A stretch of 64,000 bases of DNA, taken from positions 1 to 64,000 of the forward strand of contig CAJPFJ010000030.1 in NCBI GenBank assembly GCA_905339155.1, read 5' to 3'. This DNA is from Methanosarcinales archaeon (GTDB lineage: Archaea; Halobacteriota; Methanosarcinia; Methanosarcinales; Methanoperedenaceae). The notes below the pieces were generated by a model. That model saw only the letters and a program-made list of their open reading frames with translations, had not been told where the DNA came from and made no database searches. The position numbers and the translations under genes were made by a program. How positions within the stretch are numbered: the stretch's first letter is position 1; every line of letters starts with the position of its first letter. Shown one piece after another: positions 1 through 64,000 of the stretch.

Positions 1-66
1 GTAATCAGTATTTTAGGGGATTTTATTAAAAAATATGATGATGATAGTCTGAAATTACGCTGGTAA
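1..66 (+). CDS. C-terminal end of an unidentified protein (cut by window edge)
   Basis: The first 21 codons are open in frame 1 and end with TAA at 64-66. The peptide is charged (it ends DDDSLKLRW). Too little is left to recognise, and it may itself be debris, since the next kilobase holds only broken genes. Confidence 0.2.
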   Translation, partial: VISILGDFIKKYDDDSLKLRW

Positions 67-130
67 AAAGCCATCTGGCAAATTGTATAAAGGGATAAAA
101 ATACGTTTTACTTAGCCGGAGGTGGCGAAG

Positions 131-265
131 TTAAGTTAATACATCAGCTAATTTGTTTGTATTTGTTACATAACCCTGGTATAATGTAAAATGGTTCTTT
201 AGCAATTGATCGCTGAAACCTTTTGTTCCCAGTAAGCTATCAAAGTTTTTTGCTTCGTAAGCCAT
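131..265 (-). pseudogene. Truncated Fe/Mn superoxide dismutase (N-terminal fragment)
   Basis: A 44-codon reading frame starts at the ATG at 265 with a GGGGTG sequence upstream. It reads as the N-terminus of archaeal iron/manganese superoxide dismutase: MAYEAKNFDSLLG, then LLKNHFTLYQGYV, which holds the first metal-ligand histidine region of that family. A full enzyme is about 200 residues, so the helical remainder and the other metal ligands are missing; the frame stops at TAA just after the family helix. A complete SOD would detoxify superoxide in the cytoplasm; this fragment cannot. The flanking 266-416 stretch shows short protein-like pieces in several frames but no intact gene. The family call rests on the remembered SOD N-terminal consensus. 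Confidence 0.65.
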
Positions 266-416
266 ATTTTTAACACCCCAATATTCAACATAGTCTCAAA
301 CCCCTTTATACTTTATCGCATCAAGGTTCAATATCTCATCGGTCGGCACTTATCCAGCATAATGGCTTTTCTGGCAGTCTCTATTCCCCATCGATAATAT
401 CCAGCATGCCCAGTGT

Positions 417-758
417 TTGTTTCTGAACTCAGTGAAATCGAATATAAAAACCGCCGAAAATCAGTTCATTCCTGCAAATAAATTCAGAAGCCTTTTCAAG
501 ATGCTTCTGCATGATGTAGCAACTGAAACTACAGAGATAGATGAATACGAAGCAGCGGTCGTGGCAGCAATCCAGTTGCTAATGGAATTCGGAAGTGGGA
601 GCCTGAGCAAGGAGATCATAAGAGATGGCGCGATATTTATTACTGAGGTGTGGATGTACTCATATGCGAGCGCAATGAAGAAGGCAAGGGAATTCAAGAA
701 GACAAAGAAGATCTTCTTTTCCGAAACCGAAATTGCAGAATCCTTTTCATCTGTTTAG
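417..758 (+). CDS. Hypothetical protein of 113 residues, possibly a remnant
   Basis: The open frame is mostly helical, with an acidic middle part and a basic segment near the C-terminus (KKAREFKKTKK). I do not recognise a family. It lies between two broken genes (SOD and an amino acid permease) and ends six bases before the permease ATG. It has no clear ribosome binding site, so it may also be a decayed or chimeric frame. No signal peptide or membrane segment is visible. Confidence 0.35.
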   Translation: MFLNSVKSNIKTAENQFIPANKFRSLFKMLLHDVATETTEIDEYEAAVVAAIQLLMEFGSGSLSKEIIRDGAIFITEVWMYSYASAMKKAREFKKTKKIFFSETEIAESFSSV

Positions 759-763
759 CAACA

Positions 764-1260
764 ATGGCTGAACTGAAGAATACGCTCGGATTATTCGATG
801 CCTTTGCAATAGGGATTGGCGCCATCATCGGATCGGGTATTTTTGTATCACAGGTGTGGCTACTTACTTTGTCTCCCCAGGCGCCCTTGTTGCTACTTTG
901 AGCGTGCTTCTGACAACGCTTCTGGGATTATCCCGCATTTCTTTTGCCATGGCAAGGGAGCGTGACCTCACACAGTTGTTTACTAAACTGGATAAACGCG
1001 CTACTCCCTACTATACTGTATTGGTTTTCGGATTTATTATGACAATCTTGTCCCTATTCACAAACCTGTTGCAGGCTATCGCGTTAGCCAACTTCGGCTC
1101 ATTGCTTTATTATCTTATTACCAATTATGCTGCGTTTAAACTGGAAAGGCGCGTGTATCCTCGCATAGTTCCTGTTCTTGGAATAATCGATAGCATTAGA
1201 GGTCATGCAACACAAAAAATTAAGTATAAACTATTTCTCCTCCATCATATCCAAGAATAG
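764..1260 (+). pseudogene. Broken APC-family amino acid permease
   Basis: The ATG at 764 opens a frame that reads MAELKNTLGLFDAFAIGIGA followed by IIGSGIFV, the classic first transmembrane segment of amino acid/polyamine/organocation permeases. Near 855 the frame is lost. In another frame the C-terminal part follows: a segment with LSRISFAMARERDLTQLF, the 'ATPYYTVL' loop and two further hydrophobic helices. Family members are 450-500 residues, so roughly the middle two thirds is deleted as well as frame-shifted. The original product would import amino acids across the membrane; this locus cannot. Its tail runs into the 3' end of the opposing response-regulator fusion gene. Confidence 0.8.
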
Positions 1261-2287
1261 TGACGATAGGTGATAGACTCAATACCAATGTTAAATAAAT
1301 GTAGTTTAAACCTGTTGGTACAAGTATATCTGGATTCAGGGTTCGCCATACAAAACATGTAGTGATAACAGCAATAAATATCACAGTAAATATTATTTTT
1401 CTTGCGAAAATTTTGGTCATCTTCCCTTCGTAAGTGACTTTCCAGGAAAAAAACCCAGAGATTCCAGCAAAAGGAGTTGCTAAAAATCCCAGAAAAAGCA
1501 TGTAATATGATCCTATTTCAAAAGGAATTTTGCCTGTGAAAACGTATAGAAGCGATAATAGTGAAACACCGATAGAATAAGCTATGGGAAAATGAACCAA
1601 TATTGGATGAGGATGCAACTCCTCTAATTTCAGCAACAGTTTCTGGCCGAAAGACTTTTCCTTGCCCGATTCTCCGACTATGCGGAATTTTATTAATATT
1701 TCTTCACTATGAGGCGCACTTAACATGCTCTCTGTTAGATCAACACCTGCGGAGTGTTTACCTGCATGAATTCCATTTTTCCAGAGAGGACTGTTTGAAA
1801 TGTCATAGACTTTTCCTTTGAAGACTGCATACGCTGGTTTTCCTTCTTTTCCATTATATTCTTTCAACTCTTCGATTGTGAAGCGCCTCTCTCCTCCCAT
1901 CCTGCGAGCAATAGCGTAGCGAATGGTACGTACCAGCAGGCTGCTGTTCACATGTTTCTTGATTAGATAATCCTGGGCGCCTGTTCTAACGGCTCTGATT
2001 GCAAGCGTTTCATCATCAAGACCAGTTAATATTATGATCGGTATTTCAGGTGCTTGAGCAAGCGCCTTTGTAAAAGTATTAAAACCCTTGCTGTCAGGTA
2101 GATTGAGATCCAATAGAACCACGTCAATCCCTTTCTTGGCAAGGCGTTCAAGTCCAATCGAAAGCCTTTCTTTCCATTCCACATCAAACGAAAAATCCTT
2201 TGCTTCTGCCAACATTTCCTCGATAAATACAGCATCTGGCGGGTTATCTTCAATCAGCAAGACCTTGATACGTTCCATTTCATTCAC
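1220..2287 (-). CDS. Response regulator fused to a cytochrome b5-like domain and a DUF2231 membrane domain
   Basis: Three modules are visible in 355 residues. Residues 7-125 are a REC receiver domain with acidic pocket (IEDN), phospho-acceptor Asp60 (VVLLDLNLPD) and Lys near 110. Residues 136-205 match the small cytochrome b5-like heme domain (FTIEELKEYNGK, GKVYDIS, HAGKHSAG, APHSEE); His178 and His193 are plausible heme ligands. Residues 225-355 are a DUF2231-type membrane domain opening with LHPHPILVHFPIAY, with about four hydrophobic helices. It is the last gene of the histidine kinase operon and overlaps the preceding regulator by 8 bases, so it is probably phosphorylated by those kinases. 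There is no DNA-binding domain; the output may be a membrane heme or redox function. The combination is inferred to be unusual. Confidence 0.85.
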   Translation of the reverse strand: MNEMERIKVLLIEDNPPDAVFIEEMLAEAKDFSFDVEWKERLSIGLERLAKKGIDVVLLDLNLPDSKGFNTFTKALAQAPEIPIIILTGLDDETLAIRAVRTGAQDYLIKKHVNSSLLVRTIRYAIARRMGGERRFTIEELKEYNGKEGKPAYAVFKGKVYDISNSPLWKNGIHAGKHSAGVDLTESMLSAPHSEEILIKFRIVGESGKEKSFGQKLLLKLEELHPHPILVHFPIAYSIGVSLLSLLYVFTGKIPFEIGSYYMLFLGFLATPFAGISGFFSWKVTYEGKMTKIFARKIIFTVIFIAVITTCFVWRTLNPDILVPTGLNYIYLTLVLSLSPIVTILGYDGGEIVYT

Positions 2288-2711
2288 CTGGCGGAAGCCT
2301 AACGACGGTGAACCAGTAATTTATGGTAGATTTCACTGCGGCCATAAACTGGTCCAATTCCCTTGGTTTTATTATATAGGAGTTAGCATGAAGATTATAA
2401 CTCATAAGAATATCCTGTTCTGCACTTGAAACTGTAAATATCACTACCGGAATGCGTTTCAGGTCGGGATCATTCTTAATTTCTTCCAGTACCTTCTGGC
2501 CTTTTTTTTTGGGAATGTTCAGGTCTAACAGGATAAGATCAGGTCTGGGGGAATGGATATACTTACCTTCCCGGCGCATGAAAGCCATTGCTTCCGCGCC
2601 ATCCATCACCACCGAGAGATTGGTGGGCACCTGGCTTTCCTCAAGGGCTTCCATCATCAGGCTCACATAGCTCTGGTTGTCCTCAACCAACAAGATCTCA
2701 AAGGCTTTCAT
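2280..2711 (-). CDS. Single-domain response regulator (Rcp1-like)
   Basis: A 143-residue stand-alone receiver domain. Conserved features: VEDN acidic pair near residue 10, phospho-acceptor Asp in LILLDLNIPKKKG, Thr/Ser switch in VVIFTVSS, and the conserved Lys in YIIKP. The long loop between strand 2 and helix 3 and the 'LNIPKKKG' sequence are typical of regulators that partner phytochrome-like or PAS histidine kinases. It overlaps both neighbours (4 bases with the kinase upstream, 8 with the REC-b5 fusion downstream), which suggests translational coupling. With no output domain it probably acts as a phosphotransfer intermediate or by protein contact. Confidence 0.9.
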   Translation of the reverse strand: MKAFEILLVEDNQSYVSLMMEALEESQVPTNLSVVMDGAEAMAFMRREGKYIHSPRPDLILLDLNIPKKKGQKVLEEIKNDPDLKRIPVVIFTVSSAEQDILMSYNLHANSYIIKPRELDQFMAAVKSTINYWFTVVRLPPGE

Positions 2712-4780
2712 GGCCGTCCAACTCTTTTGGCCGGTATTGTGAAATAGAACGTTGAACCCTTGCCAATCTCAGATTCAACCCATATTCTGCCACCATGACG
2801 TTCTACAATTTTTTTACAAATTGCAAGACCAACGCCTGTGCCCGGATATTCGGCACTTGCATGTTCGCGCTCGAACATTTTGAAGATATGTTCCATGAAT
2901 TCTGGAGCTATTCCGATCCCATTGTCCTGCATCGAGAATAACCATTCATTTCCTCTTTGAACAGCCGATACCATAATACGTGGTTTTTCATTTCTGAATT
3001 TAATAACGTTACTGAGGAGGTTTTGAAATAACTGAACCATCTGTGAAGCGTCAGCCATTACGGTAGGCAGAGGGTCGTGCGTCACCAGGGCGCCACTTTC
3101 TTCAACTGCCTCCTTCACATTAGCCAATGCCTGATCTAATACGGCTTCGCAATCAGTCGGTTCGAATGCTTTAGTCTTTGTACTAACTCGTGAGTATTCA
3201 AGCAGGTCATCGATCATTTGCTGCATACGTGTGGTTCCATCTACTATGAATCCAATGAACTGATCGGCCTTCGCATCTAATTTGCCTTTATAGCGCTTTG
3301 CCAGAAGCTGACTGAAATTTGAAACAGTGCGTAGCGGTTCCTGAAGGTAATGGGATGCTATATAAATGAACTGCTCGAGCTCTATATTCGAACGGGCTAA
3401 TTCCTCAGTTCTATTCTTCAGTTCGTCCTCAGCCCGTTTGCGCTCCGTGATATTATCAAAAACAGCTGCAAAGTATTCCTTTTCCGAACTATAGACTGAG
3501 ATGGAAAACCATGCCTCTAAAGGCTTGAAATCGATTTCGAATTTCTCAGGCACGCCCGTCAACGCGACCCTGCCATAAATCTCAAACACCTCTGGATATG
3601 ACTCTTTGATTCCCGGAATTACCTCGGTGACTTTTTTGCCTATTACGTTTTTCAAGCCAGTCAACCTTTCGAATGCACTGTTGACTTCAAGATAGACAAA
3701 ATCTACAGGATGGCCTCTGTCATCAAAAAGCATCTTGCAGTATGCAAATCCATCCAACATGTTTTCAAATAACGAGCGGTAGTGCTGCTCGCTTTTCAGC
3801 AGCGCCTGCTCAGCCCGCTTGCGCTCCGCTTCTGCTCTATCCATAGCACCGCCCACGACGCGTGATATCTGCGAAATAACAATGCTGGCGATTGCCAGGG
3901 CCATTAACGCCGACATCGCTGCTCTGAGCGCCATAGTTAGCCCTAATAGTGAGAACAGGCCACGGAATGTGCCCTCTATCAGGATAACGACGAATATCAC
4001 CAGGAGAAAAGAGCGCATTAAAAGTGCGCGTGTCGAAGGACCGACCAGCAGTCTCAGGGGAAAATGCTCCGGACCTGCGGCAGCTATAAGTCCTGTGCCC
4101 AGGAACACTAACATAATCCCTGCAGGAAGAGCCACATATCTGTATTCTTCGCCGTAGAGCTGCGGTGTCCCGTACAAATATCCCAGAAGAACTACCAGGC
4201 CCACCAAGACAACAACAGACGCCAGGCCGGATGATAACCCTGCTAAATGATGCCCGGGTGCAAATAATAGCAGACCCATAGCAGCGCAAATAAGAAGAAA
4301 GCTGGCAGCGGCAATAGGAGACATGGGCCCTGCACCGTAAGTCCCAAGATCAATGGCAAGAACCTCCCGAGTGAAATACTCTTCAATGCCTACATTAGCA
4401 CCTGTGAGAAACTGGATGAGGTTGAGCAGTGCAATAAGTGAGATGGAAAACACAGAAACCAGTACGTATATCCTGGTGAACCATCGTGAAGGCGTACGGG
4501 CATAAAGATACCACGCACCACCCAACAGGATAAATGCCAGTGAAGCCCCTGGAGCTATCGGGATGTAACCCGGGACAAAGCTGGCAAGACTGCGAATACC
4601 CATCAACCAGCCTAGCATCGCCAGGGTACCGAGGATTAATGTGATCGCGCTGCATACCTTTGCAGTGCGTATGTAAATATCCTCGTCAATAAACTGATTT
4701 TGCCGTTTTTCATGTGATATACCGGGGTCGCCGAGCTGGCGAAATATCTCGGGCTCTGCAGATTCGCTGGGTTCCTTCAT
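2708..4780 (-). CDS. Membrane sensor histidine kinase with one PAS domain; altered H-box
   Basis: 690 residues. The first ~320 hold about nine hydrophobic helices (a MASE-like integral sensor). A PAS domain follows (~335-450), then a HisKA dimerisation domain and a HATPase domain with N box (NLLSNVIKF), G1 (DNGIGIAPE) and G2 (GTGVGLAI). The N-terminal membrane part and the catalytic part are clearly paralogous to the next gene. The H-box reads ASHYLQEPLR where both sister kinases have ASHDLQEPLR: the acidic residue next to the phospho-accepting His, a conserved part of the catalytic site in HisKA kinases, is Tyr (codon at 3347-3349). This may weaken autophosphorylation. It overlaps both flanking operon genes by 4 bases. 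Confidence 0.9.
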   Translation of the reverse strand: MKEPSESAEPEIFRQLGDPGISHEKRQNQFIDEDIYIRTAKVCSAITLILGTLAMLGWLMGIRSLASFVPGYIPIAPGASLAFILLGGAWYLYARTPSRWFTRIYVLVSVFSISLIALLNLIQFLTGANVGIEEYFTREVLAIDLGTYGAGPMSPIAAASFLLICAAMGLLLFAPGHHLAGLSSGLASVVVLVGLVVLLGYLYGTPQLYGEEYRYVALPAGIMLVFLGTGLIAAAGPEHFPLRLLVGPSTRALLMRSFLLVIFVVILIEGTFRGLFSLLGLTMALRAAMSALMALAIASIVISQISRVVGGAMDRAEAERKRAEQALLKSEQHYRSLFENMLDGFAYCKMLFDDRGHPVDFVYLEVNSAFERLTGLKNVIGKKVTEVIPGIKESYPEVFEIYGRVALTGVPEKFEIDFKPLEAWFSISVYSSEKEYFAAVFDNITERKRAEDELKNRTEELARSNIELEQFIYIASHYLQEPLRTVSNFSQLLAKRYKGKLDAKADQFIGFIVDGTTRMQQMIDDLLEYSRVSTKTKAFEPTDCEAVLDQALANVKEAVEESGALVTHDPLPTVMADASQMVQLFQNLLSNVIKFRNEKPRIMVSAVQRGNEWLFSMQDNGIGIAPEFMEHIFKMFEREHASAEYPGTGVGLAICKKIVERHGGRIWVESEIGKGSTFYFTIPAKRVGRP

Positions 4781-7725
4781 GTTCGTTCTCTTTCACCTCT
4801 CTTGAAAGGCATTGTGAAGTAGAAAGTCGAACCTTTGCCTACCTGTGACTCAACCCATATCCTGCCGCCATGACGTTCCACAATCTTCTTACAAATCGCA
4901 AGACCAACGCCTGTACCTGGATACTCGGCACTTGCGTGTTCGCGCTGGAACATTTTGAAGATATGTTCCATGAATTCAGGAGCTATGCCTATCCCGTTGT
5001 CTTGCACCGAGAAAAGCCATTCATTTCCTCTTTGAACAGCCGATACTATAATACGTGGTTTTTCTTTTCTGAATTTAATTGCATTACTGAGGAGGTTTTG
5101 AAATAACTGGGCCATTTGGGAAGCATCAGCCATTACAGTGGGCAGAGGATCGTGAGTCACCAGGGCATCACTTTCTTCAATAGCCATCTTCACATTAGCC
5201 AATGCCTGATCAAATACGGTTTCGCAATCGGTCAGTTCGAATGGTTTAGCACGTGTACTAACTCGTGAGTATGCAAGCAAGTTCTCGATCATTTCCTGCA
5301 TCCTTGTGGTTCCATCTACTATGAAGCCTATGAACTGATCGGCCTTCACATCCAATTCACCTTTATAGCGCTTTGCCAGAAGCTGGCTGAAATTTGATAC
5401 AGTTCGTAGCGGTTCCTGAAGGTCATGAGAGGCAGCATAAGCAAACTGTTCCAAATCCTTATTTGAGCGTTCCACCTCAGCCAATGTTTGTTTCAATTTT
5501 TCATCTGCTCGTTTGCGCTCGGTAACATCTTTGATGATGCCACTATAAAGTCTTGTTTTTTCAGTTTTCCAAGTGGACAGGGAAAGCTCCAAAGGAAATT
5601 CACTGCCGTCTTTTCTCATTCCAACCAATTCAGCCGTTTTTCCAATAATCCGTGTTTCACCTGTAGAATTAACTCTCTCCAGCCCCTTTTTGTGGGCATC
5701 CCTGTATCTTTCAGGTATTATTATGATAAGTGATTTGCCTAAAGCTTCTTCTTCCATATAGCCAAAGATAGTTTGTGCACCTTTATTCCATGAAATAATA
5801 TTATCATCACTATCTGCGGAAATAATTGCATCAGTCGCTGACTGCGTTATTGAACGGAATCTTGCTTCTGACTCACGTAGGGCTATCTCAATTCGCTTTT
5901 GCTCTGTTATATCCCATGCAATCGTTGAGGCACCTATAATCTTGCCAGTGGCATCCTTAATTGGAGAAATGGTTAAGGAGGCACAGATTTTTTTACCATC
6001 TTTCCTCATACGTATGGTTTCATGGTGCTCGATGCGCTGCCCTTGCCTTATTCTTTCGAGTAGTTGGACAGATTCATCTGGATGATCTGGCGGGGCCAGA
6101 ATAGAGATAGAGCGACCTTTAACCTCATCTGCTGAGTAGCCGTATATCTTCTGAGCACCCCGGTTCCAGCTCACAATGATGCCATCCAGCGTCTTGCCGA
6201 TGATTGCATCGTCTGAGGAATCTACAATGGATGCCAGAAGAGAGAGTCTTTTTTCAGCCCCCTTGTGCTCTGTTATATCTTCTCCTGAACTCAGAGTACC
6301 TGCGATATTACCTGCCTCATCTCTCAGTATAGTGTTATGCCAAGCAATCAATCTCTCCTCGCCTCTCCTGGTCAGAACAGGATTTTCAAAAGATTCAACA
6401 GACTCAATATTTCCAGCCATTAACTTTTCAAAGACAGCTTTTACTTCATCCCTTTCTCTTTCAGGAATGAAAGTATCAAACCAGTTCTTGCCGATAATCT
6501 CCTGCTCACCGCAGCCTAATACCTCAAGGCACTTTTTATTTATAAGGGTGACTTTTTGGTCAACATCAATAGCTACAATTACAACCCCTGCAACGTCAAG
6601 ATATTTTTGTGCTTTATCCCTCTCTTTTTCTATTTCTTCCTCCGCCCGCTTACGCTCTCTGATTTCAGCCTGCAAGGTCTCGTTAGTCTTTACCAACTCT
6701 GCCGTCCGTTCCTGAATCCGAATCTCTAACTCATCATATGCCTTGCCCAGTGCCTCATCTGCTCTCTTGCGCCCGGTCTCTTCGTGCTCTATCGTGCCGC
6801 CAATGGTTCGCGATAGCCGCAAAACAACGGCGATGGTAGCTACTGTAGAGATTAATAGAGCCAGTGCTGTTCTCAGTGCCGCGTTTATAATTAGCTGTGA
6901 GAACAGTTTTTCAATAACAGCATGGGTCAGAACAAAGACAAAGATCACCAGAAGAAAATAGCGAAGTAAAAGCGCACGCATCGATGGCCCAACCAGCAAT
7001 CTCAGGGGAAAGTGATCTGGGCCTATGGTGGCGATAAGCCCCATGCTCAGAAACAAAAACGTAACTCCCGTAAGAAGCGCCACTGGTCTTGTCTCCCCGC
7101 CAAAAAGTATAGGCGTATCATACAAATACCCCAGCAGAACTACCAGATTGACTGAGGTTACAACAGAGGCAAAACCGCCTGATAACCCGCCCATGCGTCG
7201 TACGGTAGTAAGTAACAAAAGCATTGCAGCGCAAGTGAGAACAAAGTTGAAAGCAGTAAGGGGAGACATGGGGCCGGCGCCGTATATATTAGGCCCGATG
7301 GCCAGAACTCTGCGAACAAAAAACTCTTCAATACCTGTATTAACGCCCGTGAAAAACTGGATGAGGTTCAGGAGGGCTAAAAGCAAAACAATAAGTAGAG
7401 AAGCTAGAACGCTAATCCTGGTCAACCTGCGTGAGGGTACGCGTAGATAAAAGAACCATGAGCCTCCCAGAAGGATAAATGCCAGTGATGAGCCGGGAGC
7501 CATCGGGGTGGAACTCAAGCCCAAGCTGGCAAGATAATACATGGCTGTCACCCAGCCTGTCATCGCCAGGGTACCGAGGATTAATGCAATCGCGCTGCAT
7601 ACCTGTGCAGTGCGTATGTAAATATCCCCATTAATAAAGTGATTATGCGGTTTTTCAGATGATTCATCGGGCTCGTCGAGCTGGCGAAAGATCTCAGGCT
7701 TTGCAGTTTCGCTGGGTTCCTTCAT
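4777..7725 (-). CDS. Membrane sensor histidine kinase with three PAS domains
   Basis: 982 residues. The N-terminal ~310 residues are a multi-helix membrane sensor paralogous to the one in the neighbouring 690-residue kinase (shared start MKEPSE, shared GAGPMSP and HFPLRLLVGPS motifs). A coiled coil (~310-370) leads to three PAS/PAC units (~375-490, 500-620, 625-745). The catalytic core has H-box ASHDLQEPLRTVSNF, N box NLLSNAIKF, and G boxes DNGIGIAPE and GTGVGLAI. The last PAS and the kinase core are nearly the same, at DNA level too, as in the upstream 816-residue kinase. Overlaps of 4 bases on both sides show co-translation. The signal sensed is unknown. Confidence 0.92.
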   Translation of the reverse strand: MKEPSETAKPEIFRQLDEPDESSEKPHNHFINGDIYIRTAQVCSAIALILGTLAMTGWVTAMYYLASLGLSSTPMAPGSSLAFILLGGSWFFYLRVPSRRLTRISVLASLLIVLLLALLNLIQFFTGVNTGIEEFFVRRVLAIGPNIYGAGPMSPLTAFNFVLTCAAMLLLLTTVRRMGGLSGGFASVVTSVNLVVLLGYLYDTPILFGGETRPVALLTGVTFLFLSMGLIATIGPDHFPLRLLVGPSMRALLLRYFLLVIFVFVLTHAVIEKLFSQLIINAALRTALALLISTVATIAVVLRLSRTIGGTIEHEETGRKRADEALGKAYDELEIRIQERTAELVKTNETLQAEIRERKRAEEEIEKERDKAQKYLDVAGVVIVAIDVDQKVTLINKKCLEVLGCGEQEIIGKNWFDTFIPERERDEVKAVFEKLMAGNIESVESFENPVLTRRGEERLIAWHNTILRDEAGNIAGTLSSGEDITEHKGAEKRLSLLASIVDSSDDAIIGKTLDGIIVSWNRGAQKIYGYSADEVKGRSISILAPPDHPDESVQLLERIRQGQRIEHHETIRMRKDGKKICASLTISPIKDATGKIIGASTIAWDITEQKRIEIALRESEARFRSITQSATDAIISADSDDNIISWNKGAQTIFGYMEEEALGKSLIIIIPERYRDAHKKGLERVNSTGETRIIGKTAELVGMRKDGSEFPLELSLSTWKTEKTRLYSGIIKDVTERKRADEKLKQTLAEVERSNKDLEQFAYAASHDLQEPLRTVSNFSQLLAKRYKGELDVKADQFIGFIVDGTTRMQEMIENLLAYSRVSTRAKPFELTDCETVFDQALANVKMAIEESDALVTHDPLPTVMADASQMAQLFQNLLSNAIKFRKEKPRIIVSAVQRGNEWLFSVQDNGIGIAPEFMEHIFKMFQREHASAEYPGTGVGLAICKKIVERHGGRIWVESQVGKGSTFYFTMPFKRGERERT

Positions 7726-10172
7726 GTTCGTTCTCTTTCACCTTTCCTGAGAGGTATTGTGAAGTAAAAAGTCGAACCTTTACCTGTCTGTGACTCCACC
7801 CATATCCTGCCGCCATGACGTTCCACGATCTTCTTACAAATTATAAGACCAACGCCTGTCCCCGGATACTCTGCACTTGCGTGTTCGCGCTGGAACATTT
7901 TAAAGATATGTTCCATGAATTCAGGAGCTATGCCTATCCCATTGTCTTTTACCGAGAATAACCATTCATTTCCTTTTTGAGCAGCCGATACTGTAATACG
8001 CGGTTTTTCTTTTCTGAATTTGATAGCATTACTGAGGAGGTTTTGAAATAGCTGAACCATCTGTGAAGCGTCAGCCATTACGGTAGGCAGAGGATCGTGA
8101 GTCACCAGGGCATCACTTTCCCCAATAGCCATCTTCACATTAATCAATGCCTGATCAAATACGGTTTCGCAATCGGTCAGTTCGAATGGTTTAGCACGTG
8201 TACTAACTCGTGAGTATGCAAGCAAGTTCTCGATCATTTCCTGCATCCTTGTGGCTCCATCTACTATGAAGCCGATGAACTGATCGGCCTTCGCATCCAA
8301 TTCGCCCTTATAGCGCTTTGCCAGGAGCTGGCTGAAATTTGAAACAGTTCGTAGCGGTTCCTGAAGGTCATGAGAGGCAGCATAAGCAAACTGCTCCAGA
8401 TCCTTATTTGAGCGTCCCAACTCCGTTAATGTTTGTTTCAATTTCTCATTTGCTTGTTTGCTTTTGGTAATATCTCTGATGACGGCACTATAAAGTCTTC
8501 TTTTTCCTGTTTTCCAGGTAGATAGGGAAAGCTCCAAAGGAAATTCACTGCCATCTTTCCTCATTCCAACCAATTCAACAGTTTTTCCAATAATTCGTGT
8601 TTCACCTGTAGAATTAACTCGCTCCAATCCCTTTTTGTGGGCATCCCTGTATCTTTCAGGTATTATCATGATAAGTGATTTGCCTAAAGCTTCTTCTTCC
8701 GTATAGTCAAAGATGGTTTGTGCACTTTTATTCCATGAAATAATATTATCATCACTATCTGCAGAAATAATTGCATCAGTTGCTGACTGCGTTATTGAAC
8801 GGAATTTTATCTCTGACTCACGCAGCGCCTCCTCTGCCCGCATGCGTTCAGTTAAGTCTGTGACTGAGACTACCACCTTCGACCAACTTGCCTCATAATC
8901 CGGAGCCATAGACCATCTTAAGGTAATATGCTTTTTCTCGCTCATCAAAGTTTGATTGATGGCTTCAATTTCAAACTTGGGCTTGCCTTCAGCTATGACA
9001 ATAAGTTCTTCTCTGAATGCTTCATCTGACCCATCACTGAAAACTTTTTTTAAATTAACCAGAAGCTCTTCTTTACTTTTAGCTTTGTATAATTCCAATG
9101 TAGCCTTATTTACATTGATTACTTTCACCATCCCTGCACAATTGGTAACATCTTCCGGGTGGTTATTAAAATATGTTCTGAAGTCTTTGACTCCTGAAGC
9201 ACGTAAACTATCGATGTACTTTTTAATATCTGAGAAATCTTCTTCCCAGAGGGAAATTGGAGAATCCTCAAATAGACTGCGATACCGTTTCTCGCTTTCC
9301 AGAAGAGCCTCATCCGCTTGTTTGCGTTCGGTGATGTCCTGTGTAAGCTCGACAATCTGGATTATATTTCCTTTATCGTCCTTTACTGGCGCTGTAGTGA
9401 GCTGGAAATACCTCCTCTCACCACCGATAATTTCTGCGAAGGATTCACCTCGCTCTATCTGTCCAGTACGCAGGGTGCAAAAAGCGGAGCATTCCTTCTG
9501 AGGATCCGCAAGATCATAGAGCTCGTGGCACAACTTGCCCTTGAGCTCCTCGATAGGCCCGAACCACCTCTGCAATATATCATTGGCCCAAACTAGCCTG
9601 GCCTCAGAATCCAGTAGAGAAAGTCCCGCTCCTATGCCCTTAAGGATGCTGTCGAGCTTCTCCTTTTCTGCCAATAACTCGCGCTCTACCCGCTTACTCT
9701 CGGTGATATCTATTGCCATCCCTTCGTAACCTACAAGTCTGCCTCTGGGATCCCGTAGAGCATGGACGTTTTCCGAAACCCATATCGTACTGCCATCCTT
9801 GCGGCGAACCTGATTTTCGAAGCCAATCACGATTCCATTCGTCTGTATTAGGCGAATAAACTCCTGCCTGCGGTTTGGATCGATGAAGAATTGCCGGGCA
9901 TCAGTTACCTCAGCCATAAGTTCCTCGGGTGAACCGTAGCCCAGCATGCGGGCTAGCGCAGGGTTAATCGCCAGGAAATAGCCATCGGGCGTGGTCTGAA
10001 AGATACCTTCAACTGCATTTTCAAAAATGCCACGATATCTCGCCTCAGCTTCTCGAAGTGCTTCTTCTGTCTGATTACGCTGGGTTTCTGATTTCTCTAT
10101 TTCAGCAATTCTTTTGCGAAGCTCTACTAACTCAGTTATAAGTTGTTCTTTTGTCTTATCTTCTTCATTCAT
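7722..10172 (-). CDS. Cytoplasmic PAS histidine kinase with four PAS domains
   Basis: First gene of the signalling operon, 816 residues, without membrane segments. An N-terminal coiled coil is followed by four PAS/PAC units (~45-165, 170-290, 300-450, 455-575), HisKA with an intact H-box (ASHDLQEPLR) and HATPase with N and G boxes. The second PAS holds three cysteines (in CHELYDLADPQKECSAFC); a redox or metal cofactor there is possible but unproven. The fourth PAS and catalytic core are near-copies of those in the downstream kinase. The start at 10172 has GAAGGAAA upstream, a perfect 9-bp hairpin 20 bases further up and a TATA box about 120 bases upstream. Confidence 0.92.
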   Translation of the reverse strand: MNEEDKTKEQLITELVELRKRIAEIEKSETQRNQTEEALREAEARYRGIFENAVEGIFQTTPDGYFLAINPALARMLGYGSPEELMAEVTDARQFFIDPNRRQEFIRLIQTNGIVIGFENQVRRKDGSTIWVSENVHALRDPRGRLVGYEGMAIDITESKRVERELLAEKEKLDSILKGIGAGLSLLDSEARLVWANDILQRWFGPIEELKGKLCHELYDLADPQKECSAFCTLRTGQIERGESFAEIIGGERRYFQLTTAPVKDDKGNIIQIVELTQDITERKQADEALLESEKRYRSLFEDSPISLWEEDFSDIKKYIDSLRASGVKDFRTYFNNHPEDVTNCAGMVKVINVNKATLELYKAKSKEELLVNLKKVFSDGSDEAFREELIVIAEGKPKFEIEAINQTLMSEKKHITLRWSMAPDYEASWSKVVVSVTDLTERMRAEEALRESEIKFRSITQSATDAIISADSDDNIISWNKSAQTIFDYTEEEALGKSLIMIIPERYRDAHKKGLERVNSTGETRIIGKTVELVGMRKDGSEFPLELSLSTWKTGKRRLYSAVIRDITKSKQANEKLKQTLTELGRSNKDLEQFAYAASHDLQEPLRTVSNFSQLLAKRYKGELDAKADQFIGFIVDGATRMQEMIENLLAYSRVSTRAKPFELTDCETVFDQALINVKMAIGESDALVTHDPLPTVMADASQMVQLFQNLLSNAIKFRKEKPRITVSAAQKGNEWLFSVKDNGIGIAPEFMEHIFKMFQREHASAEYPGTGVGLIICKKIVERHGGRIWVESQTGKGSTFYFTIPLRKGERERT

Positions 10173-10191
10173 TTTTTATTTCCTTCGCCAG

Positions 10192-10214
10192 TATTCAATT
10201 TTCTTAATTGAATA
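10192..10214 (-). promoter_or_regulatory. Perfect inverted repeat in the leader of the kinase operon
   Basis: TATTCAATT and AATTGAATA form a perfect 9-bp inverted repeat around a 5-base loop, ending 20 bases upstream of the first kinase ATG. It lies between the candidate TATA box (10293-10302) and the ribosome binding site. It could be an operator for a dimeric regulator or an RNA hairpin. A terminator is unlikely because no T-run follows in the direction of transcription. Confidence 0.4.
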
Positions 10215-10292
10215 TCTCATTTTATCGAATTGCCCACTCTCAAACAGTAGAATATGCTAATTAATCGTGTTATTTAATCATAAAACTAATTT

Positions 10293-10302
10293 GTATATAT
10301 AC
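10293..10302 (-). promoter_or_regulatory. Candidate TATA box for the kinase operon
   Basis: GTATATATAC, read on the minus strand, is a strong archaeal TATA match in an AT-rich gap. Transcription from here would start roughly 25 bases downstream, giving a leader of about 95 bases that contains the inverted repeat. The rest of the 10173-10608 gap holds no intact gene. A plus-strand stretch (about 10463-10600) reads protein-like (RLDLNKERSEFIIDTLLQIL) and may be a gene remnant; I cannot identify it. Confidence 0.35.
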
Positions 10303-10608
10303 ATGTTGCTCTCGTTTCTCTCTCAAAGGAGGAGTGCATAATTGTATGCTTGAACAACGAACTCTGAAAGCAAACTCACTGTTTAAAAGACAGATAGAAC
10401 TAAAAAACCCATTTCTTTAAAGCTTCTGCACGAGTATAATCCTTTCCTGCTCTCAAATGCTGGCTGAGATTAGACCTGAATAAAGAAAGATCAGAATTTA
10501 TCATTGACACGCTGTTGCAGATCCTCGTGCGAGGCCCGGAGGAACTCAGCAACACGGTTTTCGAGGAGAAGGTGAATCCGATGCAGATGCTCGAAATATT
10601 TAATATAT

Positions 10609-11064
10609 TTATTTTGCTTTTTTCTTTGCAGCCTCTGCTAGTTTTTTGCCCATCTCTCTAGCTTTTGCTTTATCAGCCTCTTTAGGCGCTCCCTCAACAG
10701 CTACACCCGGTTTGACCCAGTTAGGATTAAATACGCCCACTACCTTGTCTATTGATTCCAGAGCCGATACCTGCCCTCCTTTTCCAGTAGTAAAGATTAG
10801 CACAGGTTTGCCTGCCAATTTATCCCTTACAGGATATAAATCTTCAAATACGGTTTTAAGCTCGCCTGCCATGTATTCGAAAGCTGAATGCGAACCAAAG
10901 GCGAATGCATCAGCACCCGCATCTACCGGTTTGGTATCCTTGGCTCTTTTCAACTCTACACCGACTCCGCCGGCACTTCTTGCCCCCTCAGCAATCGCCT
11001 GTGCAAGTTTTTCCGTGTTACCTGTTCTCGATGCATACACTATCAATATTTTTGCTTCAGCCAT
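10609..11064 (-). CDS. Flavodoxin family protein
   Basis: 151 residues from the ATG at 11064, which has GGAGGT at the right spacing; an ATG 21 bases earlier lacks one. The N-terminus reads MAEAKILIVYASRTGNTEKLA: a beta strand followed by the FMN phosphate-binding loop S/T-R-T-G-N-T. A second flavin loop is likely near FGSHSAFEYM. The C-terminus is a Lys/Ala-rich helix. Flavodoxins carry electrons in the cytoplasm on bound FMN. It is the third gene of the thermosome operon, 17 bases after the small helical protein. It is only distantly related to the two other flavodoxins of this window (42556 and 59768). The redox partner is unknown. Confidence 0.85.
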   Translation of the reverse strand: MAEAKILIVYASRTGNTEKLAQAIAEGARSAGGVGVELKRAKDTKPVDAGADAFAFGSHSAFEYMAGELKTVFEDLYPVRDKLAGKPVLIFTTGKGGQVSALESIDKVVGVFNPNWVKPGVAVEGAPKEADKAKAREMGKKLAEAAKKKAK

Positions 11065-11081
11065 ATATTTTACCTCCCGAA

Positions 11082-11273
11082 TCAATCTTTTTCTGTGAGC
11101 ACGTCCACACGCTGGTGAAGTTCAGCCACACTTTCTGCAAGATTTTTGATTATTTCAGCACATCTGTCAGCAAAACTTGCAGCCAGTTTAGCATCAATAT
11201 TATCTTTTGAATCTGCAATATCTTTCATCAAAAGGTTAGCCATTTCCACAATTTCCTCCGGATATACAACCAT
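11082..11273 (-). CDS. Small helical protein downstream of the thermosome
   Basis: 63 residues starting MVVYPEEIVEMANLL. The ATG at 11273 is preceded by GGGAGGAGGTG, a near-perfect ribosome binding site, so I reject the longer frame that runs back into the thermosome gene. It is predicted to be almost entirely alpha-helical, acidic, with a heptad pattern (IIKNLAESVAELHQRVDVL), suggesting a coiled-coil or oligomerising protein. No family is recognised. It sits 16 bases after the thermosome stop and 17 before the flavodoxin start, so the three are probably one transcript. Confidence 0.7.
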   Translation of the reverse strand: MVVYPEEIVEMANLLMKDIADSKDNIDAKLAASFADRCAEIIKNLAESVAELHQRVDVLTEKD

Positions 11274-11289
11274 TTTTACACCTCCTCCC

Positions 11290-12939
11290 TTAACCCATTC
11301 CTTCCATTCCACCACCCATGCCTCCAGGTCCACCAGGTGGCATGCCTCCTGCAGGCGCGGCTTTGCTTGAAAGCACATCATCTATCCTCAGGATCATGGT
11401 GGCTACTTCCGTAGCAGAACTGATAGCCTGTGTCTTTATTCTGAGAGGCTCAAGCACGCCTTCTTTCCACATGTCCACGACTTTTCCAGTGAACACGTTG
11501 AGCCCAGCGGTATTGTTGCCCTTCTCATGCTGGCTTCGCATCTCCACAAGCATATCTATAGGATCAAGACCAGCATTTTCAGCCAGGGTCCTGGGGATGA
11601 TTTCAAGCGCCTCGGCAAATTTTGCGATTGCCAGCTGTTCCCTGCCTATTAATGTGGCTGAGTATTCTCGCAGGCGCAGCGCCAGTTCAACTTCAGGTGA
11701 GCCGCCTCCAGCTACAAGTGTCTCATCCTCGATTGCAACTCCAACAACACGCAATGCGTCATGAAGCGCTCGCTCGGCTTCATCCACCACGTGCTCAGTC
11801 CCTCCGCGAAGAATAATGGAGACTGCCTTAGGATTGTGGCACCCGGTAACATATGTCATTGCCTCCTCACCGATCTTTTTTTCCTCTACAATATCCGCTT
11901 TTCCAAGATCAGATTCGCTGATTTCCTTTAGACTTGTCAGTGTCTTTGCACCGGTTGCGCGTGCAAGTTTTTCCATGTCGCTTTTCTTTACGCGCCTTGC
12001 TGCGTATATGCCGGCTTTTGCAAGATAATGCTGTGCAAGATCATCGATTCCCTTCTCAACAAAGACCACATTTGCACCGCTTTTAATAACTTTGTTGACC
12101 ATGTCATTCAACATCGTTTCTTCCTGGTCAAGGAATAACTGGAGCTGGTCGGGTGTTTTTATTGAGATCTCGGATTTCACTTCTGTCTTTTTGATCTCAA
12201 GGGCCTCGTTGAGCAGAAGTATTCTGGCATCATGGACATTCTTTGGCATGCTGGTATGGACTCTTTCCTTATCGATTACCATACCTTCGATCAACTCTGA
12301 TGCTTCTATACTGCCACCCACTTTCTTCTCAACTTTGATATCTTCAATATCTGCTGTATATTTGCCATTCTCTTTATTAACCACCGCTAATATGGCATTT
12401 ACCGCAAGAATGGCGAAAACATCCTTGGACGCTTCAGCTCCCTTTCCGGTAATCGCTGTCACAGCGATTTTCAATAATAAATCCTTATCTTCCAGGGTCA
12501 CTGGTTTTGCAAGAGTTTTTAGGATTTCTTTTGCTTTTACCGCTGCAAGCCTGTATCCGCTGGCAATGACTGTGGGATGCACACCCTGCTCTAATAGTTC
12601 TTCAGCATTCTTCAGGAATTCACCTGCAAGCACTGCTGCCGTTGTTGTGCCATCTCCGACCTCATCATCCTGGGTCTTTGCGACTTCCACTATCATCTTA
12701 GCTGCCGGATGCTCGATATCCATTGTCTGGAGAATGGTCGCACCATCATTCGTGATCACGATATCTCCCATTGAGTCCACGAGCATTTTATCCATACCCT
12801 GTGGTCCCAGGGTCGTCCTGACCGCCGCTGCTACTGCCCTGGCAGCCATGATATTGTTATGCTGCGCTTCTTTTCCTTTTGTTCGTTGACTTCCTTCTCT
12901 TAGAATATATATTGGCTGTCCTGCTAATTGTCCTGCCAT
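11290..12939 (-). CDS. thsA: Thermosome subunit (group II chaperonin)
   Basis: 549 residues, full length for the CCT/thermosome family. ATP-binding and hydrolysis motifs are present: GPQGMDKML near residue 45, NDGATIL, and GDGTTT near residue 97, plus the late GGGSPE loop. The C-terminus ends in the Gly/Met-rich tail ([14 protein letters not shown]) that projects into the folding chamber in this family. It forms double-ring ATP-driven folding chambers in the cytoplasm. The start has GGAGGT 7 bases upstream. It leads an operon with a small helical protein and a flavodoxin. Whether this is the alpha or another subunit cannot be told from one window, so the symbol is tentative. Confidence 0.97.
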
Positions 12940-13104
12940 AACTAACCTCCGTTAAAACGTTATTTTTCAATTAAATCTATACGAGCAGAACCCCTACATA
13001 TTATGAATAAGCTTGTGGGTATTAATAATTAACGGAAATGGAGTAAGCACTGCGAGGTGGTTACCAAGACCCCCTTGAAACCATTGGTAGATTTTTTTTG
13101 CCTC

Positions 13105-14127
13105 CTATGTGAGATATGCAACTGAAGAAAGATTTTCTTTTATTCCATGCTGCAATCGTGCAAATGCTACTGCCAGCATGACAATACAACACTCTGTCAC
13201 GTGAAGGTCAATATTCTTCATACCTTTGCCATTCAAGTGTACCTCAATTTCAAGGTGATCTTTCAGATAGCTATTGATTCCTTCGTTGCTGTTTCTTCTA
13301 TGGTAAAGATCAAGAACATTATCGGGACACTCATCATATTTATTCATATAGTCATTTCTAAAATACATGGCAACAGGGTCATGAAATCCCTTTTTGACAA
13401 GAAATTGCATCTTATATTCAAGAGAAGCATCTTTCTTATATTTCGGATCTTGCCAATTTTTTCTATAGAGATAATTGATCTCCTGTTCGGGGGAGTAAAA
13501 AGATGTTTTTCCATTAAACCTATGCTCGTATTTTACGTTTTCATTCCAATCTTTGTTAATATGATAATGTGACATTAAGCCCATTTCAACATGGGCAAAG
13601 GCAATATTTCTATTGCTAGTATAACCGCCATCGAACCATGTCTCCTCCATGTTCATCCTGGCAGATACTGCGGTCTTTCGGAGCATATCTTCTAGATATT
13701 TATCATCACTTTCAGTTCCACCGCATACCTTTTTGGCCAAGGGAATATTATGCTCATAATCCATGGTTATTTGTGCTTTGACCATCTCTTTCTTATAATG
13801 CCCATTGTATTTTCCATCAGGATCGTTATGTGTCTTGATTGGAGTACTATCAGTTCCAGTGCATTTTCCAATTGTTAAACCCAATCGGTTACCCGCTTCT
13901 ACAACTTTTATACAATAAAGTTGCATTATCGCATCCATCCCCTCATTGCCCATTCTCACTTTTTCGAAATGCCTCAAAGTTTCATGATCTGGAACTATGA
14001 CGTTTCCGTCTTGATCAATATTGAAACCCAATTCTAAGGCTTCATCAGGGTGTGTTTCCAGGTATCTCGCTTCTTTCGTATAATATTTTATTGTCTTTAT
14101 GTTTCTCCAAATAAATGCTTTGGCCAT
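13105..14127 (-). mobile_element. DDE transposase (IS4/IS1182-like), probably 5'-truncated
   Basis: 340 residues with an apparent DDE triad: Asp in TGTDSTPI, Asp in WFDGGYTS and Glu in RRNSNEGIN, in the order and spacing of IS4-superfamily transposases. Family members are usually longer, and the frame begins directly against the 3' end of the desulforedoxin gene, so the N-terminal DNA-binding part may be lost. No clear terminal inverted repeats were found. A TACCAA/TTGGTA pair flanks 13050-13075 just beyond the 3' end. Transposition competence is doubtful. Confidence 0.8.
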
Positions 14128-14145
14128 GCTCTTCTGGGATATGTT

Positions 14146-14391
14146 TCAACAGATCAGCATCATCGGCTGCTCACAGCAAATGATAGTTCCGGCGCTATCT
14201 GAAACACAATCCATCTCGCAGCCGCAGATTTCACAAATATATGACATGCCTTCTTCTGCTTTCTGGGCTTTCTTTGTTTTGACAACCTTCTTTGATTTCG
14301 GTTTTTCAGTTTTTGATTCTGTTTTCATGGCCATGATTTTTCCTCTCTCTTTCCACCATGAAGATGCAGTTGATTGTTCCTTCTTTGGCAT
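14146..14391 (-). CDS. Desulforedoxin-like rubredoxin-fold protein with a basic N-terminal extension
   Basis: The C-terminal ~30 residues match a desulforedoxin / superoxide reductase N-domain: YICEICGCEM then CC, giving the CXXC plus CC set of four iron-ligand cysteines. Before it lies a Lys-rich, probably disordered extension (about 45 residues, KTEKPKSKK). I chose the ATG at 14391 because GGAGGT lies 7 bases upstream; a second ATG at about 14337 also has a good site (GAGAGG), so the extension length is uncertain. There is no catalytic superoxide reductase domain. It is likely a small cytoplasmic electron carrier, perhaps linked to oxidative stress; that role is inference. Its 3' end abuts the transposase. 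Confidence 0.75.
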   Translation of the reverse strand: MPKKEQSTASSWWKERGKIMAMKTESKTEKPKSKKVVKTKKAQKAEEGMSYICEICGCEMDCVSDSAGTIICCEQPMMLIC

Positions 14392-14507
14392 TTGTTTACC
14401 TCCACTCAATATATAGGTTAATAGTAATGATATTTATACATATCGTTAAAAAGTTGAATCAAACTTTTTAGAATATGTAAAAGGGAGTTTTATAGTGAGG
14501 AATCTTA

Positions 14508-15194
14508 ATGAAACTTGAAAATAAAAGCGTGATCGTTACCGGAAGTGGAAGAGGTATAGGAGAATATATCGCAAAAAGGCTGGCCAGGGAAGGGGCAAAT
14601 GTAATTGTAACTGGAAGGACAGCAAGGGATATAGAAAATGTGAGCAAGGAAATAAATGATGCAGGAGGAAGATCGATTTTTATAAAAGGGGATGTTACGA
14701 TAGAAAAAGATGTAAAAGAAGTTATCCATAAAACTATCAAAGAATTCGGGAAAGTTGATATGCTTGTAAATAATGCAGGGAAGGGATTAAAAAAATATAT
14801 ATGGGAAACCGGGGTCGAAGAATTTGAGGAAGTAATGGACGTGAATGTCAAAGGCACTTTCCTGTATATGAAGAATATTATTCCAGAAATGGAAAATAGC
14901 AAAGGCTTGATAATAAACATTTCCTCAGGGGCGGGGAAGGAAGGAATTCCGGAGCTGGGTGCATACTGTGCATCAAAATTTGCGGTGATAGGCCTTACCG
15001 AATCTGCGGCATTAGAGGTTAATAATGTCAAAATCGTTGCATTATGCCCTGGCAGCGTGGATACGGGGATGTTCAAACGACTGTTCCCTGGTGAAAAGGC
15101 AGACCTCAAACCGGAGGAAGTTGCGCAAAAGGTTGCTGATATCTGCATCCATCCAGAAAAATACCGTCAGGGGCAGTCCATTGAAATTTATTGA
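14508..15194 (+). CDS. Short-chain dehydrogenase/reductase (FabG-like)
   Basis: 228 residues with all classical SDR motifs: cofactor loop TGSGRGIG at 11-18, NNAG at 88-91, catalytic Ser near 139-140 and the YxxxK pair at Tyr153/Lys157 (GAYCASK). After the active site comes the usual PG motif (LCPGSVDT). It most resembles 3-oxoacyl-ACP reductase type SDRs, but the substrate cannot be told from sequence. Arg37 after strand 2 (TGRT) suggests NADPH preference. A GTGAGGA ribosome binding site precedes the ATG. It lies alone, 66 bases before the dihydrouridine synthase gene. Confidence 0.9.
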   Translation: MKLENKSVIVTGSGRGIGEYIAKRLAREGANVIVTGRTARDIENVSKEINDAGGRSIFIKGDVTIEKDVKEVIHKTIKEFGKVDMLVNNAGKGLKKYIWETGVEEFEEVMDVNVKGTFLYMKNIIPEMENSKGLIINISSGAGKEGIPELGAYCASKFAVIGLTESAALEVNNVKIVALCPGSVDTGMFKRLFPGEKADLKPEEVAQKVADICIHPEKYRQGQSIEIY

Positions 15195-15260
15195 TCAATT
15201 GGATTGGCACTGGTAATATGATGGATCCTGTTAGAGATCTTTAAAATACATAGTCAACGC

Positions 15261-16223
15261 ATGAACTCTTTAACTATTGGAAAATTGAAACTGGATGGAA
15301 ATCTTGTTCTTGCGCCGATGTCAGGTATTACAAACCTCCCATCCAGGCTTCTTTGCAGGAAGCATGGTGCATCTCTTGTTTATTCCGAGATGACATCTTC
15401 TGAAGCAGTAGTGCGGCAAAGCCTGAAAAGTATAGAAAGGGGATTTACCTGCGCAGGTGAAAGACCAATGGGAATACAATTAATGGGTGCGGTTCCGGAT
15501 AATCTTGCTGCGTCCGCTATTTTCTTGCAGGAAAAATACAGGCCTGAACTCATTGATGTAAATTTTGGCTGTCCGGCACAGGGTGTTATAAAAAACGGAT
15601 GCGGATCAGGACTATTAAAAAAACCCGAACTGATAGGGGAGATCATAAGAACGCTTTCGGATTCCCTGGATATACCGCTTACAGCTAAAATAAGAATATT
15701 AGAGAACTTTGATGAAACATTAAAAATCGCAAAAATTATTGAAAAAGCAGGTGCTGATGCGATCACCGTCCACGGAAGAACGCAAAAGCAGGGTTATTCG
15801 GGGAAATCCGATCTTGATTTCATCAAAGGGATTAAAAGTGGGCTTTCGATCCCGGTTATAGCGAACGGGGATATTTTTGATGAAAAAACCTCACAAAAAG
15901 TGCTTGAATATACCGGATGCGATGGGATTATGATAGGACGGGCCGCGATCGGTAATCCGTTTATTTTTAAGAAAATTTCTTATTTTCTAAAAACCGGTGA
16001 AATATTGCCTCCCCGGGAGGCGGGAGAAAGATTGGCTGATTTTTTCGAATACACAGAACTATGCCGCAATTATGGAATGCATACGTATAATGACTTGAAG
16101 CGCAATGCCCAGTGGTTTACAAAAGGTATGGAAAACGTAAAACAGGTTCGTGTGAACATAAACAAGGCTCATGATATTGATTCTATTATGGCGATCATGA
16201 ATGGGTTAAAAGATTGTGTTTAG
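15261..16223 (+). CDS. dus: tRNA-dihydrouridine synthase (Dus)
   Basis: 320 residues, full length. Flavin TIM-barrel enzyme that reduces uridines in tRNA loops using FMN and NAD(P)H. Motifs: LAPMSGITNLPSR at the N-terminus, DVNFGCPAQGVIKNGCGSGLL around 99-119, KIRI, and ITVHGRTQKQGYSG, the tRNA/FMN loop; then PVIANGDIF and GIMIGRAAIGNP for phosphate binding. A C-terminal helical domain follows. No strong ribosome binding site is seen, so the start could shift slightly. The archaeal Dus target positions are not deducible here. Confidence 0.93.
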   Translation: MNSLTIGKLKLDGNLVLAPMSGITNLPSRLLCRKHGASLVYSEMTSSEAVVRQSLKSIERGFTCAGERPMGIQLMGAVPDNLAASAIFLQEKYRPELIDVNFGCPAQGVIKNGCGSGLLKKPELIGEIIRTLSDSLDIPLTAKIRILENFDETLKIAKIIEKAGADAITVHGRTQKQGYSGKSDLDFIKGIKSGLSIPVIANGDIFDEKTSQKVLEYTGCDGIMIGRAAIGNPFIFKKISYFLKTGEILPPREAGERLADFFEYTELCRNYGMHTYNDLKRNAQWFTKGMENVKQVRVNINKAHDIDSIMAIMNGLKDCV

Positions 16224-16338
16224 TCCGAAATAATCATGAACTTTTTGAAAAATATAGGTTAGGTTTATTAACATCTTATGAGCATTATAATGTTTATCAT
16301 ACAACTAACAATATTATCAATTAGAAGAAGGAATGGTA

Positions 16339-17127
16339 ATGACAGCACACGTATATACGATAGCTTCAGGAAAAGGTGGCACAGGCAAAACCACTATCAC
16401 TCTCAATCTTGGAACAGCTCTGGCTCTTATAGGAAAGAAGACAGTGGTTCTCGATGCAGATATCGGCATGGCAAACCTTGGTCTTTTGATCGGCCTTGAA
16501 AGAAGCAAAATTACATTGCATGAAGTATTAAGTGGCAGCGCTAATATAAAAGAGGCTATTTATGAAGGTCCTGGCGGCCTTAAAGTAGTGCCCAGCGGCT
16601 TATCATTGAAAGGATTCCAGAAATCAAATCCTGATATATTAAAAGATGTAATGTCCACTCTTGTTGATGGAATGGATTTCCTGTTGATAGACTCTCCTGC
16701 CGGGATTAGCAGGGACGGAGTTATTCCACTTGCCGTTGCTGACCAGGTTATCCTGGTTGTGAATCCAGAACTTGCATCAATGGCGGATTCATTGAAAACC
16801 AAAGCACTGACTGAAATGCTGGGGAGGACTGTTGGAGGGGCTATTTTGAATCGTGCAACACTTGAGAAAACGGAAATAAACCGCGATAAAGTATCCGAAC
16901 TTCTGGGTGTAAAGATACTTGAAATGATACCAGAGGATCCAAATGTCAGGCTTTCAGCAGCATTCAAGACCCCCCTCGTCGTGAAATACCCCGATTCACC
17001 TGCATCCATATCATACAAGAGGCTTGCTGCACAACTTGCAGGAGAAAAATACATTGAAACAAAAGTTGAAAAAAATAAGGAAGGTTTTGTTGATCGTCTC
17101 GTAAAGTCTATTTTTGGAGGAAAATAG
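16339..17127 (+). CDS. minD: MinD-family ATPase
   Basis: 262 residues from the ATG at 16339; another ATG six bases upstream leaves almost no spacing to the AGAAGAAGGA site. It has the deviant Walker A motif KGGTGKT (residues 12-18, with signature Lys12), the DADIGMANLG switch and IDSPAG. The last residues (FVDRLVKSIFGGK) form an amphipathic helix like the MinD membrane-targeting sequence. MinD/ParA ATPases dimerise on membranes with ATP and position other complexes. There is no MinE or MinC nearby; instead it is followed at once by a small membrane protein and pilus-type secretion genes, so a role in placing that machine is plausible (inference). Confidence 0.92.
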   Translation: MTAHVYTIASGKGGTGKTTITLNLGTALALIGKKTVVLDADIGMANLGLLIGLERSKITLHEVLSGSANIKEAIYEGPGGLKVVPSGLSLKGFQKSNPDILKDVMSTLVDGMDFLLIDSPAGISRDGVIPLAVADQVILVVNPELASMADSLKTKALTEMLGRTVGGAILNRATLEKTEINRDKVSELLGVKILEMIPEDPNVRLSAAFKTPLVVKYPDSPASISYKRLAAQLAGEKYIETKVEKNKEGFVDRLVKSIFGGK

Positions 17128-17128
17128 G

Positions 17129-17317
17129 ATGGAAATTCTAACAATAGCTCTAATTGTAATAATTTCTTTACCATTAATTTTCATTAATTTGATGTTTGTC
17201 AGGATAAAACAATTGGAAAAAGAGCTTAAGGAACTGAATAGCAGAATTTCTATTACAGATGAAGAGCTTATTCGCTTAACAAAAGATATAGAGGATTTCA
17301 AGAAGCTAAATATATAA
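17129..17317 (+). CDS. Small single-pass membrane protein with a coiled coil
   Basis: 62 residues; starts at the ATG at 17129, one base after the minD stop, with GGAGG inside the end of minD. Residues 4-25 are one hydrophobic helix; residues 28-60 form a charged coiled coil (IKQLEKELKELNSRI). No family is recognised. Position between minD and the secretion ATPase suggests an accessory subunit of the pilus/secretion system, perhaps linking MinD or the ATPase to the membrane (inference). Confidence 0.7.
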   Translation: MEILTIALIVIISLPLIFINLMFVRIKQLEKELKELNSRISITDEELIRLTKDIEDFKKLNI

Positions 17318-17378
17318 TATTAAATAAATTATTAAATACTCAGATACAGTTGAAAAAATCTGAAGAGGCTATATAATA

Positions 17379-19790
17379 ATGGTTCAAATGGAAAATAAGT
17401 CGGAAGCAAAAGAAAATGTGCAGTCAAGCGCAGAGCTATTTGGATCTAAAAAGGGAAAAAAACGAAGGGGAAATAGAAAAGATAAACTATTATCCGAAGA
17501 AAAAAATCAAAATACAGAAATTGTTTTAAAACCTGAAAACCAAAATCCAGAACATGATTGGAATAAAAACAAAATAAAAGTTATACCAATCGAAAAAGAT
17601 TCTTCTGGGAAAAAACGCGAAAATCTGAAATCAGATAGGGGAGCTAAAGAAGGAGTTAAGAAAGGAGTTAAAGAAGGAGTTAAAGAAGGAGTAGAAGGGT
17701 CTAAAGAAGGGTCTAAAGAAGAGTCTATAGGAAAATCTAAAGAAGAATCAGATGAAACAACTACTGGAAAAGAAACAGAACCTTCTTTAGAAAGGTCAAA
17801 TATTGAGAATCCAACAGAAAAGCCAGTTGTGAATGAGCATAAGACCGAAATAAAAACGATATCTGAACCAGATAAAGTATCAGAACAGGATATAGAAAAA
17901 AGTTCTTCATCAATTGATGGAAAAGTTATAGAAGAGAAAAAACCCGAACAACCTTCCGAAAGTAAAACAGGAATCATAAATCCTGAAGAAGGGAAAAAAG
18001 AGGAAAAACCAACCCGTCAAGAAAAACAGCCTGCTGAAGAAATGAGCAGCATGTTGCAGCGCCTTGATGTTGATCAAACAAGAGACCTCATAAAAGATAT
18101 GATGACCCCTGAAAAACAGGCTGTTTATGATATTTTTGAAGAAAAATTAGTTTCTGATATTGAAACCCGGGCAAATAAACTCAAGGAAATGCAATCACTG
18201 GATAATGTGGAAAAACCAAAATCCCTGGTGGGAAAAATTAAACTATTATTGACAAAGGAAGAAAATGATAAAGAATCATACGATCCTTCTGTTCATGGGC
18301 CGCTTGTAGCGTTTGAAGGTATTGGTGGTTACAATGAACTGGAACGTTACTGGGTTAATGAACCATACGCTTTAGTAGTAATCCTGTTTAGTGCAGAAAA
18401 GAATTCAAACTTGTATCAAGTAGTTGAACCAAAACTTTCTGATTTTGAGGATTTGTTCCTCAGGGAAATAAAAGACAGGTTAAAAGATGTCCTTCTTTTT
18501 GAAGATATTAAAAATGATGAAGATAAGGATAAAACCCTGACCGATAAAGTAAAAAAACTGGTTAAAGAATATTCAATAGACGTAAGTCCCTTAACAACTG
18601 AAAAAATATTATATTATACGCGAAGGGATTTTATAAAATTTGGTAAAATTGACCCTCTCATGCATGATGACAGGATAGAAGATGTTTCTGCGAATGGTTT
18701 TGGTGTTCCTATCTACTTATATCATAAGAAATACACAAATTTGGCAACCAACATAGTTTTCAGGGAAGATGAACTGGATTTTTATGTTATAAGGCTTGCC
18801 CAGCGATGCGGAAAGCATATTTCAGTCGCAGAACCGATGATCGACGCAACTATGCCTGACGGCTCTCGTATCCAGATGACCCTCGGGAAAAATATTACAA
18901 CTCATGGCGCTACTTTTACTATCCGAAAGTTCAGTGAAGTTCCGATAACACCTGTTGACCTGGTAAACTGGAATACATTCTCAGCCGAGGAAATGGCCTA
19001 TCTGTGGATTTGCATCGAAAACAATAAGAGTCTTATATATGCTGGAGGCACAGCTTCAGGAAAGACTTCTTCTCTTAATGCTGTTTCATTATTTATTCCA
19101 TGGCAGGCCAAGATCATCACGCTTGAAGATACACGGGAATTAAAATTGCCTCATCCGAACTGGATACCCGGCGTCACAAGAGATTCCTTTACTGCTGATG
19201 GAAAAGGGACGATCGATATGTACGATCTTCTAAAAGCTGCACTCAGGCAGAGACCTGAATTCCTTCTTGTGGGCGAAGTCAGGGGCAAGGAAGCACTGAC
19301 ACTTTTCCAGGCAATGAGCACTGGCCATACGACATTTTCTACTATGCATGCCGATTCGGTTTCAAGCGCTATCCACCGGCTTGAGAATCCGCCTATAAGT
19401 GTTCCCAGGACCATGATACAGGCACTTAATATAATTAGCATTCAGTCGCAAACATTTGTAAAAGGAAAAAGGGCGCGACGAAATATGAAACTTGTTGAGA
19501 TCACTGATATTGACCCGACAACGAGGAACATCAGGACAAATGATATTTTTGTATGGGATGCGCTAACTGATAAATTCAACAGGGTAGGAGAATCAAAAGC
19601 GCTACATGAAATAATGATCAGAAGAGGCTGGAATATTGGGGATTTGAATAAAGAATTAATGAATCGGCAAAAAATTCTCGAGTTCATGGTCAATAACAAA
19701 ATATCTGATTTTAATGCGATAGCCACTATTATTCATGATTACCAGGTCACTCCAGACAAAGTGCTAAAGAAATTATTGATATCCGGATGA
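17379..19790 (+). CDS. Type II/IV secretion (pilus/archaellum) ATPase with a long charged N-terminal region
   Basis: 803 residues. The C-terminal ~520 are a GspE/FlaI/TadA-type hexameric ATPase: Walker A GGTASGKTSS, Asp box (TLEDTRELKL), Walker B LLVGEVRG and the His box (STMHADS). It would drive pilin or archaellin-like filament assembly from the cytoplasmic face. The first ~240 residues are Lys/Glu/Ser-rich and probably disordered, with short tandem units (GVKEGVKEGV, then GSKEGSKEES) encoded by 15-base DNA repeats at 17641-17730; this is longer than in typical FlaI (~550 residues). It overlaps the next gene by 4 bases (ATGA). It forms one operon with minD and the small coiled-coil protein. 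Confidence 0.92.
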   Translation: MVQMENKSEAKENVQSSAELFGSKKGKKRRGNRKDKLLSEEKNQNTEIVLKPENQNPEHDWNKNKIKVIPIEKDSSGKKRENLKSDRGAKEGVKKGVKEGVKEGVEGSKEGSKEESIGKSKEESDETTTGKETEPSLERSNIENPTEKPVVNEHKTEIKTISEPDKVSEQDIEKSSSSIDGKVIEEKKPEQPSESKTGIINPEEGKKEEKPTRQEKQPAEEMSSMLQRLDVDQTRDLIKDMMTPEKQAVYDIFEEKLVSDIETRANKLKEMQSLDNVEKPKSLVGKIKLLLTKEENDKESYDPSVHGPLVAFEGIGGYNELERYWVNEPYALVVILFSAEKNSNLYQVVEPKLSDFEDLFLREIKDRLKDVLLFEDIKNDEDKDKTLTDKVKKLVKEYSIDVSPLTTEKILYYTRRDFIKFGKIDPLMHDDRIEDVSANGFGVPIYLYHKKYTNLATNIVFREDELDFYVIRLAQRCGKHISVAEPMIDATMPDGSRIQMTLGKNITTHGATFTIRKFSEVPITPVDLVNWNTFSAEEMAYLWICIENNKSLIYAGGTASGKTSSLNAVSLFIPWQAKIITLEDTRELKLPHPNWIPGVTRDSFTADGKGTIDMYDLLKAALRQRPEFLLVGEVRGKEALTLFQAMSTGHTTFSTMHADSVSSAIHRLENPPISVPRTMIQALNIISIQSQTFVKGKRARRNMKLVEITDIDPTTRNIRTNDIFVWDALTDKFNRVGESKALHEIMIRRGWNIGDLNKELMNRQKILEFMVNNKISDFNAIATIIHDYQVTPDKVLKKLLISG

Positions 19791-21754
19791 AGACCATGGA
19801 AAATATTATTAGATCTGCCGAATTGATTTTCTTAAAAATAAAGAAATTGCCTTTTGTCTTGCTTGGCGACAGGATAAAAGCGAAAAAAGAACAGTTCCGT
19901 GATATGCGAATGTCATTAAGACAGGCGCGCATTCCGATATCATATGAAATGTATTTGTCAAACGCGATATTTTATTCGGTGGTGGCAGGTATTTTTGGAG
20001 CCATAATGGGTTTGATAATTGCATATGTTATTGTAGCTATTGTGGGCCTCCCCGAAAGGATCACTCATCTTACATTTACCTCGGAAACAGCATGGTTGCT
20101 TAAATATAAAACAATATCTATATCGCTTTTTATCGTTCTTTTTCTGGGCGGGTTGTTTGGGCTAGTCACCTATATGCTCTTTCTTGTATATCCGGGTTTC
20201 AGGGCTGGAGAACGAAAGGGAAATATTGACAAAAACCTGCCTTATGCTGTTACTTATTTGTATGCATTAAGCAGGGGAGGGATGAATATAATAGAAATAT
20301 TTCGTTCATTGAGCAGGTGCGCCAGCACATATGGCGAGGTATCAAAGGAAATGGATGTCATCATCCGGGATATGGATTATTTTGGAAATGACTTGCGAAC
20401 TGCTCTCCAAAACATTTGTGATGCCACCCCATCGTCAAATTTCAGGGATCTTATGCATAATCTGCTTACAGTTATTGACAGCGGCGGAGATATTTCGACT
20501 TATTTCAGAGATAAATCAGAACAATACCTGAATAAGGCTAAGGTAGACCAGAAGGGATTCCTTGAAACGCTGGGATTGGTAGCTGAATCCTATGTAACAG
20601 CTTTTGTTGCAGGACCTTTATTCATGATAATTCTGGGTGTCATGATGTCAGTTATGGGTTCAGGTAGTGAGATGATGATCTATGCGATAATATATGCAGT
20701 AATACCCATAGGATCGATGATATTTGTGGTAATGGTTAATATTATTACGCCAGGCTCTACTGGTGAGGCGCCTCTTCTTCCAACACAACTTCATGTGGGT
20801 GAAATAATAGTTCCTGAAACTGAAGAAAAGCCAAGATATCTTGGATTTATCAAGGCAAGGAATTCCCTGAAATTTAATGAAATGATCCGCGACCCGCTCA
20901 AACCACTGAGGGAAAAACCGATATATACTTTATTGTTGAGTTTTCCAATTGCTTTGATATATTTAATTATTAACATATATTATGGGATGAGATCATCCAA
21001 CTTTGTGGATTATATTGATGATAAAATTGTTTTCGCTATTTATATTCTTATTATCCCTTTGATGTTATTCCATGAGTATAAGAAAAGAAAGGAAGATAAG
21101 ATACAGGAGCAAATACCTGATTTCTTAAAAAAACTGGCAAGTACTAATGAGACTGGTATGACGCTTCGCGATTCAATAAAATTGATGACGCGTTCTGATA
21201 TTGGATTAAGTAAAGAGATCAAAAAGATCAACAATGATATTGAATGGGGACTTCCTGTTAATGAATCACTCATCCGGTTCGCCAACCGTTTCAGGACTCA
21301 TTTCATATCACGGTCTGTCAATTTATTGACAAAAGCAAATGAGTCAAGTGGAGATATTGGGGAAGTATTGAATGTGGCTGCAAGAGATGTTGCAGCAGAA
21401 CAGGATTTGAAGAATGAACGTAAAACCAATATGTTCATTTATGTTGTAATTATTTATATATCGTTCATGGTTTTCATAGGTATCATTTATATTATTTCTA
21501 CTACTTTCCTTACCGAGATGGTAAAAGCAGGAGAAAAGATGTCAGCCGGAGGCAGCGGGGCTGTTCCTCTCAGCCTGAGCCGTGATAAATTGAATATGTA
21601 CAATCTTATTTTCTTCCATGGCGCTCTTATCCAGGGTCTTTCATCCGGTTTGATAGCAGGTGTCATGGGTGAAGGAAGTGCCCTGTCAGGACTGAAACAT
21701 TCGGTCATCATGATGACTATCGGTTACCTGCTGTTCACATTATTCGTGATCTAA
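19787..21754 (+). CDS. TadC/FlaJ-like membrane platform protein of a pilus system
   Basis: 655 residues with two tandem type II secretion F domains, each with a cytoplasmic helical bundle followed by membrane helices (around 60-130, 260-320, 375-430 and 550-655). The length suits archaeal FlaJ-like proteins with a duplicated domain. It pairs with the ATPase just upstream, with which it shares a 4-base overlap, to form the inner-membrane motor of a type IV pilus-like machine. No prepilin gene or prepilin peptidase is seen nearby, so the filament protein must be encoded elsewhere. Confidence 0.9.
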   Translation: MKTMENIIRSAELIFLKIKKLPFVLLGDRIKAKKEQFRDMRMSLRQARIPISYEMYLSNAIFYSVVAGIFGAIMGLIIAYVIVAIVGLPERITHLTFTSETAWLLKYKTISISLFIVLFLGGLFGLVTYMLFLVYPGFRAGERKGNIDKNLPYAVTYLYALSRGGMNIIEIFRSLSRCASTYGEVSKEMDVIIRDMDYFGNDLRTALQNICDATPSSNFRDLMHNLLTVIDSGGDISTYFRDKSEQYLNKAKVDQKGFLETLGLVAESYVTAFVAGPLFMIILGVMMSVMGSGSEMMIYAIIYAVIPIGSMIFVVMVNIITPGSTGEAPLLPTQLHVGEIIVPETEEKPRYLGFIKARNSLKFNEMIRDPLKPLREKPIYTLLLSFPIALIYLIINIYYGMRSSNFVDYIDDKIVFAIYILIIPLMLFHEYKKRKEDKIQEQIPDFLKKLASTNETGMTLRDSIKLMTRSDIGLSKEIKKINNDIEWGLPVNESLIRFANRFRTHFISRSVNLLTKANESSGDIGEVLNVAARDVAAEQDLKNERKTNMFIYVVIIYISFMVFIGIIYIISTTFLTEMVKAGEKMSAGGSGAVPLSLSRDKLNMYNLIFFHGALIQGLSSGLIAGVMGEGSALSGLKHSVIMMTIGYLLFTLFVI

Positions 21755-21829
21755 ATGAAAAATGTTTATTCTTTTTACATATAGAAACTATAAATATATA
21801 TCACAATCAGCGGCTAAATTGTTATCCTC

Positions 21830-23491
21830 CTATAAGATCATTCTCCATAAATTTATAAGTAACTCCTTTATTTTCTCAAATATACCTTTCTCCTCTGCCT
21901 GCGGTTCTGGACCATACCTAATATCTATAGTACGCTCGGCGACTACCTGCCTATTAAAATCTACTATTTCTGTTGGTATAGGTGCGTTAATTACCAATGG
22001 AGTTGATGCAGATCTTGGTGATATATAAATCACATAATTTTCTCCTGAGCTACCTGCTCTTTCAGGCTGATCATACTTACTCAAAGCAGCTGGCGAAGGA
22101 CTGGTAGCAGCCTGAGTAACAGTATTGTTAGGAATCATCGTACTATTAACTACAGGAGTGCTATTAACTACAGGAATTACTTTGGGTATCGTGCCGAAAT
22201 AATCTGATAATGTACGCACATCAACATTCTTGCTCTTCAGATAGTTACTAACACTCTGAAAGTCACTAACCTTGAACTCGGTTGACGCATTGTCAGCATC
22301 CGCAGATAGATTATCTACTATCTTATGGAATGATAATATTAACAATCCATTAACTGCAATGGTATTATTAATCTGATTTATAATAGTCAGATCATTATCA
22401 ATTCCACCTATAGCTTCATAATTTTCCATAGCATATATATCAGAGCTGTTTTGGGTATAATGTGTGTATTTTGAAGTAGGTATCACAGTTCTTGCAGCAA
22501 CATACTCATAAGTCTTTAATGCGTTTGTTACATTAACATTATAGCTTCCATATGGATATGCTATAAACATCGAGCTTCTTGTATACCCACTTGTATCTAA
22601 CCAGACCTTGCTATCATATAATTCGTGCTTTAATAATGATTCGTTCTGTAATGTGAGATCTACATGTGAGTACGTATGACTTGATATATCCCATCCAGAT
22701 TTATATAACGCATCTAAGTCAGCTTTTGACATAAAGTCTGGCCATTCTCCTAAGACTGGCTCGATATTAGTAAATGCCACACCTGACTGATTGTTAGCTT
22801 TTAATATTGGGTATGCCTTGGTATATACTGTTAACCAACCGTCATCAAAGGTTAGTATTATTGTGGGTCTTTTTGTAATTGTCTGAGTTACTGGTGAATT
22901 ATTAGTAACCACAGAAGTTGCTGTTAGGGTAGCTGTCGGAGTAGCTGTTGAGGTAACAGTTGGAGTAACTGTTGAGGTAACAGTTGGAGTAACTGTTGAA
23001 GTAGTTGTCGGGGTAGCTGTTGAAGTAGCTGTTGAAGTTGAAGTAGCTGTTGAAGTAGCTGTTGAAGTAGCTGTTGGAGTAACTGTTGAAGTAGCTGTTG
23101 AAGTAGCTGTTGGAGTAACTGTTGAAGTAGCTGTTGGAGTAACTGTTGAAGTAGCTGTTGGAGTAACTGTTGAAGTAGCTGTTGAAGTAGTTGTCGGGGT
23201 AGCTGTTGAAGTAGCTGTTGAAGTAGCTGTTGGAGTAACTGTTGAAGTAGCTGTTGAAGTAGCTGTTGAAGTAGCTGTTGAAGTAGCTGTTGAAGTAGCT
23301 GTCGGGGTAGAATCAAGTGTTATATTCTCGGCAGATGCTATTGCTTCTGATCTTAATACAGCGGTAATTTTTGACATATTAGCTGGCTTAATATCACATG
23401 GTGGCCCCATGATACTATATTGTGCAGAACCATCAATACAAGCTGATACCGATGGTATCAATAACAACAAAATTATTAATATCTTCTTCAT
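21830..23491 (-). CDS. Secreted polysaccharide deacetylase with a Thr/Ala/Ser/Pro repeat linker
   Basis: 553 residues. An N-terminal signal sequence with a Cys after the cleavage region (SVSACIDG) allows either secretion or lipid anchoring. Residues ~58-190 are a low-complexity run of TATSTATPT and TPTVTST units, likely glycosylated and extended. A NodB-type deacetylase domain follows: TFDDGW (metal Asp pair) and SSHTYSH (metal His residues), then FIAYPYGSYN. The family removes N-acetyl groups from glycans with a divalent metal. The C-terminal ~60 residues end with a basic, hydrophobic helix. The target is unknown; an exopolysaccharide or surface glycan is likely. It is convergent with the pilus genes. 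Confidence 0.88.
   Translation of the reverse strand: MKKILIILLLLIPSVSACIDGSAQYSIMGPPCDIKPANMSKITAVLRSEAIASAENITLDSTPTATSTATSTATSTATSTATSTVTPTATSTATSTATPTTTSTATSTVTPTATSTVTPTATSTVTPTATSTATSTVTPTATSTATSTATSTSTATSTATPTTTSTVTPTVTSTVTPTVTSTATPTATLTATSVVTNNSPVTQTITKRPTIILTFDDGWLTVYTKAYPILKANNQSGVAFTNIEPVLGEWPDFMSKADLDALYKSGWDISSHTYSHVDLTLQNESLLKHELYDSKVWLDTSGYTRSSMFIAYPYGSYNVNVTNALKTYEYVAARTVIPTSKYTHYTQNSSDIYAMENYEAIGGIDNDLTIINQINNTIAVNGLLILSFHKIVDNLSADADNASTEFKVSDFQSVSNYLKSKNVDVRTLSDYFGTIPKVIPVVNSTPVVNSTMIPNNTVTQAATSPSPAALSKYDQPERAGSSGENYVIYISPRSASTPLVINAPIPTEIVDFNRQVVAERTIDIRYGPEPQAEEKGIFEKIKELLINLWRMIL
22920..23312 (-). repeat. 12/24-bp minisatellite encoding (TS/TA/TPT)n
   Basis: About 390 bases made of near-identical 12-base units (sense strand GCTACTTCAACA and variants with ACTCCAACA) in one reading frame of the deacetylase. 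The variants differ by single bases, so the tract has probably grown by slippage or unequal crossing over. Copy number is likely variable between strains, and assembly of this tract may be unreliable. Confidence 0.9.
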
Positions 23492-23682
23492 ACAACCCTC
23501 CCAAATGCTAGTGGATTAATTCACTACCGCTTTGAGTTCTGTCTGTCTTCTTAGACGATGATGCTTTATAAATATTCCTAAAAAAAGGTTTTAAAGGTCT
23601 ATTATCGATTCCCTGCTTGCTCCAATTACCATCTCATAAAGTGCCCTGTTTCTCTTTAAGTACGGTTATGGCAGATTGCATT

Positions 23683-25008
23683 TTACTTCAGTATTTTACC
23701 GCTCAACAATTCCACTACCCGTCTCTTTTTCTCAATAGCCTGCACCGCCCCTTTATCTACCGCTTTCTTCATCAAATCAAAATTCTTTGGTGTCTTCTCA
23801 CCAACAAGCTTCTTGATAGGCGTATATGCAGACTCCCGGAAGCGCGGAGTAAAATCCCGGGGCTGGCCATCAACTACCAATTCTGCTCCCTCCCCATTGA
23901 CTACATTTCCAACAATATCAATTGCAACACCTTTTCGCCGCACGCATTTAAGGATATCATCAGCATACTCAGGCGGTGCAATTATTAAAAGCGCATCAAG
24001 CGAAACACCAAGATAATCTATCTCAAGCTTATCAAGCATCGAAAGCACTTTTTTATTCACAAGGGCACGTAATTTCTCTTCTTCGAAAATAAGTTTAACC
24101 TGCGCTGTTCTTGCTATTTCCTTTGCATCCCCGCGCACTCCGCCGTTTGTCACATCAGTCATTGCATGTATCTTTTCAATCAATCCTGCACAAAAAAGCG
24201 CCTCGCAGGCGTCTATGAACTTGAGGTTTATGGTCTCATCCACAAACTCATGCATCCCGTAATAAAGCGCAGTCGTAGAAATCGTACCCCCTCCCGCTCC
24301 TTCCGTCATGATTATGACATCTCCTGGCTTTGCCTGGATGCGTGCAGTGAGATTCTCTGAAGTACCAACCGCGCCAACGCCTCCGGTCATCCGTTCACCG
24401 ATCACCATGTCCCCTCCTATCCGCAGAGTGCTGCCTGTAATAAGAGGAATGCCAGTCAGTTCTGAAACAGTAGTAATCCCGGCTATATGGTCGAAGATCT
24501 TTGCCACATCCCCATCATCTGCTACATGTATGTCTGAAAGCATCGCCACAGGACGCGCGCCCATCACATACACATCACGAAGCGCCGCACGGGCGACATG
24601 GAATCCTGCAAGAAAAGGGAAATCCGAAAGGCGCGAATGCATCCCATCGATCGTGACAACAAGATACTGCCCCCCGGCTCGCACAACCCCGGAATCATCA
24701 AGATGCGATGAATCCACAACAGCCGAGGTCTTTCCTATCACTTCCGCTATCTTCTCATGGGTATAGAAATCTCCCATGCCGCGTGAACCCACACCTAAAT
24801 CTCCCATTGTTACGCCTGAACATATGGGTTTTAGGATTTCAGATTTCGGATCAAGGGTAGCTTGGGCCTCGACGATCACTGCATTTGCTATTTCATCGGC
24901 ATGCTTTTGTGAGATATTTTTTATTTCAAGTATCCTTTGTGCAAGCTTCTCTTTCAACGACTTATCTTTACGCAGCAGACCGCGTTTTGCGTATCCTTCA
25001 ATGTCCAT
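23683..25008 (-). CDS. AIR synthase-related (PurM/HypE-like) protein
   Basis: 441 residues from the ATG at 25008. It has the two-domain AIR synthase fold: an N-terminal ATP-binding half (GVTMGDLGVGSRGMGDF, VVTIDGMHS) and a C-terminal half with the Gly-rich EGAGGGTISTTA loop and MTDVTNGGVRGDA, the hallmark of the PurM/SelD/HypE superfamily. An archaeal-specific N-terminal helical extension and a ~60-residue C-terminal tail are present. These enzymes activate oxygen or sulfur groups with ATP; the substrate of this branch is not known to me. It overlaps hisH by 11 bases, with its ribosome binding site (GTGGAG) inside hisH, so expression is coupled. Confidence 0.85.
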   Translation of the reverse strand: MDIEGYAKRGLLRKDKSLKEKLAQRILEIKNISQKHADEIANAVIVEAQATLDPKSEILKPICSGVTMGDLGVGSRGMGDFYTHEKIAEVIGKTSAVVDSSHLDDSGVVRAGGQYLVVTIDGMHSRLSDFPFLAGFHVARAALRDVYVMGARPVAMLSDIHVADDGDVAKIFDHIAGITTVSELTGIPLITGSTLRIGGDMVIGERMTGGVGAVGTSENLTARIQAKPGDVIIMTEGAGGGTISTTALYYGMHEFVDETINLKFIDACEALFCAGLIEKIHAMTDVTNGGVRGDAKEIARTAQVKLIFEEEKLRALVNKKVLSMLDKLEIDYLGVSLDALLIIAPPEYADDILKCVRRKGVAIDIVGNVVNGEGAELVVDGQPRDFTPRFRESAYTPIKKLVGEKTPKNFDLMKKAVDKGAVQAIEKKRRVVELLSGKILK

Positions 25009-25609
25009 AATTCTCCACAAAATTACGAAGCATCCGAAGTCCTGTTACACCGCTTTTTTCCGGGTGAAACTGTGTACCGATCACATTTCCTGCTTCGTTG
25101 GCAATAATAGCCGGAAATTGAAGCCCATAGTAACACATAGCTACTTCATACTTTTCATCAGTACTCACATGGAACGAATGCACAAAATAGACAAATGAAC
25201 CATCATCTATCCCTATTAACAGGGGTATGTCCCTCTTTTTGATAAGGGAATTCCACCCCATGTGAGGGACTTTTAATTCAGAAGCGGGAAAACGAGTTAC
25301 GCGTCCAGGGATTATATCAATTCCTTTATGGGTTCCCCCCTCTTCACTTTCTGATGCCAGCATCTGCATTCCCAGGCAAATCCCAAGAAGCGGTTTTCCC
25401 TCATTAACTGCATCTTTTACCACTCGTTCAAGCGTTGAAAAATGCATCATAGCATCACGAAATGCGCCTACACCTGGAAGTATAAGCGCATCAGCATTAT
25501 CTATTACGTGTGCTTCTTTTGATATTTCAACCTCTGCACCTACGTATTGAAGGGCTTTCTCGATACTTCGAAGGTTGCCGAGCCCATAATCGATGATTAC
25601 ATGTTTCAT
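24998..25609 (-). CDS. hisH: Imidazole glycerol phosphate synthase, glutaminase subunit
   Basis: 203 residues, full length. Class I glutamine amidotransferase with nucleophile Cys78 in LLGICLGMQ and the catalytic His182/Glu184 pair in QFHPEKSG. The start LIDYGLGNL type motif (IIDYGLGNLRSI) is typical of HisH. With HisF it converts PRFAR and glutamine to imidazole glycerol phosphate and AICAR in histidine biosynthesis. hisF is not in this window. It is followed by an overlapping AIR-synthase-like gene and preceded, 51 bases away, by an aminotransferase. Confidence 0.95.
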   Translation of the reverse strand: MKHVIIDYGLGNLRSIEKALQYVGAEVEISKEAHVIDNADALILPGVGAFRDAMMHFSTLERVVKDAVNEGKPLLGICLGMQMLASESEEGGTHKGIDIIPGRVTRFPASELKVPHMGWNSLIKKRDIPLLIGIDDGSFVYFVHSFHVSTDEKYEVAMCYYGLQFPAIIANEAGNVIGTQFHPEKSGVTGLRMLRNFVENYGH

Positions 25610-25660
25610 TATGAATCCTTTGATTTTCGTATTTAAATAAATAGGCTGCGAAAAGGTTTT

Positions 25661-26806
25661 TTATACATTCAAGTCTGCAAGCCTATTTGCTGCCTCTTGC
25701 AATGTATCATCCTTTTTGGAAAAGGTAAAGCGTAGTTTATGTTTTCCTGCTTCGCTCTTGTAGAAACTGCTTCCGGGAACTGCAGCTACACCAATTTCAC
25801 TCACCATGTATTTTGCAAAAGCCATGTCATCCATATTTACACCTTCGGGTATGTCAGCTAATATGTAATATGCACCTTCGGGAATTTTACACTTGAATCC
25901 TGCTTTTATTAAAGCGCTATGGAGGAACTTTCGTTTTCCATCATACATACTTGCAAGTTCTTTATAGTAAGAATCGGGATATCTTAACGCGGTAACGCAT
26001 GCATGCTGGAGCGGTGCAGGCGCGCCGACCGTCAGGAAATCATGAACCTTTCTTATCGCAGATGTCAGGTTCTTTTCCGCGAGGGCATAACCGATACGCC
26101 ATCCTGTGACGCTGTAGGTCTTTGAGAATCCGCTTATTGTTATTGTCCTTTCTTTCATATCGTCAAGGGAAGCTATGCTGATATGCTTTCTATTGTCATA
26201 TAGGATGTATTCATAAATCTCATCGGTAACCGCAATGACATCATTGTCAACACACAGGTCAGCGATCATCTTCAACTCGCCTTTTGTGAAAACCTTTCCG
26301 CAGGGATTGTTAGGTGTATTGAGGATTATGACCCGGGTTTTTCTATTGAATGCGGATTCAAGGGCATCTTCATCGATGCTGTTATCATCATTAAGGGGCA
26401 CAAATCTTGGCACAGCTCCCGAAACAGCGGCATCCGGCCCATAGTTCTCGTAGAATGGCTCAAATATTATAGCTTCATCTCCTTCATTTATCAGGGCAAG
26501 CATGGATGCCATCATCGCTTCGGTCGAGCCGCAAGTCATGGTGATCTCACTTTCAGGATCCGTTTCGATATGATTGTATTCCCTTGCTTTACGTGATATC
26601 TCATCGCGCAGGTCTTTTGCACCCCATGTGATAGAATACTGGTTGTAATCTTCCATGATCGCTTTGGCTGCTGCTTGTTTTAGCGTAAGCGGGGCAGGAA
26701 AGTCAGGAAAACCTTGCGCAAGATTAATTGCATTATGTTTTAATGAAAGGCGTGTCATGTCACGAATGACCGACTCTACAAAATAACCAGTTCTGCGGGC
26801 TAGCAT
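25661..26806 (-). CDS. Class I/II aminotransferase (PLP-dependent)
   Basis: 381 residues. Fold-type I aminotransferase with the N-terminal substrate segment INLAQGFPDFPAP, NTPNNPCGKV (cofactor Asn), TDEIYEYI (Asp/Tyr pair), the PLP Lys in SGFSKTYSVTGWRIGYA and the C-terminal substrate Arg in KLRFTFS. The sequence is closest in style to aspartate / kynurenine-glutamine aminotransferases. Lying next to hisH it might serve histidinol-phosphate or aromatic amino acid transamination, but this is only positional inference. The start at 26806 has no strong ribosome binding site. Confidence 0.9.
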   Translation of the reverse strand: MLARRTGYFVESVIRDMTRLSLKHNAINLAQGFPDFPAPLTLKQAAAKAIMEDYNQYSITWGAKDLRDEISRKAREYNHIETDPESEITMTCGSTEAMMASMLALINEGDEAIIFEPFYENYGPDAAVSGAVPRFVPLNDDNSIDEDALESAFNRKTRVIILNTPNNPCGKVFTKGELKMIADLCVDNDVIAVTDEIYEYILYDNRKHISIASLDDMKERTITISGFSKTYSVTGWRIGYALAEKNLTSAIRKVHDFLTVGAPAPLQHACVTALRYPDSYYKELASMYDGKRKFLHSALIKAGFKCKIPEGAYYILADIPEGVNMDDMAFAKYMVSEIGVAAVPGSSFYKSEAGKHKLRFTFSKKDDTLQEAANRLADLNV

Positions 26807-26951
26807 AGACCTCTTAAAAAGACTTTGGTGTATATTTAACTTTCATTTTGGTTGATATCCGAAAAAAGTCATGAAGTAAAGCATATCAAATTTGAGTTAA
26901 ACCGTTATGTTTATATTTCACGTATTCAATGGTAGGCAAAAGGTGACCTAA

Positions 26952-27125
26952 ATGGCAGCAAAAGTAAACAATGAAGAATGCACCGGTTGTGGAATATGCG
27001 TTGATGAATGCCCTGCAACAGCGATAGAATTGAAAAATGATAAGGCAAAAGTAGACCCGGAAGAGTGTACTGAATGCGGCAGTTGTGTTGATGCCTGCCC
27101 GAATAGTGCTATTTCGATGGAATAA
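26952..27125 (+). CDS. Small 2[4Fe-4S] ferredoxin
   Basis: 57 residues. Two classical cluster motifs [12 protein letters not shown] and [12 protein letters not shown], each CX2CX2CX3CP, in a short clostridial-type fold. An AGGTGACC site lies just upstream of the ATG at 26952. Low-potential electron carrier of the cytoplasm. The stop is one base before the ATG of aspartate-semialdehyde dehydrogenase, so the two are co-transcribed. Confidence 0.92.
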
Positions 27126-27126
27126 T

Positions 27127-28155
27127 ATGCAAAAAATAAAGGCAGGAGTTCTTGGGGCAACAGGTAATGTAGGCCAGCGATTTATAGAGTTGTTGAGCAA
27201 ACATCCATGGTTTGAATTAACATCTCTTGCAGCTTCCGACAAAAGCGCTGGAAAAAAATATAGTCATGCCGCAAGCTGGAGGCTTGAAAGCAAGATCCAC
27301 GAAGACGTCGGTGATATGACGGTTGTGCCTGTTGATCCGAAGCAAGTCGATGCAGACATTGTTTTTTCTGCTCTTCCTACTGACCTTGCCAAAACTGTTG
27401 AACCTGAATTTGCAAAAGCGGGTTTTGTGGTTGCAAGTAATGCAAGCGCTTTACGTATGGTAAAGGATATTCCTCTGGTCATTCCGGAAGTTAATCCCGA
27501 ACATCTTGGCCTGATAGATATTCAGCAGGATAAGCGCAAATGGGACGGATATGTTGTCACAAATCCAAATTGTACGACTATAATGATGGCAGTTACATTG
27601 AAGCCGCTAGTGAAATTCAATATTGAAAAAATATATCTTGCATCCATGCAGGCGATCTCAGGCGCAGGTTATGATGGCGTTCCATCAATGGCAATCCTTG
27701 ATAATGTTATTCCTTATATCGGCCAGGAAGAAGAAAAGGTGGAAAGTGAGACCAGGAAACTCCTGGGGGAATTTAACGGAAGCGAGATACTTGACGCGCC
27801 TTTCAAGGTGAGCGCAAGCTGCAATCGTGTTATGGTTATGGATGGCCATACTGAGGCTGTATGGGCGGAAATGTCAGATGATCCATCACCTGATAAAGTA
27901 AAACAGGCTTTCCTGGATTTTGATCCCGGATTATCCGAATTGCCAACAGAACCCACACCAGTGATCGAAGTAAAGGAAGAAAAAGATAGGCCTCAGCCGC
28001 GTATGGATCGGAACATCGGTGGCGGAATGACTGTTTCGGTAGGACGAATACGCCCCGGTATACGATATATCTGCATGGGACATAATACCATAAGAGGAGC
28101 AGCAGGCGCAAGTGTCCTGAATGCTGAGCTTCTCAGGAAGAAAAGAAAACTTTAG
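27127..28155 (+). CDS. asd: Aspartate-semialdehyde dehydrogenase
   Basis: 342 residues from the ATG at 27127 (an upstream in-frame ATG lies inside the ferredoxin gene). N-terminal Rossmann motif GVLGATGNVGQRF, catalytic Cys149 in TNPNCTT, active-site region SAGYDG-like (AISGAGYDGVPS) and late His in DGHTEAV. Reduces aspartyl phosphate to aspartate semialdehyde with NADPH for lysine, threonine and methionine synthesis. It follows a ferredoxin gene with a single-base gap, an odd partner for an NADPH enzyme. Confidence 0.96.
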   Translation: MQKIKAGVLGATGNVGQRFIELLSKHPWFELTSLAASDKSAGKKYSHAASWRLESKIHEDVGDMTVVPVDPKQVDADIVFSALPTDLAKTVEPEFAKAGFVVASNASALRMVKDIPLVIPEVNPEHLGLIDIQQDKRKWDGYVVTNPNCTTIMMAVTLKPLVKFNIEKIYLASMQAISGAGYDGVPSMAILDNVIPYIGQEEEKVESETRKLLGEFNGSEILDAPFKVSASCNRVMVMDGHTEAVWAEMSDDPSPDKVKQAFLDFDPGLSELPTEPTPVIEVKEEKDRPQPRMDRNIGGGMTVSVGRIRPGIRYICMGHNTIRGAAGASVLNAELLRKKRKL

Positions 28156-28272
28156 AAGCTAAAACCAAAAGATATAAATATCGAAATAACGGGTTAGTTG
28201 AAATTAGAAAAAACGATAGATTTAAAACGATATAAATTAAAAACAGTTGTATAAAACGGAAGGTATGATAAA

Positions 28273-29226
28273 ATGCAAATGGTATTCTTTAATAAAATCT
28301 TAATTGTGTTACTAATTTTAGCAGGAATTTCTATATTTCTTCCTGGAGTATATGCGTCTGAAAATTCATGTATCGATTGTCATAAAACGTTAACTCCTTT
28401 TATCGAAGAGCAGAAGCGGTTCAACCAGATAAGGATCCAGCATCTTGAAAGGAATGCCGCATGTTCCCTTGAATGTCATGAAGACAGGATCAGACAGCTT
28501 GCTACCGCCAATTACCAGCAATGGCAGGAATCGCTTCATGCTATAAAAGGAGTTGCATGTGAAGCATGCCACGGAGGAGATATCAAACAGGCTACGAAAG
28601 AAAAAGCACACACTTTCAAGAACACTACAGATCCGGAAAGCCCTGTTTATTATACCAATGTTCCAAAGACCTGCGGAAACTGCCATCCAAAAGAACTGGA
28701 CAATTTTGAGAACAGTACACATTTCAAGAAGCTGGAATCATTACAACTTGCACCTACATGCACAACATGCCATCATCCACATACTTTCACGGTACTTAAT
28801 CCTGAAGATTTCAGGAATTCCTGTGGGAACTGTCATTCTGTCTATAAGAATGTAGCGCCTTTCGACATACCGCTCAAAGCAGAGGATATGTTAAGAAAAG
28901 TAAATAAGTTAAAATTCAATATAGATAATGCGAGGGAAGATATTTTCTGGGCAAAGAAGAATGGGACTGATGTAGGACAGGCAGAAAAATACACTGAAAA
29001 TGCCCTAAAAACGCTTGGAGATCTTGCGCCAATGTGGCATGAATTCAATCTGACACATTTTGAGGATATAATAGATTCAGCGAATCTGGAAGTGAAAAAG
29101 GCTGAAGATATCGTTAAACCCACACCTTCGCCAACCAGAACTGAACCAGCCAGAGTGCCTGGATTCATAGGTTTGACTGGATTAATTTCGCTAATAGCAG
29201 TGTTCTATATTTTGAGAAAGAAATAA
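28273..29226 (+). CDS. Six-heme cytochrome c with archaeosortase-like C-terminal anchor
   Basis: 317 residues. Sec signal peptide (residues 1-27). Heme motifs: CIDCH, CSLECH (a CX3CH variant), CEACH, CGNCH, CTTCH and CGNCH, all in the first ~200 residues. A helical stretch (~205-280) follows, then a Thr/Pro linker and a C-terminal tail VPGFIGLTGL-helix-RKK, which looks like a PGF-CTERM signal for archaeosortase cleavage and lipid attachment. It would sit outside the membrane and shuttle electrons for the FeS/NrfD genes that follow. Paralogous to the cytochrome at 31953. An AAGGT site precedes the ATG. Confidence 0.93.
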   Translation: MQMVFFNKILIVLLILAGISIFLPGVYASENSCIDCHKTLTPFIEEQKRFNQIRIQHLERNAACSLECHEDRIRQLATANYQQWQESLHAIKGVACEACHGGDIKQATKEKAHTFKNTTDPESPVYYTNVPKTCGNCHPKELDNFENSTHFKKLESLQLAPTCTTCHHPHTFTVLNPEDFRNSCGNCHSVYKNVAPFDIPLKAEDMLRKVNKLKFNIDNAREDIFWAKKNGTDVGQAEKYTENALKTLGDLAPMWHEFNLTHFEDIIDSANLEVKKAEDIVKPTPSPTRTEPARVPGFIGLTGLISLIAVFYILRKK

Positions 29227-29274
29227 GGGCCAACAATGATGAAACAATCTCAAATTATAGAAAGGTGATAAGTG

Positions 29275-29724
29275 ATGCAGCCACATTTAAAAAGAGCTTT
29301 TACATTATTAGCTCTTGTAATAATTGCTTTTATTCTCGTAAGGTCCTTAGTCGTTCCTGAATCATTCGGACAATACGGATGGTACAGGGGAGCTTCTGTA
29401 AATGAACTCAGGGACCTTCCTGTAAATTATGCCGGTTCGACAAGTTGCGGTGAAGAGAATTGTCATCAAATAATTTATTCGGTTTGGGTAAAGGACAGGC
29501 ATAAGACCGTAAACTGTGAAACATGTCATGGCCCGGCGGAAAAACATGTTCTTAATGCAAGAGAAACTTTAACACCTGCTAATGATACTCGAGAATATTG
29601 CGGTAAATGCCACTCCAAGCGAATAGCAAGACCAGAACTGTTCCCGCAGATCGATCCAGAGACACACGGCCAGGATCTAAGATGTGTGTATTGTCATAAT
29701 CCGCATAAGCCGTGGTTTGTATAA
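29275..29724 (+). CDS. Membrane-anchored four-heme cytochrome c
   Basis: 149 residues from the ATG at 29275, with AAAGGTG 7 bases upstream. One N-terminal membrane helix (residues 8-25), then four heme sites: CGEENCH (an unusual CX4CH spacing), CETCH, CGKCH and CVYCH. Extra histidines (DRHKTV, HVLN, THGQ, HKPW) could supply distal ligands. The architecture resembles small tetraheme electron carriers next to NrfC/NrfD-type modules. It probably accepts or donates electrons to the FeS protein encoded 14 bases downstream. Confidence 0.9.
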   Translation: MQPHLKRAFTLLALVIIAFILVRSLVVPESFGQYGWYRGASVNELRDLPVNYAGSTSCGEENCHQIIYSVWVKDRHKTVNCETCHGPAEKHVLNARETLTPANDTREYCGKCHSKRIARPELFPQIDPETHGQDLRCVYCHNPHKPWFV

Positions 29725-29738
29725 AAAGGAGACATAAT

Positions 29739-30530
29739 ATGGATATATCTAGGCGAGAATTTACTAAGATCGGATGCAAAGTTATTATAGGAGCTACTAC
29801 CGGGACTGCAATTGTAGAATCTTTTATTATAAACAGTATCGGGGCTGAAAACTCTAATGCTCAGGGTGGGTATGATTGGGAGAACCACTTCTGGGGTTAT
29901 GTTATTGACACAACCAAATGCATAGGTTGTGGAAGGTGTGCCTATGCATGTAAACTCGAAAACAACGTGCCTTTTGATGAAGAAGTATACAGGACATGGA
30001 TTGAAAGATACAGGGTGAAAAAAACATCATTGGAAACAAGAGAGGAAGAAGTTGTAATAGATTCACCAAACGGTGGAATAGATGAATTCGTGGACGACAT
30101 ACCCGCGGAAGAAATTAATAAAGCATTCTACGTACCAAAAATATGCAATCATTGTGATAATGCCCCATGCGTACAGGTTTGTCCGGTAGGGGCAACGTTT
30201 GAGACAAAAGATGGTGTTGTGCTGGTGGATTATGAATATTGCATAGGTTGTAGATATTGTATTCAGGGTTGCCCTTATGGCGCAAGGTACTTTAATACTG
30301 AGAAGGGGACCGCAGACAAATGCACCTGGTGTTATCACAGGATCACCAAAGGTTTATTACCGGCATGTGTTCAGGCATGTCCTACAGGTGCGCGAAAATT
30401 CGGAGATTTGAAAGATAATAATAGTGAAGTGAAAAAAATAATTGATGAAGAAAGGATCAATCTTCTTAAACCCGATCTTGGTACAAAACCCAAGGTGTTC
30501 TATATCGGTTTAGACCGGGAAGTGAAATAA
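29739..30530 (+). CDS. Tat-exported NrfC-like protein with four [4Fe-4S] cluster motifs
   Basis: 263 residues from the ATG at 29739 (GGAG upstream). The N-terminal SRREFTKIG is a twin-arginine export motif, so the protein folds before export and works outside the membrane. Four cysteine sets follow: CIGCGRCAYAC, CNHCDNAPCVQVC, CIGCRYCIQGC and CTWCYHRITKGLLPACVQAC, the pattern of NrfC/PsrB/DmsB electron-transfer subunits. Its stop overlaps the start of the NrfD-like gene by one base (TAATG). No molybdopterin catalytic subunit is present, so it probably wires quinol oxidation or reduction to the neighbouring cytochromes. Confidence 0.95.
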   Translation: MDISRREFTKIGCKVIIGATTGTAIVESFIINSIGAENSNAQGGYDWENHFWGYVIDTTKCIGCGRCAYACKLENNVPFDEEVYRTWIERYRVKKTSLETREEEVVIDSPNGGIDEFVDDIPAEEINKAFYVPKICNHCDNAPCVQVCPVGATFETKDGVVLVDYEYCIGCRYCIQGCPYGARYFNTEKGTADKCTWCYHRITKGLLPACVQACPTGARKFGDLKDNNSEVKKIIDEERINLLKPDLGTKPKVFYIGLDREVK

Positions 30531-31723
30531 TGTTAGAGAATCTGATATGGGGTTATGTTTATCCCAATGAATCTGAAATACAATGGAGCATATTGATAGT
30601 ATTATATCCTTATATTACGGGTCTTGTAGCAGGCGCTTTTATTGCTTCATCTTTATACCATGTTTTTGGAAAAAAAGAGATAAGACCTGTGGCAAGATTT
30701 GCCCTTCTTACAGCTTTGTCATTCCTGCTTGTCGCAATGTTGCCTTTACTTGTTCATCTTGGACGTCCTGAGCGCGGTATTGAGATCATGTTCACTCCAC
30801 ATCTTACCTCTGCGATGTCAGGATTTGGTTACATATTTTCATTCTACCTGATCATTGTAGTGCTTGAGATATGGCTTTCTTTCAGGGAGGATATTGTTAA
30901 AACGGCTTTAAGTTCACATGGATGGAAAGAATTATTATATTCAAGTCTTGCGTTGTTTTCATTTGATATATCTGAAAAAGCATTGCATGAAGATGAAAAC
31001 TTTGCTAAGAAACTTGCAATAATCGGAATACCATCAGCAGCATTCCTTCATGGGTATGTGGGCTTTATATTTGGTGGTATAAAGGCGAATCCATGGTGGT
31101 CAACCCCACTTATGCCTATTATATTCCTTATGTCAGCTATCGTATCGGGGATAGCGCTGTTGATCTTAATATATATTGTGGCAATGAAGATCAGGAAACA
31201 TGCTATTGACCATAAATGTCTCCAATCACTTGCACATTACCTGTGGATCTTCCTGATACTTGATGTAACATTGGAGTTGCTTGAGATCATTAGCATGAAA
31301 TACGCATCGCGTGAAGATATCGATATTATTAACAGGCTTCTTTCCGATAAAATTGCCTTTACTTTCTGGGGTGTGCAGTTGACACTTGGAATCTTTATAC
31401 CATTTGTTCTTCTGCTCATGGTCAGCTTAATGAAGAAACGAGATACGCTGAAATTGATAATGATTTCTATTTCATCAATTTTTGTCGTAATAGGCGTATT
31501 TGCCATGAGATGGAATGTAGTGATCGGAGGCCAGGAAATATCAAAAAGCTTGGTCGGAACACTTACTTACGTTCCTGTATTCTTTAGCCGGGAAGGAGTT
31601 TTACCCGCAATAATAATATTTATACTTCCATTCATTATCCTGCGGGTCGTAACATCTATCCTGCCTCCATGGAAAGATATGGACGAAGAAGCACCTGAGC
31701 TAACTAAAGTATCAAAAACCTGA
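30530..31723 (+). CDS. NrfD-like quinone-interacting membrane subunit
   Basis: 397 residues with about 9-10 membrane helices; NrfD/PsrC family. The polar segment after helix 2 (LVHLGRPER) is the typical NrfD motif next to the quinone site. These subunits bind menaquinone at the outer membrane face and exchange electrons with the partner FeS protein, encoded immediately upstream with a one-base overlap. It is followed by a hairpin terminator, so the first transcript of the module probably ends here. Confidence 0.93.
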   Translation: MLENLIWGYVYPNESEIQWSILIVLYPYITGLVAGAFIASSLYHVFGKKEIRPVARFALLTALSFLLVAMLPLLVHLGRPERGIEIMFTPHLTSAMSGFGYIFSFYLIIVVLEIWLSFREDIVKTALSSHGWKELLYSSLALFSFDISEKALHEDENFAKKLAIIGIPSAAFLHGYVGFIFGGIKANPWWSTPLMPIIFLMSAIVSGIALLILIYIVAMKIRKHAIDHKCLQSLAHYLWIFLILDVTLELLEIISMKYASREDIDIINRLLSDKIAFTFWGVQLTLGIFIPFVLLLMVSLMKKRDTLKLIMISISSIFVVIGVFAMRWNVVIGGQEISKSLVGTLTYVPVFFSREGVLPAIIIFILPFIILRVVTSILPPWKDMDEEAPELTKVSKT

Positions 31724-31780
31724 GGCATAGACACAGAGATTTAAAAAAAAATAACTCTGTGCCTCCATTATTTTTTTCAT
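31721..31780 (+). terminator. Hairpin terminator after the NrfD gene
   Basis: The sequence GAGGCA...CACAGAG pairs with CTCTGTGCCTC across an A-rich loop, and T-rich sequence (ATTATTTTTTTC) follows. This suits a transcription end before the second cytochrome pair, which has its own leader at about 31780-31950. Confidence 0.5.
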
Positions 31781-31952
31781 AAAATATTGTTAGAAAATCT
31801 ATTTTCTACACAGTTGCATTAGTGAATATTATAGCAAACTTTTTATTGTAAGGAATCATCACATCATCCTAGATAGACAGAATAAAAAACGGATGGATAG
31901 TTCTGGAATTAAAAATACTATAGTGAATCACAAATAACGGTGAAAAGTAAAA

Positions 31953-32948
31953 ATGTCTTCAAAGGATAAAAACCCAAATTCTTACGTGTATAGTTTTAGA
32001 TTTGCTTGTTTAATATTAATCGTCTTCATTTTCTTGATTGCTCCTGCCGGAGCAGCCAATTTAGAAGACTTAAATAATTCGTGTATTAACTGTCATAAAA
32101 GTTTATCACCTTTTACTGATGAGCAAATAAGATTCAATGATATCAGATCTAATCATACTGACAGGAATATATCATGCTCACTTGAATGTCATGAAGACTT
32201 TATAAGGAAAAAGGCTTCTGATAATTTCCAGCAGTGGTCTGATTCAGGCCATTCAAGTTATTTTGTGACCTGTGATGCATGCCATGGAGGCAATCCGGAT
32301 GTAAATACTGAAGCAGGATCTCATTCTCCTATAAAGAATATTACTGATCCGGAAAGTCCGATTTATTATAAGAATATTCCTGAAACATGCGGAAAATGCC
32401 ATTCAACTGAATTGGAGCATTTTAAGAATACTATGCATTATCAGAGATTAAGCGCTGAAAAACGTGCTCCATCATGTGTCAATTGCCATCAACCTCACAG
32501 TTTTAAAGTATTGAAAGCCTCTGAAATTACTCCGCTTTGCAGTGTTTGCCATAATCAAAAAGACCAGGTTTCATCTGCTAATGTTCCCAAGGATGCAAAA
32601 ATTGCGCTTGAAAAAGCGGATGAATTAAAGGAAGAAATCAGGATAGCAAGAAATTCTATCTCAGAAGCAAAGGCAAAAGGAAACAACTCCCACATTTCAC
32701 AGATGGAAATTGCATCAGCTCAAAATGATCTTGATAAAGCAATATCAGTGATGAAGGATGTTCCGTCATTATGGCATAGTTTTGATCTGAAAGATTTCGA
32801 CAGGCAAATTCAAGTCGGGATAGATTCAGCCAAAAATGCGCAAGGTAAAATAAGTGAAGTTGAACAAACCATTCCTCCTGTACCTGGAATAGGAATAGTC
32901 CTGGTAATGGGAATATTCGCAATATTATATCTTATCAGAAAAAAGTGA
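31953..32948 (+). CDS. Second six-heme cytochrome c with archaeosortase-like anchor
   Basis: 331 residues, paralog of the gene at 28273 with the same order of heme sites: CINCH, CSLECH (CX3CH), CDACH, CGKCH, CVNCH, CSVCH. Signal peptide at residues 15-36. A helical segment with AEAKAKGNN-type charged sequence follows, then the tail VPGIGIVLVM-helix-RKK, a variant of the PGF-CTERM signal (PGI instead of PGF). The last base positions overlap the region leading to the 13-heme gene, so the two are co-transcribed. Likely an extracytoplasmic electron carrier. Confidence 0.92.
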   Translation: MSSKDKNPNSYVYSFRFACLILIVFIFLIAPAGAANLEDLNNSCINCHKSLSPFTDEQIRFNDIRSNHTDRNISCSLECHEDFIRKKASDNFQQWSDSGHSSYFVTCDACHGGNPDVNTEAGSHSPIKNITDPESPIYYKNIPETCGKCHSTELEHFKNTMHYQRLSAEKRAPSCVNCHQPHSFKVLKASEITPLCSVCHNQKDQVSSANVPKDAKIALEKADELKEEIRIARNSISEAKAKGNNSHISQMEIASAQNDLDKAISVMKDVPSLWHSFDLKDFDRQIQVGIDSAKNAQGKISEVEQTIPPVPGIGIVLVMGIFAILYLIRKK

Positions 32949-32959
32949 AGGGATCTAAA

Positions 32960-34054
32960 ATGGAAAAAATATCACTTATAGATGTTATCAAGCACAGGAT
33001 TTCAAAATATAAACTTCCTATTATCATCGTATTGATCGTCTTGCTTTCAGTCACATTGGTAATTTCAGCGAAAATGCTGGATATCACTGAAAATCCTGCA
33101 TTTTGTGGTAAGAATTGCCATATAATGAGACCATATTACGATTCATGGAGAACCTCGTCCCACACTACAGTAAAATGTGTGGAATGTCATTATGAACCGG
33201 GTGTAATAGGCCATGTAAAAGGTAAAATAAATGGCCTTATGCAATTCTATAGTTATGAGACCACGGTGGAAGAATACAATGGTAAGTTATATGCTAAAGT
33301 CATGGATAAAAATTGCCTTACATGTCATGAAGATCGTATTTTTTCAACCAATGTTCCATTCACCGGAGTCAACTTCAGTCATAAGAACCATTTGCTAAAA
33401 CCAAACAGAGATATTCAATTAACATGCACAAGCTGCCATTCCATGCTTGTTATCGGAATGAAGGAACATCAATCGGTATCAGATCCATCGTGTGCGCAAT
33501 GTCATCCAAATATGGAACAGAAAGAAAGAGGGCACATAGTGGTAACAACATCTACATGTTTTACCTGCCACTTTAGAGATATCCCTGGCAATAGCTCCAT
33601 ATCTGGTTGTCCCTCATGCCACGGTCCTCCAAAAGAAACTCCCAGGAATTATACGAACTTTGACCACACAAGCCATCTGGCTCGCGGATCTGATTGCCAG
33701 ACATGCCATACAGATATATCAATAGGCGCAAATGATATTGTTCCAAAGGATAAATGTAATTCATGCCATTATAAATCGGAAAGGCTGGAAAAATATGATG
33801 ATTTTAATTTTGTACACAAGAATCATGTGACAAACAATAAGATCGCCTGTTATAACTGTCATTCTGAAGTACAACATGCACCCAGGATAAAAGAAAATCT
33901 ATGTGCCACCTGTCATAAGAGCGAACATCCAGCCGATTGGTTAAATACTCATAAGTCACAGGTATTGATAGGTAAAGTTTGCAGCGATTGTCACCAGCCA
34001 AAATTCTGCTCGGATTGTCATGCTACAGGAAAGGCTATCAAAAAAGCAATATAA
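32960..34054 (+). CDS. 13-heme cytochrome c with NapC/NirT-like membrane anchor
   Basis: 364 residues from the ATG at 32960 (GAAGGG upstream; a GTG 15 bases earlier overlaps the previous stop). One membrane helix at ~20-40, then CGKNCH (CX3CH) in a NapC/NrfH-like context (NPAFCGKNCHIMRPYYDSW), followed by twelve CXXCH sites: CVECH, CLTCH, CTSCH, CAQCH, CFTCH, CPSCH, CQTCH, CNSCH, CYNCH, CATCH and two CSDCH. NapC/NrfH proteins oxidise membrane quinol and pass electrons outward; this one carries a long extra heme wire. It completes the respiratory module. Confidence 0.94.
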   Translation: MEKISLIDVIKHRISKYKLPIIIVLIVLLSVTLVISAKMLDITENPAFCGKNCHIMRPYYDSWRTSSHTTVKCVECHYEPGVIGHVKGKINGLMQFYSYETTVEEYNGKLYAKVMDKNCLTCHEDRIFSTNVPFTGVNFSHKNHLLKPNRDIQLTCTSCHSMLVIGMKEHQSVSDPSCAQCHPNMEQKERGHIVVTTSTCFTCHFRDIPGNSSISGCPSCHGPPKETPRNYTNFDHTSHLARGSDCQTCHTDISIGANDIVPKDKCNSCHYKSERLEKYDDFNFVHKNHVTNNKIACYNCHSEVQHAPRIKENLCATCHKSEHPADWLNTHKSQVLIGKVCSDCHQPKFCSDCHATGKAIKKAI

Positions 34055-34122
34055 TTGTTTAAATGGAAGTCATACCCTCAAAAAAAATAATGTAAGGTGT
34101 GACTTTCTCCCTTTTTTATACT

Positions 34123-34374
34123 ATGAGAAAATCATTCCAATTCAGAATATATCCCACTAAAAAACAAGAAGTAGCGTTGGACAGAACACTTTCCACATGC
34201 AGACATCTCTATAATGATTCTCTTGCAGAACGAAAGCGGCAAGCAGAGCTTAACCGACTGAAACAATCATTCGATGTATTCCCGTGGGGAAAAACTGAAT
34301 GGATAAACCATTATGACCAGGCCAATCAACTCCCATTGTCAAAGACAGCATTCCATCCATTTAGCATGTGGTAA
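34123..34374 (+). pseudogene. Truncated TnpB-like (IS200/IS605 OrfB) N-terminus
   Basis: The start MRKSFQFRIYPTKKQEVALD and the following TCRHLYNDSLAERK match the N-terminal helix-turn-helix part of TnpB proteins. After about 70 residues the frame runs into unrelated DNA and stops. The RuvC-like nuclease part and zinc finger are absent. It is interrupted by, or has interrupted, the minus-strand fragment that begins at 34326. Confidence 0.8.
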
Positions 34375-34784
34375 AGTCCTACAATACATAACAAAAGTTC
34401 AGCCGATTTCAAAAGCTTATTAGCTTCTTGTTTTTCAACTCTGGGGATCCCTCCTTCCACGATTCTTGCTTTTCTCTTTAGATAGTTCGACTTCTCCACA
34501 GTCTGGCTTAAATCATCAATAGGAAGCTCTATCTTCCCAACATTGTGAAGAATAGGATAAGCCATATCCTCTATGAGTTTTCTAACATTCACGCCATTCA
34601 CATATATGTACTTCCTTGATGCTATTACCCGCCCAAGAGTTGGTTCCTCTCTTAGCAATTTTCCAATACGGTTAAGAAGGTTGATGTTTTTTCTAAGTTT
34701 GGCAATCCTTTTCTTCCCAAGTATCTTTGTAGGTTTATGGATAATTCTACCTGCTGCTACCACATCGAAGCTTAAGAAAACCAT
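34326..34784 (-). pseudogene. Fragment of an unidentified helical protein
   Basis: The reading frame is open from about 34800 to 34326. From the first ATG inside it (34784) 152 residues are read: a basic helical part (KKRIAKLRKNINLLNRIGKLL), then a region ending in LLCIVGLYHMLNGWNAV. The family is not recognised. Both ends run into other genes' sequence (DUF4386 gene on one side, TnpB fragment on the other), so it looks like an internal piece brought in by rearrangement. Confidence 0.4.
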
Positions 34785-34792
34785 GCCTGCCG

Positions 34793-35194
34793 CTACTCTG
34801 CTTGTGGTATGACCATTTCTTGCAAGAATATTGGAAGAGCCAATAAGAGCGTCATCCCTGAAGGTTCTTTGCCGAACATAATTAATAAAGCCATTGATAA
34901 CAACAATACAATTCCAATTAAACCCCAACCTGATAGCCATTGAGGAATTAGTTTTGATTGATAAAATATATAGTAATACATCAGAGCGCCCAGGCAAAAA
35001 GCGATTACCCCAAACACAAAGCCCGCCCAATTACGAACTGCTAGCATCAAAGTGCCCAAGGTCTGAAAATAGGAAGCATCCGGAGTTCCTGCTCTTACAT
35101 ATTCCTGACTTAATGTCAATAGTGATAGCAGGCCGAGTGCAGCAACAATATAGAACACTCCCACAATTATTGCGTTCTTTCTGTTCGTATTCAT
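34793..35194 (-). pseudogene. DUF4386-family membrane protein with internal deletion
   Basis: The N-terminus ([18 protein letters not shown]) and the later segments (LLTLSQEYVRAGTPDA, FCLGALMYYYIFYQ, PQWLSGWGLIGI) match the DUF4386 family of small integral membrane proteins. Compared with the paralog at 38067-38714, about 85 residues covering two helices are missing between residues ~20 and 21. Its last residues (QEMVIPQAE) depart from the family where the unrelated fragment begins. It overlaps the MDR gene remnant by 4 bases. Confidence 0.7.
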
Positions 35195-36191
35195 TTCTTT
35201 TCTCCTTTTTTGTTATTATGTCCCATAGTTATTACGACATTTCCCTTTTTGTGTCCTTGTTCAACATACCTGAAAGCCTCGGCAGTCTGTTCTAACGTAT
35301 AGCACCTATCTATAACCGGTTTTATCTTTCCTGCCTCCATAAGCTCTTTTAGAAAAATCAAATTAACCGTGCTTGCGACTGCGTTCCCGCCTTTGACTTT
35401 CTTGCCGCCTATCATTGAAGTCCATAACATTTGAACCAGCTCCGGCAGCTCAATTAAATTCACAAGATAGACTCCTTTTTCTTTAGCAAGCTCTTGCAGA
35501 GTGAAAACGACGTCTTGCCTACCACATCAAAAATAACATCATAAGTTTCACCGTTTTTAGTAAAATCCTCTTTCGTGTAATCAATGACCTTATCAGCTCC
35601 CAGGGATTTCACCATTTCCACGTTCGTGGTACTGCATACTCCGGTAACTTCCGCGCCATAGTATTTGGCAAGCTGTACCGCAAAAGTACCTATACCTCCG
35701 GAGGCGCCATTGATAAGCACTTTTTGTCCGGCCTGGATCTTCCCCAGATCCCTGATGAAATATAATGCAGTATTCCCCGCCAGGGGAACAGAGGCGGCTT
35801 CCTCCCAGGCCGTGTTGGTCGGTTTTATCGTCAGTACTCCGCCTTCGGGTATACATATGTACTCGGCATGGGCGCCAAGAGCGTCGGGTGTCCCAAAAAC
35901 CTGGTCACCTTTTTTAAATCGTTTTACATCTTTGCCTACAGCTTCAATTTCTCCGGCCAGATCAATCCCCAGTATATTTATTTTTGGTTTCTTGAAACCA
36001 AAATACATTCGCGCGAAAAGCAGGAACAATTTAGGCACAAAGGTGAAATTACGAACGTTACAGTCTGAGGTTGTTACTGTTGTAGCATGTATTTTTATCA
36101 GTACTTCATTGTCCTTGGGAACAGGTTTTTCAACCTCTTTAAGCTGAAGTTCATCCGGTGGTCCGTATTTTGTGTGTAATATTGCTTTCAT
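35191..36191 (-). pseudogene. Frameshifted MDR-family zinc-independent oxidoreductase (quinone reductase-like)
   Basis: Two frames together give a complete medium-chain dehydrogenase/reductase like the intact copy at 37103. The first runs [17 protein letters not shown] through the NADPH loop ([20 protein letters not shown]) to [16 protein letters not shown]; the second resumes in frame with [13 protein letters not shown] and ends [20 protein letters not shown]. One base is missing in the A-rich run near 35485-35495 (AAAGAAAAAGG on the sense strand). This could be a real pseudogene or a homopolymer sequencing error. The product would reduce quinones or enones with NADPH. Confidence 0.8.
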
Positions 36192-36236
36192 GAGTTTTCT
36201 CCAGGATTGTGCTATTGCAGTCCGGTGAAGCGATTG

Positions 36237-36866
36237 TTATGTTATCAATATCTTCTTTGCAGCAATGAAATATTGTTGTCCACTTTGATTCAAACATTCA
36301 GTTTCAACAATTTCAAAATTTCCATTAGCTATTGAATCTTCTAATTCAGAGATTTTAAATGATCTTATATTTGGAATTAATCCAATTTTACTTACAAGTG
36401 ATAATAGAATACTTAGAAATGTCTTCTCTCCCATACAAGGTGTTGTAGAAATAATCAATCCTTCCGGTTTCAATAATTCATTCATCCTCTTCATAACCTT
36501 GGGTGTATCTTCTAATAAATGCAGAATATAAAAAACTAAGATCACATCAAATGAGCCTCTCTTATATTTCTCATCAAATATTGTTGATTGTGAGTAGTCT
36601 ATATTTTCAATTTTGCGCCCATCTGCTTTTCTTTTTGCAATCTCGATCATTTTAGACGATGCATCAATAGCATGAATCACTTTCACATTGTCAGCAATTT
36701 CATTGGATATTAGTCCAGTCCTACATCCGTAATCTAAAACAATATCACTGATTTTGAGATACTTTTTAGTTTTTTCAATAATCTTAATGTAAGTCAATTC
36801 ATCTTTTTTTTCTTCTCGATCATAATCATTCGCCATCTTATCCCAAAACTTTTCTGATCTATTCAT
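36237..36866 (-). CDS. Class I SAM-dependent methyltransferase
   Basis: 209 residues with a Rossmann-like methyltransferase fold: motif I reads VLDYGCRTG (the common GCGTG with Arg replacing Gly), the acidic residue after strand 2 is HAIDAS, and motif post-I/II follows as FDVILVFYILHLLED and LKPEGLIIST. It is a full-length small-molecule-type enzyme, with unknown substrate. The Arg in motif I may affect SAM binding. It is sandwiched among duplicated and broken MDR genes, and its 3' part overlaps nothing else of note. Confidence 0.82.
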   Translation of the reverse strand: MNRSEKFWDKMANDYDREEKKDELTYIKIIEKTKKYLKISDIVLDYGCRTGLISNEIADNVKVIHAIDASSKMIEIAKRKADGRKIENIDYSQSTIFDEKYKRGSFDVILVFYILHLLEDTPKVMKRMNELLKPEGLIISTTPCMGEKTFLSILLSLVSKIGLIPNIRSFKISELEDSIANGNFEIVETECLNQSGQQYFIAAKKILIT

Positions 36867-37050
36867 TCTTTACATCCCTCCGTTGAACATTTATGCCTTT
36901 AAACAATACCCCGATAACTTCTGCTCCATAGTACTTGGCAAGTTGAACTGCATAAGTACCTATAGCTCCGGAAGCGCCATGGATAGGTTTTCCACCTCTT
37001 TGAGTTAGTTCATCAGGTGGCCCGAATTTTGTGTGTAAAATCGCTTTCAT
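36859..37050 (-). pseudogene. Remnant of a third MDR oxidoreductase gene
   Basis: The 63-codon frame joins the MDR N-terminus ([15 protein letters not shown]) directly to the cofactor-binding segment ([24 protein letters not shown]), skipping about 130 residues, and then ends in unrelated sequence. It is a deletion remnant of a copy close to the one at 35191-36191. It overlaps the methyltransferase start by 8 bases. Confidence 0.8.
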
Positions 37051-37102
37051 GATTATTCCTCCAATTTACTTTGATTTTGTCATTTTAATTTCTCTTAATT
37101 TA

Positions 37103-38113
37103 TTAAATTTTATTGTTGTGTTCCACAGTTATTACTACATTTCCCTTTTTGTGTCCTAAGTCCACATATCTATGAGCTTCGGCAGTCTGTTCCAAAAGAT
37201 AGCGCCTATCAATGAATGATTTTATCTTTCCCGCCTCTATAAGCTCTTTGATGAAAATCAGATCTTCTTGCTTATCTATCGCCAACGCACATATTACTCT
37301 CTTGGTGCCTGCCATTTTCGTCCATAGCATTTGAAAAAGCTGTTTCATCTTAAAGCTGGCTAAAAGATAGCGTCCGTTTTGTTTTAGTGAGCTCTTACAG
37401 CCTGAAAACGAACTCTTGCCTAATATGTCAAAAATAAGATCATAGGTTTCGCCGCTTTGGGTAAAATCTTCTTTAGCGTAATCAATGACCTTATCCGCTC
37501 CCAGAGATTTTACAAATTCTAATCTAGGGGCACTGCATACCCCTGTAACTTCTGCCCCAAAATATTTTGCTATCTGTACCGCTGCTGAACCTATCCCTCC
37601 ACTGGCTCCATTGACCAAAACTTTTTGCCCTGACTGGATATTCATTTTTCTAAGCAAATTCAATGCCATTATTGCACCATAAGGAACGATGGCGGCTTCC
37701 TCATAGGTCATATTGGCGGGTTTTATAGCCACACACCCGTCTTCAGGCATACATAGATACTCGGCGTAAGCACCCATGTTTTGACCGAGATATCCAAAAA
37801 CCTGGTCGCCTTTCTTAAACAAGTTTACATCTTTGCCAGCTGATTCAATTTGCCCAGCAAACTCATTCCCCAGTATTGTTATCTTTGGTTTTGTAAAACC
37901 AAAATACATTTTCGCGAAAAACCAGAAGAGCAAAGGCATACTGAATTTTCCCGGGGAGATATCTTTGAAATTTCGAGCCAAAAGATCCCCGAAGTTTACA
38001 GATGTCGCATGTACTCTTATTAGTACTTCATTGTCCTTAGGAGCAGGTTTTTCTACGTCTTTTAATTCAAGAACATCGGGGGGCCCGTATTTTGTGTATA
38101 CAATCGCTTTCAT
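37103..38113 (-). CDS. MDR-family NAD(P)H oxidoreductase (quinone reductase-like), intact
   Basis: 336 residues. Starts [19 protein letters not shown]; catalytic fold with the [15 protein letters not shown] segment, cofactor motif [20 protein letters not shown] and conserved C-terminal [16 protein letters not shown]. It lacks the structural zinc cysteine cluster, as in quinone oxidoreductases (zeta-crystallin type). Likely a cytoplasmic NADPH-dependent reductase of quinones or reactive carbonyls. It is the only intact one of three tandem copies, and its N-terminal codons overlap the degraded tail of the upstream DUF4386 gene. Confidence 0.9.
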
Positions 38114-38714
38114 AGATAGTTTTCCTTTTATAGAATATAATACCGATTTGTAAGAACGATGTTTTCTGGATCTCCTGTCTTGCCTTTACATCACAGATTT
38201 CACCAGGACAGTATTGCATTTTCTCTTTATTAAACCAGTGATAAAATACATAGTTATACATCACAGTGCCTAGGCAAAAAGCGATTTGCGCAAACACTAA
38301 AGGCGCCCAAAAACGCACTGTGAGCAGCAAAGCAACTGCGGTTTGAAAAGTGGAAGCAGCAGGAGCATCTGCTTTTGCAGCTTCCTGGCTTAGTGTCAGT
38401 AATAATAGTAGGCCGAGCGTACCAACAATCTGGAATACGTTCTCAATAATTCGGGAACCAACCGCTCCAAGAGCCAAGAACTTGTTATGTTTTTTTAAGA
38501 CTGGATATAGCCAAATTGCATTGTTCGCACATCCAAATGCCATAACTAACTCGAGGAACGCTCCCAACATCACGAGATTTTTATTCTTGGTTAAATTAAT
38601 AAGAAGATTTGGGTCATCCAGTATTGGTTTCAAAATAACAGCGCTGAATGCGCCTGCAAACCCAAGAAGGAATAATACACCCACAATTATTGCTGCCTTT
38701 CTGTCTGAATTCAT
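38067..38714 (-). pseudogene. DUF4386-family membrane protein with a replaced C-terminus
   Basis: The first ~165 residues are a good DUF4386 sequence (MNSDRKAAIIVGVLFLLGF, VIWLYPVLKKHNK-like segment, LLLLLTLSQEAAKADAP, FCLGTVMYNYVFYH). After YHWFNKEKMQ the reading continues in unrelated sequence into the MDR gene. The last membrane helices are therefore missing. Interestingly the paralog at 34793 has those later helices but lacks the middle, so the two together would make one whole gene. It may still give a short membrane protein. Confidence 0.65.
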
Positions 38715-39000
38715 TTCTTTTTAATTCTCCTGTACGATATTCCACTCGTTTTTAGATAAGTCCTCTGAAAAGACAAAACTTAATCATAACTAGAACATCT
38801 TAATACATAATCTTTACTATTAATCGTCAAATAAGAGTTTATTATAACTATATAAGTAATATAAAACAATATAGTTACCATTAAATTACACCTAGTATTA
38901 GGAATGAAAAATCATAACTATATGAATATATACTCAAATATATTTGAAAATGGAGCTAACCTAATGTTTACCCCCTCTTTTGAGTTCCAATAGTATCTAC

Positions 39001-39237
39001 CTAAAATGAGATATTAAAGGTATTTTGTGAATTAAAATATGGAAATACCTTTAATACCGGATTAAATAACGGAGCAGCAAAGGAACCATATAAACGAAAC
39101 CAAAAAGGATGGGGCTCAATTAACACATAAGGAGATATATTTGCAGCAATCATGGTGAAAATTGCCAGACCTCTCAAAATGTCGATCTTTTTATCTCGCG
39201 TAACCATAGTCTCCTTCTCATGCTTTTCATGTTTCAA
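39001..39237 (-). pseudogene. N-terminal fragment of a DUF1624/HGSNAT-like acyltransferase
   Basis: Residues 11-60 (MVTRDKKIDILRGLAIFTMI, then ISPYVL and FWFRLYGSFAAPLF) match the first membrane helix and catalytic-region start of the heparan-alpha-glucosaminide acetyltransferase-like family. The frame then passes into unrelated AT-rich sequence and stops at 78 codons; family members have about 350. The flanking 38715-39000 stretch is AT-rich and holds no gene I can support. Confidence 0.6.
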
Positions 39238-39339
39238 AAACGATACTAAGCAAAGGTAAATTATTATTGTCTAATTTCATATACTTCCACCCATTTTAAT
39301 TAGCAGTCTTCCCCAAATAACCTCTAATTAATGTTATAT

Positions 39340-40275
39340 TTACTTGAAGATAGTATCCACAAGTCGGCGGCGGGCGAGTTCGGCGGCGTAGCGGCGCCCG
39401 AGCTGATCGCCGTGGCTTGCGAGCCAGATGCGCACGCTCTCGGTGCCGCGCGGTGGTTCGTGCGAGACAAGAAGCTCCTCCATCAGGCCCGCGAGCTCCT
39501 CGCGCGACAGGATCACCTCGCGCAAAATCCAGCCCACCGCACGGATCAGCCCAAGTGCGAACCAGGGCGGGACATGGAGAATGCGCGCCTGCTGCCCAGT
39601 CGCGGCCGCAATCGCACGCACCAGTTCCTCGAAGGTCATCACCTCGGGCCCCGCCGCGTCGAGCGTCACGCTCTCATCAAGCAGCGCCGCATCGGCGACA
39701 ATCCGTCCCACATCGTCGAGCGTGATTGGCTGGAGCCTATAGTGTCCCGACCCGGGCATCGCGAAAATCGGGAAGCTGCGCAGAAACCAAGCGATATTGT
39801 TGACGAGGATGTCGTGCTCTCCAACAATCAGCGTTGGGCGGACTATGGCGAAGGGCAAACCGCAGGCATGGACCCTCTCCTCGACGATTGCCTTGCCGCG
39901 GTAATAGCCGAGCTTTGATCTTAACGATGGATTGCTAACGCTAATATGGACGACCCGCGTCACGCCCGCACGCCGCGCCGCCTGTAGAAGGACCTCGGTG
40001 TTCTCCACGGCGCGCTCGATGCTGACGCCAACGAACGGGTAGCGCACCCAGTAGGTATTCACAAGCAGCCGCGCGCCACGCAGTGCATCCTCGAGCGCTG
40101 ACGGATCCTCGAACTGGAGAGGGCGAGCCTCGATCCGCGGGGTGCCGTCGAGGGGCGCGAGCGGGACACGTCGGTTAGTGAGAGTGCGCAGGGCGAGCCC
40201 GCGCGCCCGAAGCTCTCTAGCCACCGCTCTTCCGGTGTAGCTGAGCGCCCCAGTGACTACGGCGAGGTCGGGCAC
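39340..40275 (-). CDS. NAD(P)-binding epimerase/NmrA-like protein, GC-rich and probably acquired
   Basis: 311 residues from a GTG at 40275 (GGAGG upstream). Atypical SDR: N-terminal cofactor loop TGALSYTG, then LLVNTYWVRYP and a later YYRGKAIVEE, the YxxxK pair. C-terminal part similar to NAD-dependent epimerase / NADH dehydrogenase subunit-like (NDUFA9 type) proteins. Codons are almost all G/C-ending and Arg, Ala and Leu dominate, whereas every neighbour is AT-rich. This strongly suggests recent horizontal transfer, probably from a high-GC bacterium; assembly contamination is a second possibility. The edges of the GC-rich stretch are near 39350 and 40370. Confidence 0.88.
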   Translation of the reverse strand: MPDLAVVTGALSYTGRAVARELRARGLALRTLTNRRVPLAPLDGTPRIEARPLQFEDPSALEDALRGARLLVNTYWVRYPFVGVSIERAVENTEVLLQAARRAGVTRVVHISVSNPSLRSKLGYYRGKAIVEERVHACGLPFAIVRPTLIVGEHDILVNNIAWFLRSFPIFAMPGSGHYRLQPITLDDVGRIVADAALLDESVTLDAAGPEVMTFEELVRAIAAATGQQARILHVPPWFALGLIRAVGWILREVILSREELAGLMEELLVSHEPPRGTESVRIWLASHGDQLGRRYAAELARRRLVDTIFK

Positions 40276-40404
40276 CTATTCCTCCACGCGCGCCGCAATC
40301 ACGGCGCAAAGCAGCCGGCTGAGATAGCTTCGCAGCTCACAGACGGGCACTTGCCCGACAGGCACGATAATCCTTTTCTGCAATTCTGATGCTTCATTTG
40401 ACAT
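40276..40404 (-). CDS. Possible chimeric small protein at the edge of the GC-rich insert
   Basis: A 42-codon frame starts at the ATG at 40404 in AT-rich DNA, crosses into GC-rich DNA around 40370 and ends TAG directly before the epimerase GTG. Its C-terminal part (CELRSYLSRLLCAVIAARVEE) may be the tail of the gene that originally preceded the epimerase in the donor. It has no good ribosome binding site. Function unknown. Confidence 0.25.
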   Translation of the reverse strand: MSNEASELQKRIIVPVGQVPVCELRSYLSRLLCAVIAARVEE

Positions 40405-40456
40405 TTGTAGTCTGACAATTAATAATTATTGACAGGAGACAAAAACATATGGGAGG

Positions 40457-40687
40457 TTAGTGATGAATGAGCGGATTATGATATGAAGTGCTGTCTGGTG
40501 ACAGCAACATTGTAACTGGGCAATATATACATTTATCATTTGTCACAAGAATCGTATTTGGTGTAAATAATGATCCGCCAGGCAAAGTTCTCGATTGTTC
40601 AGCAATTATCAGGATTTTTTCTCCTTCTGCTAGCATTGATTTCATTTCTTCATCTATTTCTGTCTCTGTCATTTTTGTTTTCCTCAT
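40457..40687 (-). pseudogene. Fragment resembling a short PH-domain protein
   Basis: 76 codons: an acidic helix (EIDEEMKSMLAEGEKILII) then a beta-rich run ending LVTNDKCIY, as in small bacterial/archaeal PH-domain proteins where an 'LTNKRIIF'-like strand is followed by more strands. Here the frame leaves the family at about residue 55. The match is by pattern only; it could be a real short protein. Confidence 0.35.
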
Positions 40688-40748
40688 TTACCGATATTGT
40701 TTCCTGATAAAGTGAAAAGAAAGCAGAAGATACGATGCGATTATCGGA

Positions 40749-40935
40749 TTACGGCTTAATTTCTTTTATCTTTCCAGGTTTCCCTGTAATTTCCTCACAG
40801 CGAACATAGCTTCACTGTTTGTCTAATTTGAAGGTGCAGTCCATTCGAGTGTAGTCCTGACATTGTGCCATAAGTGCCGGATTCAGTGAACCGTTTGCAT
40901 CTGTTAAAGTTCGACCGGACGCAGGAGCTATCTCA
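40749..40935 (-). pseudogene. Frameshifted remnant of a small Cys-containing protein
   Basis: Minus-strand translation gives LTDANGSLNPALMAQCQDYT and MDCTFKL in one frame, then SYVRCEEITGKPGKIKEIKP in the next, ending TAA at 40749-40751. The pieces read like one protein with a one-base shift near 40810. No start codon is clear and no family is recognised. Confidence 0.3.
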
Positions 40936-40958
40936 TTTTAACTTTTTTATTATAGTCT

Positions 40959-41981
40959 TTATTGGACACGGTACAGTCTGAAACTGCTACTGCATGGCAG
41001 TCTGCCAGAAATCCAGATGCTTCTTTCCTCAGGCAAAAATACCAGAGAACTGACAGTACTTATATCGCCATGGCGGCAAATCGTAAGATCGTCGGGAAGG
41101 TGAGCATGATCACGGGTGAGAGAGAACATCATTTCAAGGTCACGTTTTCCCATATGCTCAAGCAGCCATCTAATCCTTTTCAAACGAGTTTCACTTGATG
41201 TTGTGTCAGGAGGACTTAGCCCAAAGAGGTCATCGTCGGTGTAATGGTTCGTAGTTGCCACATACCCATTCTCCGGATTGATAACAGCACATTTAACCGA
41301 GGAGCACTCAACCACCCTCATACCTCCTCTGGCATCAGCAAGCAACACATTACCTCCAGTTGTGCGGGGCGAATTCATCAGAATCGCAGTAGCTTCTTCC
41401 ACGTTGTTGCAATTATGCAATATGATACGGCTGATAAAAGGTTTCGGGAGGCCGTAGCTCACCTGCCTTGAAGAAACTGTTGTTCCCACGAATACAAGTC
41501 CATCCCCGTTCATACCTAACATGCTAATCATGCCGGGCATAGTCAGGAGGAGGACAACTCTTTTTTTGAACGGAGCTATCCTGAAGAGCGTGAGGAACCC
41601 ACCGTATTCCTCTGCAAGGTCAAGATTCTGGGCTGCAATGCATCGTCTGCCGTCGGTAATGCCCCATGCAGTGCAATAATGTATTTCTTTCCTACCTGCA
41701 ATCCTCGGTATCTCGAACATGCAGTTTAAGGAGAGGACGGTCTCGTATTCAATTCCTGCTCCATCAGCTATTCCGTGCACTTCTTCGAGCAGGTCGGGAG
41801 TATGTTTCTCCGCAAACCTGCTAAATTTCATGCTGATTTTTATTGCGGTGTTCCAGGGGATATTGCGTGCAGCCAATTTTGTGCGAAACAGATGGCAAAA
41901 CCGCTTTATCTCACCAGATAGTGCTTCTCCATGGTGGTATCCTATATCATAATGGGAGCCCTGAAGGGATATCAGATTCAT
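40959..41981 (-). CDS. C45-family Ntn hydrolase (acyl-coenzyme A:6-APA acyltransferase-like)
   Basis: 340 residues. The N-terminal propeptide (GSHYDIGYHHGEALSGEI) is typical of the family and is followed by Cys103 in HYCTAWG, the probable autocatalytic cleavage site and nucleophile. Then come AAQNLDL and MPGMISMLGMNGDGLVF, both conserved in C45 peptidases. These enzymes self-cleave and then hydrolyse or transfer acyl groups on amides. No signal peptide is visible, so it is probably cytoplasmic. The substrate is unknown; peptidyl or N-acyl amide hydrolysis are options. Confidence 0.85.
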   Translation of the reverse strand: MNLISLQGSHYDIGYHHGEALSGEIKRFCHLFRTKLAARNIPWNTAIKISMKFSRFAEKHTPDLLEEVHGIADGAGIEYETVLSLNCMFEIPRIAGRKEIHYCTAWGITDGRRCIAAQNLDLAEEYGGFLTLFRIAPFKKRVVLLLTMPGMISMLGMNGDGLVFVGTTVSSRQVSYGLPKPFISRIILHNCNNVEEATAILMNSPRTTGGNVLLADARGGMRVVECSSVKCAVINPENGYVATTNHYTDDDLFGLSPPDTTSSETRLKRIRWLLEHMGKRDLEMMFSLTRDHAHLPDDLTICRHGDISTVSSLVFLPEERSIWISGRLPCSSSFRLYRVQ

Positions 41982-42014
41982 TGATTACCTTTTTATCGGA
42001 CTATAAATTACATT

Positions 42015-42371
42015 TTATTTTAGTAATTTTCTCATTGCATTCTTGCAGACATTGACCCCTGGCGCTCCGGCAGTAACGAAAACAACGCCAAGGGTGTCCA
42101 ATATTTCTTCCTTGGTCGCACCGTGATGAAGCGCACTTTTCATCTGCATTTCCACACAATCAGGGCAGAGTCTTCCTGCCACCACCGCCATTCCCATAAG
42201 CACCTTTATCTTCGCAGAAAGAGCCGTATCAGTCCACATCGCTTTATCGCTTGCGTGGTACATTTTAAACCATTCCGGCTCTTCTTCTCCAATAAGCGTC
42301 ATTATCTCGGGCGTAAAACCCATGTTTTCCTTTGCGAATTCAAGCTGTTCTTTTACTTCCTTTTTTTCCAT
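42015..42371 (-). CDS. Carboxymuconolactone decarboxylase / AhpD-like protein
   Basis: 118 residues from the ATG at 42371, 8 bases after GGGAGG; the ATG six bases earlier is too close to that site. The active-site motif CPDCVEMQMKSALHHGAT (CXXC followed by His) is the AhpD-type thiol redox signature, and the C-terminal VVFVTAGAPGVN completes the helix bundle. The family acts in thiol-peroxide or carbonyl chemistry; the archaeal role is unclear. A second relative is at 45988. Confidence 0.85.
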   Translation of the reverse strand: MEKKEVKEQLEFAKENMGFTPEIMTLIGEEEPEWFKMYHASDKAMWTDTALSAKIKVLMGMAVVAGRLCPDCVEMQMKSALHHGATKEEILDTLGVVFVTAGAPGVNVCKNAMRKLLK

Positions 42372-42555
42372 TGCCATAACCTCCCTGTCAATATTATACT
42401 AGAATCTTCCTCCCGTTTTTTCAACCACTTTTGTTCTTGCCTATAACTTATAGAGCAGCAAAGACTTTTCGGATATGCTCTAAGTTCTATCTGCCGCTTG
42501 ACCCTATTTCTATATTAGAAGTTCCCACGTCTACAAAACACATAATATCCCTTCT

Positions 42556-42990
42556 TTAAGTTTTTTTAACTTTATTAGCCAAGTCTTTTCCAAGCCTCTT
42601 GCACTCTTCAAGATCTTTCTCCTCAGGTGTATACTGGACTCGTAACACAGGATCAATAACTTTCATTCCAAGTTCACGCATCTTTTCCGCGATCATCACG
42701 GGAGCCTCTCCGCTCCATCCATAGGAGCCAAACGCTCCACCGATCTTGCCTTTTGCATTGAGTTTACTGAGGCTTTCAATAAATTTTTCCATGGGCGGCA
42801 GCATCTTGTAATGGAATGTTGATGAACCCAAAGCTATTGCATCTGCGCTTTTCAACTCTTCAATTTTTGCTTCATGGAAATTCATGGCAACAGCCTCTAC
42901 ATTTCTTGACTGGGCACCTTCTACTATAGCATCTGCCATTTTTTTTGTATTTCCCGATGTACTAAGATAGACTACAACTATTTTTGGCAT
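42556..42990 (-). CDS. Flavodoxin-like protein (FprA C-terminal type)
   Basis: 144 residues. FMN-binding loops: STSGNTKKMA after the first strand, GSSTFHYKMLPPMEKFI around residue 60, and GSYGWSGEAP near 90, which is the pattern of the flavodoxin domain of FprA-type flavoproteins. Here the diiron metallo-beta-lactamase domain is absent, so it is a free electron carrier or needs a partner. Close paralog of the gene at 59768, with which it also shares an upstream 23-base element (43059-43081). CTCCC on the plus strand just upstream of the start is a GGGAG ribosome binding site. Confidence 0.88.
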   Translation of the reverse strand: MPKIVVVYLSTSGNTKKMADAIVEGAQSRNVEAVAMNFHEAKIEELKSADAIALGSSTFHYKMLPPMEKFIESLSKLNAKGKIGGAFGSYGWSGEAPVMIAEKMRELGMKVIDPVLRVQYTPEEKDLEECKRLGKDLANKVKKT

Positions 42991-43058
42991 ATTTCCTCCC
43001 TTTCATATCAAGATTGAAATAATAATTTATTATCTCTCACTCGTATATATGTTAAAGG

Positions 43059-43081
43059 TAATTTCAGATAAGGCTTTCGCT
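43059..43081 (-). promoter_or_regulatory. Conserved upstream element of the first FprA-type flavodoxin
   Basis: This 23-base stretch matches 60284-60306, upstream of the second flavodoxin, at 19 of 23 positions while the DNA around it has diverged. It lies 69-91 bases before the start. On the minus strand it contains CGAAAG followed by CTTATC, which could be a BRE-TATA promoter core, or a shared operator. Confidence 0.45.
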
Positions 43082-43250
43082 CATTGAATTTGTCTGATAT
43101 GCTAAAGTGGCCCAGTACAAACGTTCGTGTCACCAGGTGCCATTGAGATAAATCAAAGAAGAACTTGCAGCAAAACAGATTCAGTGGGTTACATTGGGAA
43201 AGCCCAAAGGCACCATTCAAAAAAGTAAATTTTGACAGAGATCGGGATAA

Positions 43251-43520
43251 AAGAGAATATATACAAGAGAAAGAAAACCCTGCCCAGGGGCAGACATAAA
43301 TATTAAAAGATGTGAAGGTTGTACAACCTTTCATTTATGCTGTAAAGAAAAGGGAATAACTCATTGCTATGAGTGTGGTGACTTTCCTTGCAGACGGTTT
43401 AAATCTTTTTCAAAAAGATGGTTAAAAAATGGTCAAGATTTCATTGAAAATCAAAAAATGTTAAAAGAAGTTGGGGCGGATCAATTTTTAAAGTATTATA
43501 ATTCAAAAGTGAATAAGTGA
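43251..43520 (+). pseudogene. N-terminally truncated DUF3795-like zinc-binding protein
   Basis: The frame is open after the stop at 43248-43250, with no start codon near the beginning. It reads CPGADINIKRCEGC, then CCKEKGITHCYECGDFPCRRF, the Cys-rich C-terminal half of DUF3795 proteins (CxGC...CC..KG..CYEC..FPC), and ends with a helical tail. The usual N-terminal CG-C cysteine segment is missing or out of frame (upstream frames hold short fragments only). Confidence 0.6.
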
Positions 43521-43702
43521 ATATAAAAAGAATTATGGTGGGTTTTTTATATTCAACCTGGTGAGAGGATGGGGTCCTGGAAGGAGAGAAAATACTACAT
43601 TTTTATCTCAAATTGAAGTATTTCACCTGTTATTTAGGATAATATTGACCAAACAGACCAGATAACCACACTTAAATACTACAAAAACAATTAAATTGTA
43701 GT

Positions 43703-44110
43703 ATGACGAAATATAGAGTAGTTATTCCAATAGGTATAAACAAAAATGTGCTGAACATAAGAAGGGAAGATATCGCCCTTGGCCTGTCTATGATCTCTCT
43801 TCCTAGATGAACCTGGAGGCCCGGTGGTAACGTACGGTATCAGAATATGATAAAAGAGCGGACCATACCGTTAGAGCTGGGTATCACTCCTCTAACAAAA
43901 AAGATAGATAAAGGATTGAAAGTGGCTTTTTTTGCGAAGGTTAAACGGCCCAAATCCAGAATGAAGACCGAGATTCATATTGGCGTTGTGAAGTCATTCG
44001 ATGGGCGTGGAGTAGTGGTTGAAGGAATCACCCTGCATGGAATATACAATCGTTCTCCAGACAAGCTTTTTGAAGTTCATAAAGATATAAGCTTAGGGAT
44101 GTTTCAATGA
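43703..44110 (+). pseudogene. Hypothetical protein interrupted by an in-frame TGA
   Basis: The ATG at 43703 opens 35 codons (TKYRVVIPIGINKNVLNIRR) that stop at TGA 43808-43810. The same frame then continues, and from an ATG at 43847 reads 87 residues (IKERTIPLELGITPLTKKID, a beta-rich end with VVKSFDGRGVVVEG). The two parts may be one gene broken by a nonsense change, or two small genes. No family is recognised. The second part may still be expressed. Confidence 0.4.
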
Positions 44111-44188
44111 ATAATTATTAATCAAACCAAAAATATTGTTCTTTAAATTAAGGACCTCTGATTTTTATGCAAAATAAAATATAAAATT

Positions 44189-44362
44189 TTATCTTGTATT
44201 TCGCCTTAGCAAGTAAATTATTGAAACTGTAGTGTCGTCTGATTCTGCAAAGGTCTTGTTCCATTTCTCAACTGGAACTGCGCCAGCACCAACTGAAAGC
44301 AACAGAATTGCCAGCAATGTTAGTCCAACTGTTATTCTGAAAGATCTCATTTCAATAACCAT
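44189..44362 (-). pseudogene. N-terminal fragment of a secreted protein
   Basis: 57 codons from the ATG at 44362 (alternative ATG at 44350). A signal peptide is clear (RSFRITVGLTLLAILLLSVG, then AGAVPVEKW). The mature part is only about 25 residues, begins VEKWNKTF and then drifts. Secreted beta-propeller-type proteins start similarly, so this is likely a 3'-deleted gene. A TATA-like TTTATAAA lies about 24 bases before the first ATG, suggesting a leaderless transcript. Confidence 0.45.
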
Positions 44363-44471
44363 AAGTCTATTTTATCCCCTTTTTTATAAAGTCCAGTACT
44401 CAAAATACTTTTAACCAGCCGTCTACATCATCTTATAACTTAAATACTATAAATAACTTATGATTATAATC

Positions 44472-44790
44472 ATGAACAAAATTATTAGAAGCATAATAAC
44501 TATCGCTGTAATCGCATCTGTTTTGGCTTTTGCTGGATGTATAGGAAAAGACTTCTACCACTGATAAAACAATAGGGACTCCAACAATTACCACAATCCC
44601 TACTTCTACTCCAAATCAAGTAGTATCAACCCCTACACCAACACATAAAACAACCTTAAATGTAACACTGAAACTGGATATAAATGGTATCAAGATAATA
44701 ACTTCAATAAGAGATTTCGAAAACCATAGTTCAAATTTTTTTGAAATTCCTTGCAGGGTTTTATTAATCGTATGCACGTATAAAGTGTAA
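44472..44790 (+). pseudogene. Frameshifted lipoprotein with Thr/Pro linker
   Basis: Starts MNKIIRSIITIAVIASVLAF with lipobox AGC, then hits TGA after 30 codons. In the next frame the protein clearly continues: KTSTTDKTIGTPTITTIPTS, a Thr/Pro linker typical of archaeal lipoproteins, then TLNVTLKLDINGIKI. It ends at TAA 44790 after about 75 more codons. One base is missing in the GGAAAAG run near 44553. The C-terminal domain is short and unidentified. Confidence 0.6.
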
Positions 44791-44844
44791 GAATGACAAA
44801 TGGAAGGCAGGAATTATAATGAATATTGCAAAAAAGGTGATTTC

Positions 44845-45984
44845 TTGAAAGATACAACAGGTTGCGTTGGAGGAACAAATTCAGGCAGTCTTGGCATAAT
44901 AAGTAAATACCTGACCCTCTGGATCCTTCTTGCCATGGCAGGCGGGATAATCCTTGGAGCTGTTTATCCGCAGGTAGCCACCATACTTGACGCTGTCAGG
45001 ATCGAACAGGTCTCACTTCCCATAGCGATAGGTCTTATCTGGATGATGTACCCGCCCCTTGCCGGAGTAAAGTACGAGGAACTCTATAAAATGAAGCAGC
45101 AGGGGAAAGCCCTTAGTGCTTCCATTGTCCAGAACTGGATTATCGGTCCTGCGCTCATGTTCGCCCTTGCCTGGATATTCCTTCCTGACCTTCCAGAGTA
45201 CCGCATAGGTTTGATCCTGATCGGTCTTGCACGATGCATCGCCATGGTTCTTGTCTGGAACCAGCTCGCAGGTGGGGATAATGAACTGTGCGCGGTTCTT
45301 GTGGCTGTGAACTCTATCTTCCAGGTAGCGCTGTATTCGGTTCTCGCCTATGTATTTATAACAGTATTATCAGCATGGATAGGCGGTGCAGGGGCAGGAG
45401 CTGTTGTGGACATTTCCATATGGGAAGTGGCCAAAGCGGTATTCATCTATCTGGGAATTCCCTTTATTGCAGGCATAATAACACGGTCTGTTCTCGTAAA
45501 AAAGAGGGGAAAGGATTGGTATGATAATGTATTTATGAAAAAACTTGGTCCTACTGCTTTGATAGGACTGCTCTTTACCATTATCGTTATGTTCTCCTTA
45601 AAAGGAGAGTACATTGTAAAACTCCCCACGGATGTATTCAGGATAGCAGTCCCGCTGCTTTTGTATTTCATCATAATGTTCGGCATCTCTTTTATCATGT
45701 CGTACAGGCTGGGGTTTTCTTATGACCAATCCACAACCCTGGCATTCACCGCGGCAAGCAACAATTTTGAACTTGCAATAGCGGTGGCAGTTGCCGTGTT
45801 CGGAATAGGCTCGAGTATAGCTTTTGCAGCTGTCGTGGGACCTCTCATTGAAGTTCCTGTAATGCTTGGACTGGTACATGTGGCAAGGAGAGTCAGCGTC
45901 ATGTGGTTTGATCAAAATGGTCTGCCGATAAACAGAAGAATTACTGCTACTGTTATAGGAAACACTAATAAAAAGGAGGAATAA
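44845..45984 (+). CDS. acr3: ACR3-family arsenite efflux permease
   Basis: Ten-helix membrane transporter of the bile acid/arsenite superfamily. Motifs of ACR3 are present: [35 protein letters not shown] (with the conserved Cys of helix 4) and the later [23 protein letters not shown]. It exports arsenite using the proton motive force. I take the TTG at 44845 as start because AAAGGTG lies just upstream; an ATG at 44800 would add 15 residues. It is followed four bases later by an AhpD-like gene. No ArsR-type regulator is adjacent. Confidence 0.93.
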
Positions 45985-45987
45985 AAT

Positions 45988-46281
45988 TTGTCATGGTTCG
46001 ATGAGAAAACACCAGATGTTGCAAAAGCATTCTCTGAGTTGAGAAATTCGGTATATAAAGAAGGTGCACTTGATCTTCGTACAAAAGAACTTATCTCTAT
46101 CACCGCTTCAGTGCTTATGAGGTGCGAACGGTGCACGGAAATCCATGCCCAGCGCGCGAAAAAACATGGCGCTACTGATGAGATGATAGCTGAAGCTGTA
46201 GCCTGTGCCATGTTTGTGGCTGCAGGTTCCCAGTTATCATGGAGCGATGTATATGAAAAAATAATGGAGAAAAAGGAATAG
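45988..46281 (+). CDS. Carboxymuconolactone decarboxylase / AhpD-like protein downstream of acr3
   Basis: 97 residues. TTG start with AGGAGG 9 bases upstream. Core motif CERCTEIHAQRAKKHGAT holds the CXXC and following His of AhpD-like proteins; AVACAMFVAAGSQL closes the helix bundle. Only three bases separate it from acr3, so it is probably part of arsenic or thiol stress resistance. That role is inferred from context. Confidence 0.85.
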   Translation: MSWFDEKTPDVAKAFSELRNSVYKEGALDLRTKELISITASVLMRCERCTEIHAQRAKKHGATDEMIAEAVACAMFVAAGSQLSWSDVYEKIMEKKE

Positions 46282-46334
46282 ACAAATTTAGAAAAGAAGG
46301 TTGATAACACTAATTTTAATTATTATTGTGCAAC

Positions 46335-46451
46335 TTAATCTGTCCAGAAAAAGATAGGTAAAAATCTTCCTTTACTTTCTTCATTATGTTTCTGTCTATC
46401 AACCATTCTTTCAGTCTTCTCTCTTATCATTTCGGTGTTGCTCTGGGTCAT
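46335..46451 (-). CDS. Possible small charged protein (38 residues)
   Basis: The frame starts at the ATG at 46451 with GGAGG at good spacing. It reads MTQSNTEMIREKTERMVDRQ followed by a Lys/Glu-rich stretch and an aromatic end (FLPIFFWTD). No family recognised. The strong ribosome binding site is the main support. Confidence 0.4.
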   Translation of the reverse strand: MTQSNTEMIREKTERMVDRQKHNEESKGRFLPIFFWTD

Positions 46452-46676
46452 GATTTCCTCCGTGTTTTTATCTTCTTTTCTCTCAGACGCTACCTGTTAA
46501 TATTTACTATAAACATAATTATTTATATACACATCAGGTAAATAAAATGATCATCATAATAATAGTACTGAGCATAAAAAGCAAGACAGTTTCAATCTTT
46601 GTGCGGAAGTTTCCAACATGAATCCTCAGGAAATACAACTTGATTTAATCCAACAATACTGAAAAAGATATTTAAG

Positions 46677-46817
46677 TCAATTTGAGTCATTTTTTTGATG
46701 ATGGATTTTATATGAATTCATGCACCTCAATGTGCAGAACATATTTTCTTTGACAATGTCATTCTGAACGTATATTTCCGCGTGGCAATTTTTGCATTTT
46801 ACTTCAACTATTTCCAT
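46677..46817 (-). CDS. Small zinc-ribbon-like protein (46 residues)
   Basis: The ATG at 46817 follows AAGGAGGAT. The product has CKNCH near residue 8 and CTLRC near residue 28: four cysteines in a CX2C...CX3C pattern consistent with a small zinc site, though the CKNCH also mimics a heme motif (there is no signal peptide, so heme attachment is unlikely). No family recognised; archaeal genomes hold many such small zinc proteins. Confidence 0.55.
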   Translation of the reverse strand: MEIVEVKCKNCHAEIYVQNDIVKENMFCTLRCMNSYKIHHQKNDSN

Positions 46818-47261
46818 GTTGTATCCTCCTTAATGACTCGCCGAATTTCTTTTCAAGCTATCAGTTCTCATTTCTTTAATACCTTTTTAGTTTCCCCCGT
46901 TGATACATGGGCTTATGTTTTTATAATTATATATTTCTATGTTTAGTATAACCTGTCTATTTATCATCAAGTAGGCTCTTAATTACATAAATAGTTTGCG
47001 CTTAAAAGTGCCACATATCCAGATTCAGCCGTCATGCCAATATAAATACAAGCGATGGCACCCCTGAAATAATTAAAGGCAATCTTCAATTTTTTTGTAT
47101 CATAATTAATAGTTATATTTTTTTCATCCCAAATGCATTAAGTATATATAGATTGCAGTGCATGACTTTATTGGATAGAACAGGATAAAATTAGTATTTT
47201 CAATTATATGGAATGGATAAATATAATTGTCAAAATCTAATTCAAAATAAGGAGATAGGAT
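46818..47261. promoter_or_regulatory. Long regulatory region upstream of the giant cytochromes
   Basis: 444 bases without a supported gene. A good TATA sequence, GTATATATA, lies at 47142-47150; transcription would start near 47170 and leave a leader of about 90 bases before the cytochrome ATG. The upstream part is AT-rich. On the other side it must also serve the divergent small zinc-ribbon gene. Confidence 0.4.
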
Positions 47262-49520
47262 ATGTTGGATAGGTTTATATGCAAATGTTCGTTCACGATG
47301 AAAAAATCATTTCTGTTAAAATTTTTTTATATATCGATGTTATTTTTAATGATGATCGGACCATCAATTGCAGAAACATTCGATGATATCCATAAGGATC
47401 TGGATGAAAACATGGGCGACTCCGGATGCCTGAAATGTCATTCTTCACATCAGGGGACTATATTGGAAGTTCCACAGAAAAGCAGTATCAATGTTGGATC
47501 CCCGGAACTGCAAAATATCCGGTTAATGACAGACTCTGAAGTTACTGGAAATATTACAATCGTTACAAGTGTTGGACAAAATTGGCTCCAGCAAGGAATC
47601 TTTGGACCTAACCAATCAGATGTGACAACAGACAAAAGCTGGGGCTGGACATTTTTTGATGAAATATATATATCGATTCCCAATGGAACATCAAGCGGTT
47701 ATATGAGTCCACCTGAGAGAACAACCCAGAGGAACAGCATCTACGCTCTCTTACTTGATAGCGGAAATAATAGCAATCCAATAAAAAATGCACAGGTCAC
47801 AGCAGATGTGACCTACTGGATATATGATGGTGTGAATTATACAAATCAAAACAGTCAGATCCAGCTCACAGAAGACTCGAATCACAGTGGATTGTATAGT
47901 GGAATCTTTTATTTCTATGGTGGCCAGCCAGAGGGCGGATATTGCGGAGGATGCCATCCGATCCATGGGGCGGATACAAATGCAGGTTACTTTCCTGGAA
48001 ACTATACTGCCAATATTACAGCGCAGGCAGATAATAAAATTGCAACGTCCCAGGTAAGCTTTGAAGTAACTGCGTGGGGTTGTGAAGACTGCCATGGCAG
48101 CGGTAATCCACATCAGACTAAAGTACTGGGCATAGACTCATATTGTTACCTCTGCCATGGTGTTAACGAGCTTTTACACCGCCAGGATGATGCTGGAAAT
48201 CCACACCAGAATACAGCCCATAGAACTATCCAATGCACAGATTGCCATACTGGTAAAGCTGTGAATTCGCATACTTTCAATGGTGTCACCTTTGCAAAAG
48301 GTGGCATTGACAATAACAGATCTCTTCCGCAATACAATTATGTGGCAACAGAGTTGAATACCGGGACCCACATAAACCTGAGCTGCGTATATTGTCATGA
48401 CGATCTGGCATTACCTGGCCCTTCCGGAGGATACAGGGCTGACAACTACACCATAAAGAGCACAGTCAATAACTACACTCCGAGCTTTGCAAGCATACAG
48501 CAATTCCAGGATTACTATGTCATCAATGTAGCCAGGGAAGGACCACTTAATGTGACACTTGACTGGGAAGGAACTTCAAATATTGGTTTTTATCTTTATC
48601 CGCCTGACTTCAACCCGGGAAACAGAACAACGCCTTTCAATCCAGATGAAGGCGATTACCCATACTATAATGGTTCAACCATGACTAAAAAACCAGAAGA
48701 TTATACAAATAATACACCCATGTCAGGTAAATGGATACTGGCAGTATATGGTTATGATTTCTACAGTGGAGGATTAAGATATGGACAGCTGCAATCAGCA
48801 TTAAAATACACAATTAACACCACCTACCCTATTCAAAGAAAAGATCTTCCGACTATTCCGGAATGCAACAGCTGTCATAACTCAGACGGAACTGGAAGAG
48901 CTTTAACAACCGACAACATCCCTGACTGGAATCCGGGCTTTGCTCATGTTGATACAAATAACGATGGAACTCTGGATGTTCAATGCAGGATGTGCCACGA
49001 TTCAATGCATGAAATAACAGTCAAAGACTGCCGCACCTGCCACACTACAGCCCCGGTAAATCATCCCATCAAAGAGCCTGAATTTGCACAAAGAACCATC
49101 AGCCAGTGCCTTGAATGTCATGGTGATCCGCACCAGGTAACATCAGCAGGAGGCACGGATTGTATCGCATGTCATTCTCCAAAGGATGTCAATATCTCGA
49201 AATTTGCCCGCCATGCAGATATCAACACAGGCGATGGAGGAGGGAATGCAACGAATTTTGATTGCTGGACATGTCACTATCAGAAGGATATGAACAAAAA
49301 CAATGTATACCTGTGCGGGGACTGCCATTCAAATACCAGCGGCATAGTAAATATTTCAAACACTTCGCTTATTATGAGTGATTTCATGCACGGGTCGATG
49401 ACCACATGCAGGGCATGCCATGCACCAACCGGTGGTTCTCATCCCGGTTATCACCAAAATGGAACTGTGGGGCCGCTGGGACTTGTAGAAAATATATTAA
49501 GAAAGAATCATGCACCCTGA
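47262..49520 (+). CDS. Large secreted 14-heme cytochrome c
   Basis: 752 residues; start at 47262 with GGAG upstream (a second ATG at 47298 would shorten the signal peptide's N-region). After a signal peptide come 14 CXXCH motifs in two groups: six in residues ~55-380 and eight in ~525-735. A beta-rich region between them (~395-520) resembles a PPC-like beta-sandwich. The C-terminal heme cluster (from ECNSCHNSDGT to TCRACHAPTGG) is shared almost word for word with the next gene. No C-terminal anchor is seen, so it may be free or bound to the cell surface. Expected role: conducting electrons across the S-layer to an outside acceptor. Confidence 0.93.
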   Translation: MLDRFICKCSFTMKKSFLLKFFYISMLFLMMIGPSIAETFDDIHKDLDENMGDSGCLKCHSSHQGTILEVPQKSSINVGSPELQNIRLMTDSEVTGNITIVTSVGQNWLQQGIFGPNQSDVTTDKSWGWTFFDEIYISIPNGTSSGYMSPPERTTQRNSIYALLLDSGNNSNPIKNAQVTADVTYWIYDGVNYTNQNSQIQLTEDSNHSGLYSGIFYFYGGQPEGGYCGGCHPIHGADTNAGYFPGNYTANITAQADNKIATSQVSFEVTAWGCEDCHGSGNPHQTKVLGIDSYCYLCHGVNELLHRQDDAGNPHQNTAHRTIQCTDCHTGKAVNSHTFNGVTFAKGGIDNNRSLPQYNYVATELNTGTHINLSCVYCHDDLALPGPSGGYRADNYTIKSTVNNYTPSFASIQQFQDYYVINVAREGPLNVTLDWEGTSNIGFYLYPPDFNPGNRTTPFNPDEGDYPYYNGSTMTKKPEDYTNNTPMSGKWILAVYGYDFYSGGLRYGQLQSALKYTINTTYPIQRKDLPTIPECNSCHNSDGTGRALTTDNIPDWNPGFAHVDTNNDGTLDVQCRMCHDSMHEITVKDCRTCHTTAPVNHPIKEPEFAQRTISQCLECHGDPHQVTSAGGTDCIACHSPKDVNISKFARHADINTGDGGGNATNFDCWTCHYQKDMNKNNVYLCGDCHSNTSGIVNISNTSLIMSDFMHGSMTTCRACHAPTGGSHPGYHQNGTVGPLGLVENILRKNHAP

Positions 49521-49583
49521 AATAATGCCAAATTATATATGGGATCAATGCATATTTTCATTCGGATAAGGATAGGAGAAGTT

Positions 49584-52292
49584 ATGAATTGGATAGGAAA
49601 TAGTCTAAAATCGCATAGCCAGGCAAATAAAATCAATGCATTTTTGATTTTGGCATTATTTGTATCGTTTTTGTTAATAACCATAAATCCAGCCCAGGCA
49701 ATATCGAATAATAAGAATCATATAAATATTACTGGAAATATAACGGATAAAGAATGCATCATCTGTCATCCGGCAGAAGGAACACAATTTCAACCAGGGA
49801 ATCAATTGGATAAGCCTTTACCAATCAAAAACTCCCCCGGATCTGGAATTATTTCATCACTTCAAGTTGGGGAAAATTATACCGCAATCCTTACAGTTGG
49901 ACAAACACCCTATCAGCTCGGTCCGTTTTTCCGCAGTGGAGCTAACGGTTGGAGCTGGCTGGATAGTGGTAACTGGGGAAAAGAAAAACAAAAGAATCTC
50001 ATCTTGCTTTCAATACTTGATAATACTACAGGTAGCATAAAACCAATCCAGGGATTAGCATCCTGGCCGGCATGGCCACAGGCCGGTTATAGAAAACACG
50101 GTGGTACATATAGCTACAAAGCAGACAATGGTCCTTCTCCTATAAATATACAAAAAAATTATCCGGATGCCAGTGAATTCTGGATGGTTAAAGTGATTAA
50201 CTTAAGTGGACTTAGCAGCGCAACTCTAAATTTCTGGACATGGTATTCGATGGAAACCGATTGGGATTATGGATATGTTGCAATATCCTCTGATGGAAAT
50301 AGTTGGACAAATCTCCAGGGAACACTAACTACAAACTCAAATCCAAATGGCAATAACCTTGGAAATGGAATAACAGGTAGCAGTGGTGGAATATGGCTAC
50401 AGGAATCAATGGACTTGACGCAATATGTTGGAAAAAAGATGTTGATAGGATTCAGATTTGTGTCAGACGCAGCCTCCAACGAAGAGGGAATGTATATAGA
50501 TGACATAACTGCTACGGGAGGATTCAGTGATGATGCGGAAATTCCTCCTGAAATAAAAACCCTGAGTGTCAATGTTACATACCCTCGCCTGACCATACAG
50601 AATCCAACAGATCCATTGACAGGCGCAAGCACATTACTATATAATCCATATGTTCAAAGAGTAGAGCTTTATGAAGATATAAGTCATCCCGGTACATACG
50701 CCGGATATTTTAAATATGACCCATTTGCAAGCCAATATTCAGGAAGATATACGGTAAATTTAGATACTTCAATAAATGGGGAACAGGTTATTGGAAGTAC
50801 GACATTCGATACCACTATATTTGGCTGCCAGGATTGCCACAATAAGAATTTTAATGGTGCTGAAACGAGCTTTGTTCATGCAGACGGAGGCGGAATGCAA
50901 TCATGTGAATATGTATGTCACAGTGGGTCAAGAGGTTTATATAACAATGCATTTATGGGACCGCCACTTCCAGCAAACCCAATCCATGTGCACGAAATGA
51001 AATTCGGACACCAGGGAGGATATTTGGATGGTGCATATTATCCCCAGCCGTCATATAATATTTCTTCACATGTAACTGAAGTAAGTTGTGTACAATGTCA
51101 TACTTCGTTCATTCATGACAATACAGGAAGCGATACTGCAAAAATTGGAAGTTACACATTACATGGTACAAATATTACTTTTTCTTCAGGTACACATAGC
51201 AGTTTGACATGTGAACAATGTCACGGGGATCTGGAATATCCTGTAATACCACAGGATCAACATAGTATAACAAATAAACTCGGAAATATTAGTCGTTCTT
51301 TTACGTCTTCCGAATCATTTACAGATACTTATGCAGTAGACGTTAATGGAATTGATAACCTTACGATAAATGTGCATGCTAACGATGGTTCTACGAAATC
51401 TGTCGCTATATACGTTATAGGTCCGGTAGATAATACTACAACGGCCCTACAGGGGCCCAATGAGAATGGATTTCCATATTATATAACACAAAGCCTTTCC
51501 ACACCTATCAATGTAAATGTAGTTGGTCCATATGCAGGAACATGGTTAGTAAAGGTATATTCGACACAAGAAGGAGTTGTGGATTATACAATAACCAGCA
51601 GTTATCCTATAGAAAGAAAACCAATAATAAAAATCCCGGAATGTAATGAATGTCACAATTCTGATGCTACAGGCAAAACATATGCAAAAGATCCAATTCC
51701 AGATTGGAATCCCGGATTTGCACATGCTGATGCAAATGGTGACGGAACTCTGGATGTTCAATGCAGGATGTGCCATGATGCAATGCATAATATCACGATC
51801 ATAGATTGCCATAACTGCCATACTGCTGCCCCTGTCAACCATCCTATCAAAGGCCAAATATTTTCTGAATATACTCCTGCCCTTTGCCTTGAATGTCATG
51901 GCGACCCTCACAAGGTCACATCAGCAGGAGGCACGGATTGTATAGCATGTCATTCAGGAGATGTCAATATTTCATTATTCGGGAATCATTCAAAGATGAA
52001 TACAAGTGATGGTGCGGGCAACGTCACAAATAAAGACTGCTGGACATGTCACTACCAGAAGGATATGAACAGAAGCAATGTGTATCTTTGCGATGCCTGC
52101 CATTCAAACAGCAGCGGGGTTGTACATGTGAACGAACCATCCCTTGTAAAAAATGATTTTATGCATGGGATGACCACATGCAAGGTCTGCCATGCACCAA
52201 CCGGTGGTTCTCATCCCGGTTATCACCAAAATGGAACTGTGGGGCCGCTGGGACTTGCAGAAAATATATTAAGAAAGAATGATGCACCCTGA
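49584..52292 (+). CDS. Large secreted 13-heme cytochrome c with beta-sandwich domains
   Basis: 902 residues from the ATG at 49584 (AGGAG upstream). Signal peptide at ~20-45. A first heme CIICH, then a long extracellular beta-rich region (~75-420) including an immune-inhibitor-A/MAM-like segment (FWTWYSMETDWDYGYVAIS, GMYIDDITATGG). Next come CQDCH, CEYVCH (CX3CH), CVQCH and CEQCH, then a PPC-like beta domain (~570-690) and finally eight closely spaced CXXCH motifs shared with the upstream gene. The beta domain may bind glycan, protein or mineral. It lies 63 bases after the 14-heme gene and is probably co-transcribed with it. Confidence 0.93.
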   Translation: MNWIGNSLKSHSQANKINAFLILALFVSFLLITINPAQAISNNKNHINITGNITDKECIICHPAEGTQFQPGNQLDKPLPIKNSPGSGIISSLQVGENYTAILTVGQTPYQLGPFFRSGANGWSWLDSGNWGKEKQKNLILLSILDNTTGSIKPIQGLASWPAWPQAGYRKHGGTYSYKADNGPSPINIQKNYPDASEFWMVKVINLSGLSSATLNFWTWYSMETDWDYGYVAISSDGNSWTNLQGTLTTNSNPNGNNLGNGITGSSGGIWLQESMDLTQYVGKKMLIGFRFVSDAASNEEGMYIDDITATGGFSDDAEIPPEIKTLSVNVTYPRLTIQNPTDPLTGASTLLYNPYVQRVELYEDISHPGTYAGYFKYDPFASQYSGRYTVNLDTSINGEQVIGSTTFDTTIFGCQDCHNKNFNGAETSFVHADGGGMQSCEYVCHSGSRGLYNNAFMGPPLPANPIHVHEMKFGHQGGYLDGAYYPQPSYNISSHVTEVSCVQCHTSFIHDNTGSDTAKIGSYTLHGTNITFSSGTHSSLTCEQCHGDLEYPVIPQDQHSITNKLGNISRSFTSSESFTDTYAVDVNGIDNLTINVHANDGSTKSVAIYVIGPVDNTTTALQGPNENGFPYYITQSLSTPINVNVVGPYAGTWLVKVYSTQEGVVDYTITSSYPIERKPIIKIPECNECHNSDATGKTYAKDPIPDWNPGFAHADANGDGTLDVQCRMCHDAMHNITIIDCHNCHTAAPVNHPIKGQIFSEYTPALCLECHGDPHKVTSAGGTDCIACHSGDVNISLFGNHSKMNTSDGAGNVTNKDCWTCHYQKDMNRSNVYLCDACHSNSSGVVHVNEPSLVKNDFMHGMTTCKVCHAPTGGSHPGYHQNGTVGPLGLAENILRKNDAP

Positions 52293-52312
52293 TACAAAAT
52301 TTCTGTTCAAAT

Positions 52313-53632
52313 TCATGGTCTCGATCTTAACCATTCATCAATAATTTCATTAAGTGTTCCATCCACTTCCTCGATAGTGTATATGACACGGATAACCGGC
52401 TTATTTAGCCTTAATAACCTGCCAAGGTCGATCGGGGTGCCCGCTATGACGATATCGCAATCCGAAGCGTTGATCGTATCTTCCAGTTCTTTTATCTGGG
52501 CGCTGCTGTATCCCATGGCAGGAAGTACGGAACTAATATGCGGGAAATCCTGGAAAACAGAATGTATGGAACCTGCTGCATACGGACGGGGATCAATGAT
52601 CTCTTTTGCCCCAAATTTTTTCGCGGCAATTGTACCAGCACCATATGACATTCCTCCATGGGTTAATGTGGGGCCGTCTTCCACAACGAGAACTCGTTTT
52701 CCTTTGATCGCTTCCGGATCTTCAACGGTTATGACCGAATTGGCTTTGATGATCCTTGCGTTATTATTTATGGATCTTACATTCCTGATCACTGTTTCCA
52801 CATCTTCTTTCCGGGCTGAATCGACTTTATTAACGACCACTACATCCGCGAGGCGAACATTCACTTCCCCGGGATAATAAGTAAGTTCATGCCCTGGCCT
52901 GTGCGGATCAGCAATAACGATATGAAGATCCGGTTTGAAAAATGGTAAGTCATTATTCCCGCCATCCCATATGATAATATCCGCTTCATTTTCCGCAGCT
53001 TTCAGGATCTTCTGGAAGTCAACTCCGCTATAGACAACGGTTCCGCAGCATATATAGGGTTCATATTCCTCCCTTTCTTCTATTGTGCATCCGTTCTTCA
53101 CGCAATCTTCCATTGATGCAAATCTCTGGCACTCCTGCTCCAACAGGTCCCCATACGGCATCGGGTGTCGCACAACGACTACACTGATACCTTTTTGCTT
53201 AAATATTTCAACTAATTTTTGCGAGGTGGGGCTCTTGCCAGAACCAGTCCTGACCGCACAAACCGATATAACAGGTTTCTTTGATGAAAGCATCGTGCTT
53301 TTTGTCCCCATCAACCGAAAATCCGCACCCGCTGCAAGGACAAGAGAGGCTTTTTGCATGACCGTCTCATGAGAGAGGTCTGAATATGCAAGTATTACCT
53401 GGTCTATGCTATTTTCTTTAATGATCTGTGTCAATTTTTCTTCGGGGTATATGGGTATGTCTTTCCCGTACAATCTCCCTGCCAGTTGCCTGGGGTAACT
53501 GCGCCCGGATATGCCCGGTATCTGCGCGGCCGTGAATGCCACTACCTCGTAATCCTCGTTATCCCTGAAAAAAACATTGAAATTATGGAAATCGCGCCCT
53601 GCGGCACCCATTATTATGACTTTTGTTTGCAT
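52313..53632 (-). CDS. cpgS: Cyclic 2,3-diphosphoglycerate synthetase
   Basis: 439 residues. N-terminal Rossmann-like domain (VIIMGAAGRDFHNFN), then a P-loop segment (VCAVRTGSGKSPTSQ) and a third part with VLVVEDGPTLTHGGM and a GAGTIAAKKFGA motif; this domain order is that of archaeal cyclic 2,3-diphosphoglycerate synthase. The enzyme makes the thermoprotectant/phosphate reserve cDPG from 2,3-diphosphoglycerate and ATP. Convergent with the cytochromes; the gene ends 20 bases after the last cytochrome stop, on the other strand. Confidence 0.9.
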   Translation of the reverse strand: MQTKVIIMGAAGRDFHNFNVFFRDNEDYEVVAFTAAQIPGISGRSYPRQLAGRLYGKDIPIYPEEKLTQIIKENSIDQVILAYSDLSHETVMQKASLVLAAGADFRLMGTKSTMLSSKKPVISVCAVRTGSGKSPTSQKLVEIFKQKGISVVVVRHPMPYGDLLEQECQRFASMEDCVKNGCTIEEREEYEPYICCGTVVYSGVDFQKILKAAENEADIIIWDGGNNDLPFFKPDLHIVIADPHRPGHELTYYPGEVNVRLADVVVVNKVDSARKEDVETVIRNVRSINNNARIIKANSVITVEDPEAIKGKRVLVVEDGPTLTHGGMSYGAGTIAAKKFGAKEIIDPRPYAAGSIHSVFQDFPHISSVLPAMGYSSAQIKELEDTINASDCDIVIAGTPIDLGRLLRLNKPVIRVIYTIEEVDGTLNEIIDEWLRSRP

Positions 53633-53695
53633 GGACCAGCCTCATGATAAGGATTGGTCATCTTATCATTTAAGCATACTGGAGGTTTCAGTGAA

Positions 53696-54484
53696 TTATG
53701 GGAAGTTTTTTTCATCGAATGTCTTTAATTCCATTAGACCATTTGAGATTTTCACATACTTGTTTTGAGATTTCTCTTTTGATAGCTCATCGACTTCATC
53801 AACCCAGGAGCCAGTGTTTGCAACAGTTTTTCCTTTATTAATGAACGGTCTATGGGTATGACCATACACAAGTCCTTCATCAGGTTTCATCCCGATAAGC
53901 ATATACCGGGCCTGTGAAATAGAAATGTTATAGATTTTATCAATTTTCTCTCTCAGGTGAGGAGATTTTCTCATCTTTCTGATTTGTGCCTGCATGCACT
54001 CTTTTTCCACGAACCCCCAGAGGAAGCTGGCCAGGCCGCCTATCACGTTCTCAGCAAAGCACATATTCTCGCTGAATTTTTCGTAATTCTCAATGCTGAG
54101 AGGCTCAAGGTTTGCAAGCACTTCCAGTTCATAACCATGGATGAAATAGAATTTCCTGCCCCCATCTTCCAGTCTTAAGGATTTGGATATGATGAATGGA
54201 TAATTTCCAGCATATCTTTCATTTAGTCTTAATAAATAATAGTCATGGTTGCCCACAATGTAATGTATGTTTTTCACATTTAGTCTTGCGATCTTATCCA
54301 GTATTTTTGCGTTTTCTTTTTCTGTAACTACCTCTGCGTTATTTCGCCTCCAGAAATCCAGTATATCCCCCAGAAGAACCAGGTGGTCTATACCTGCTGA
54401 ATCGCATTTCTCCAAAAACCGTGAGAAATCTTTGCCATTTGATTTTTCATATCCGAGATGCACATCCGACACTGCAACTATCAT
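53696..54484 (-). CDS. Metallophosphoesterase (UDP-diacylglucosamine hydrolase-like)
   Basis: 262 residues from the ATG at 54484 (AAAGGTG upstream). Calcineurin-type metal site: DVHLG, GDILDFW, GNHDYY and later GHTHRP, the full dimetal ligand set. Related to LpxH-like phosphoesterases, which archaea use for unknown phospholipid or nucleotide substrates. It lies 19 bases after carbamate kinase and 60 before cpgS on the same strand, so it may be in one transcript with them. Confidence 0.9.
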   Translation of the reverse strand: MIVAVSDVHLGYEKSNGKDFSRFLEKCDSAGIDHLVLLGDILDFWRRNNAEVVTEKENAKILDKIARLNVKNIHYIVGNHDYYLLRLNERYAGNYPFIISKSLRLEDGGRKFYFIHGYELEVLANLEPLSIENYEKFSENMCFAENVIGGLASFLWGFVEKECMQAQIRKMRKSPHLREKIDKIYNISISQARYMLIGMKPDEGLVYGHTHRPFINKGKTVANTGSWVDEVDELSKEKSQNKYVKISNGLMELKTFDEKNFP

Positions 54485-54503
54485 ATTACACCTTTTATTT
54501 CGC

Positions 54504-55445
54504 TCAATCAACTTTAAGATATCCCCCTATAATTCTTGTGCCAGCGTTTCCTGCAAGTGCATCAAGTGCCTTATCAAGGCTTGATATGATCGCCAACTTT
54601 CCGCCGGATTTAATGAACCCGATAGCAGCAAGCACTTTTGGTTCCATGCTCCCTTTTCCAAAATGTCTCTCTTTTATATATCTCTCACCTTGAGAAACAG
54701 TTATTTCATGAAGGTCGACCTGGTTGCTTTTTCCGTAATTCAATGCTGCATTTTCAACATCCGTAAGGATCAATAAAGTGTCTGCGCCGATGTCTTTTGC
54801 CACCAGGCTTGCAGTCAGATCTTTATCTATGACAGCTTCAACCCCTACGAGTAAACCATTGTTCCGGATAACGGGGATACCTCCACCGCCTGCTGCGATA
54901 ACTGTTACACCTTCGGAAATTAGCTTCTTGATCGCAATTTCTTCAACAATCTCAAGCGGATCTGGAGATGGAACCACCCTGCGGTATCCTTTTTTATCCT
55001 GGATCATCTTTACCCCCCGCGCCATCATCATCTTTGCCCTTTCTTCAGTATAATAAAGACCTATGGGCTTTGTAGGATTCCCGAATGAACAGCAGGATCC
55101 TTCAACTATCACCTGTGTAAGAATTGTCACTACATCTTTCTTGACCCCGATTCCCCAAAGCATGTTAATAAGAGATTGCTGCAACGAATAACCAAGCATA
55201 CCCTGGGTCTGGGCGCCACAAATATCCAGCGGCTGGGGATGCACAAGTCCGCATTCTTCCTGCATCGTGAGGATATTTCCTATCTGGGGGCCGTTTCCAT
55301 GCGTCAAAACAACATCATGACCCACACTGATTATCTGTGCGATCTCCCTGCACGTTCTGTCTATCAATTCCTGTTGTTCTTTTGGATTTCCTTTTTCAGG
55401 ATTTAATATTGCATTCCCACCGATGGCTATTACTATCAGGCTCAT
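54504..55445 (-). CDS. arcC: Carbamate kinase
   Basis: 313 residues, full length. N-terminal IAIGGNAI, then THGNGPQIG (substrate/phosphate loop), AAGGGGIPV and a C-terminal GTRIIG end typical of carbamate kinases. It forms carbamoyl phosphate from carbamate and ATP or the reverse, here perhaps for ATP gain or for carbamoyl phosphate supply. No arginine deiminase or ornithine carbamoyltransferase is seen nearby. Confidence 0.95.
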   Translation of the reverse strand: MSLIVIAIGGNAILNPEKGNPKEQQELIDRTCREIAQIISVGHDVVLTHGNGPQIGNILTMQEECGLVHPQPLDICGAQTQGMLGYSLQQSLINMLWGIGVKKDVVTILTQVIVEGSCCSFGNPTKPIGLYYTEERAKMMMARGVKMIQDKKGYRRVVPSPDPLEIVEEIAIKKLISEGVTVIAAGGGGIPVIRNNGLLVGVEAVIDKDLTASLVAKDIGADTLLILTDVENAALNYGKSNQVDLHEITVSQGERYIKERHFGKGSMEPKVLAAIGFIKSGGKLAIISSLDKALDALAGNAGTRIIGGYLKVD

Positions 55446-55924
55446 ATTTGTTTCTATATAGATTATTTGTATGTTAAATAATTACTGAAAAAACATCAGG
55501 GGGAATCTATCTGCGGCAATGAGGGATATCATTCCTGAACTGGCCTATGTGAATATCAGTAATGAAAATGGCCTGTTCTTAAAAATTTTTTTGCGATTTT
55601 ATTTAACATGACCGAAAAGTTACTATATTATGAGGTTCCTAATATAGAATAGGAAAAGAACAATAAAAAACAGGAATAGTCTAACGGGGGAGCCTTATTC
55701 GGTTAAAGTGGATGAAAATGCCGTAACTGAAATAACTGCGCAGGTGTTGGACATGAGGATGATAATATTTCAATAATGGATTGCACTTTTTGGTGTGAAT
55801 TCAAAGGGGCTAATGAAAACAAGGGTGGCGAAGCGGTTGATGTGATTGTGAGGAGGATTTTGAAATAATAAAATATATAACAGTTAAAATCAAATTTTGG
55901 TGGAAGCGAAATGAGGTGATATAA
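55446..55924. other. Gene-poor stretch with short gene remnants
   Basis: 479 bases. A plus-strand 30-codon frame at 55776-55868 (with ENKGGEAVDVIVRRILK) and a fragment near 55690-55780 (GEPYSVKVDENAVTEITAQV) read protein-like but have no family I can name; they look like remains of a deleted gene. No RNA gene is visible. Confidence 0.35.
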
Positions 55925-56188
55925 ATGGGAAGGATAAAAAGTCAATCAAATGATACCATGATAACCCTGGTACGTATAGGAGATACCGAGGTGGGTATTG
56001 TATCTGTGGGAGAAGTATTTGAAAGAATATATCAGGGAAAGAAAAAACCCGAAGAGATCGAAAGAATTGAACTTGTGAGGGAACTTTCAGACTATAATTT
56101 TGTGCCAGACGGGTCATGGAATGAATATGCAGAGGTTTTAATCAGCGAATATGAAAAATATTATAATAAAAAGATCCTGGGTCATTGA
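55925..56188 (+). CDS. Hypothetical protein of 87 residues
   Basis: Beta-alpha small protein; GAGGTGAT lies upstream of the ATG. It has a short N-terminal beta part (VRIGDTEVGIVSVGEVFERI) followed by a charged helical region (PEEIERIELVRELSDY) and a C-terminal helix with EYEKYYNKK. No signal peptide, cysteines or membrane segments. I do not recognise the family; it looks like a genuine archaeal small protein because the start site is good and the composition normal. Confidence 0.6.
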   Translation: MGRIKSQSNDTMITLVRIGDTEVGIVSVGEVFERIYQGKKKPEEIERIELVRELSDYNFVPDGSWNEYAEVLISEYEKYYNKKILGH

Positions 56189-56232
56189 TAAGATTAGTTG
56201 ATGTCGAAATTAATAAGTAGACATGCTCATCG

Positions 56233-57048
56233 ATGCTTTTTACCTGTCGCTTGATTATGCAAAATAAACGATTTCAAAAATGGCATTTAACTCTAAAAGT
56301 TTTACCAATTGTACTATTAGTTATCATTTTGAAACTTCTTGCCCATCAATTTGGCCTGGAGTTCATTTCACTAAATCCACTATTTACCGGTATTGTTACT
56401 GCTAACATATTCCTGTTGGGATTTCTCATCGCCGGTGTTTTATCCGATTATAAAGAGAGTGAAAAATTACCAGGAGACTTAGCATCCAGTATTGAAACAA
56501 TTGTTGATGAATGTACAATAATATACAAAAACAAGAAAGCAAAGCCAGCACAAGAATGCTTGGGGCATACCCTGGATATGACAAACTCCATAAACAACTG
56601 GTTTCATAAAAAGGAACGCACGAGAGCCTTAATGGATAAACTGTCCGCATTTAATGATTTTTTTCTTGCTTTTGAGTCTTTAACCCAGGCCAATTTTATC
56701 GCAAGATTAAAACAGGAACAAAGCGCGATCCGACGCATGTTAATTCGGATCCATACCATCCGTGAAACCTCTTTTGTTTCAAGCGGATACGCAATCGCAG
56801 AAGCAATTGCCTTAATTCTTGCAATAGGACTAATATTTGTTAAGATCGACCCTTTTTATGAAGCTCTCTTTTTTGTTGGCGCTATCACTTTTTTACAAAT
56901 ATATATGATCCTCCTCATTAAAGATCTGGATAATCCATTCGAATATTATGGCGAGGGACCAGATGAGATTTCTTTAAAACCCCTGCAGGATTTGAAGTTC
57001 AGGATCGAAGAAAAAATTAAATCCCAAGAGCCTTATTCGTCTTCCTGA
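56233..57048 (+). CDS. Four-helix membrane protein (bestrophin-like/DUF4239-like)
   Basis: 271 residues. Membrane helices lie near residues 25-42, 50-72, 185-205 and 212-232, with a helical cytoplasmic part (~75-180) between pairs, a topology like bestrophin-type or DUF4239 channels. An in-frame ATG at residue 9 (MQNKRFQKW) is an alternative start. The 3' end overlaps the convergent gap gene by 32 bases, an unusual tail-to-tail overlap. Function unknown; an ion channel is possible. Confidence 0.7.
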   Translation: MLFTCRLIMQNKRFQKWHLTLKVLPIVLLVIILKLLAHQFGLEFISLNPLFTGIVTANIFLLGFLIAGVLSDYKESEKLPGDLASSIETIVDECTIIYKNKKAKPAQECLGHTLDMTNSINNWFHKKERTRALMDKLSAFNDFFLAFESLTQANFIARLKQEQSAIRRMLIRIHTIRETSFVSSGYAIAEAIALILAIGLIFVKIDPFYEALFFVGAITFLQIYMILLIKDLDNPFEYYGEGPDEISLKPLQDLKFRIEEKIKSQEPYSSS

Positions 57049-58030
57049 TCGATTTTGCCCCGTCTTTCTCAATTTCAAGAAGTGACCTGATGGCATCCAC
57101 GTTTTCAGGTACTACATCTGATTCCTGGTGTATAGCCTGGAAGAAATATAACTCGCCTTTGTTAATGGCAATTGAGTCTTTCCACACTACATTTTCCCAC
57201 ATATCGCCTCTTGGCCTTCCAAGGTCTTTGGCAAATTCCATTGCTTCTGCTGTTGATTTTATCCTGTCCTTGCCGGATACGAGCCTGATGCGAGGTCTTT
57301 TTTCAAAGACACTAATAACATCAGCATCATTGCATGCCCTTTTCAACTCAATATTAAGCGCATGAAGGTGCATTAGCGTCGTAGAAGTCTTTACGGCCAT
57401 TGTCGTGATATCTATATCGGGAAGAATTGAATTGACATCAGGGCCGTGGTGCGAAGGAAGCTTGATGGGGTCAGGAATAAGAGCATTTATCGGCCCGGTT
57501 TTTATATCATTTGGGTCGGCAGCCCTTCGCATTAATGTTACCCTTGCTTTCTTTACGCCGAATGCATTGTCAAGAGCATACAAAATCCTGACAAGTCCAG
57601 TCGTATTGCATGAAACCACTCTTGCAAAATCGCGCCCCAATCCATCAGGATAATTCGCCTCGGAGTTAAAAGAAAATCCGGTAAGTTCGTGATCCTCCCC
57701 GCCCTGCCAGATGGCCTTTACACCGCGTTTTGCATATAGTTTCTTATATTCCTCCCCGGTACCTCCAGGTGTTGCATCAATAACGATATCAGCTTTATCA
57801 AGAAGGTCATCAAGCGTTCCGCTGATCTCAATTTTTGATTTCTTGAATTCCTCCATATTTTCATTTGACGGCACGTAGAGGTCGTACCCTTTTTCCTTCG
57901 CGATGCGCGCCTCGAAACTGGGTCTTGTCTTAACGACACCGACGATTTCCATATCATCCTGTGCAGCCACTGCATCTGCCACACGTTTTCCGATTGTCCC
58001 GAAACCATTGATTGCGACTTTTGCCAACAT
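57017..58030 (-). CDS. gap: Glyceraldehyde-3-phosphate dehydrogenase, archaeal type
   Basis: 337 residues. Cofactor motif AINGFGTIGKRVADA, DATPGGTGEE, and catalytic Cys141 in VVSCNTTGLVR; MRRAADPNDIKTGPINALIP is characteristic of archaeal GAPDH. Oxidises glyceraldehyde 3-phosphate with phosphate and NAD(P) in glycolysis, or the reverse in gluconeogenesis. A CooT-like small gene ends 21 bases before its start on the same strand. Confidence 0.96.
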   Translation of the reverse strand: MLAKVAINGFGTIGKRVADAVAAQDDMEIVGVVKTRPSFEARIAKEKGYDLYVPSNENMEEFKKSKIEISGTLDDLLDKADIVIDATPGGTGEEYKKLYAKRGVKAIWQGGEDHELTGFSFNSEANYPDGLGRDFARVVSCNTTGLVRILYALDNAFGVKKARVTLMRRAADPNDIKTGPINALIPDPIKLPSHHGPDVNSILPDIDITTMAVKTSTTLMHLHALNIELKRACNDADVISVFEKRPRIRLVSGKDRIKSTAEAMEFAKDLGRPRGDMWENVVWKDSIAINKGELYFFQAIHQESDVVPENVDAIRSLLEIEKDGAKSIRKTNKALGI

Positions 58031-58051
58031 GTTCTTCCCTGCATCAATTAT

Positions 58052-58225
58052 TCAATTTTCTATTATAGCTTCCTGTCTTGTCAGATTGACATCCTTGATC
58101 CTGCCACTAACGGTCTTACTCTCACCGAGCAGGCTCTGGAGTATGATATTGTCCTTTTCCTGTGTGATTCGCACCACATCTTCCATGATCGTTTTTCCAT
58201 TAAGGATTACTTTTAGTTCACACAT
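58052..58225 (-). CDS. CooT-like small nickel-binding protein
   Basis: 57 residues: MCELKVILNGKTIMEDV then a middle strand and GRIKDVNLTRQEAIIEN. The N-terminal Met-Cys and the LLGE...V.GRIK pattern match the CooT family of small nickel-binding proteins linked to CO dehydrogenase maturation. It is a beta-barrel size fold. The gene precedes gap by 21 bases, so the two are probably co-transcribed; CODH/ACS genes are not in this window. Assignment is by motif memory. Confidence 0.75.
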   Translation of the reverse strand: MCELKVILNGKTIMEDVVRITQEKDNIILQSLLGESKTVSGRIKDVNLTRQEAIIEN

Positions 58226-58290
58226 AGTATGTTAAATCGGTCTATTTGATATTAATATTTATCATACCCTGCAACTATACTGCTCTGGTT

Positions 58291-59181
58291 ATGGCTGAAC
58301 TAAAAGGACTCATAATACCCGATCACACTGTCATGGAAGAGCACTCTATCGTTGTCCAGGGAGATGTTCTTGTGGGGAATTATGCAGAACTGGGTTACGG
58401 CCTGATCGCTAACCTGATCGTCGCAGGTGAGCATGTCAAGATCAATGGGAATGTCATTTCAAGCGATGATGTCCGCATCGATATGTGGTCAGAGATCAAA
58501 GGTGAAGTCAGAACAAAGTCTGATGCATACCTGGGGGAATTTGTCAAAATATCAGGGAAACTCTTTGCTGCAGGGAATCTTGATGTGGGGAATAATGTTA
58601 AGATCGATGACGGGTACGATGTAAAAGGATGGCTGGTCGTACGCCAGCCTCTTCCTGTTGTAATGTTCATTTTCTTATATATGCTGGCGCTGCTGCAACT
58701 GGGAAGTGAAGAAGAAGTGGAAAAAGCGCTCGAAGAGCTCTTCTCGGATAATACCCCGGAGAATAAATTATTATCAATCCCGAACAGGGCAAAGATAGAC
58801 CTTGATACAATAAGAGCAAATACACGCGCGATCGTGGGAAACCATTGCAGACTGATCGGGAATTTCCGATCCAGGTCAATGACTATGGGAAACCATGATA
58901 CATTGTTTGGAAGCATCCGTACTTCGGGCGATATTAGCATAGGTAAAGGTTGTACTGTCCATGGGAATCTTATTTCAACAAAAGGAAAGGTAAAGATCGG
59001 GCGAAACAGCCGGATACTGGGTAAAATAACAGCGGATAGTATTGTACTTCATGAAACTTCAAAAACAGATGGAGCATTGACAGCGCTAAACGGTGTTACG
59101 AAAGAACAGGATGACCTGGAAGGATTTGGCGAGATCGAGACAAAGTTGTTCTATGGATTTTTACTGCTTGATGATGTTTGA
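58291..59181 (+). CDS. Bactofilin-like (polymer-forming cytoskeletal) protein
   Basis: 296 residues from the ATG at 58291. Two beta-helix stretches rich in short hexapeptide-like steps: residues ~15-125 (EHSIVVQGDVLVGNYAEL, VKINGNVISSDDVRID, VKISGKLFAAGNLDV) and ~195-275 (LIGNFRSRSMTMGN, IRTSGDISIGKGCTVHGNL). They flank a central hydrophobic/helical segment (VVMFIFLYMLALLQLG) that may dip into the membrane. The repeats resemble bactofilin or DUF583 domains, which polymerise into filaments without nucleotide. A filament or surface role is inferred. Confidence 0.75.
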   Translation: MAELKGLIIPDHTVMEEHSIVVQGDVLVGNYAELGYGLIANLIVAGEHVKINGNVISSDDVRIDMWSEIKGEVRTKSDAYLGEFVKISGKLFAAGNLDVGNNVKIDDGYDVKGWLVVRQPLPVVMFIFLYMLALLQLGSEEEVEKALEELFSDNTPENKLLSIPNRAKIDLDTIRANTRAIVGNHCRLIGNFRSRSMTMGNHDTLFGSIRTSGDISIGKGCTVHGNLISTKGKVKIGRNSRILGKITADSIVLHETSKTDGALTALNGVTKEQDDLEGFGEIETKLFYGFLLLDDV

Positions 59182-59229
59182 CTGAAAGTATGGATATCAG
59201 ATGTTCTGAGAATGGGAACACAAATGGAT

Positions 59230-59733
59230 CTAATATACGGTAACGCTTTTTACGCCTTTTATCCTGGTAAGCGAATCCAGTAGGTCACCGCTCACCTTTC
59301 CTTCAGTTATTATTGTAAGCTGTGGATTTTCTGTCAGGTATGGGTCATCAGATACGGCCTGCCTGATAGTTACCCCATGCTCTGACACGGCTGTTGCGAC
59401 TGCTCCAAGGAGACCTTTTCGGGCAGCATTGTCAGGGGCAATGATTATTACGCCAAGACCGAGTAATGGCGCCACATCCCTTAAGAACGGTAATGTGCGG
59501 ACATTCTGGAATATCTGCATCAATTTCTCATTATTTGAAATAGTTTCACATGTTGCGTCAACAACTCTTCTATCAACTTCTATCTCATTTGCGATCTGGG
59601 TGTGAGGTATTTCAATACCACCTGAAACTACCCTGCCTTTTGCATTTATCTGGAAACCCCTTTCCAGAAGCAATCTGATCACCTTTTCTTGAGCCGGGTG
59701 GTTTTTAAATTTTTCCTGGATAATAGTCCACAT
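59230..59733 (-). CDS. ACT-domain regulator of amino acid metabolism (archaeal)
   Basis: 167 residues. Residues 1-75 look like a winged-helix-type DNA-binding unit (IPHTQIANEIEVDRRVVDAT); residues ~90-167 are an ACT domain (GLGVIIIAPDNAARKGLLG, LTIITEGKVSGDLLDSLTRI, then VKSVTVY). This is the archaeal COG2150-type predicted regulator, thought to respond to an amino acid. No ligand can be named. It lies between the bactofilin-like and flavodoxin genes, on the minus strand. Confidence 0.85.
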   Translation of the reverse strand: MWTIIQEKFKNHPAQEKVIRLLLERGFQINAKGRVVSGGIEIPHTQIANEIEVDRRVVDATCETISNNEKLMQIFQNVRTLPFLRDVAPLLGLGVIIIAPDNAARKGLLGAVATAVSEHGVTIRQAVSDDPYLTENPQLTIITEGKVSGDLLDSLTRIKGVKSVTVY

Positions 59734-59767
59734 TAGCTCTTAATATGGTAATTTTTGGTACTAATGT

Positions 59768-60205
59768 TTATCCGGCTTTTTTTACCTTTTCAGCAAGGTC
59801 TTTTCCCAGACGCTTGCATTCTTCAAGATCCTTCTCCTCAGGTTTATACTGGACCCGCAGCACCGGATCAATCACTTTCATGCCAAGTTCACGCAATTTT
59901 TCAGCGATCATTCCGGGAGCTTCGCCGCTCCATCCGTAAGACCCGAAGGCTGCTCCTATTTTTCCTTTAACGTTAGCATTTGATAAGTTGTCAATGAACT
60001 TTTCCATAGGTGGCAGCATCTTATAATGGAATGTTGATGAGCCTATTGCGATTGCGTCAGCGGATTTCACGTCTTCTATTTTTGTCTCATGGAAGTTCAT
60101 AGCAACAGCTTTGATATTTCTTGATGCAGCGCCTTCAACGATCGCATCCGCCATGGCTTTTGTGTTACCTGATGTACTTAAATATACGATTACTATTTTT
60201 GGCAT
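59768..60205 (-). CDS. Flavodoxin-like protein, paralog of the one at 42556
   Basis: 145 residues with the same FMN loops as its paralog (STSGNTKAMA, GSSTFHYKMLPPMEKFI, GSYGWSGEAP), differing at scattered positions. Both lack the diiron domain found in FprA. It probably carries electrons on FMN in the cytoplasm; two near-identical copies may serve different partners or conditions. An upstream element (60284-60306) is conserved with the other copy. Start at 60205 with a GGTGG-type site. Confidence 0.88.
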   Translation of the reverse strand: MPKIVIVYLSTSGNTKAMADAIVEGAASRNIKAVAMNFHETKIEDVKSADAIAIGSSTFHYKMLPPMEKFIDNLSNANVKGKIGAAFGSYGWSGEAPGMIAEKLRELGMKVIDPVLRVQYKPEEKDLEECKRLGKDLAEKVKKAG

Positions 60206-60283
60206 GATTTTTCCACCTTATTTATAGTATCTCTTTGAGATGGGATTTTTTTTCACTATCCCTACTCATTATATGGTTGAAAC

Positions 60284-60306
60284 TAATCTCGGATAAAGCT
60301 TTCGTT
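60284..60306 (-). promoter_or_regulatory. Conserved upstream element of the second flavodoxin
   Basis: Matches 43059-43081 at 19 of 23 positions, lying 79-101 bases before the start. Read on the minus strand it has CGAAAGCTTTATC, a plausible BRE-TATA core. Confidence 0.45.
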
Positions 60307-60372
60307 GACATAATATCAAATATTTAAGCGTCCTGGCAAAAGAACATAAATGTTAGGCGCTTTTAAAATACC

Positions 60373-60852
60373 ATGATCGTTATCGGAATCGACCCGGGGC
60401 TTGCAACTGTGGGCTTTGGAGTAATAAGGACAGAAAACGGGAACATCACTCCCATAAGCTATGGATGTATCAAGACATCCCCCGATAAACAAACACCACA
60501 GCGTCTTCTGGATATATTCAACGAAATAACATCTCTTTTTGAAAAATACAAACCGGAGGTCATCGCAGTTGAAACACTCTTTTTCAGTAAGAATGTCACT
60601 AATGGGTTGAGTGTAAGCGAGGCAAGGGGCGTAATATTCCTTGCAGCCGCGCAGCGCAATATCCCGATCTTTGAATACACCCCAAACCAGGTGAAGCAGG
60701 CAATAACGGGTTCGGGAAAGGCTGACAAGAAACAGATGCAGGAGATGATAAAGAGGCTCCTTGACCTTGATGAGATACCAGAACCTGATGATGCTGCTGA
60801 TGGCCTGTCGATTGCTTTATGTCATATAAACTGGCAGAAGCAAGTTTTATAA
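60373..60852 (+). CDS. ruvC: Holliday junction resolvase RuvC
   Basis: 159 residues, full length for RuvC. RNase H-like fold with acidic metal residues Asp7 (IGIDPGLATVGFG), Glu67 (IAVETLFF), and Asp140/Asp143 (EPDDAADGLS). The cleavage loop residues and helices (NVTNGLSVSEARG, GSGKADKKQMQ) follow the bacterial pattern. It cuts Holliday junctions symmetrically in DNA repair and recombination. With ruvA and ruvB nearby a full bacterial resolvasome is encoded. Archaea normally use Hjc, so this is notable. Confidence 0.95.
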   Translation: MIVIGIDPGLATVGFGVIRTENGNITPISYGCIKTSPDKQTPQRLLDIFNEITSLFEKYKPEVIAVETLFFSKNVTNGLSVSEARGVIFLAAAQRNIPIFEYTPNQVKQAITGSGKADKKQMQEMIKRLLDLDEIPEPDDAADGLSIALCHINWQKQVL

Positions 60853-60878
60853 AAAATTGCAAAACATCGAAATGGCCT

Positions 60879-61247
60879 CTAAGTCTTTTTCTTTATTTTA
60901 TTCAATAATTTATGCCATTCGTAAAGAAACATTACTAATCCCGAAAATGCTATAAGTTCAAATAGTTCATAAGTTGTGGAATCCGGTGCTAATTCATCAA
61001 GACCTTCTAAAAATTCATGAGACAACATAAAAAAACCCATAATAATTATAAATATACTACTTCGAATGAAACTTCCTTTTTGTGAAATTATTTCGTCTGA
61101 ATTCCCTTGATCTTTTTTCAGGAATTTCCATGTAAGAGCTATTTGAATACCTAGATAAACCGTGAACAGGGAAAGTATTATAATACTTGCTTGAATAATT
61201 TTATATAATGAATCATCGTCAATTATGGTTCCTAACAACCTATCCAT
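60879..61247 (-). CDS. Small membrane protein with three predicted helices
   Basis: 122 residues; membrane helices near 15-38, 62-80 and 92-110. The segment FFMLSHEFLEGLDELA between helices 2 and 3 is conserved-looking and amphipathic. It sits on the minus strand between ruvC and ruvA, separating the two. I do not recognise the family; it is not related to Ruv proteins. A ribosome binding site is not clear. Confidence 0.6.
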   Translation of the reverse strand: MDRLLGTIIDDDSLYKIIQASIIILSLFTVYLGIQIALTWKFLKKDQGNSDEIISQKGSFIRSSIFIIIMGFFMLSHEFLEGLDELAPDSTTYELFELIAFSGLVMFLYEWHKLLNKIKKKT

Positions 61248-61401
61248 TATCCATACCTGCCCATATTATTCTGTATTATACTATTTAGGTATATATATTT
61301 ATGCATGAAAATATCATGATAGTTAATATTATAATTATACAAAGGGAAATGGTGGACAAACTATATGGGTTAAATAATACCAGAACCTTAATAGAACTAC
61401 T

Positions 61402-61980
61402 ATGATTTCCCATATTTATGGTGAGATTGCACAATGTGGCGAAGGATTTGTTGTGGTCGATGTTGGCGGTATCGGATATCAGGTGAATGTGACAAAACCG
61501 ATAGTGTATGAACTCACAGGGAAGAAAGAAAAAATAAAATTTTATACTTACCTCCATGTCAGGGAAGATGCCCACATACTCTATGGTTTTTTAAACCAGA
61601 GCGAGCTTGAGATGTTCAAGCTCCTCATAAGTGTTACAAGAGTGGGGCCCCAGATAGCCATGAACATCCTTTCACAAATAAAAATTGAAGAGCTTGCAGC
61701 TGCAATAATCCATGAGGATGAAAAAGTCCTGACCCGCATTTCCGGGGTGGGCGCTAAGAATGCCAAACGCCTGATCCTGGAATTGAAGGATAAAATGACA
61801 AAGAAAATGGAAGGATTTGAACTTCCAACCACAAGCAATGTAAATTACGATGCTGTGAGCGCGCTTGTTTCGCTTGGATTCCCAAGGCAGTCGGCACAGA
61901 GGGCTGTGGAGGCAGTTTCGGAAGGCGAACAGAAGGTGGAAACGATAATCAAGGCGGCGCTTTTGAAATTGAAGGAATAA
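61402..61980 (+). CDS. ruvA: Holliday junction DNA helicase subunit RuvA
   Basis: 192 residues. Domain I OB fold ([20 protein letters not shown]), domain II with tandem helix-hairpin-helix motifs ([17 protein letters not shown] and [18 protein letters not shown]), and domain III ([21 protein letters not shown]), which contacts RuvB. It binds the four-way junction as a tetramer. The ruvB start lies 5 bases past its stop, a tight operon. Confidence 0.95.
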
Positions 61981-61985
61981 TCAAT

Positions 61986-62972
61986 ATGGAAGAGCGAATA
62001 ATCACCCCGATCTCACAAAATGAAGAAAAAGAAGAGTTCACCATCCGCCCCGGCAGGCTTGATGATTTCATAGGCCAGCGTGCGCTCAAGGAGTCATTGA
62101 AAATATTCATAGAGGCATCAAAGAAACGGGGCGAGCCCCTTGACCATATCCTGTTTTCAGGACCTCCGGGTCTTGGAAAAACAACTCTTGCCCATATTAT
62201 TGCACATGAGCTGGGCTCAAATATCAAAAGCACGTCCGGGCCTGTCCTTGAAAAACCTGGAGACCTTGCGGCGATCCTCACGGCGCTCAAGAAAGGGGAT
62301 GTGCTCTTTATTGACGAGATACACCGCCTGAATCCTGTTATTGAAGAGATATTGTATCCTGCGATGGAGGATTACGAGATTGATGTCATGATTGGTGAGG
62401 GCCCAAGCGCGCGCTCCATAAAATTGAGTCTTGATCGATTTACTCTCATTGGCGCCACAACCAGGGTTGGGCTACTTGGCTCACCGTTTCGTGACAGGTT
62501 CGGCTTTATCTCAAGACTTAACCTGTATTCCGTGGATGAGCTCATAGAAGTTGTTTCCCGCAGCGCTTCTATCCTGAAAATCCCTCTGACAAAGGAAGGC
62601 TCCCAAGAGATCGCAAAACGAAGCCGTGGGACACCGCGCATTGCTAACAGGCTGCTTCGGCGCGCATGGGATTTTGCCATGGTGAGAGCAGAAGGCAACA
62701 TCACGCAGAATGTTGCGGATTCCGCGCTCACAATGCTTGGGATTGACAGGCTGGGGCTTGATGAGCTTGACAGGAAGATCCTTGGTATCATTTCAACAGA
62801 TTTTGGAGGAGGGCCTGTCGGGGCCAAGACCATTGCAATATCAGTTGGAGAAGAAGTCAGGACAATTGAAGAAGTTTACGAGCCATATCTTATCCAGATA
62901 GGATTTATCAAAAGAACACCACAGGGAAGAGAGACGACTGCTGCTGCTAAAGAACATATTAATAATAAATAG
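61986..62972 (+). CDS. ruvB: Holliday junction DNA helicase subunit RuvB
   Basis: 328 residues. AAA+ motor with Walker [12 protein letters not shown], Walker [10 protein letters not shown], sensor 1 [11 protein letters not shown], arginine finger region SPFRDRFGF, sensor 2 [16 protein letters not shown], and the C-terminal winged helix ([11 protein letters not shown] to [10 protein letters not shown]). The N-terminus [14 protein letters not shown] is typical of bacterial RuvB. With RuvA it drives branch migration by ATP hydrolysis. Start ATG at 61986 with AAGGAAT upstream. Confidence 0.97.
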
Positions 62973-62997
62973 TCTCCGATGCTGTTTTGAAAATCTC

Positions 62998-63567
62998 TTA
63001 TATCCTGATCAAATCATAAAGCAGCTTCATCGCTTCCTTTTCGCCCGGACCACCGCATTTGTGGACAATAGTATTGTAATGATCGATGCGATCAAGGTAT
63101 TTTTGTTCTTTTAAAACAACATATCGTGTAGCATGGACTGTTGCCTCAATGACGGCATTGGCACCGCGATTTATGGGCTTGATCTTTCGCTGCAATATTT
63201 TTGATTTGACTGCCAGGAGTTCAACGACTGAAATATTCTCACCTTTCTTGATCCTGCAATCAAAAATGATCCACCCCGGGACACCTTTCAGGACAGGGAA
63301 TCCTTCAACAAAATCAAATTTCTCATGTCCAATATCAGAAAGAGCAGACTGCACAAATAAAATCGTGTCATCAACGATATTTGCGCAAGCTTTCGGTTTC
63401 CCAATTATGTTATCCAGTGTCTTTGATTTGTATATCCTTGCAAAAAGTTTTCCGTTCTTCATATGCAAACCAATAGGTGCTGCATTTGGAATTCCTTCAA
63501 TTGAAATGGTCGTGAAAATAACCTCAAAGATCCCTTCCTGTATCCCGAATTCCTCAATGTCTATCAG
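62998..63567 (-). CDS. DUF447-family flavin-binding-like protein, likely with non-AUG start
   Basis: The first ATG in frame (63468) gives 156 residues, but homologous sequence is readable further upstream to about 63570 (DIEEFGIQEGIFEVIFTTIS, then EGIPNAAPIGLHMKNG), i.e. the normal N-terminal flavin-fold strand. No ATG, GTG or TTG exists in that stretch near the N-terminus; an in-frame CTG at 63565-63567 (or ATT at 63568-63570) follows GAGGGG at suitable spacing. I extend to the CTG. It overlaps the end of the CitG-like gene. DUF447 proteins have a split-barrel flavin-binding-like fold of unknown role. Confidence 0.75.
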   Translation of the reverse strand: MIDIEEFGIQEGIFEVIFTTISIEGIPNAAPIGLHMKNGKLFARIYKSKTLDNIIGKPKACANIVDDTILFVQSALSDIGHEKFDFVEGFPVLKGVPGWIIFDCRIKKGENISVVELLAVKSKILQRKIKPINRGANAVIEATVHATRYVVLKEQKYLDRIDHYNTIVHKCGGPGEKEAMKLLYDLIRI

Positions 63568-64000
63568 AATCTCATCCCCTCAAAAAGCGAAACAAATAAT
63601 CCTGCAATAATAATATCAGCAGTTGACCCTGGATTGACACCTTCGTTCAGTAGCTCTTCGTCAAATTTATGAATTTCATTTCTTATTCTATTCATATCGC
63701 TCTTTAAAATGTTCCTCGCTCGCATTGAAACTTCTTCTGCTTTTTTATTATTAAATTTTGTCTGAATGAATGTGTCTTTATATTTCGATAAAAGCTCCAT
63801 GAATGTAAGAACTATGGCGTCATTTATGCCATTTTTCTTGATTTTATCCCGGATCAATGCGGCACATTCAAATGTCTTCTCAAAACCATTTATCCATTCC
63901 CCTGCGATCATATCATAGCTTCCGGAAATCTCCATCATATCAAAAAGAGTCAATCCCTGCGCTTTTATTTTTTCAATGGAATCAGTATCAGAAAGGTCGA
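63564..64000 (-). CDS. Triphosphoribosyl-dephospho-CoA synthase-like (CitG family), partial
   Basis: The C-terminal part of the protein, open to the window edge (more than 144 residues). It has the family's MEISGSYDMIAGEWINGFEKTF segment, KNGINDAIVLTFMELLS and the late NEGVNPGSTADIIIAGLFVSLFE, where the NPGSTADI motif is typical of CitG/MdcB-type ATP:dephospho-CoA triphosphoribosyl transferases. In archaea these act in an unknown cofactor pathway, often beside DUF447, as here. Its stop overlaps the DUF447 start by a few bases. Confidence 0.88.
   Translation of the reverse strand, partial: DLSDTDSIEKIKAQGLTLFDMMEISGSYDMIAGEWINGFEKTFECAALIRDKIKKNGINDAIVLTFMELLSKYKDTFIQTKFNNKKAEEVSMRARNILKSDMNRIRNEIHKFDEELLNEGVNPGSTADIIIAGLFVSLFEGMRF

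Follow-up and report, generated by a model that had tools for sequence, protein, structure and literature searches.

Clusters encoding NrfD, FeS and multiheme proteins are described as menaquinone:cytochrome c oxidoreductases in the available text of Leu 2020 (PMC7327174), where the operon of M. manganicus comprises NrfD, an FeS protein and multiheme cytochromes (MHCs) with 3 and 6 hemes. In the available text of Zhang 2023 (PMC10542353), the Group 1 MHCs carry the tags 02260, 02261, 02264 and 02265, and all four are highest on soluble iron in M. nitroreducens. The group numbering in the accessible part of Leu 2020 is inconsistent, with NrfD clusters as groups 4 and 5 in the first paragraph and as 1 and 2 in the third; the usage of Zhang 2023, in the part available, agrees with the third-paragraph numbering, NrfD being 1 and 2. 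CbcSTU and SirCD/NrfCD-type modules are proposed to be menaquinol:cytochrome c oxidoreductases in the available portion of PMC11434368. CbcSTU (Cbc4) of Geobacter sulfurreducens, compared here by its description, combines a c-type cytochrome, an FeS protein and an NrfD-type subunit without a catalytic subunit, as does the locus analysed here, which has in addition an anchored hexaheme (A) and a second module (E-F).

This locus lies in a window of 64,000 nucleotides, the whole stretch of DNA analysed, from a member of the Methanoperedenaceae, and comprises six genes that we call A to F (Table 1). The initial annotation had seen in it an undescribed respiratory system, a claim that fails because Ca. 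M. nitroreducens ANME2D also has A-F contiguous and in this order (G014:C1 545760-551401) and because the four Group 1 tags, which leave space for exactly two more genes, fit A, B, E and F. The locus shares with published Group 1 an NrfD, a 4Fe-4S protein, adjacent MHCs and the proposed function; the M. manganicus operon, as given in the available text, matches A-D only, not E-F. By our own arithmetic, the 8 MHCs in 4 groups of Zhang 2023, in its available text, would fit four (A, B, E, F), two (the Rieske hexahemes discussed below), one and one. The accessible Table 2 of Arshad 2015 gives RPKM values of 1073, 767, 993 and 907 for four putative orthologs of A, B, E and F, and the highly expressed cytochromes of that study very probably include these four. 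By gene order and tag pattern, the cluster is most probably the already known Group 1 locus, a Methanoperedens complex described through Leu 2020, Zhang 2023 and Arshad 2015, and the detail added here is modest. We found no biochemical data on the cluster in the available parts of these accounts; in those of Leu 2020 and Zhang 2023, E-F is not set apart as a NapC-like module, and no link is drawn between the hexahemes of the cluster and those of the Rieske complex.

Here we propose that the cluster encodes two adjoining, separable menaquinol:cytochrome c oxidoreductases, each with its own anchored hexaheme, that feed extracellular electron transfer, a reading to which we assign a probability of about 0.6. 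Within it, we infer the direction of electron flow, the subunit contacts, the action of F as an independent quinol dehydrogenase and the final acceptor.

Architecture of the cluster

Table 1. Features of the six-gene cluster, in positions of the window
Feature	Position	Strand	Remarks
Probable archaeal promoter of A-D (BRE/TATA-like ACCAAAAGATATAAATAT)	28164..28181	+	conserved leader block
A: hexaheme c-type cytochrome, signal/N-terminal helix and C-terminal membrane anchor	28273..29226	+	
B: N-anchored tetraheme cytochrome (3 CxxCH + CxxxxCH)	29272..29724	+	
C: Tat-exported FeS protein, four [4Fe-4S] motifs	29739..30530	+	SRREF, Fer4_11
D: NrfD integral membrane quinone-reactive subunit, ~9-10 hydrophobic segments	30530..31723	+	
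Terminator-like hairpin and T-run after D	31722..31777	+	z -3.45
Probable own promoter of E-F (GCAAACTTTTTATTG, by eye) and conserved leader element CAGAA-AAAAAACGG-TTCTG	31834..31917	+	
E: second hexaheme cytochrome, A paralog, N- and C-terminal hydrophobic segments	31953..32948	+	
F: 13-heme cytochrome, single N-terminal membrane helix, NapC/NrfH-like first domain	32945..34054	+	

Six open reading frames on the plus strand fill positions 28273-34054 in the order A, B, C, D, E and F, which bears out the sequence of 6-heme, 4-heme, Tat FeS, NrfD, 6-heme and 13-heme proteins first proposed. The earlier count of 29 heme sites also holds, with 25 canonical CxxCH motifs and four wider ones: A and E each carry five CxxCH and CSLECH, B three and CGEENCH, and F twelve and CGKNCH. 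Shuffling the residues of these four proteins yields a mean of 0.02-0.12 CxxCH and a maximum of 2. The counts are kept in relatives, for A in 25/25 and for E in 28/30 (the exceptions being one short ORF and one cut by a contig end), and 13 sites are present in 35 of 39 relatives of F, the four that differ being short paralogs, each with 7; this last count leaves out a fortieth relative (L087), which has an internal stop. The wide site of B is CX4CH in 25/27 relatives and has the longer CX6CH spacing in the other two. The hydrophobic stretches of A span residues 9-27 and 295-313.

C has the four cluster motifs initially ascribed to it, matches Fer4_11 at 102 bits and finds its best solved chain in 2vpw_B, labelled NRFC PROTEIN (E 7e-49). 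Its start is more likely the ATG at 29739 than that of the ORF beginning at 29712, and a Tat-type RR motif, here SRREF, recurs in 27/28 orthologs, the exception being truncated by a contig end. D matches PF03916 (NrfD) at 167 bits and has 10 hydrophobic windows, of which two overlap; its profile has no match among solved structures at 0.01, and 29 of 33 other genomes of the genus or family carry orthologs with 77-94% identity. F may start at the ATG at 32960. A fusion of E and F, suggested in two rows by an open frame of 732 codons, was rejected, a stop lying a few codons 5' of F.

The absence of a catalytic subunit proved correct at the scale of the contig (C30), which has 0 matches to the molybdopterin family PF00384 (the genome total is five places) and no NrfA over the Pfam cut-off; NrfA and a genuine NrfH sit on a different contig of the same genome. 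Both of the possible quinone-reactive parts proposed earlier were likewise recovered, D as NrfD and F as a NapC/NrfH-like protein.

One machine or two

A search of ANME-2d genomes for the shared gene order found that E-F follows D in 21 of the 30 genomes with D, among them the two genomes (G031 and G033) from a second genus, and lies on a different contig in the other nine; the MnB_21 genome (G007) is an example of the unlinked state. These nine are drafts in which 1.4 to 9.6 kb 3' of D could be read, with no E there. Along the tree of D, the linked or unlinked state changes at least 4 times, or 6 times by parsimony. Five 13-heme F paralogs lie in stretches of 10-16 kb without a match to D or E. 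A-D and E-F are separable modules.

The two modules also have leaders of their own. Upstream of A, a CCAAAAG and TATA-like stretch is conserved by eye in most of 26 aligned leaders, and the E leader is conserved in contiguous as well as separated loci. In the pairing register of the E leader, 76.1% of cells are paired, against at most 48.4% in slid controls; an RNA hairpin there was rejected, since 118/500 shuffles were equally good and RNAalifold predicts no pair, and an Rfam search of 26500-35500 found nothing. The leader motif was also rejected as a regulon, being no commoner than its reversed control across 5 genomes. Of the terminator reported after D, the hairpin itself is strong in this genome (10 pairs, then seven T; -13.8 kcal/mol), but z falls below -2 in just 9 of the 30 D-downstream regions examined, the present one included, so the terminator neither typifies the cluster nor serves as a general border between modules.

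Relatives outside Methanoperedens bear both on this reading and on a different account, in which NrfD is the sole quinol site of a single supercomplex, F and the two hexahemes act as wires in series leading from C and B, and the helix of F is a mere anchor. In favour of two modules, B-C-D recurs as a unit: B-like and C-like stretches precede D in 58/59 such loci, the exception beginning 13 bases before D; this count was made by tblastn, earlier ORF calling having lost D in 11/59 loci, including 5/6 from Anaeromyxobacter. In probable Archaeoglobi, an F-type protein lies directly beside B-C-D in 7/7 loci read, and its ORF overlaps D by 4-23 bases in 6 of them, which speaks for a single joint machine. 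These cassettes of probable iron-reducing Archaeoglobi, which we infer to be GACE_0102 and GACE_1341 with their clusters and GAH_01253-01256, have the tetraheme, FeS, NrfD and NapC-type multiheme proteins in common with our locus; unlike F, their F-type protein carries 10-11 hemes, and its N-terminus ahead of the helix is Cys-rich. A/E-family hexahemes occur in 2/9 Archaeoglobi-like genomes tested. Weaker matches to the F profile were also seen in genomes of the phylum beyond these nine. The supercomplex draws further weight from the 21/30 genomes in which E-F follows D and from the way in which all four Group 1 cytochromes respond together to soluble iron in the available text of Zhang 2023 (PMC10542353). 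The repeated splitting seen in 9/30 genomes, the F paralogs without a nearby NrfD and the conserved leader at E all argue against it, and we consider it rather unlikely. The earlier suggestion of two linked complexes thus stands in so far as the modules are separable and have split repeatedly, and is weakened by the Archaeoglobi arrangement; the opposite directions also suggested for them stay conjectural.

Relationship of F to quinol dehydrogenases

Within E-F, the candidate quinol dehydrogenase is F. Like NrfH, F has one N-terminal helix, a CHxM first heme and a W/SxH/CxxCH stretch, features of the NapC/NirT superfamily, and this CHxM, W, SxH, CxxCH pattern is invariant across 13 compared proteins. 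F matches the NrfH chain 2j7a_C at E 1e-4, has no match to PF03264 (NapC/NirT) at 0.01 and scores 66.1 bits against TIGR03153 (NrfH), below the cut-off of 134.2, which the genome's own NrfH passes with 147.9. Among quinol dehydrogenases of the NapC/NirT type, NrfH and CymA have 4 hemes and ImcH 7, against the 13 of F. The quinol-site residues Lys82 and Asp89 of NrfH are named in the available part of Arshad 2015; on the assumption that its numbering equals that of 2j7a, Lys82 falls opposite K94 of F only through gapless extension of the alignment, and Asp89 is unmatched. Among nine archaeal F homologs, lysine occurs at K94 in 0/9 and at K92 in 1/9, four having arginine at K92. It is plausible that F acts on its own as a quinol dehydrogenase. 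AlphaFold models are poor (pLDDT 42.5 for F and 58.7 for A), the fold of A has no significant match, and its likeness to hydroxylamine oxidoreductase and MccA was rejected, with all E values above 1.

The hexaheme family

A and E share 39% identity across almost their full length and belong with two further hexahemes, R1 and R2, whose neighbours are a Rieske protein and cytochrome b (Pfam); the four are 37-42% identical nearly end to end. Exactly four matches to the family, counting fragments, occur in 26/34 genomes of the Methanoperedens family, and 26 other genomes of the order gave 0 matches at E 1e-20. In a midpoint-rooted tree of 52 rows from 13 genomes, which carries a long-branch warning for E and R1, the hexahemes form four groups, each delimited by a branch with support 100. 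R1 and R2 probably have the role at the Rieske/cytochrome b complex that A and E have here. With four hexaheme paralogs, two of them beside Rieske/cytochrome b, a single family of docking cytochromes would be where electrons leave several unrelated quinol oxidases. We tentatively advance, at a little under even odds, the joint proposal that E-F adds to the five published groups a distinct menaquinol:cytochrome c oxidoreductase of NapC type, as yet without a name, and that an ancient four-member hexaheme family is the common exit port for three unrelated quinol oxidases of Methanoperedens, the NrfD/FeS, NapC-like and Rieske/cytochrome b ones.

Direction of electron flow

Modules of NrfD, FeS protein and cytochrome of this build can also reduce quinone, as in Qrc. 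The weak QrcC and QrcD matches of C and D are consistent with an NrfD module running in this reverse direction, from outer cytochromes to menaquinone, but the scores reach 129 of 400 bits (QrcC) and 21.9 of 570 (QrcD), the contig is without a molybdopterin-like subunit (PF00384), and published models and expression, in the accounts available, put the cluster in menaquinol oxidation; this reversal is improbable. We give still less credence to the cluster as the half that supplies electrons to an Nrf nitrite reductase, or to some other periplasmic reductase whose genes lie elsewhere. C and D do resemble NrfC and NrfD and the genome has NrfA, but that NrfA has an adjoining NrfH above the cut-off, C and D fall far under theirs (165.1 of 377.6 bits for NrfC, 71.5 of 347.6 for NrfD), and in the available text of Zhang 2023 (PMC10542353) the Group 1 cytochromes of M. 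nitroreducens peak on soluble iron, not nitrate. C also exceeds the DsrO cut-off (204.7 vs 200 bits); D reaches 52.9 of 350 for DsrP, and none of the six proteins matches DsrM, DsrK or DsrJ among the hits listed, which in the case of C are the 25 best of 68. Annotation pipelines can take C for DsrO and F-type proteins for NrfH.

The menaquinol-to-extracellular-heme role first suggested is likely. In our preferred reading of two oxidoreductases, Fpo and Hdr would make menaquinol during methane oxidation, and D would oxidise it and pass electrons through the four clusters of the exported subunit C to B and then A, the anchored tetraheme and hexaheme. F, held by its one-helix anchor, would either oxidise menaquinol itself or collect electrons, and deliver them to its own hexaheme E. 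From the hexahemes, electrons would pass to extracellular cytochromes and on to metal, electrode or nitrate-linked sinks.

Implications for Methanoperedens

Which acceptors are open to Methanoperedens depends on the route by which electrons from methane exit the menaquinone pool. Splitting Group 1 alters the reading of transcript data, because the responses of A-D and E-F may diverge where the two are unlinked, and a shared hexaheme family would give several quinol oxidases one docking partner that can be tested.

Gene content and heme sites

The 29 heme sites counted in the initial annotation are all present in the four cytochromes A, B, E and F (25 CxxCH and four wider), and shuffled versions of the same proteins, used as a control, yielded at most two CxxCH motifs. 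The wider site is kept in 25/25 relatives of A, in 28/30 of E and in all 39 F-type proteins counted, a total that leaves aside one protein with an internal stop; among relatives of B, 25 of 27 have it as CX4CH and the other two as CX6CH. The cluster likewise carries no molybdopterin subunit, as had been proposed: the genome has five molybdopterin-domain matches, none of them on the contig carrying A–F. The FeS protein C exceeds the NCBIfam DsrO cut-off (204.7 vs 200 bits) with no Dsr complex seen at the locus, and such a score is a likely source of misnaming.

Features of the A–F locus and other genes in the window
Feature	Window position	Strand	Length (aa)	Description
A–F	28273-34054	+		Six genes
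A			+	317	Cytochrome, six heme sites
B			+	150	Cytochrome, four heme sites
C	29712-30530	+		Tat-type FeS protein, four cluster motifs
D		+		NrfD protein
E		+	331	Cytochrome, six heme sites
F		+	369	NapC/NrfH-like cytochrome, thirteen heme sites
E–F leader element	31870-31917			Core AAAAAACGG between halves of an imperfect inverted repeat; conserved
G+C-island gene	39340-40275			59-62% G+C at 39500-40499 vs 31-47% in neighbouring windows; bacterial NAD-binding protein-like by eye; looks like a recent transfer or an assembly chimera
Two large multiheme cytochromes	47262-52292			14 sites in the first, 13 in the second; an InhA-like MAM domain in the latter

Since C has a Tat-type signal it is expected to face outward, and D would draw electrons from menaquinol and pass them through C and B to A. 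With its single membrane helix and an NrfH-like first domain that includes a CHxM heme, F shares features with NrfH; it is nevertheless not an NrfH, its 66 bits lying below the cut-off of 134, while the genome's own NrfH, which adjoins NrfA, scores 148. Residue K94 of F is invariant in 21 Methanoperedens-family proteins and absent as lysine from nine archaeal homologs; a gapless extension of the alignment places it opposite NrfH Lys82 and leaves the aspartate unmatched.

Relation to published clusters

The proposal that this is an undescribed respiratory system does not hold, and the A–F cluster is already known. Five menaquinone:cytochrome c oxidoreductase clusters have been described, two of them combining NrfD, 4Fe-4S and multiheme cytochromes (Leu 2020 mBio, PMC7327174), and in M. 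manganicus an operon encoding NrfD, FeS and 3- and 6-heme cytochromes is reported to be highly expressed (Leu 2020 ISME J, PMC7082337). Four cytochromes of Group 1, one such published cluster, are Methanoperedens_02260, 02261, 02264 and 02265, which peak on soluble iron (Zhang 2023, PMC10542353). The gaps between these tags agree with the order A, B, (C, D), E, F; the eight cytochromes that this source assigns to four groups would fit a 4+2+1+1 division. Also tabulated are ANME2D_00599, 00600, 00603 and 00604, whose MPEBLZ orthologs reach RPKM values of 1073, 767, 993 and 907 (Arshad 2015, PMC4683180) and whose order and motif counts fit A, B, E and F. We infer that the published tags denote these four genes. 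A search for the gene order in ANME-2d genomes, suggested at the outset, found all six genes contiguous in M. nitroreducens ANME2D.

The nearest named relatives are Candidatus Methanoperedens assemblies. The search took in 33 other genomes of the same genus or family: 29 have D orthologs (77-94% identity) and 30 have F matches of at least 69%. In 26 genomes belonging to the order's other families there was no F match, and one genome had D matches, remote ones.

Two probable modules within the cluster

E–F follows directly after D in 21 of the 30 D-holding genomes and lies on a separate contig in the other nine, draft assemblies in which the 1.4 to 9.6 kb read beyond the end of D are free of E. 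E and F adjoin in each of these loci, with E cut short by the contig in one. Mapped on the D tree, the split requires six changes under parsimony, and well-supported branches call for at least four. Conserved promoter-like leaders precede both A and E. The E–F leader element could be a regulator site; its reading as an RNA hairpin was unsupported, and its motif showed no enrichment across five genomes. Five 13-heme relatives of F (L068, L079-L082) lie in 10-16 kb stretches containing neither D nor E, and the three with gene lists (L068, L080, L081) have other multiheme cytochromes of 5-16 sites nearby. L080 and L081 each have, next to F, a short protein that is universal stress protein-like by eye.

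An E–F unit able to work without D is favoured by the nine unlinked genomes, the changes on the D tree, the separate leaders and the D-free F relatives, and we give a probability of roughly 0.6 to the two-module reading, in which F may oxidise menaquinol by itself.

Relatives outside Methanoperedens

A scan of named genomes returned at least 538 D relatives, and of the best 80 loci retained, 59 lie outside Methanoperedens, in hosts that include Thermincola, Anaeromyxobacter, Melioribacter, Dehalococcoidia and Acidobacteria. In 58 of them D is preceded, on its own strand, by B-like and C-like stretches, the lone exception starting 13 bases ahead of D. This is the architecture described for CbcSTU of Geobacter (PMC11434368). 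In the source genome itself, contig L185 carries a second NrfD/FeS/7-heme set, with a b-type cytochrome and a 7-heme protein nearby, and is much like the electrode-induced cluster of Ouboter 2024 (PMC10874420).

Seven loci, spread over two archaeal families that we infer to be Archaeoglobi from Arshad's table and from the genes listed for Geoglobus ahangari (PMC4600277), have an F-type protein with 10-11 hemes immediately next to a B-C-D trio; in 6/7 of them its reading frame overlaps D by 4-23 bases. Nothing else speaks as strongly for a joint pathway as this adjacency. We consider a single complex, with F relaying electrons from D, the less likely arrangement, and prefer E–F as a unit beside A–D.

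A common hexaheme family

Searching the genome with a profile built from A and E brought up two further strong members, side by side on another contig (C26) and adjoining Rieske and N-terminal and C-terminal cytochrome b genes (Pfam). The four hexahemes are 37-42% identical over nearly their full length; the 7-heme proteins next to the genome's b-type cytochromes show remote similarity only. Exactly four matches, fragments counted, occur in 26/34 family genomes, with none at E 1e-20 in the order's 26 remaining genomes and members in two of nine Archaeoglobi-like genomes tested. In two Archaeoglobi-like genomes (L193, L192) hexahemes, small heme proteins and B-C-D trios stand close together, and in L193 genes that are Rieske/cytochrome b-like by eye lie near them as well.

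In the main-text passages searched, largely of open-access papers on NrfD, NapC, hexahemes and cytochrome c oxidoreductase of Methanoperedens/ANME-2d, we have not seen the two-module split or the common hexaheme family. A tree of 52 hexahemes from 13 genomes resolves four clean groups, though not their order of branching, and the duplications are thus older than the two genera sampled.
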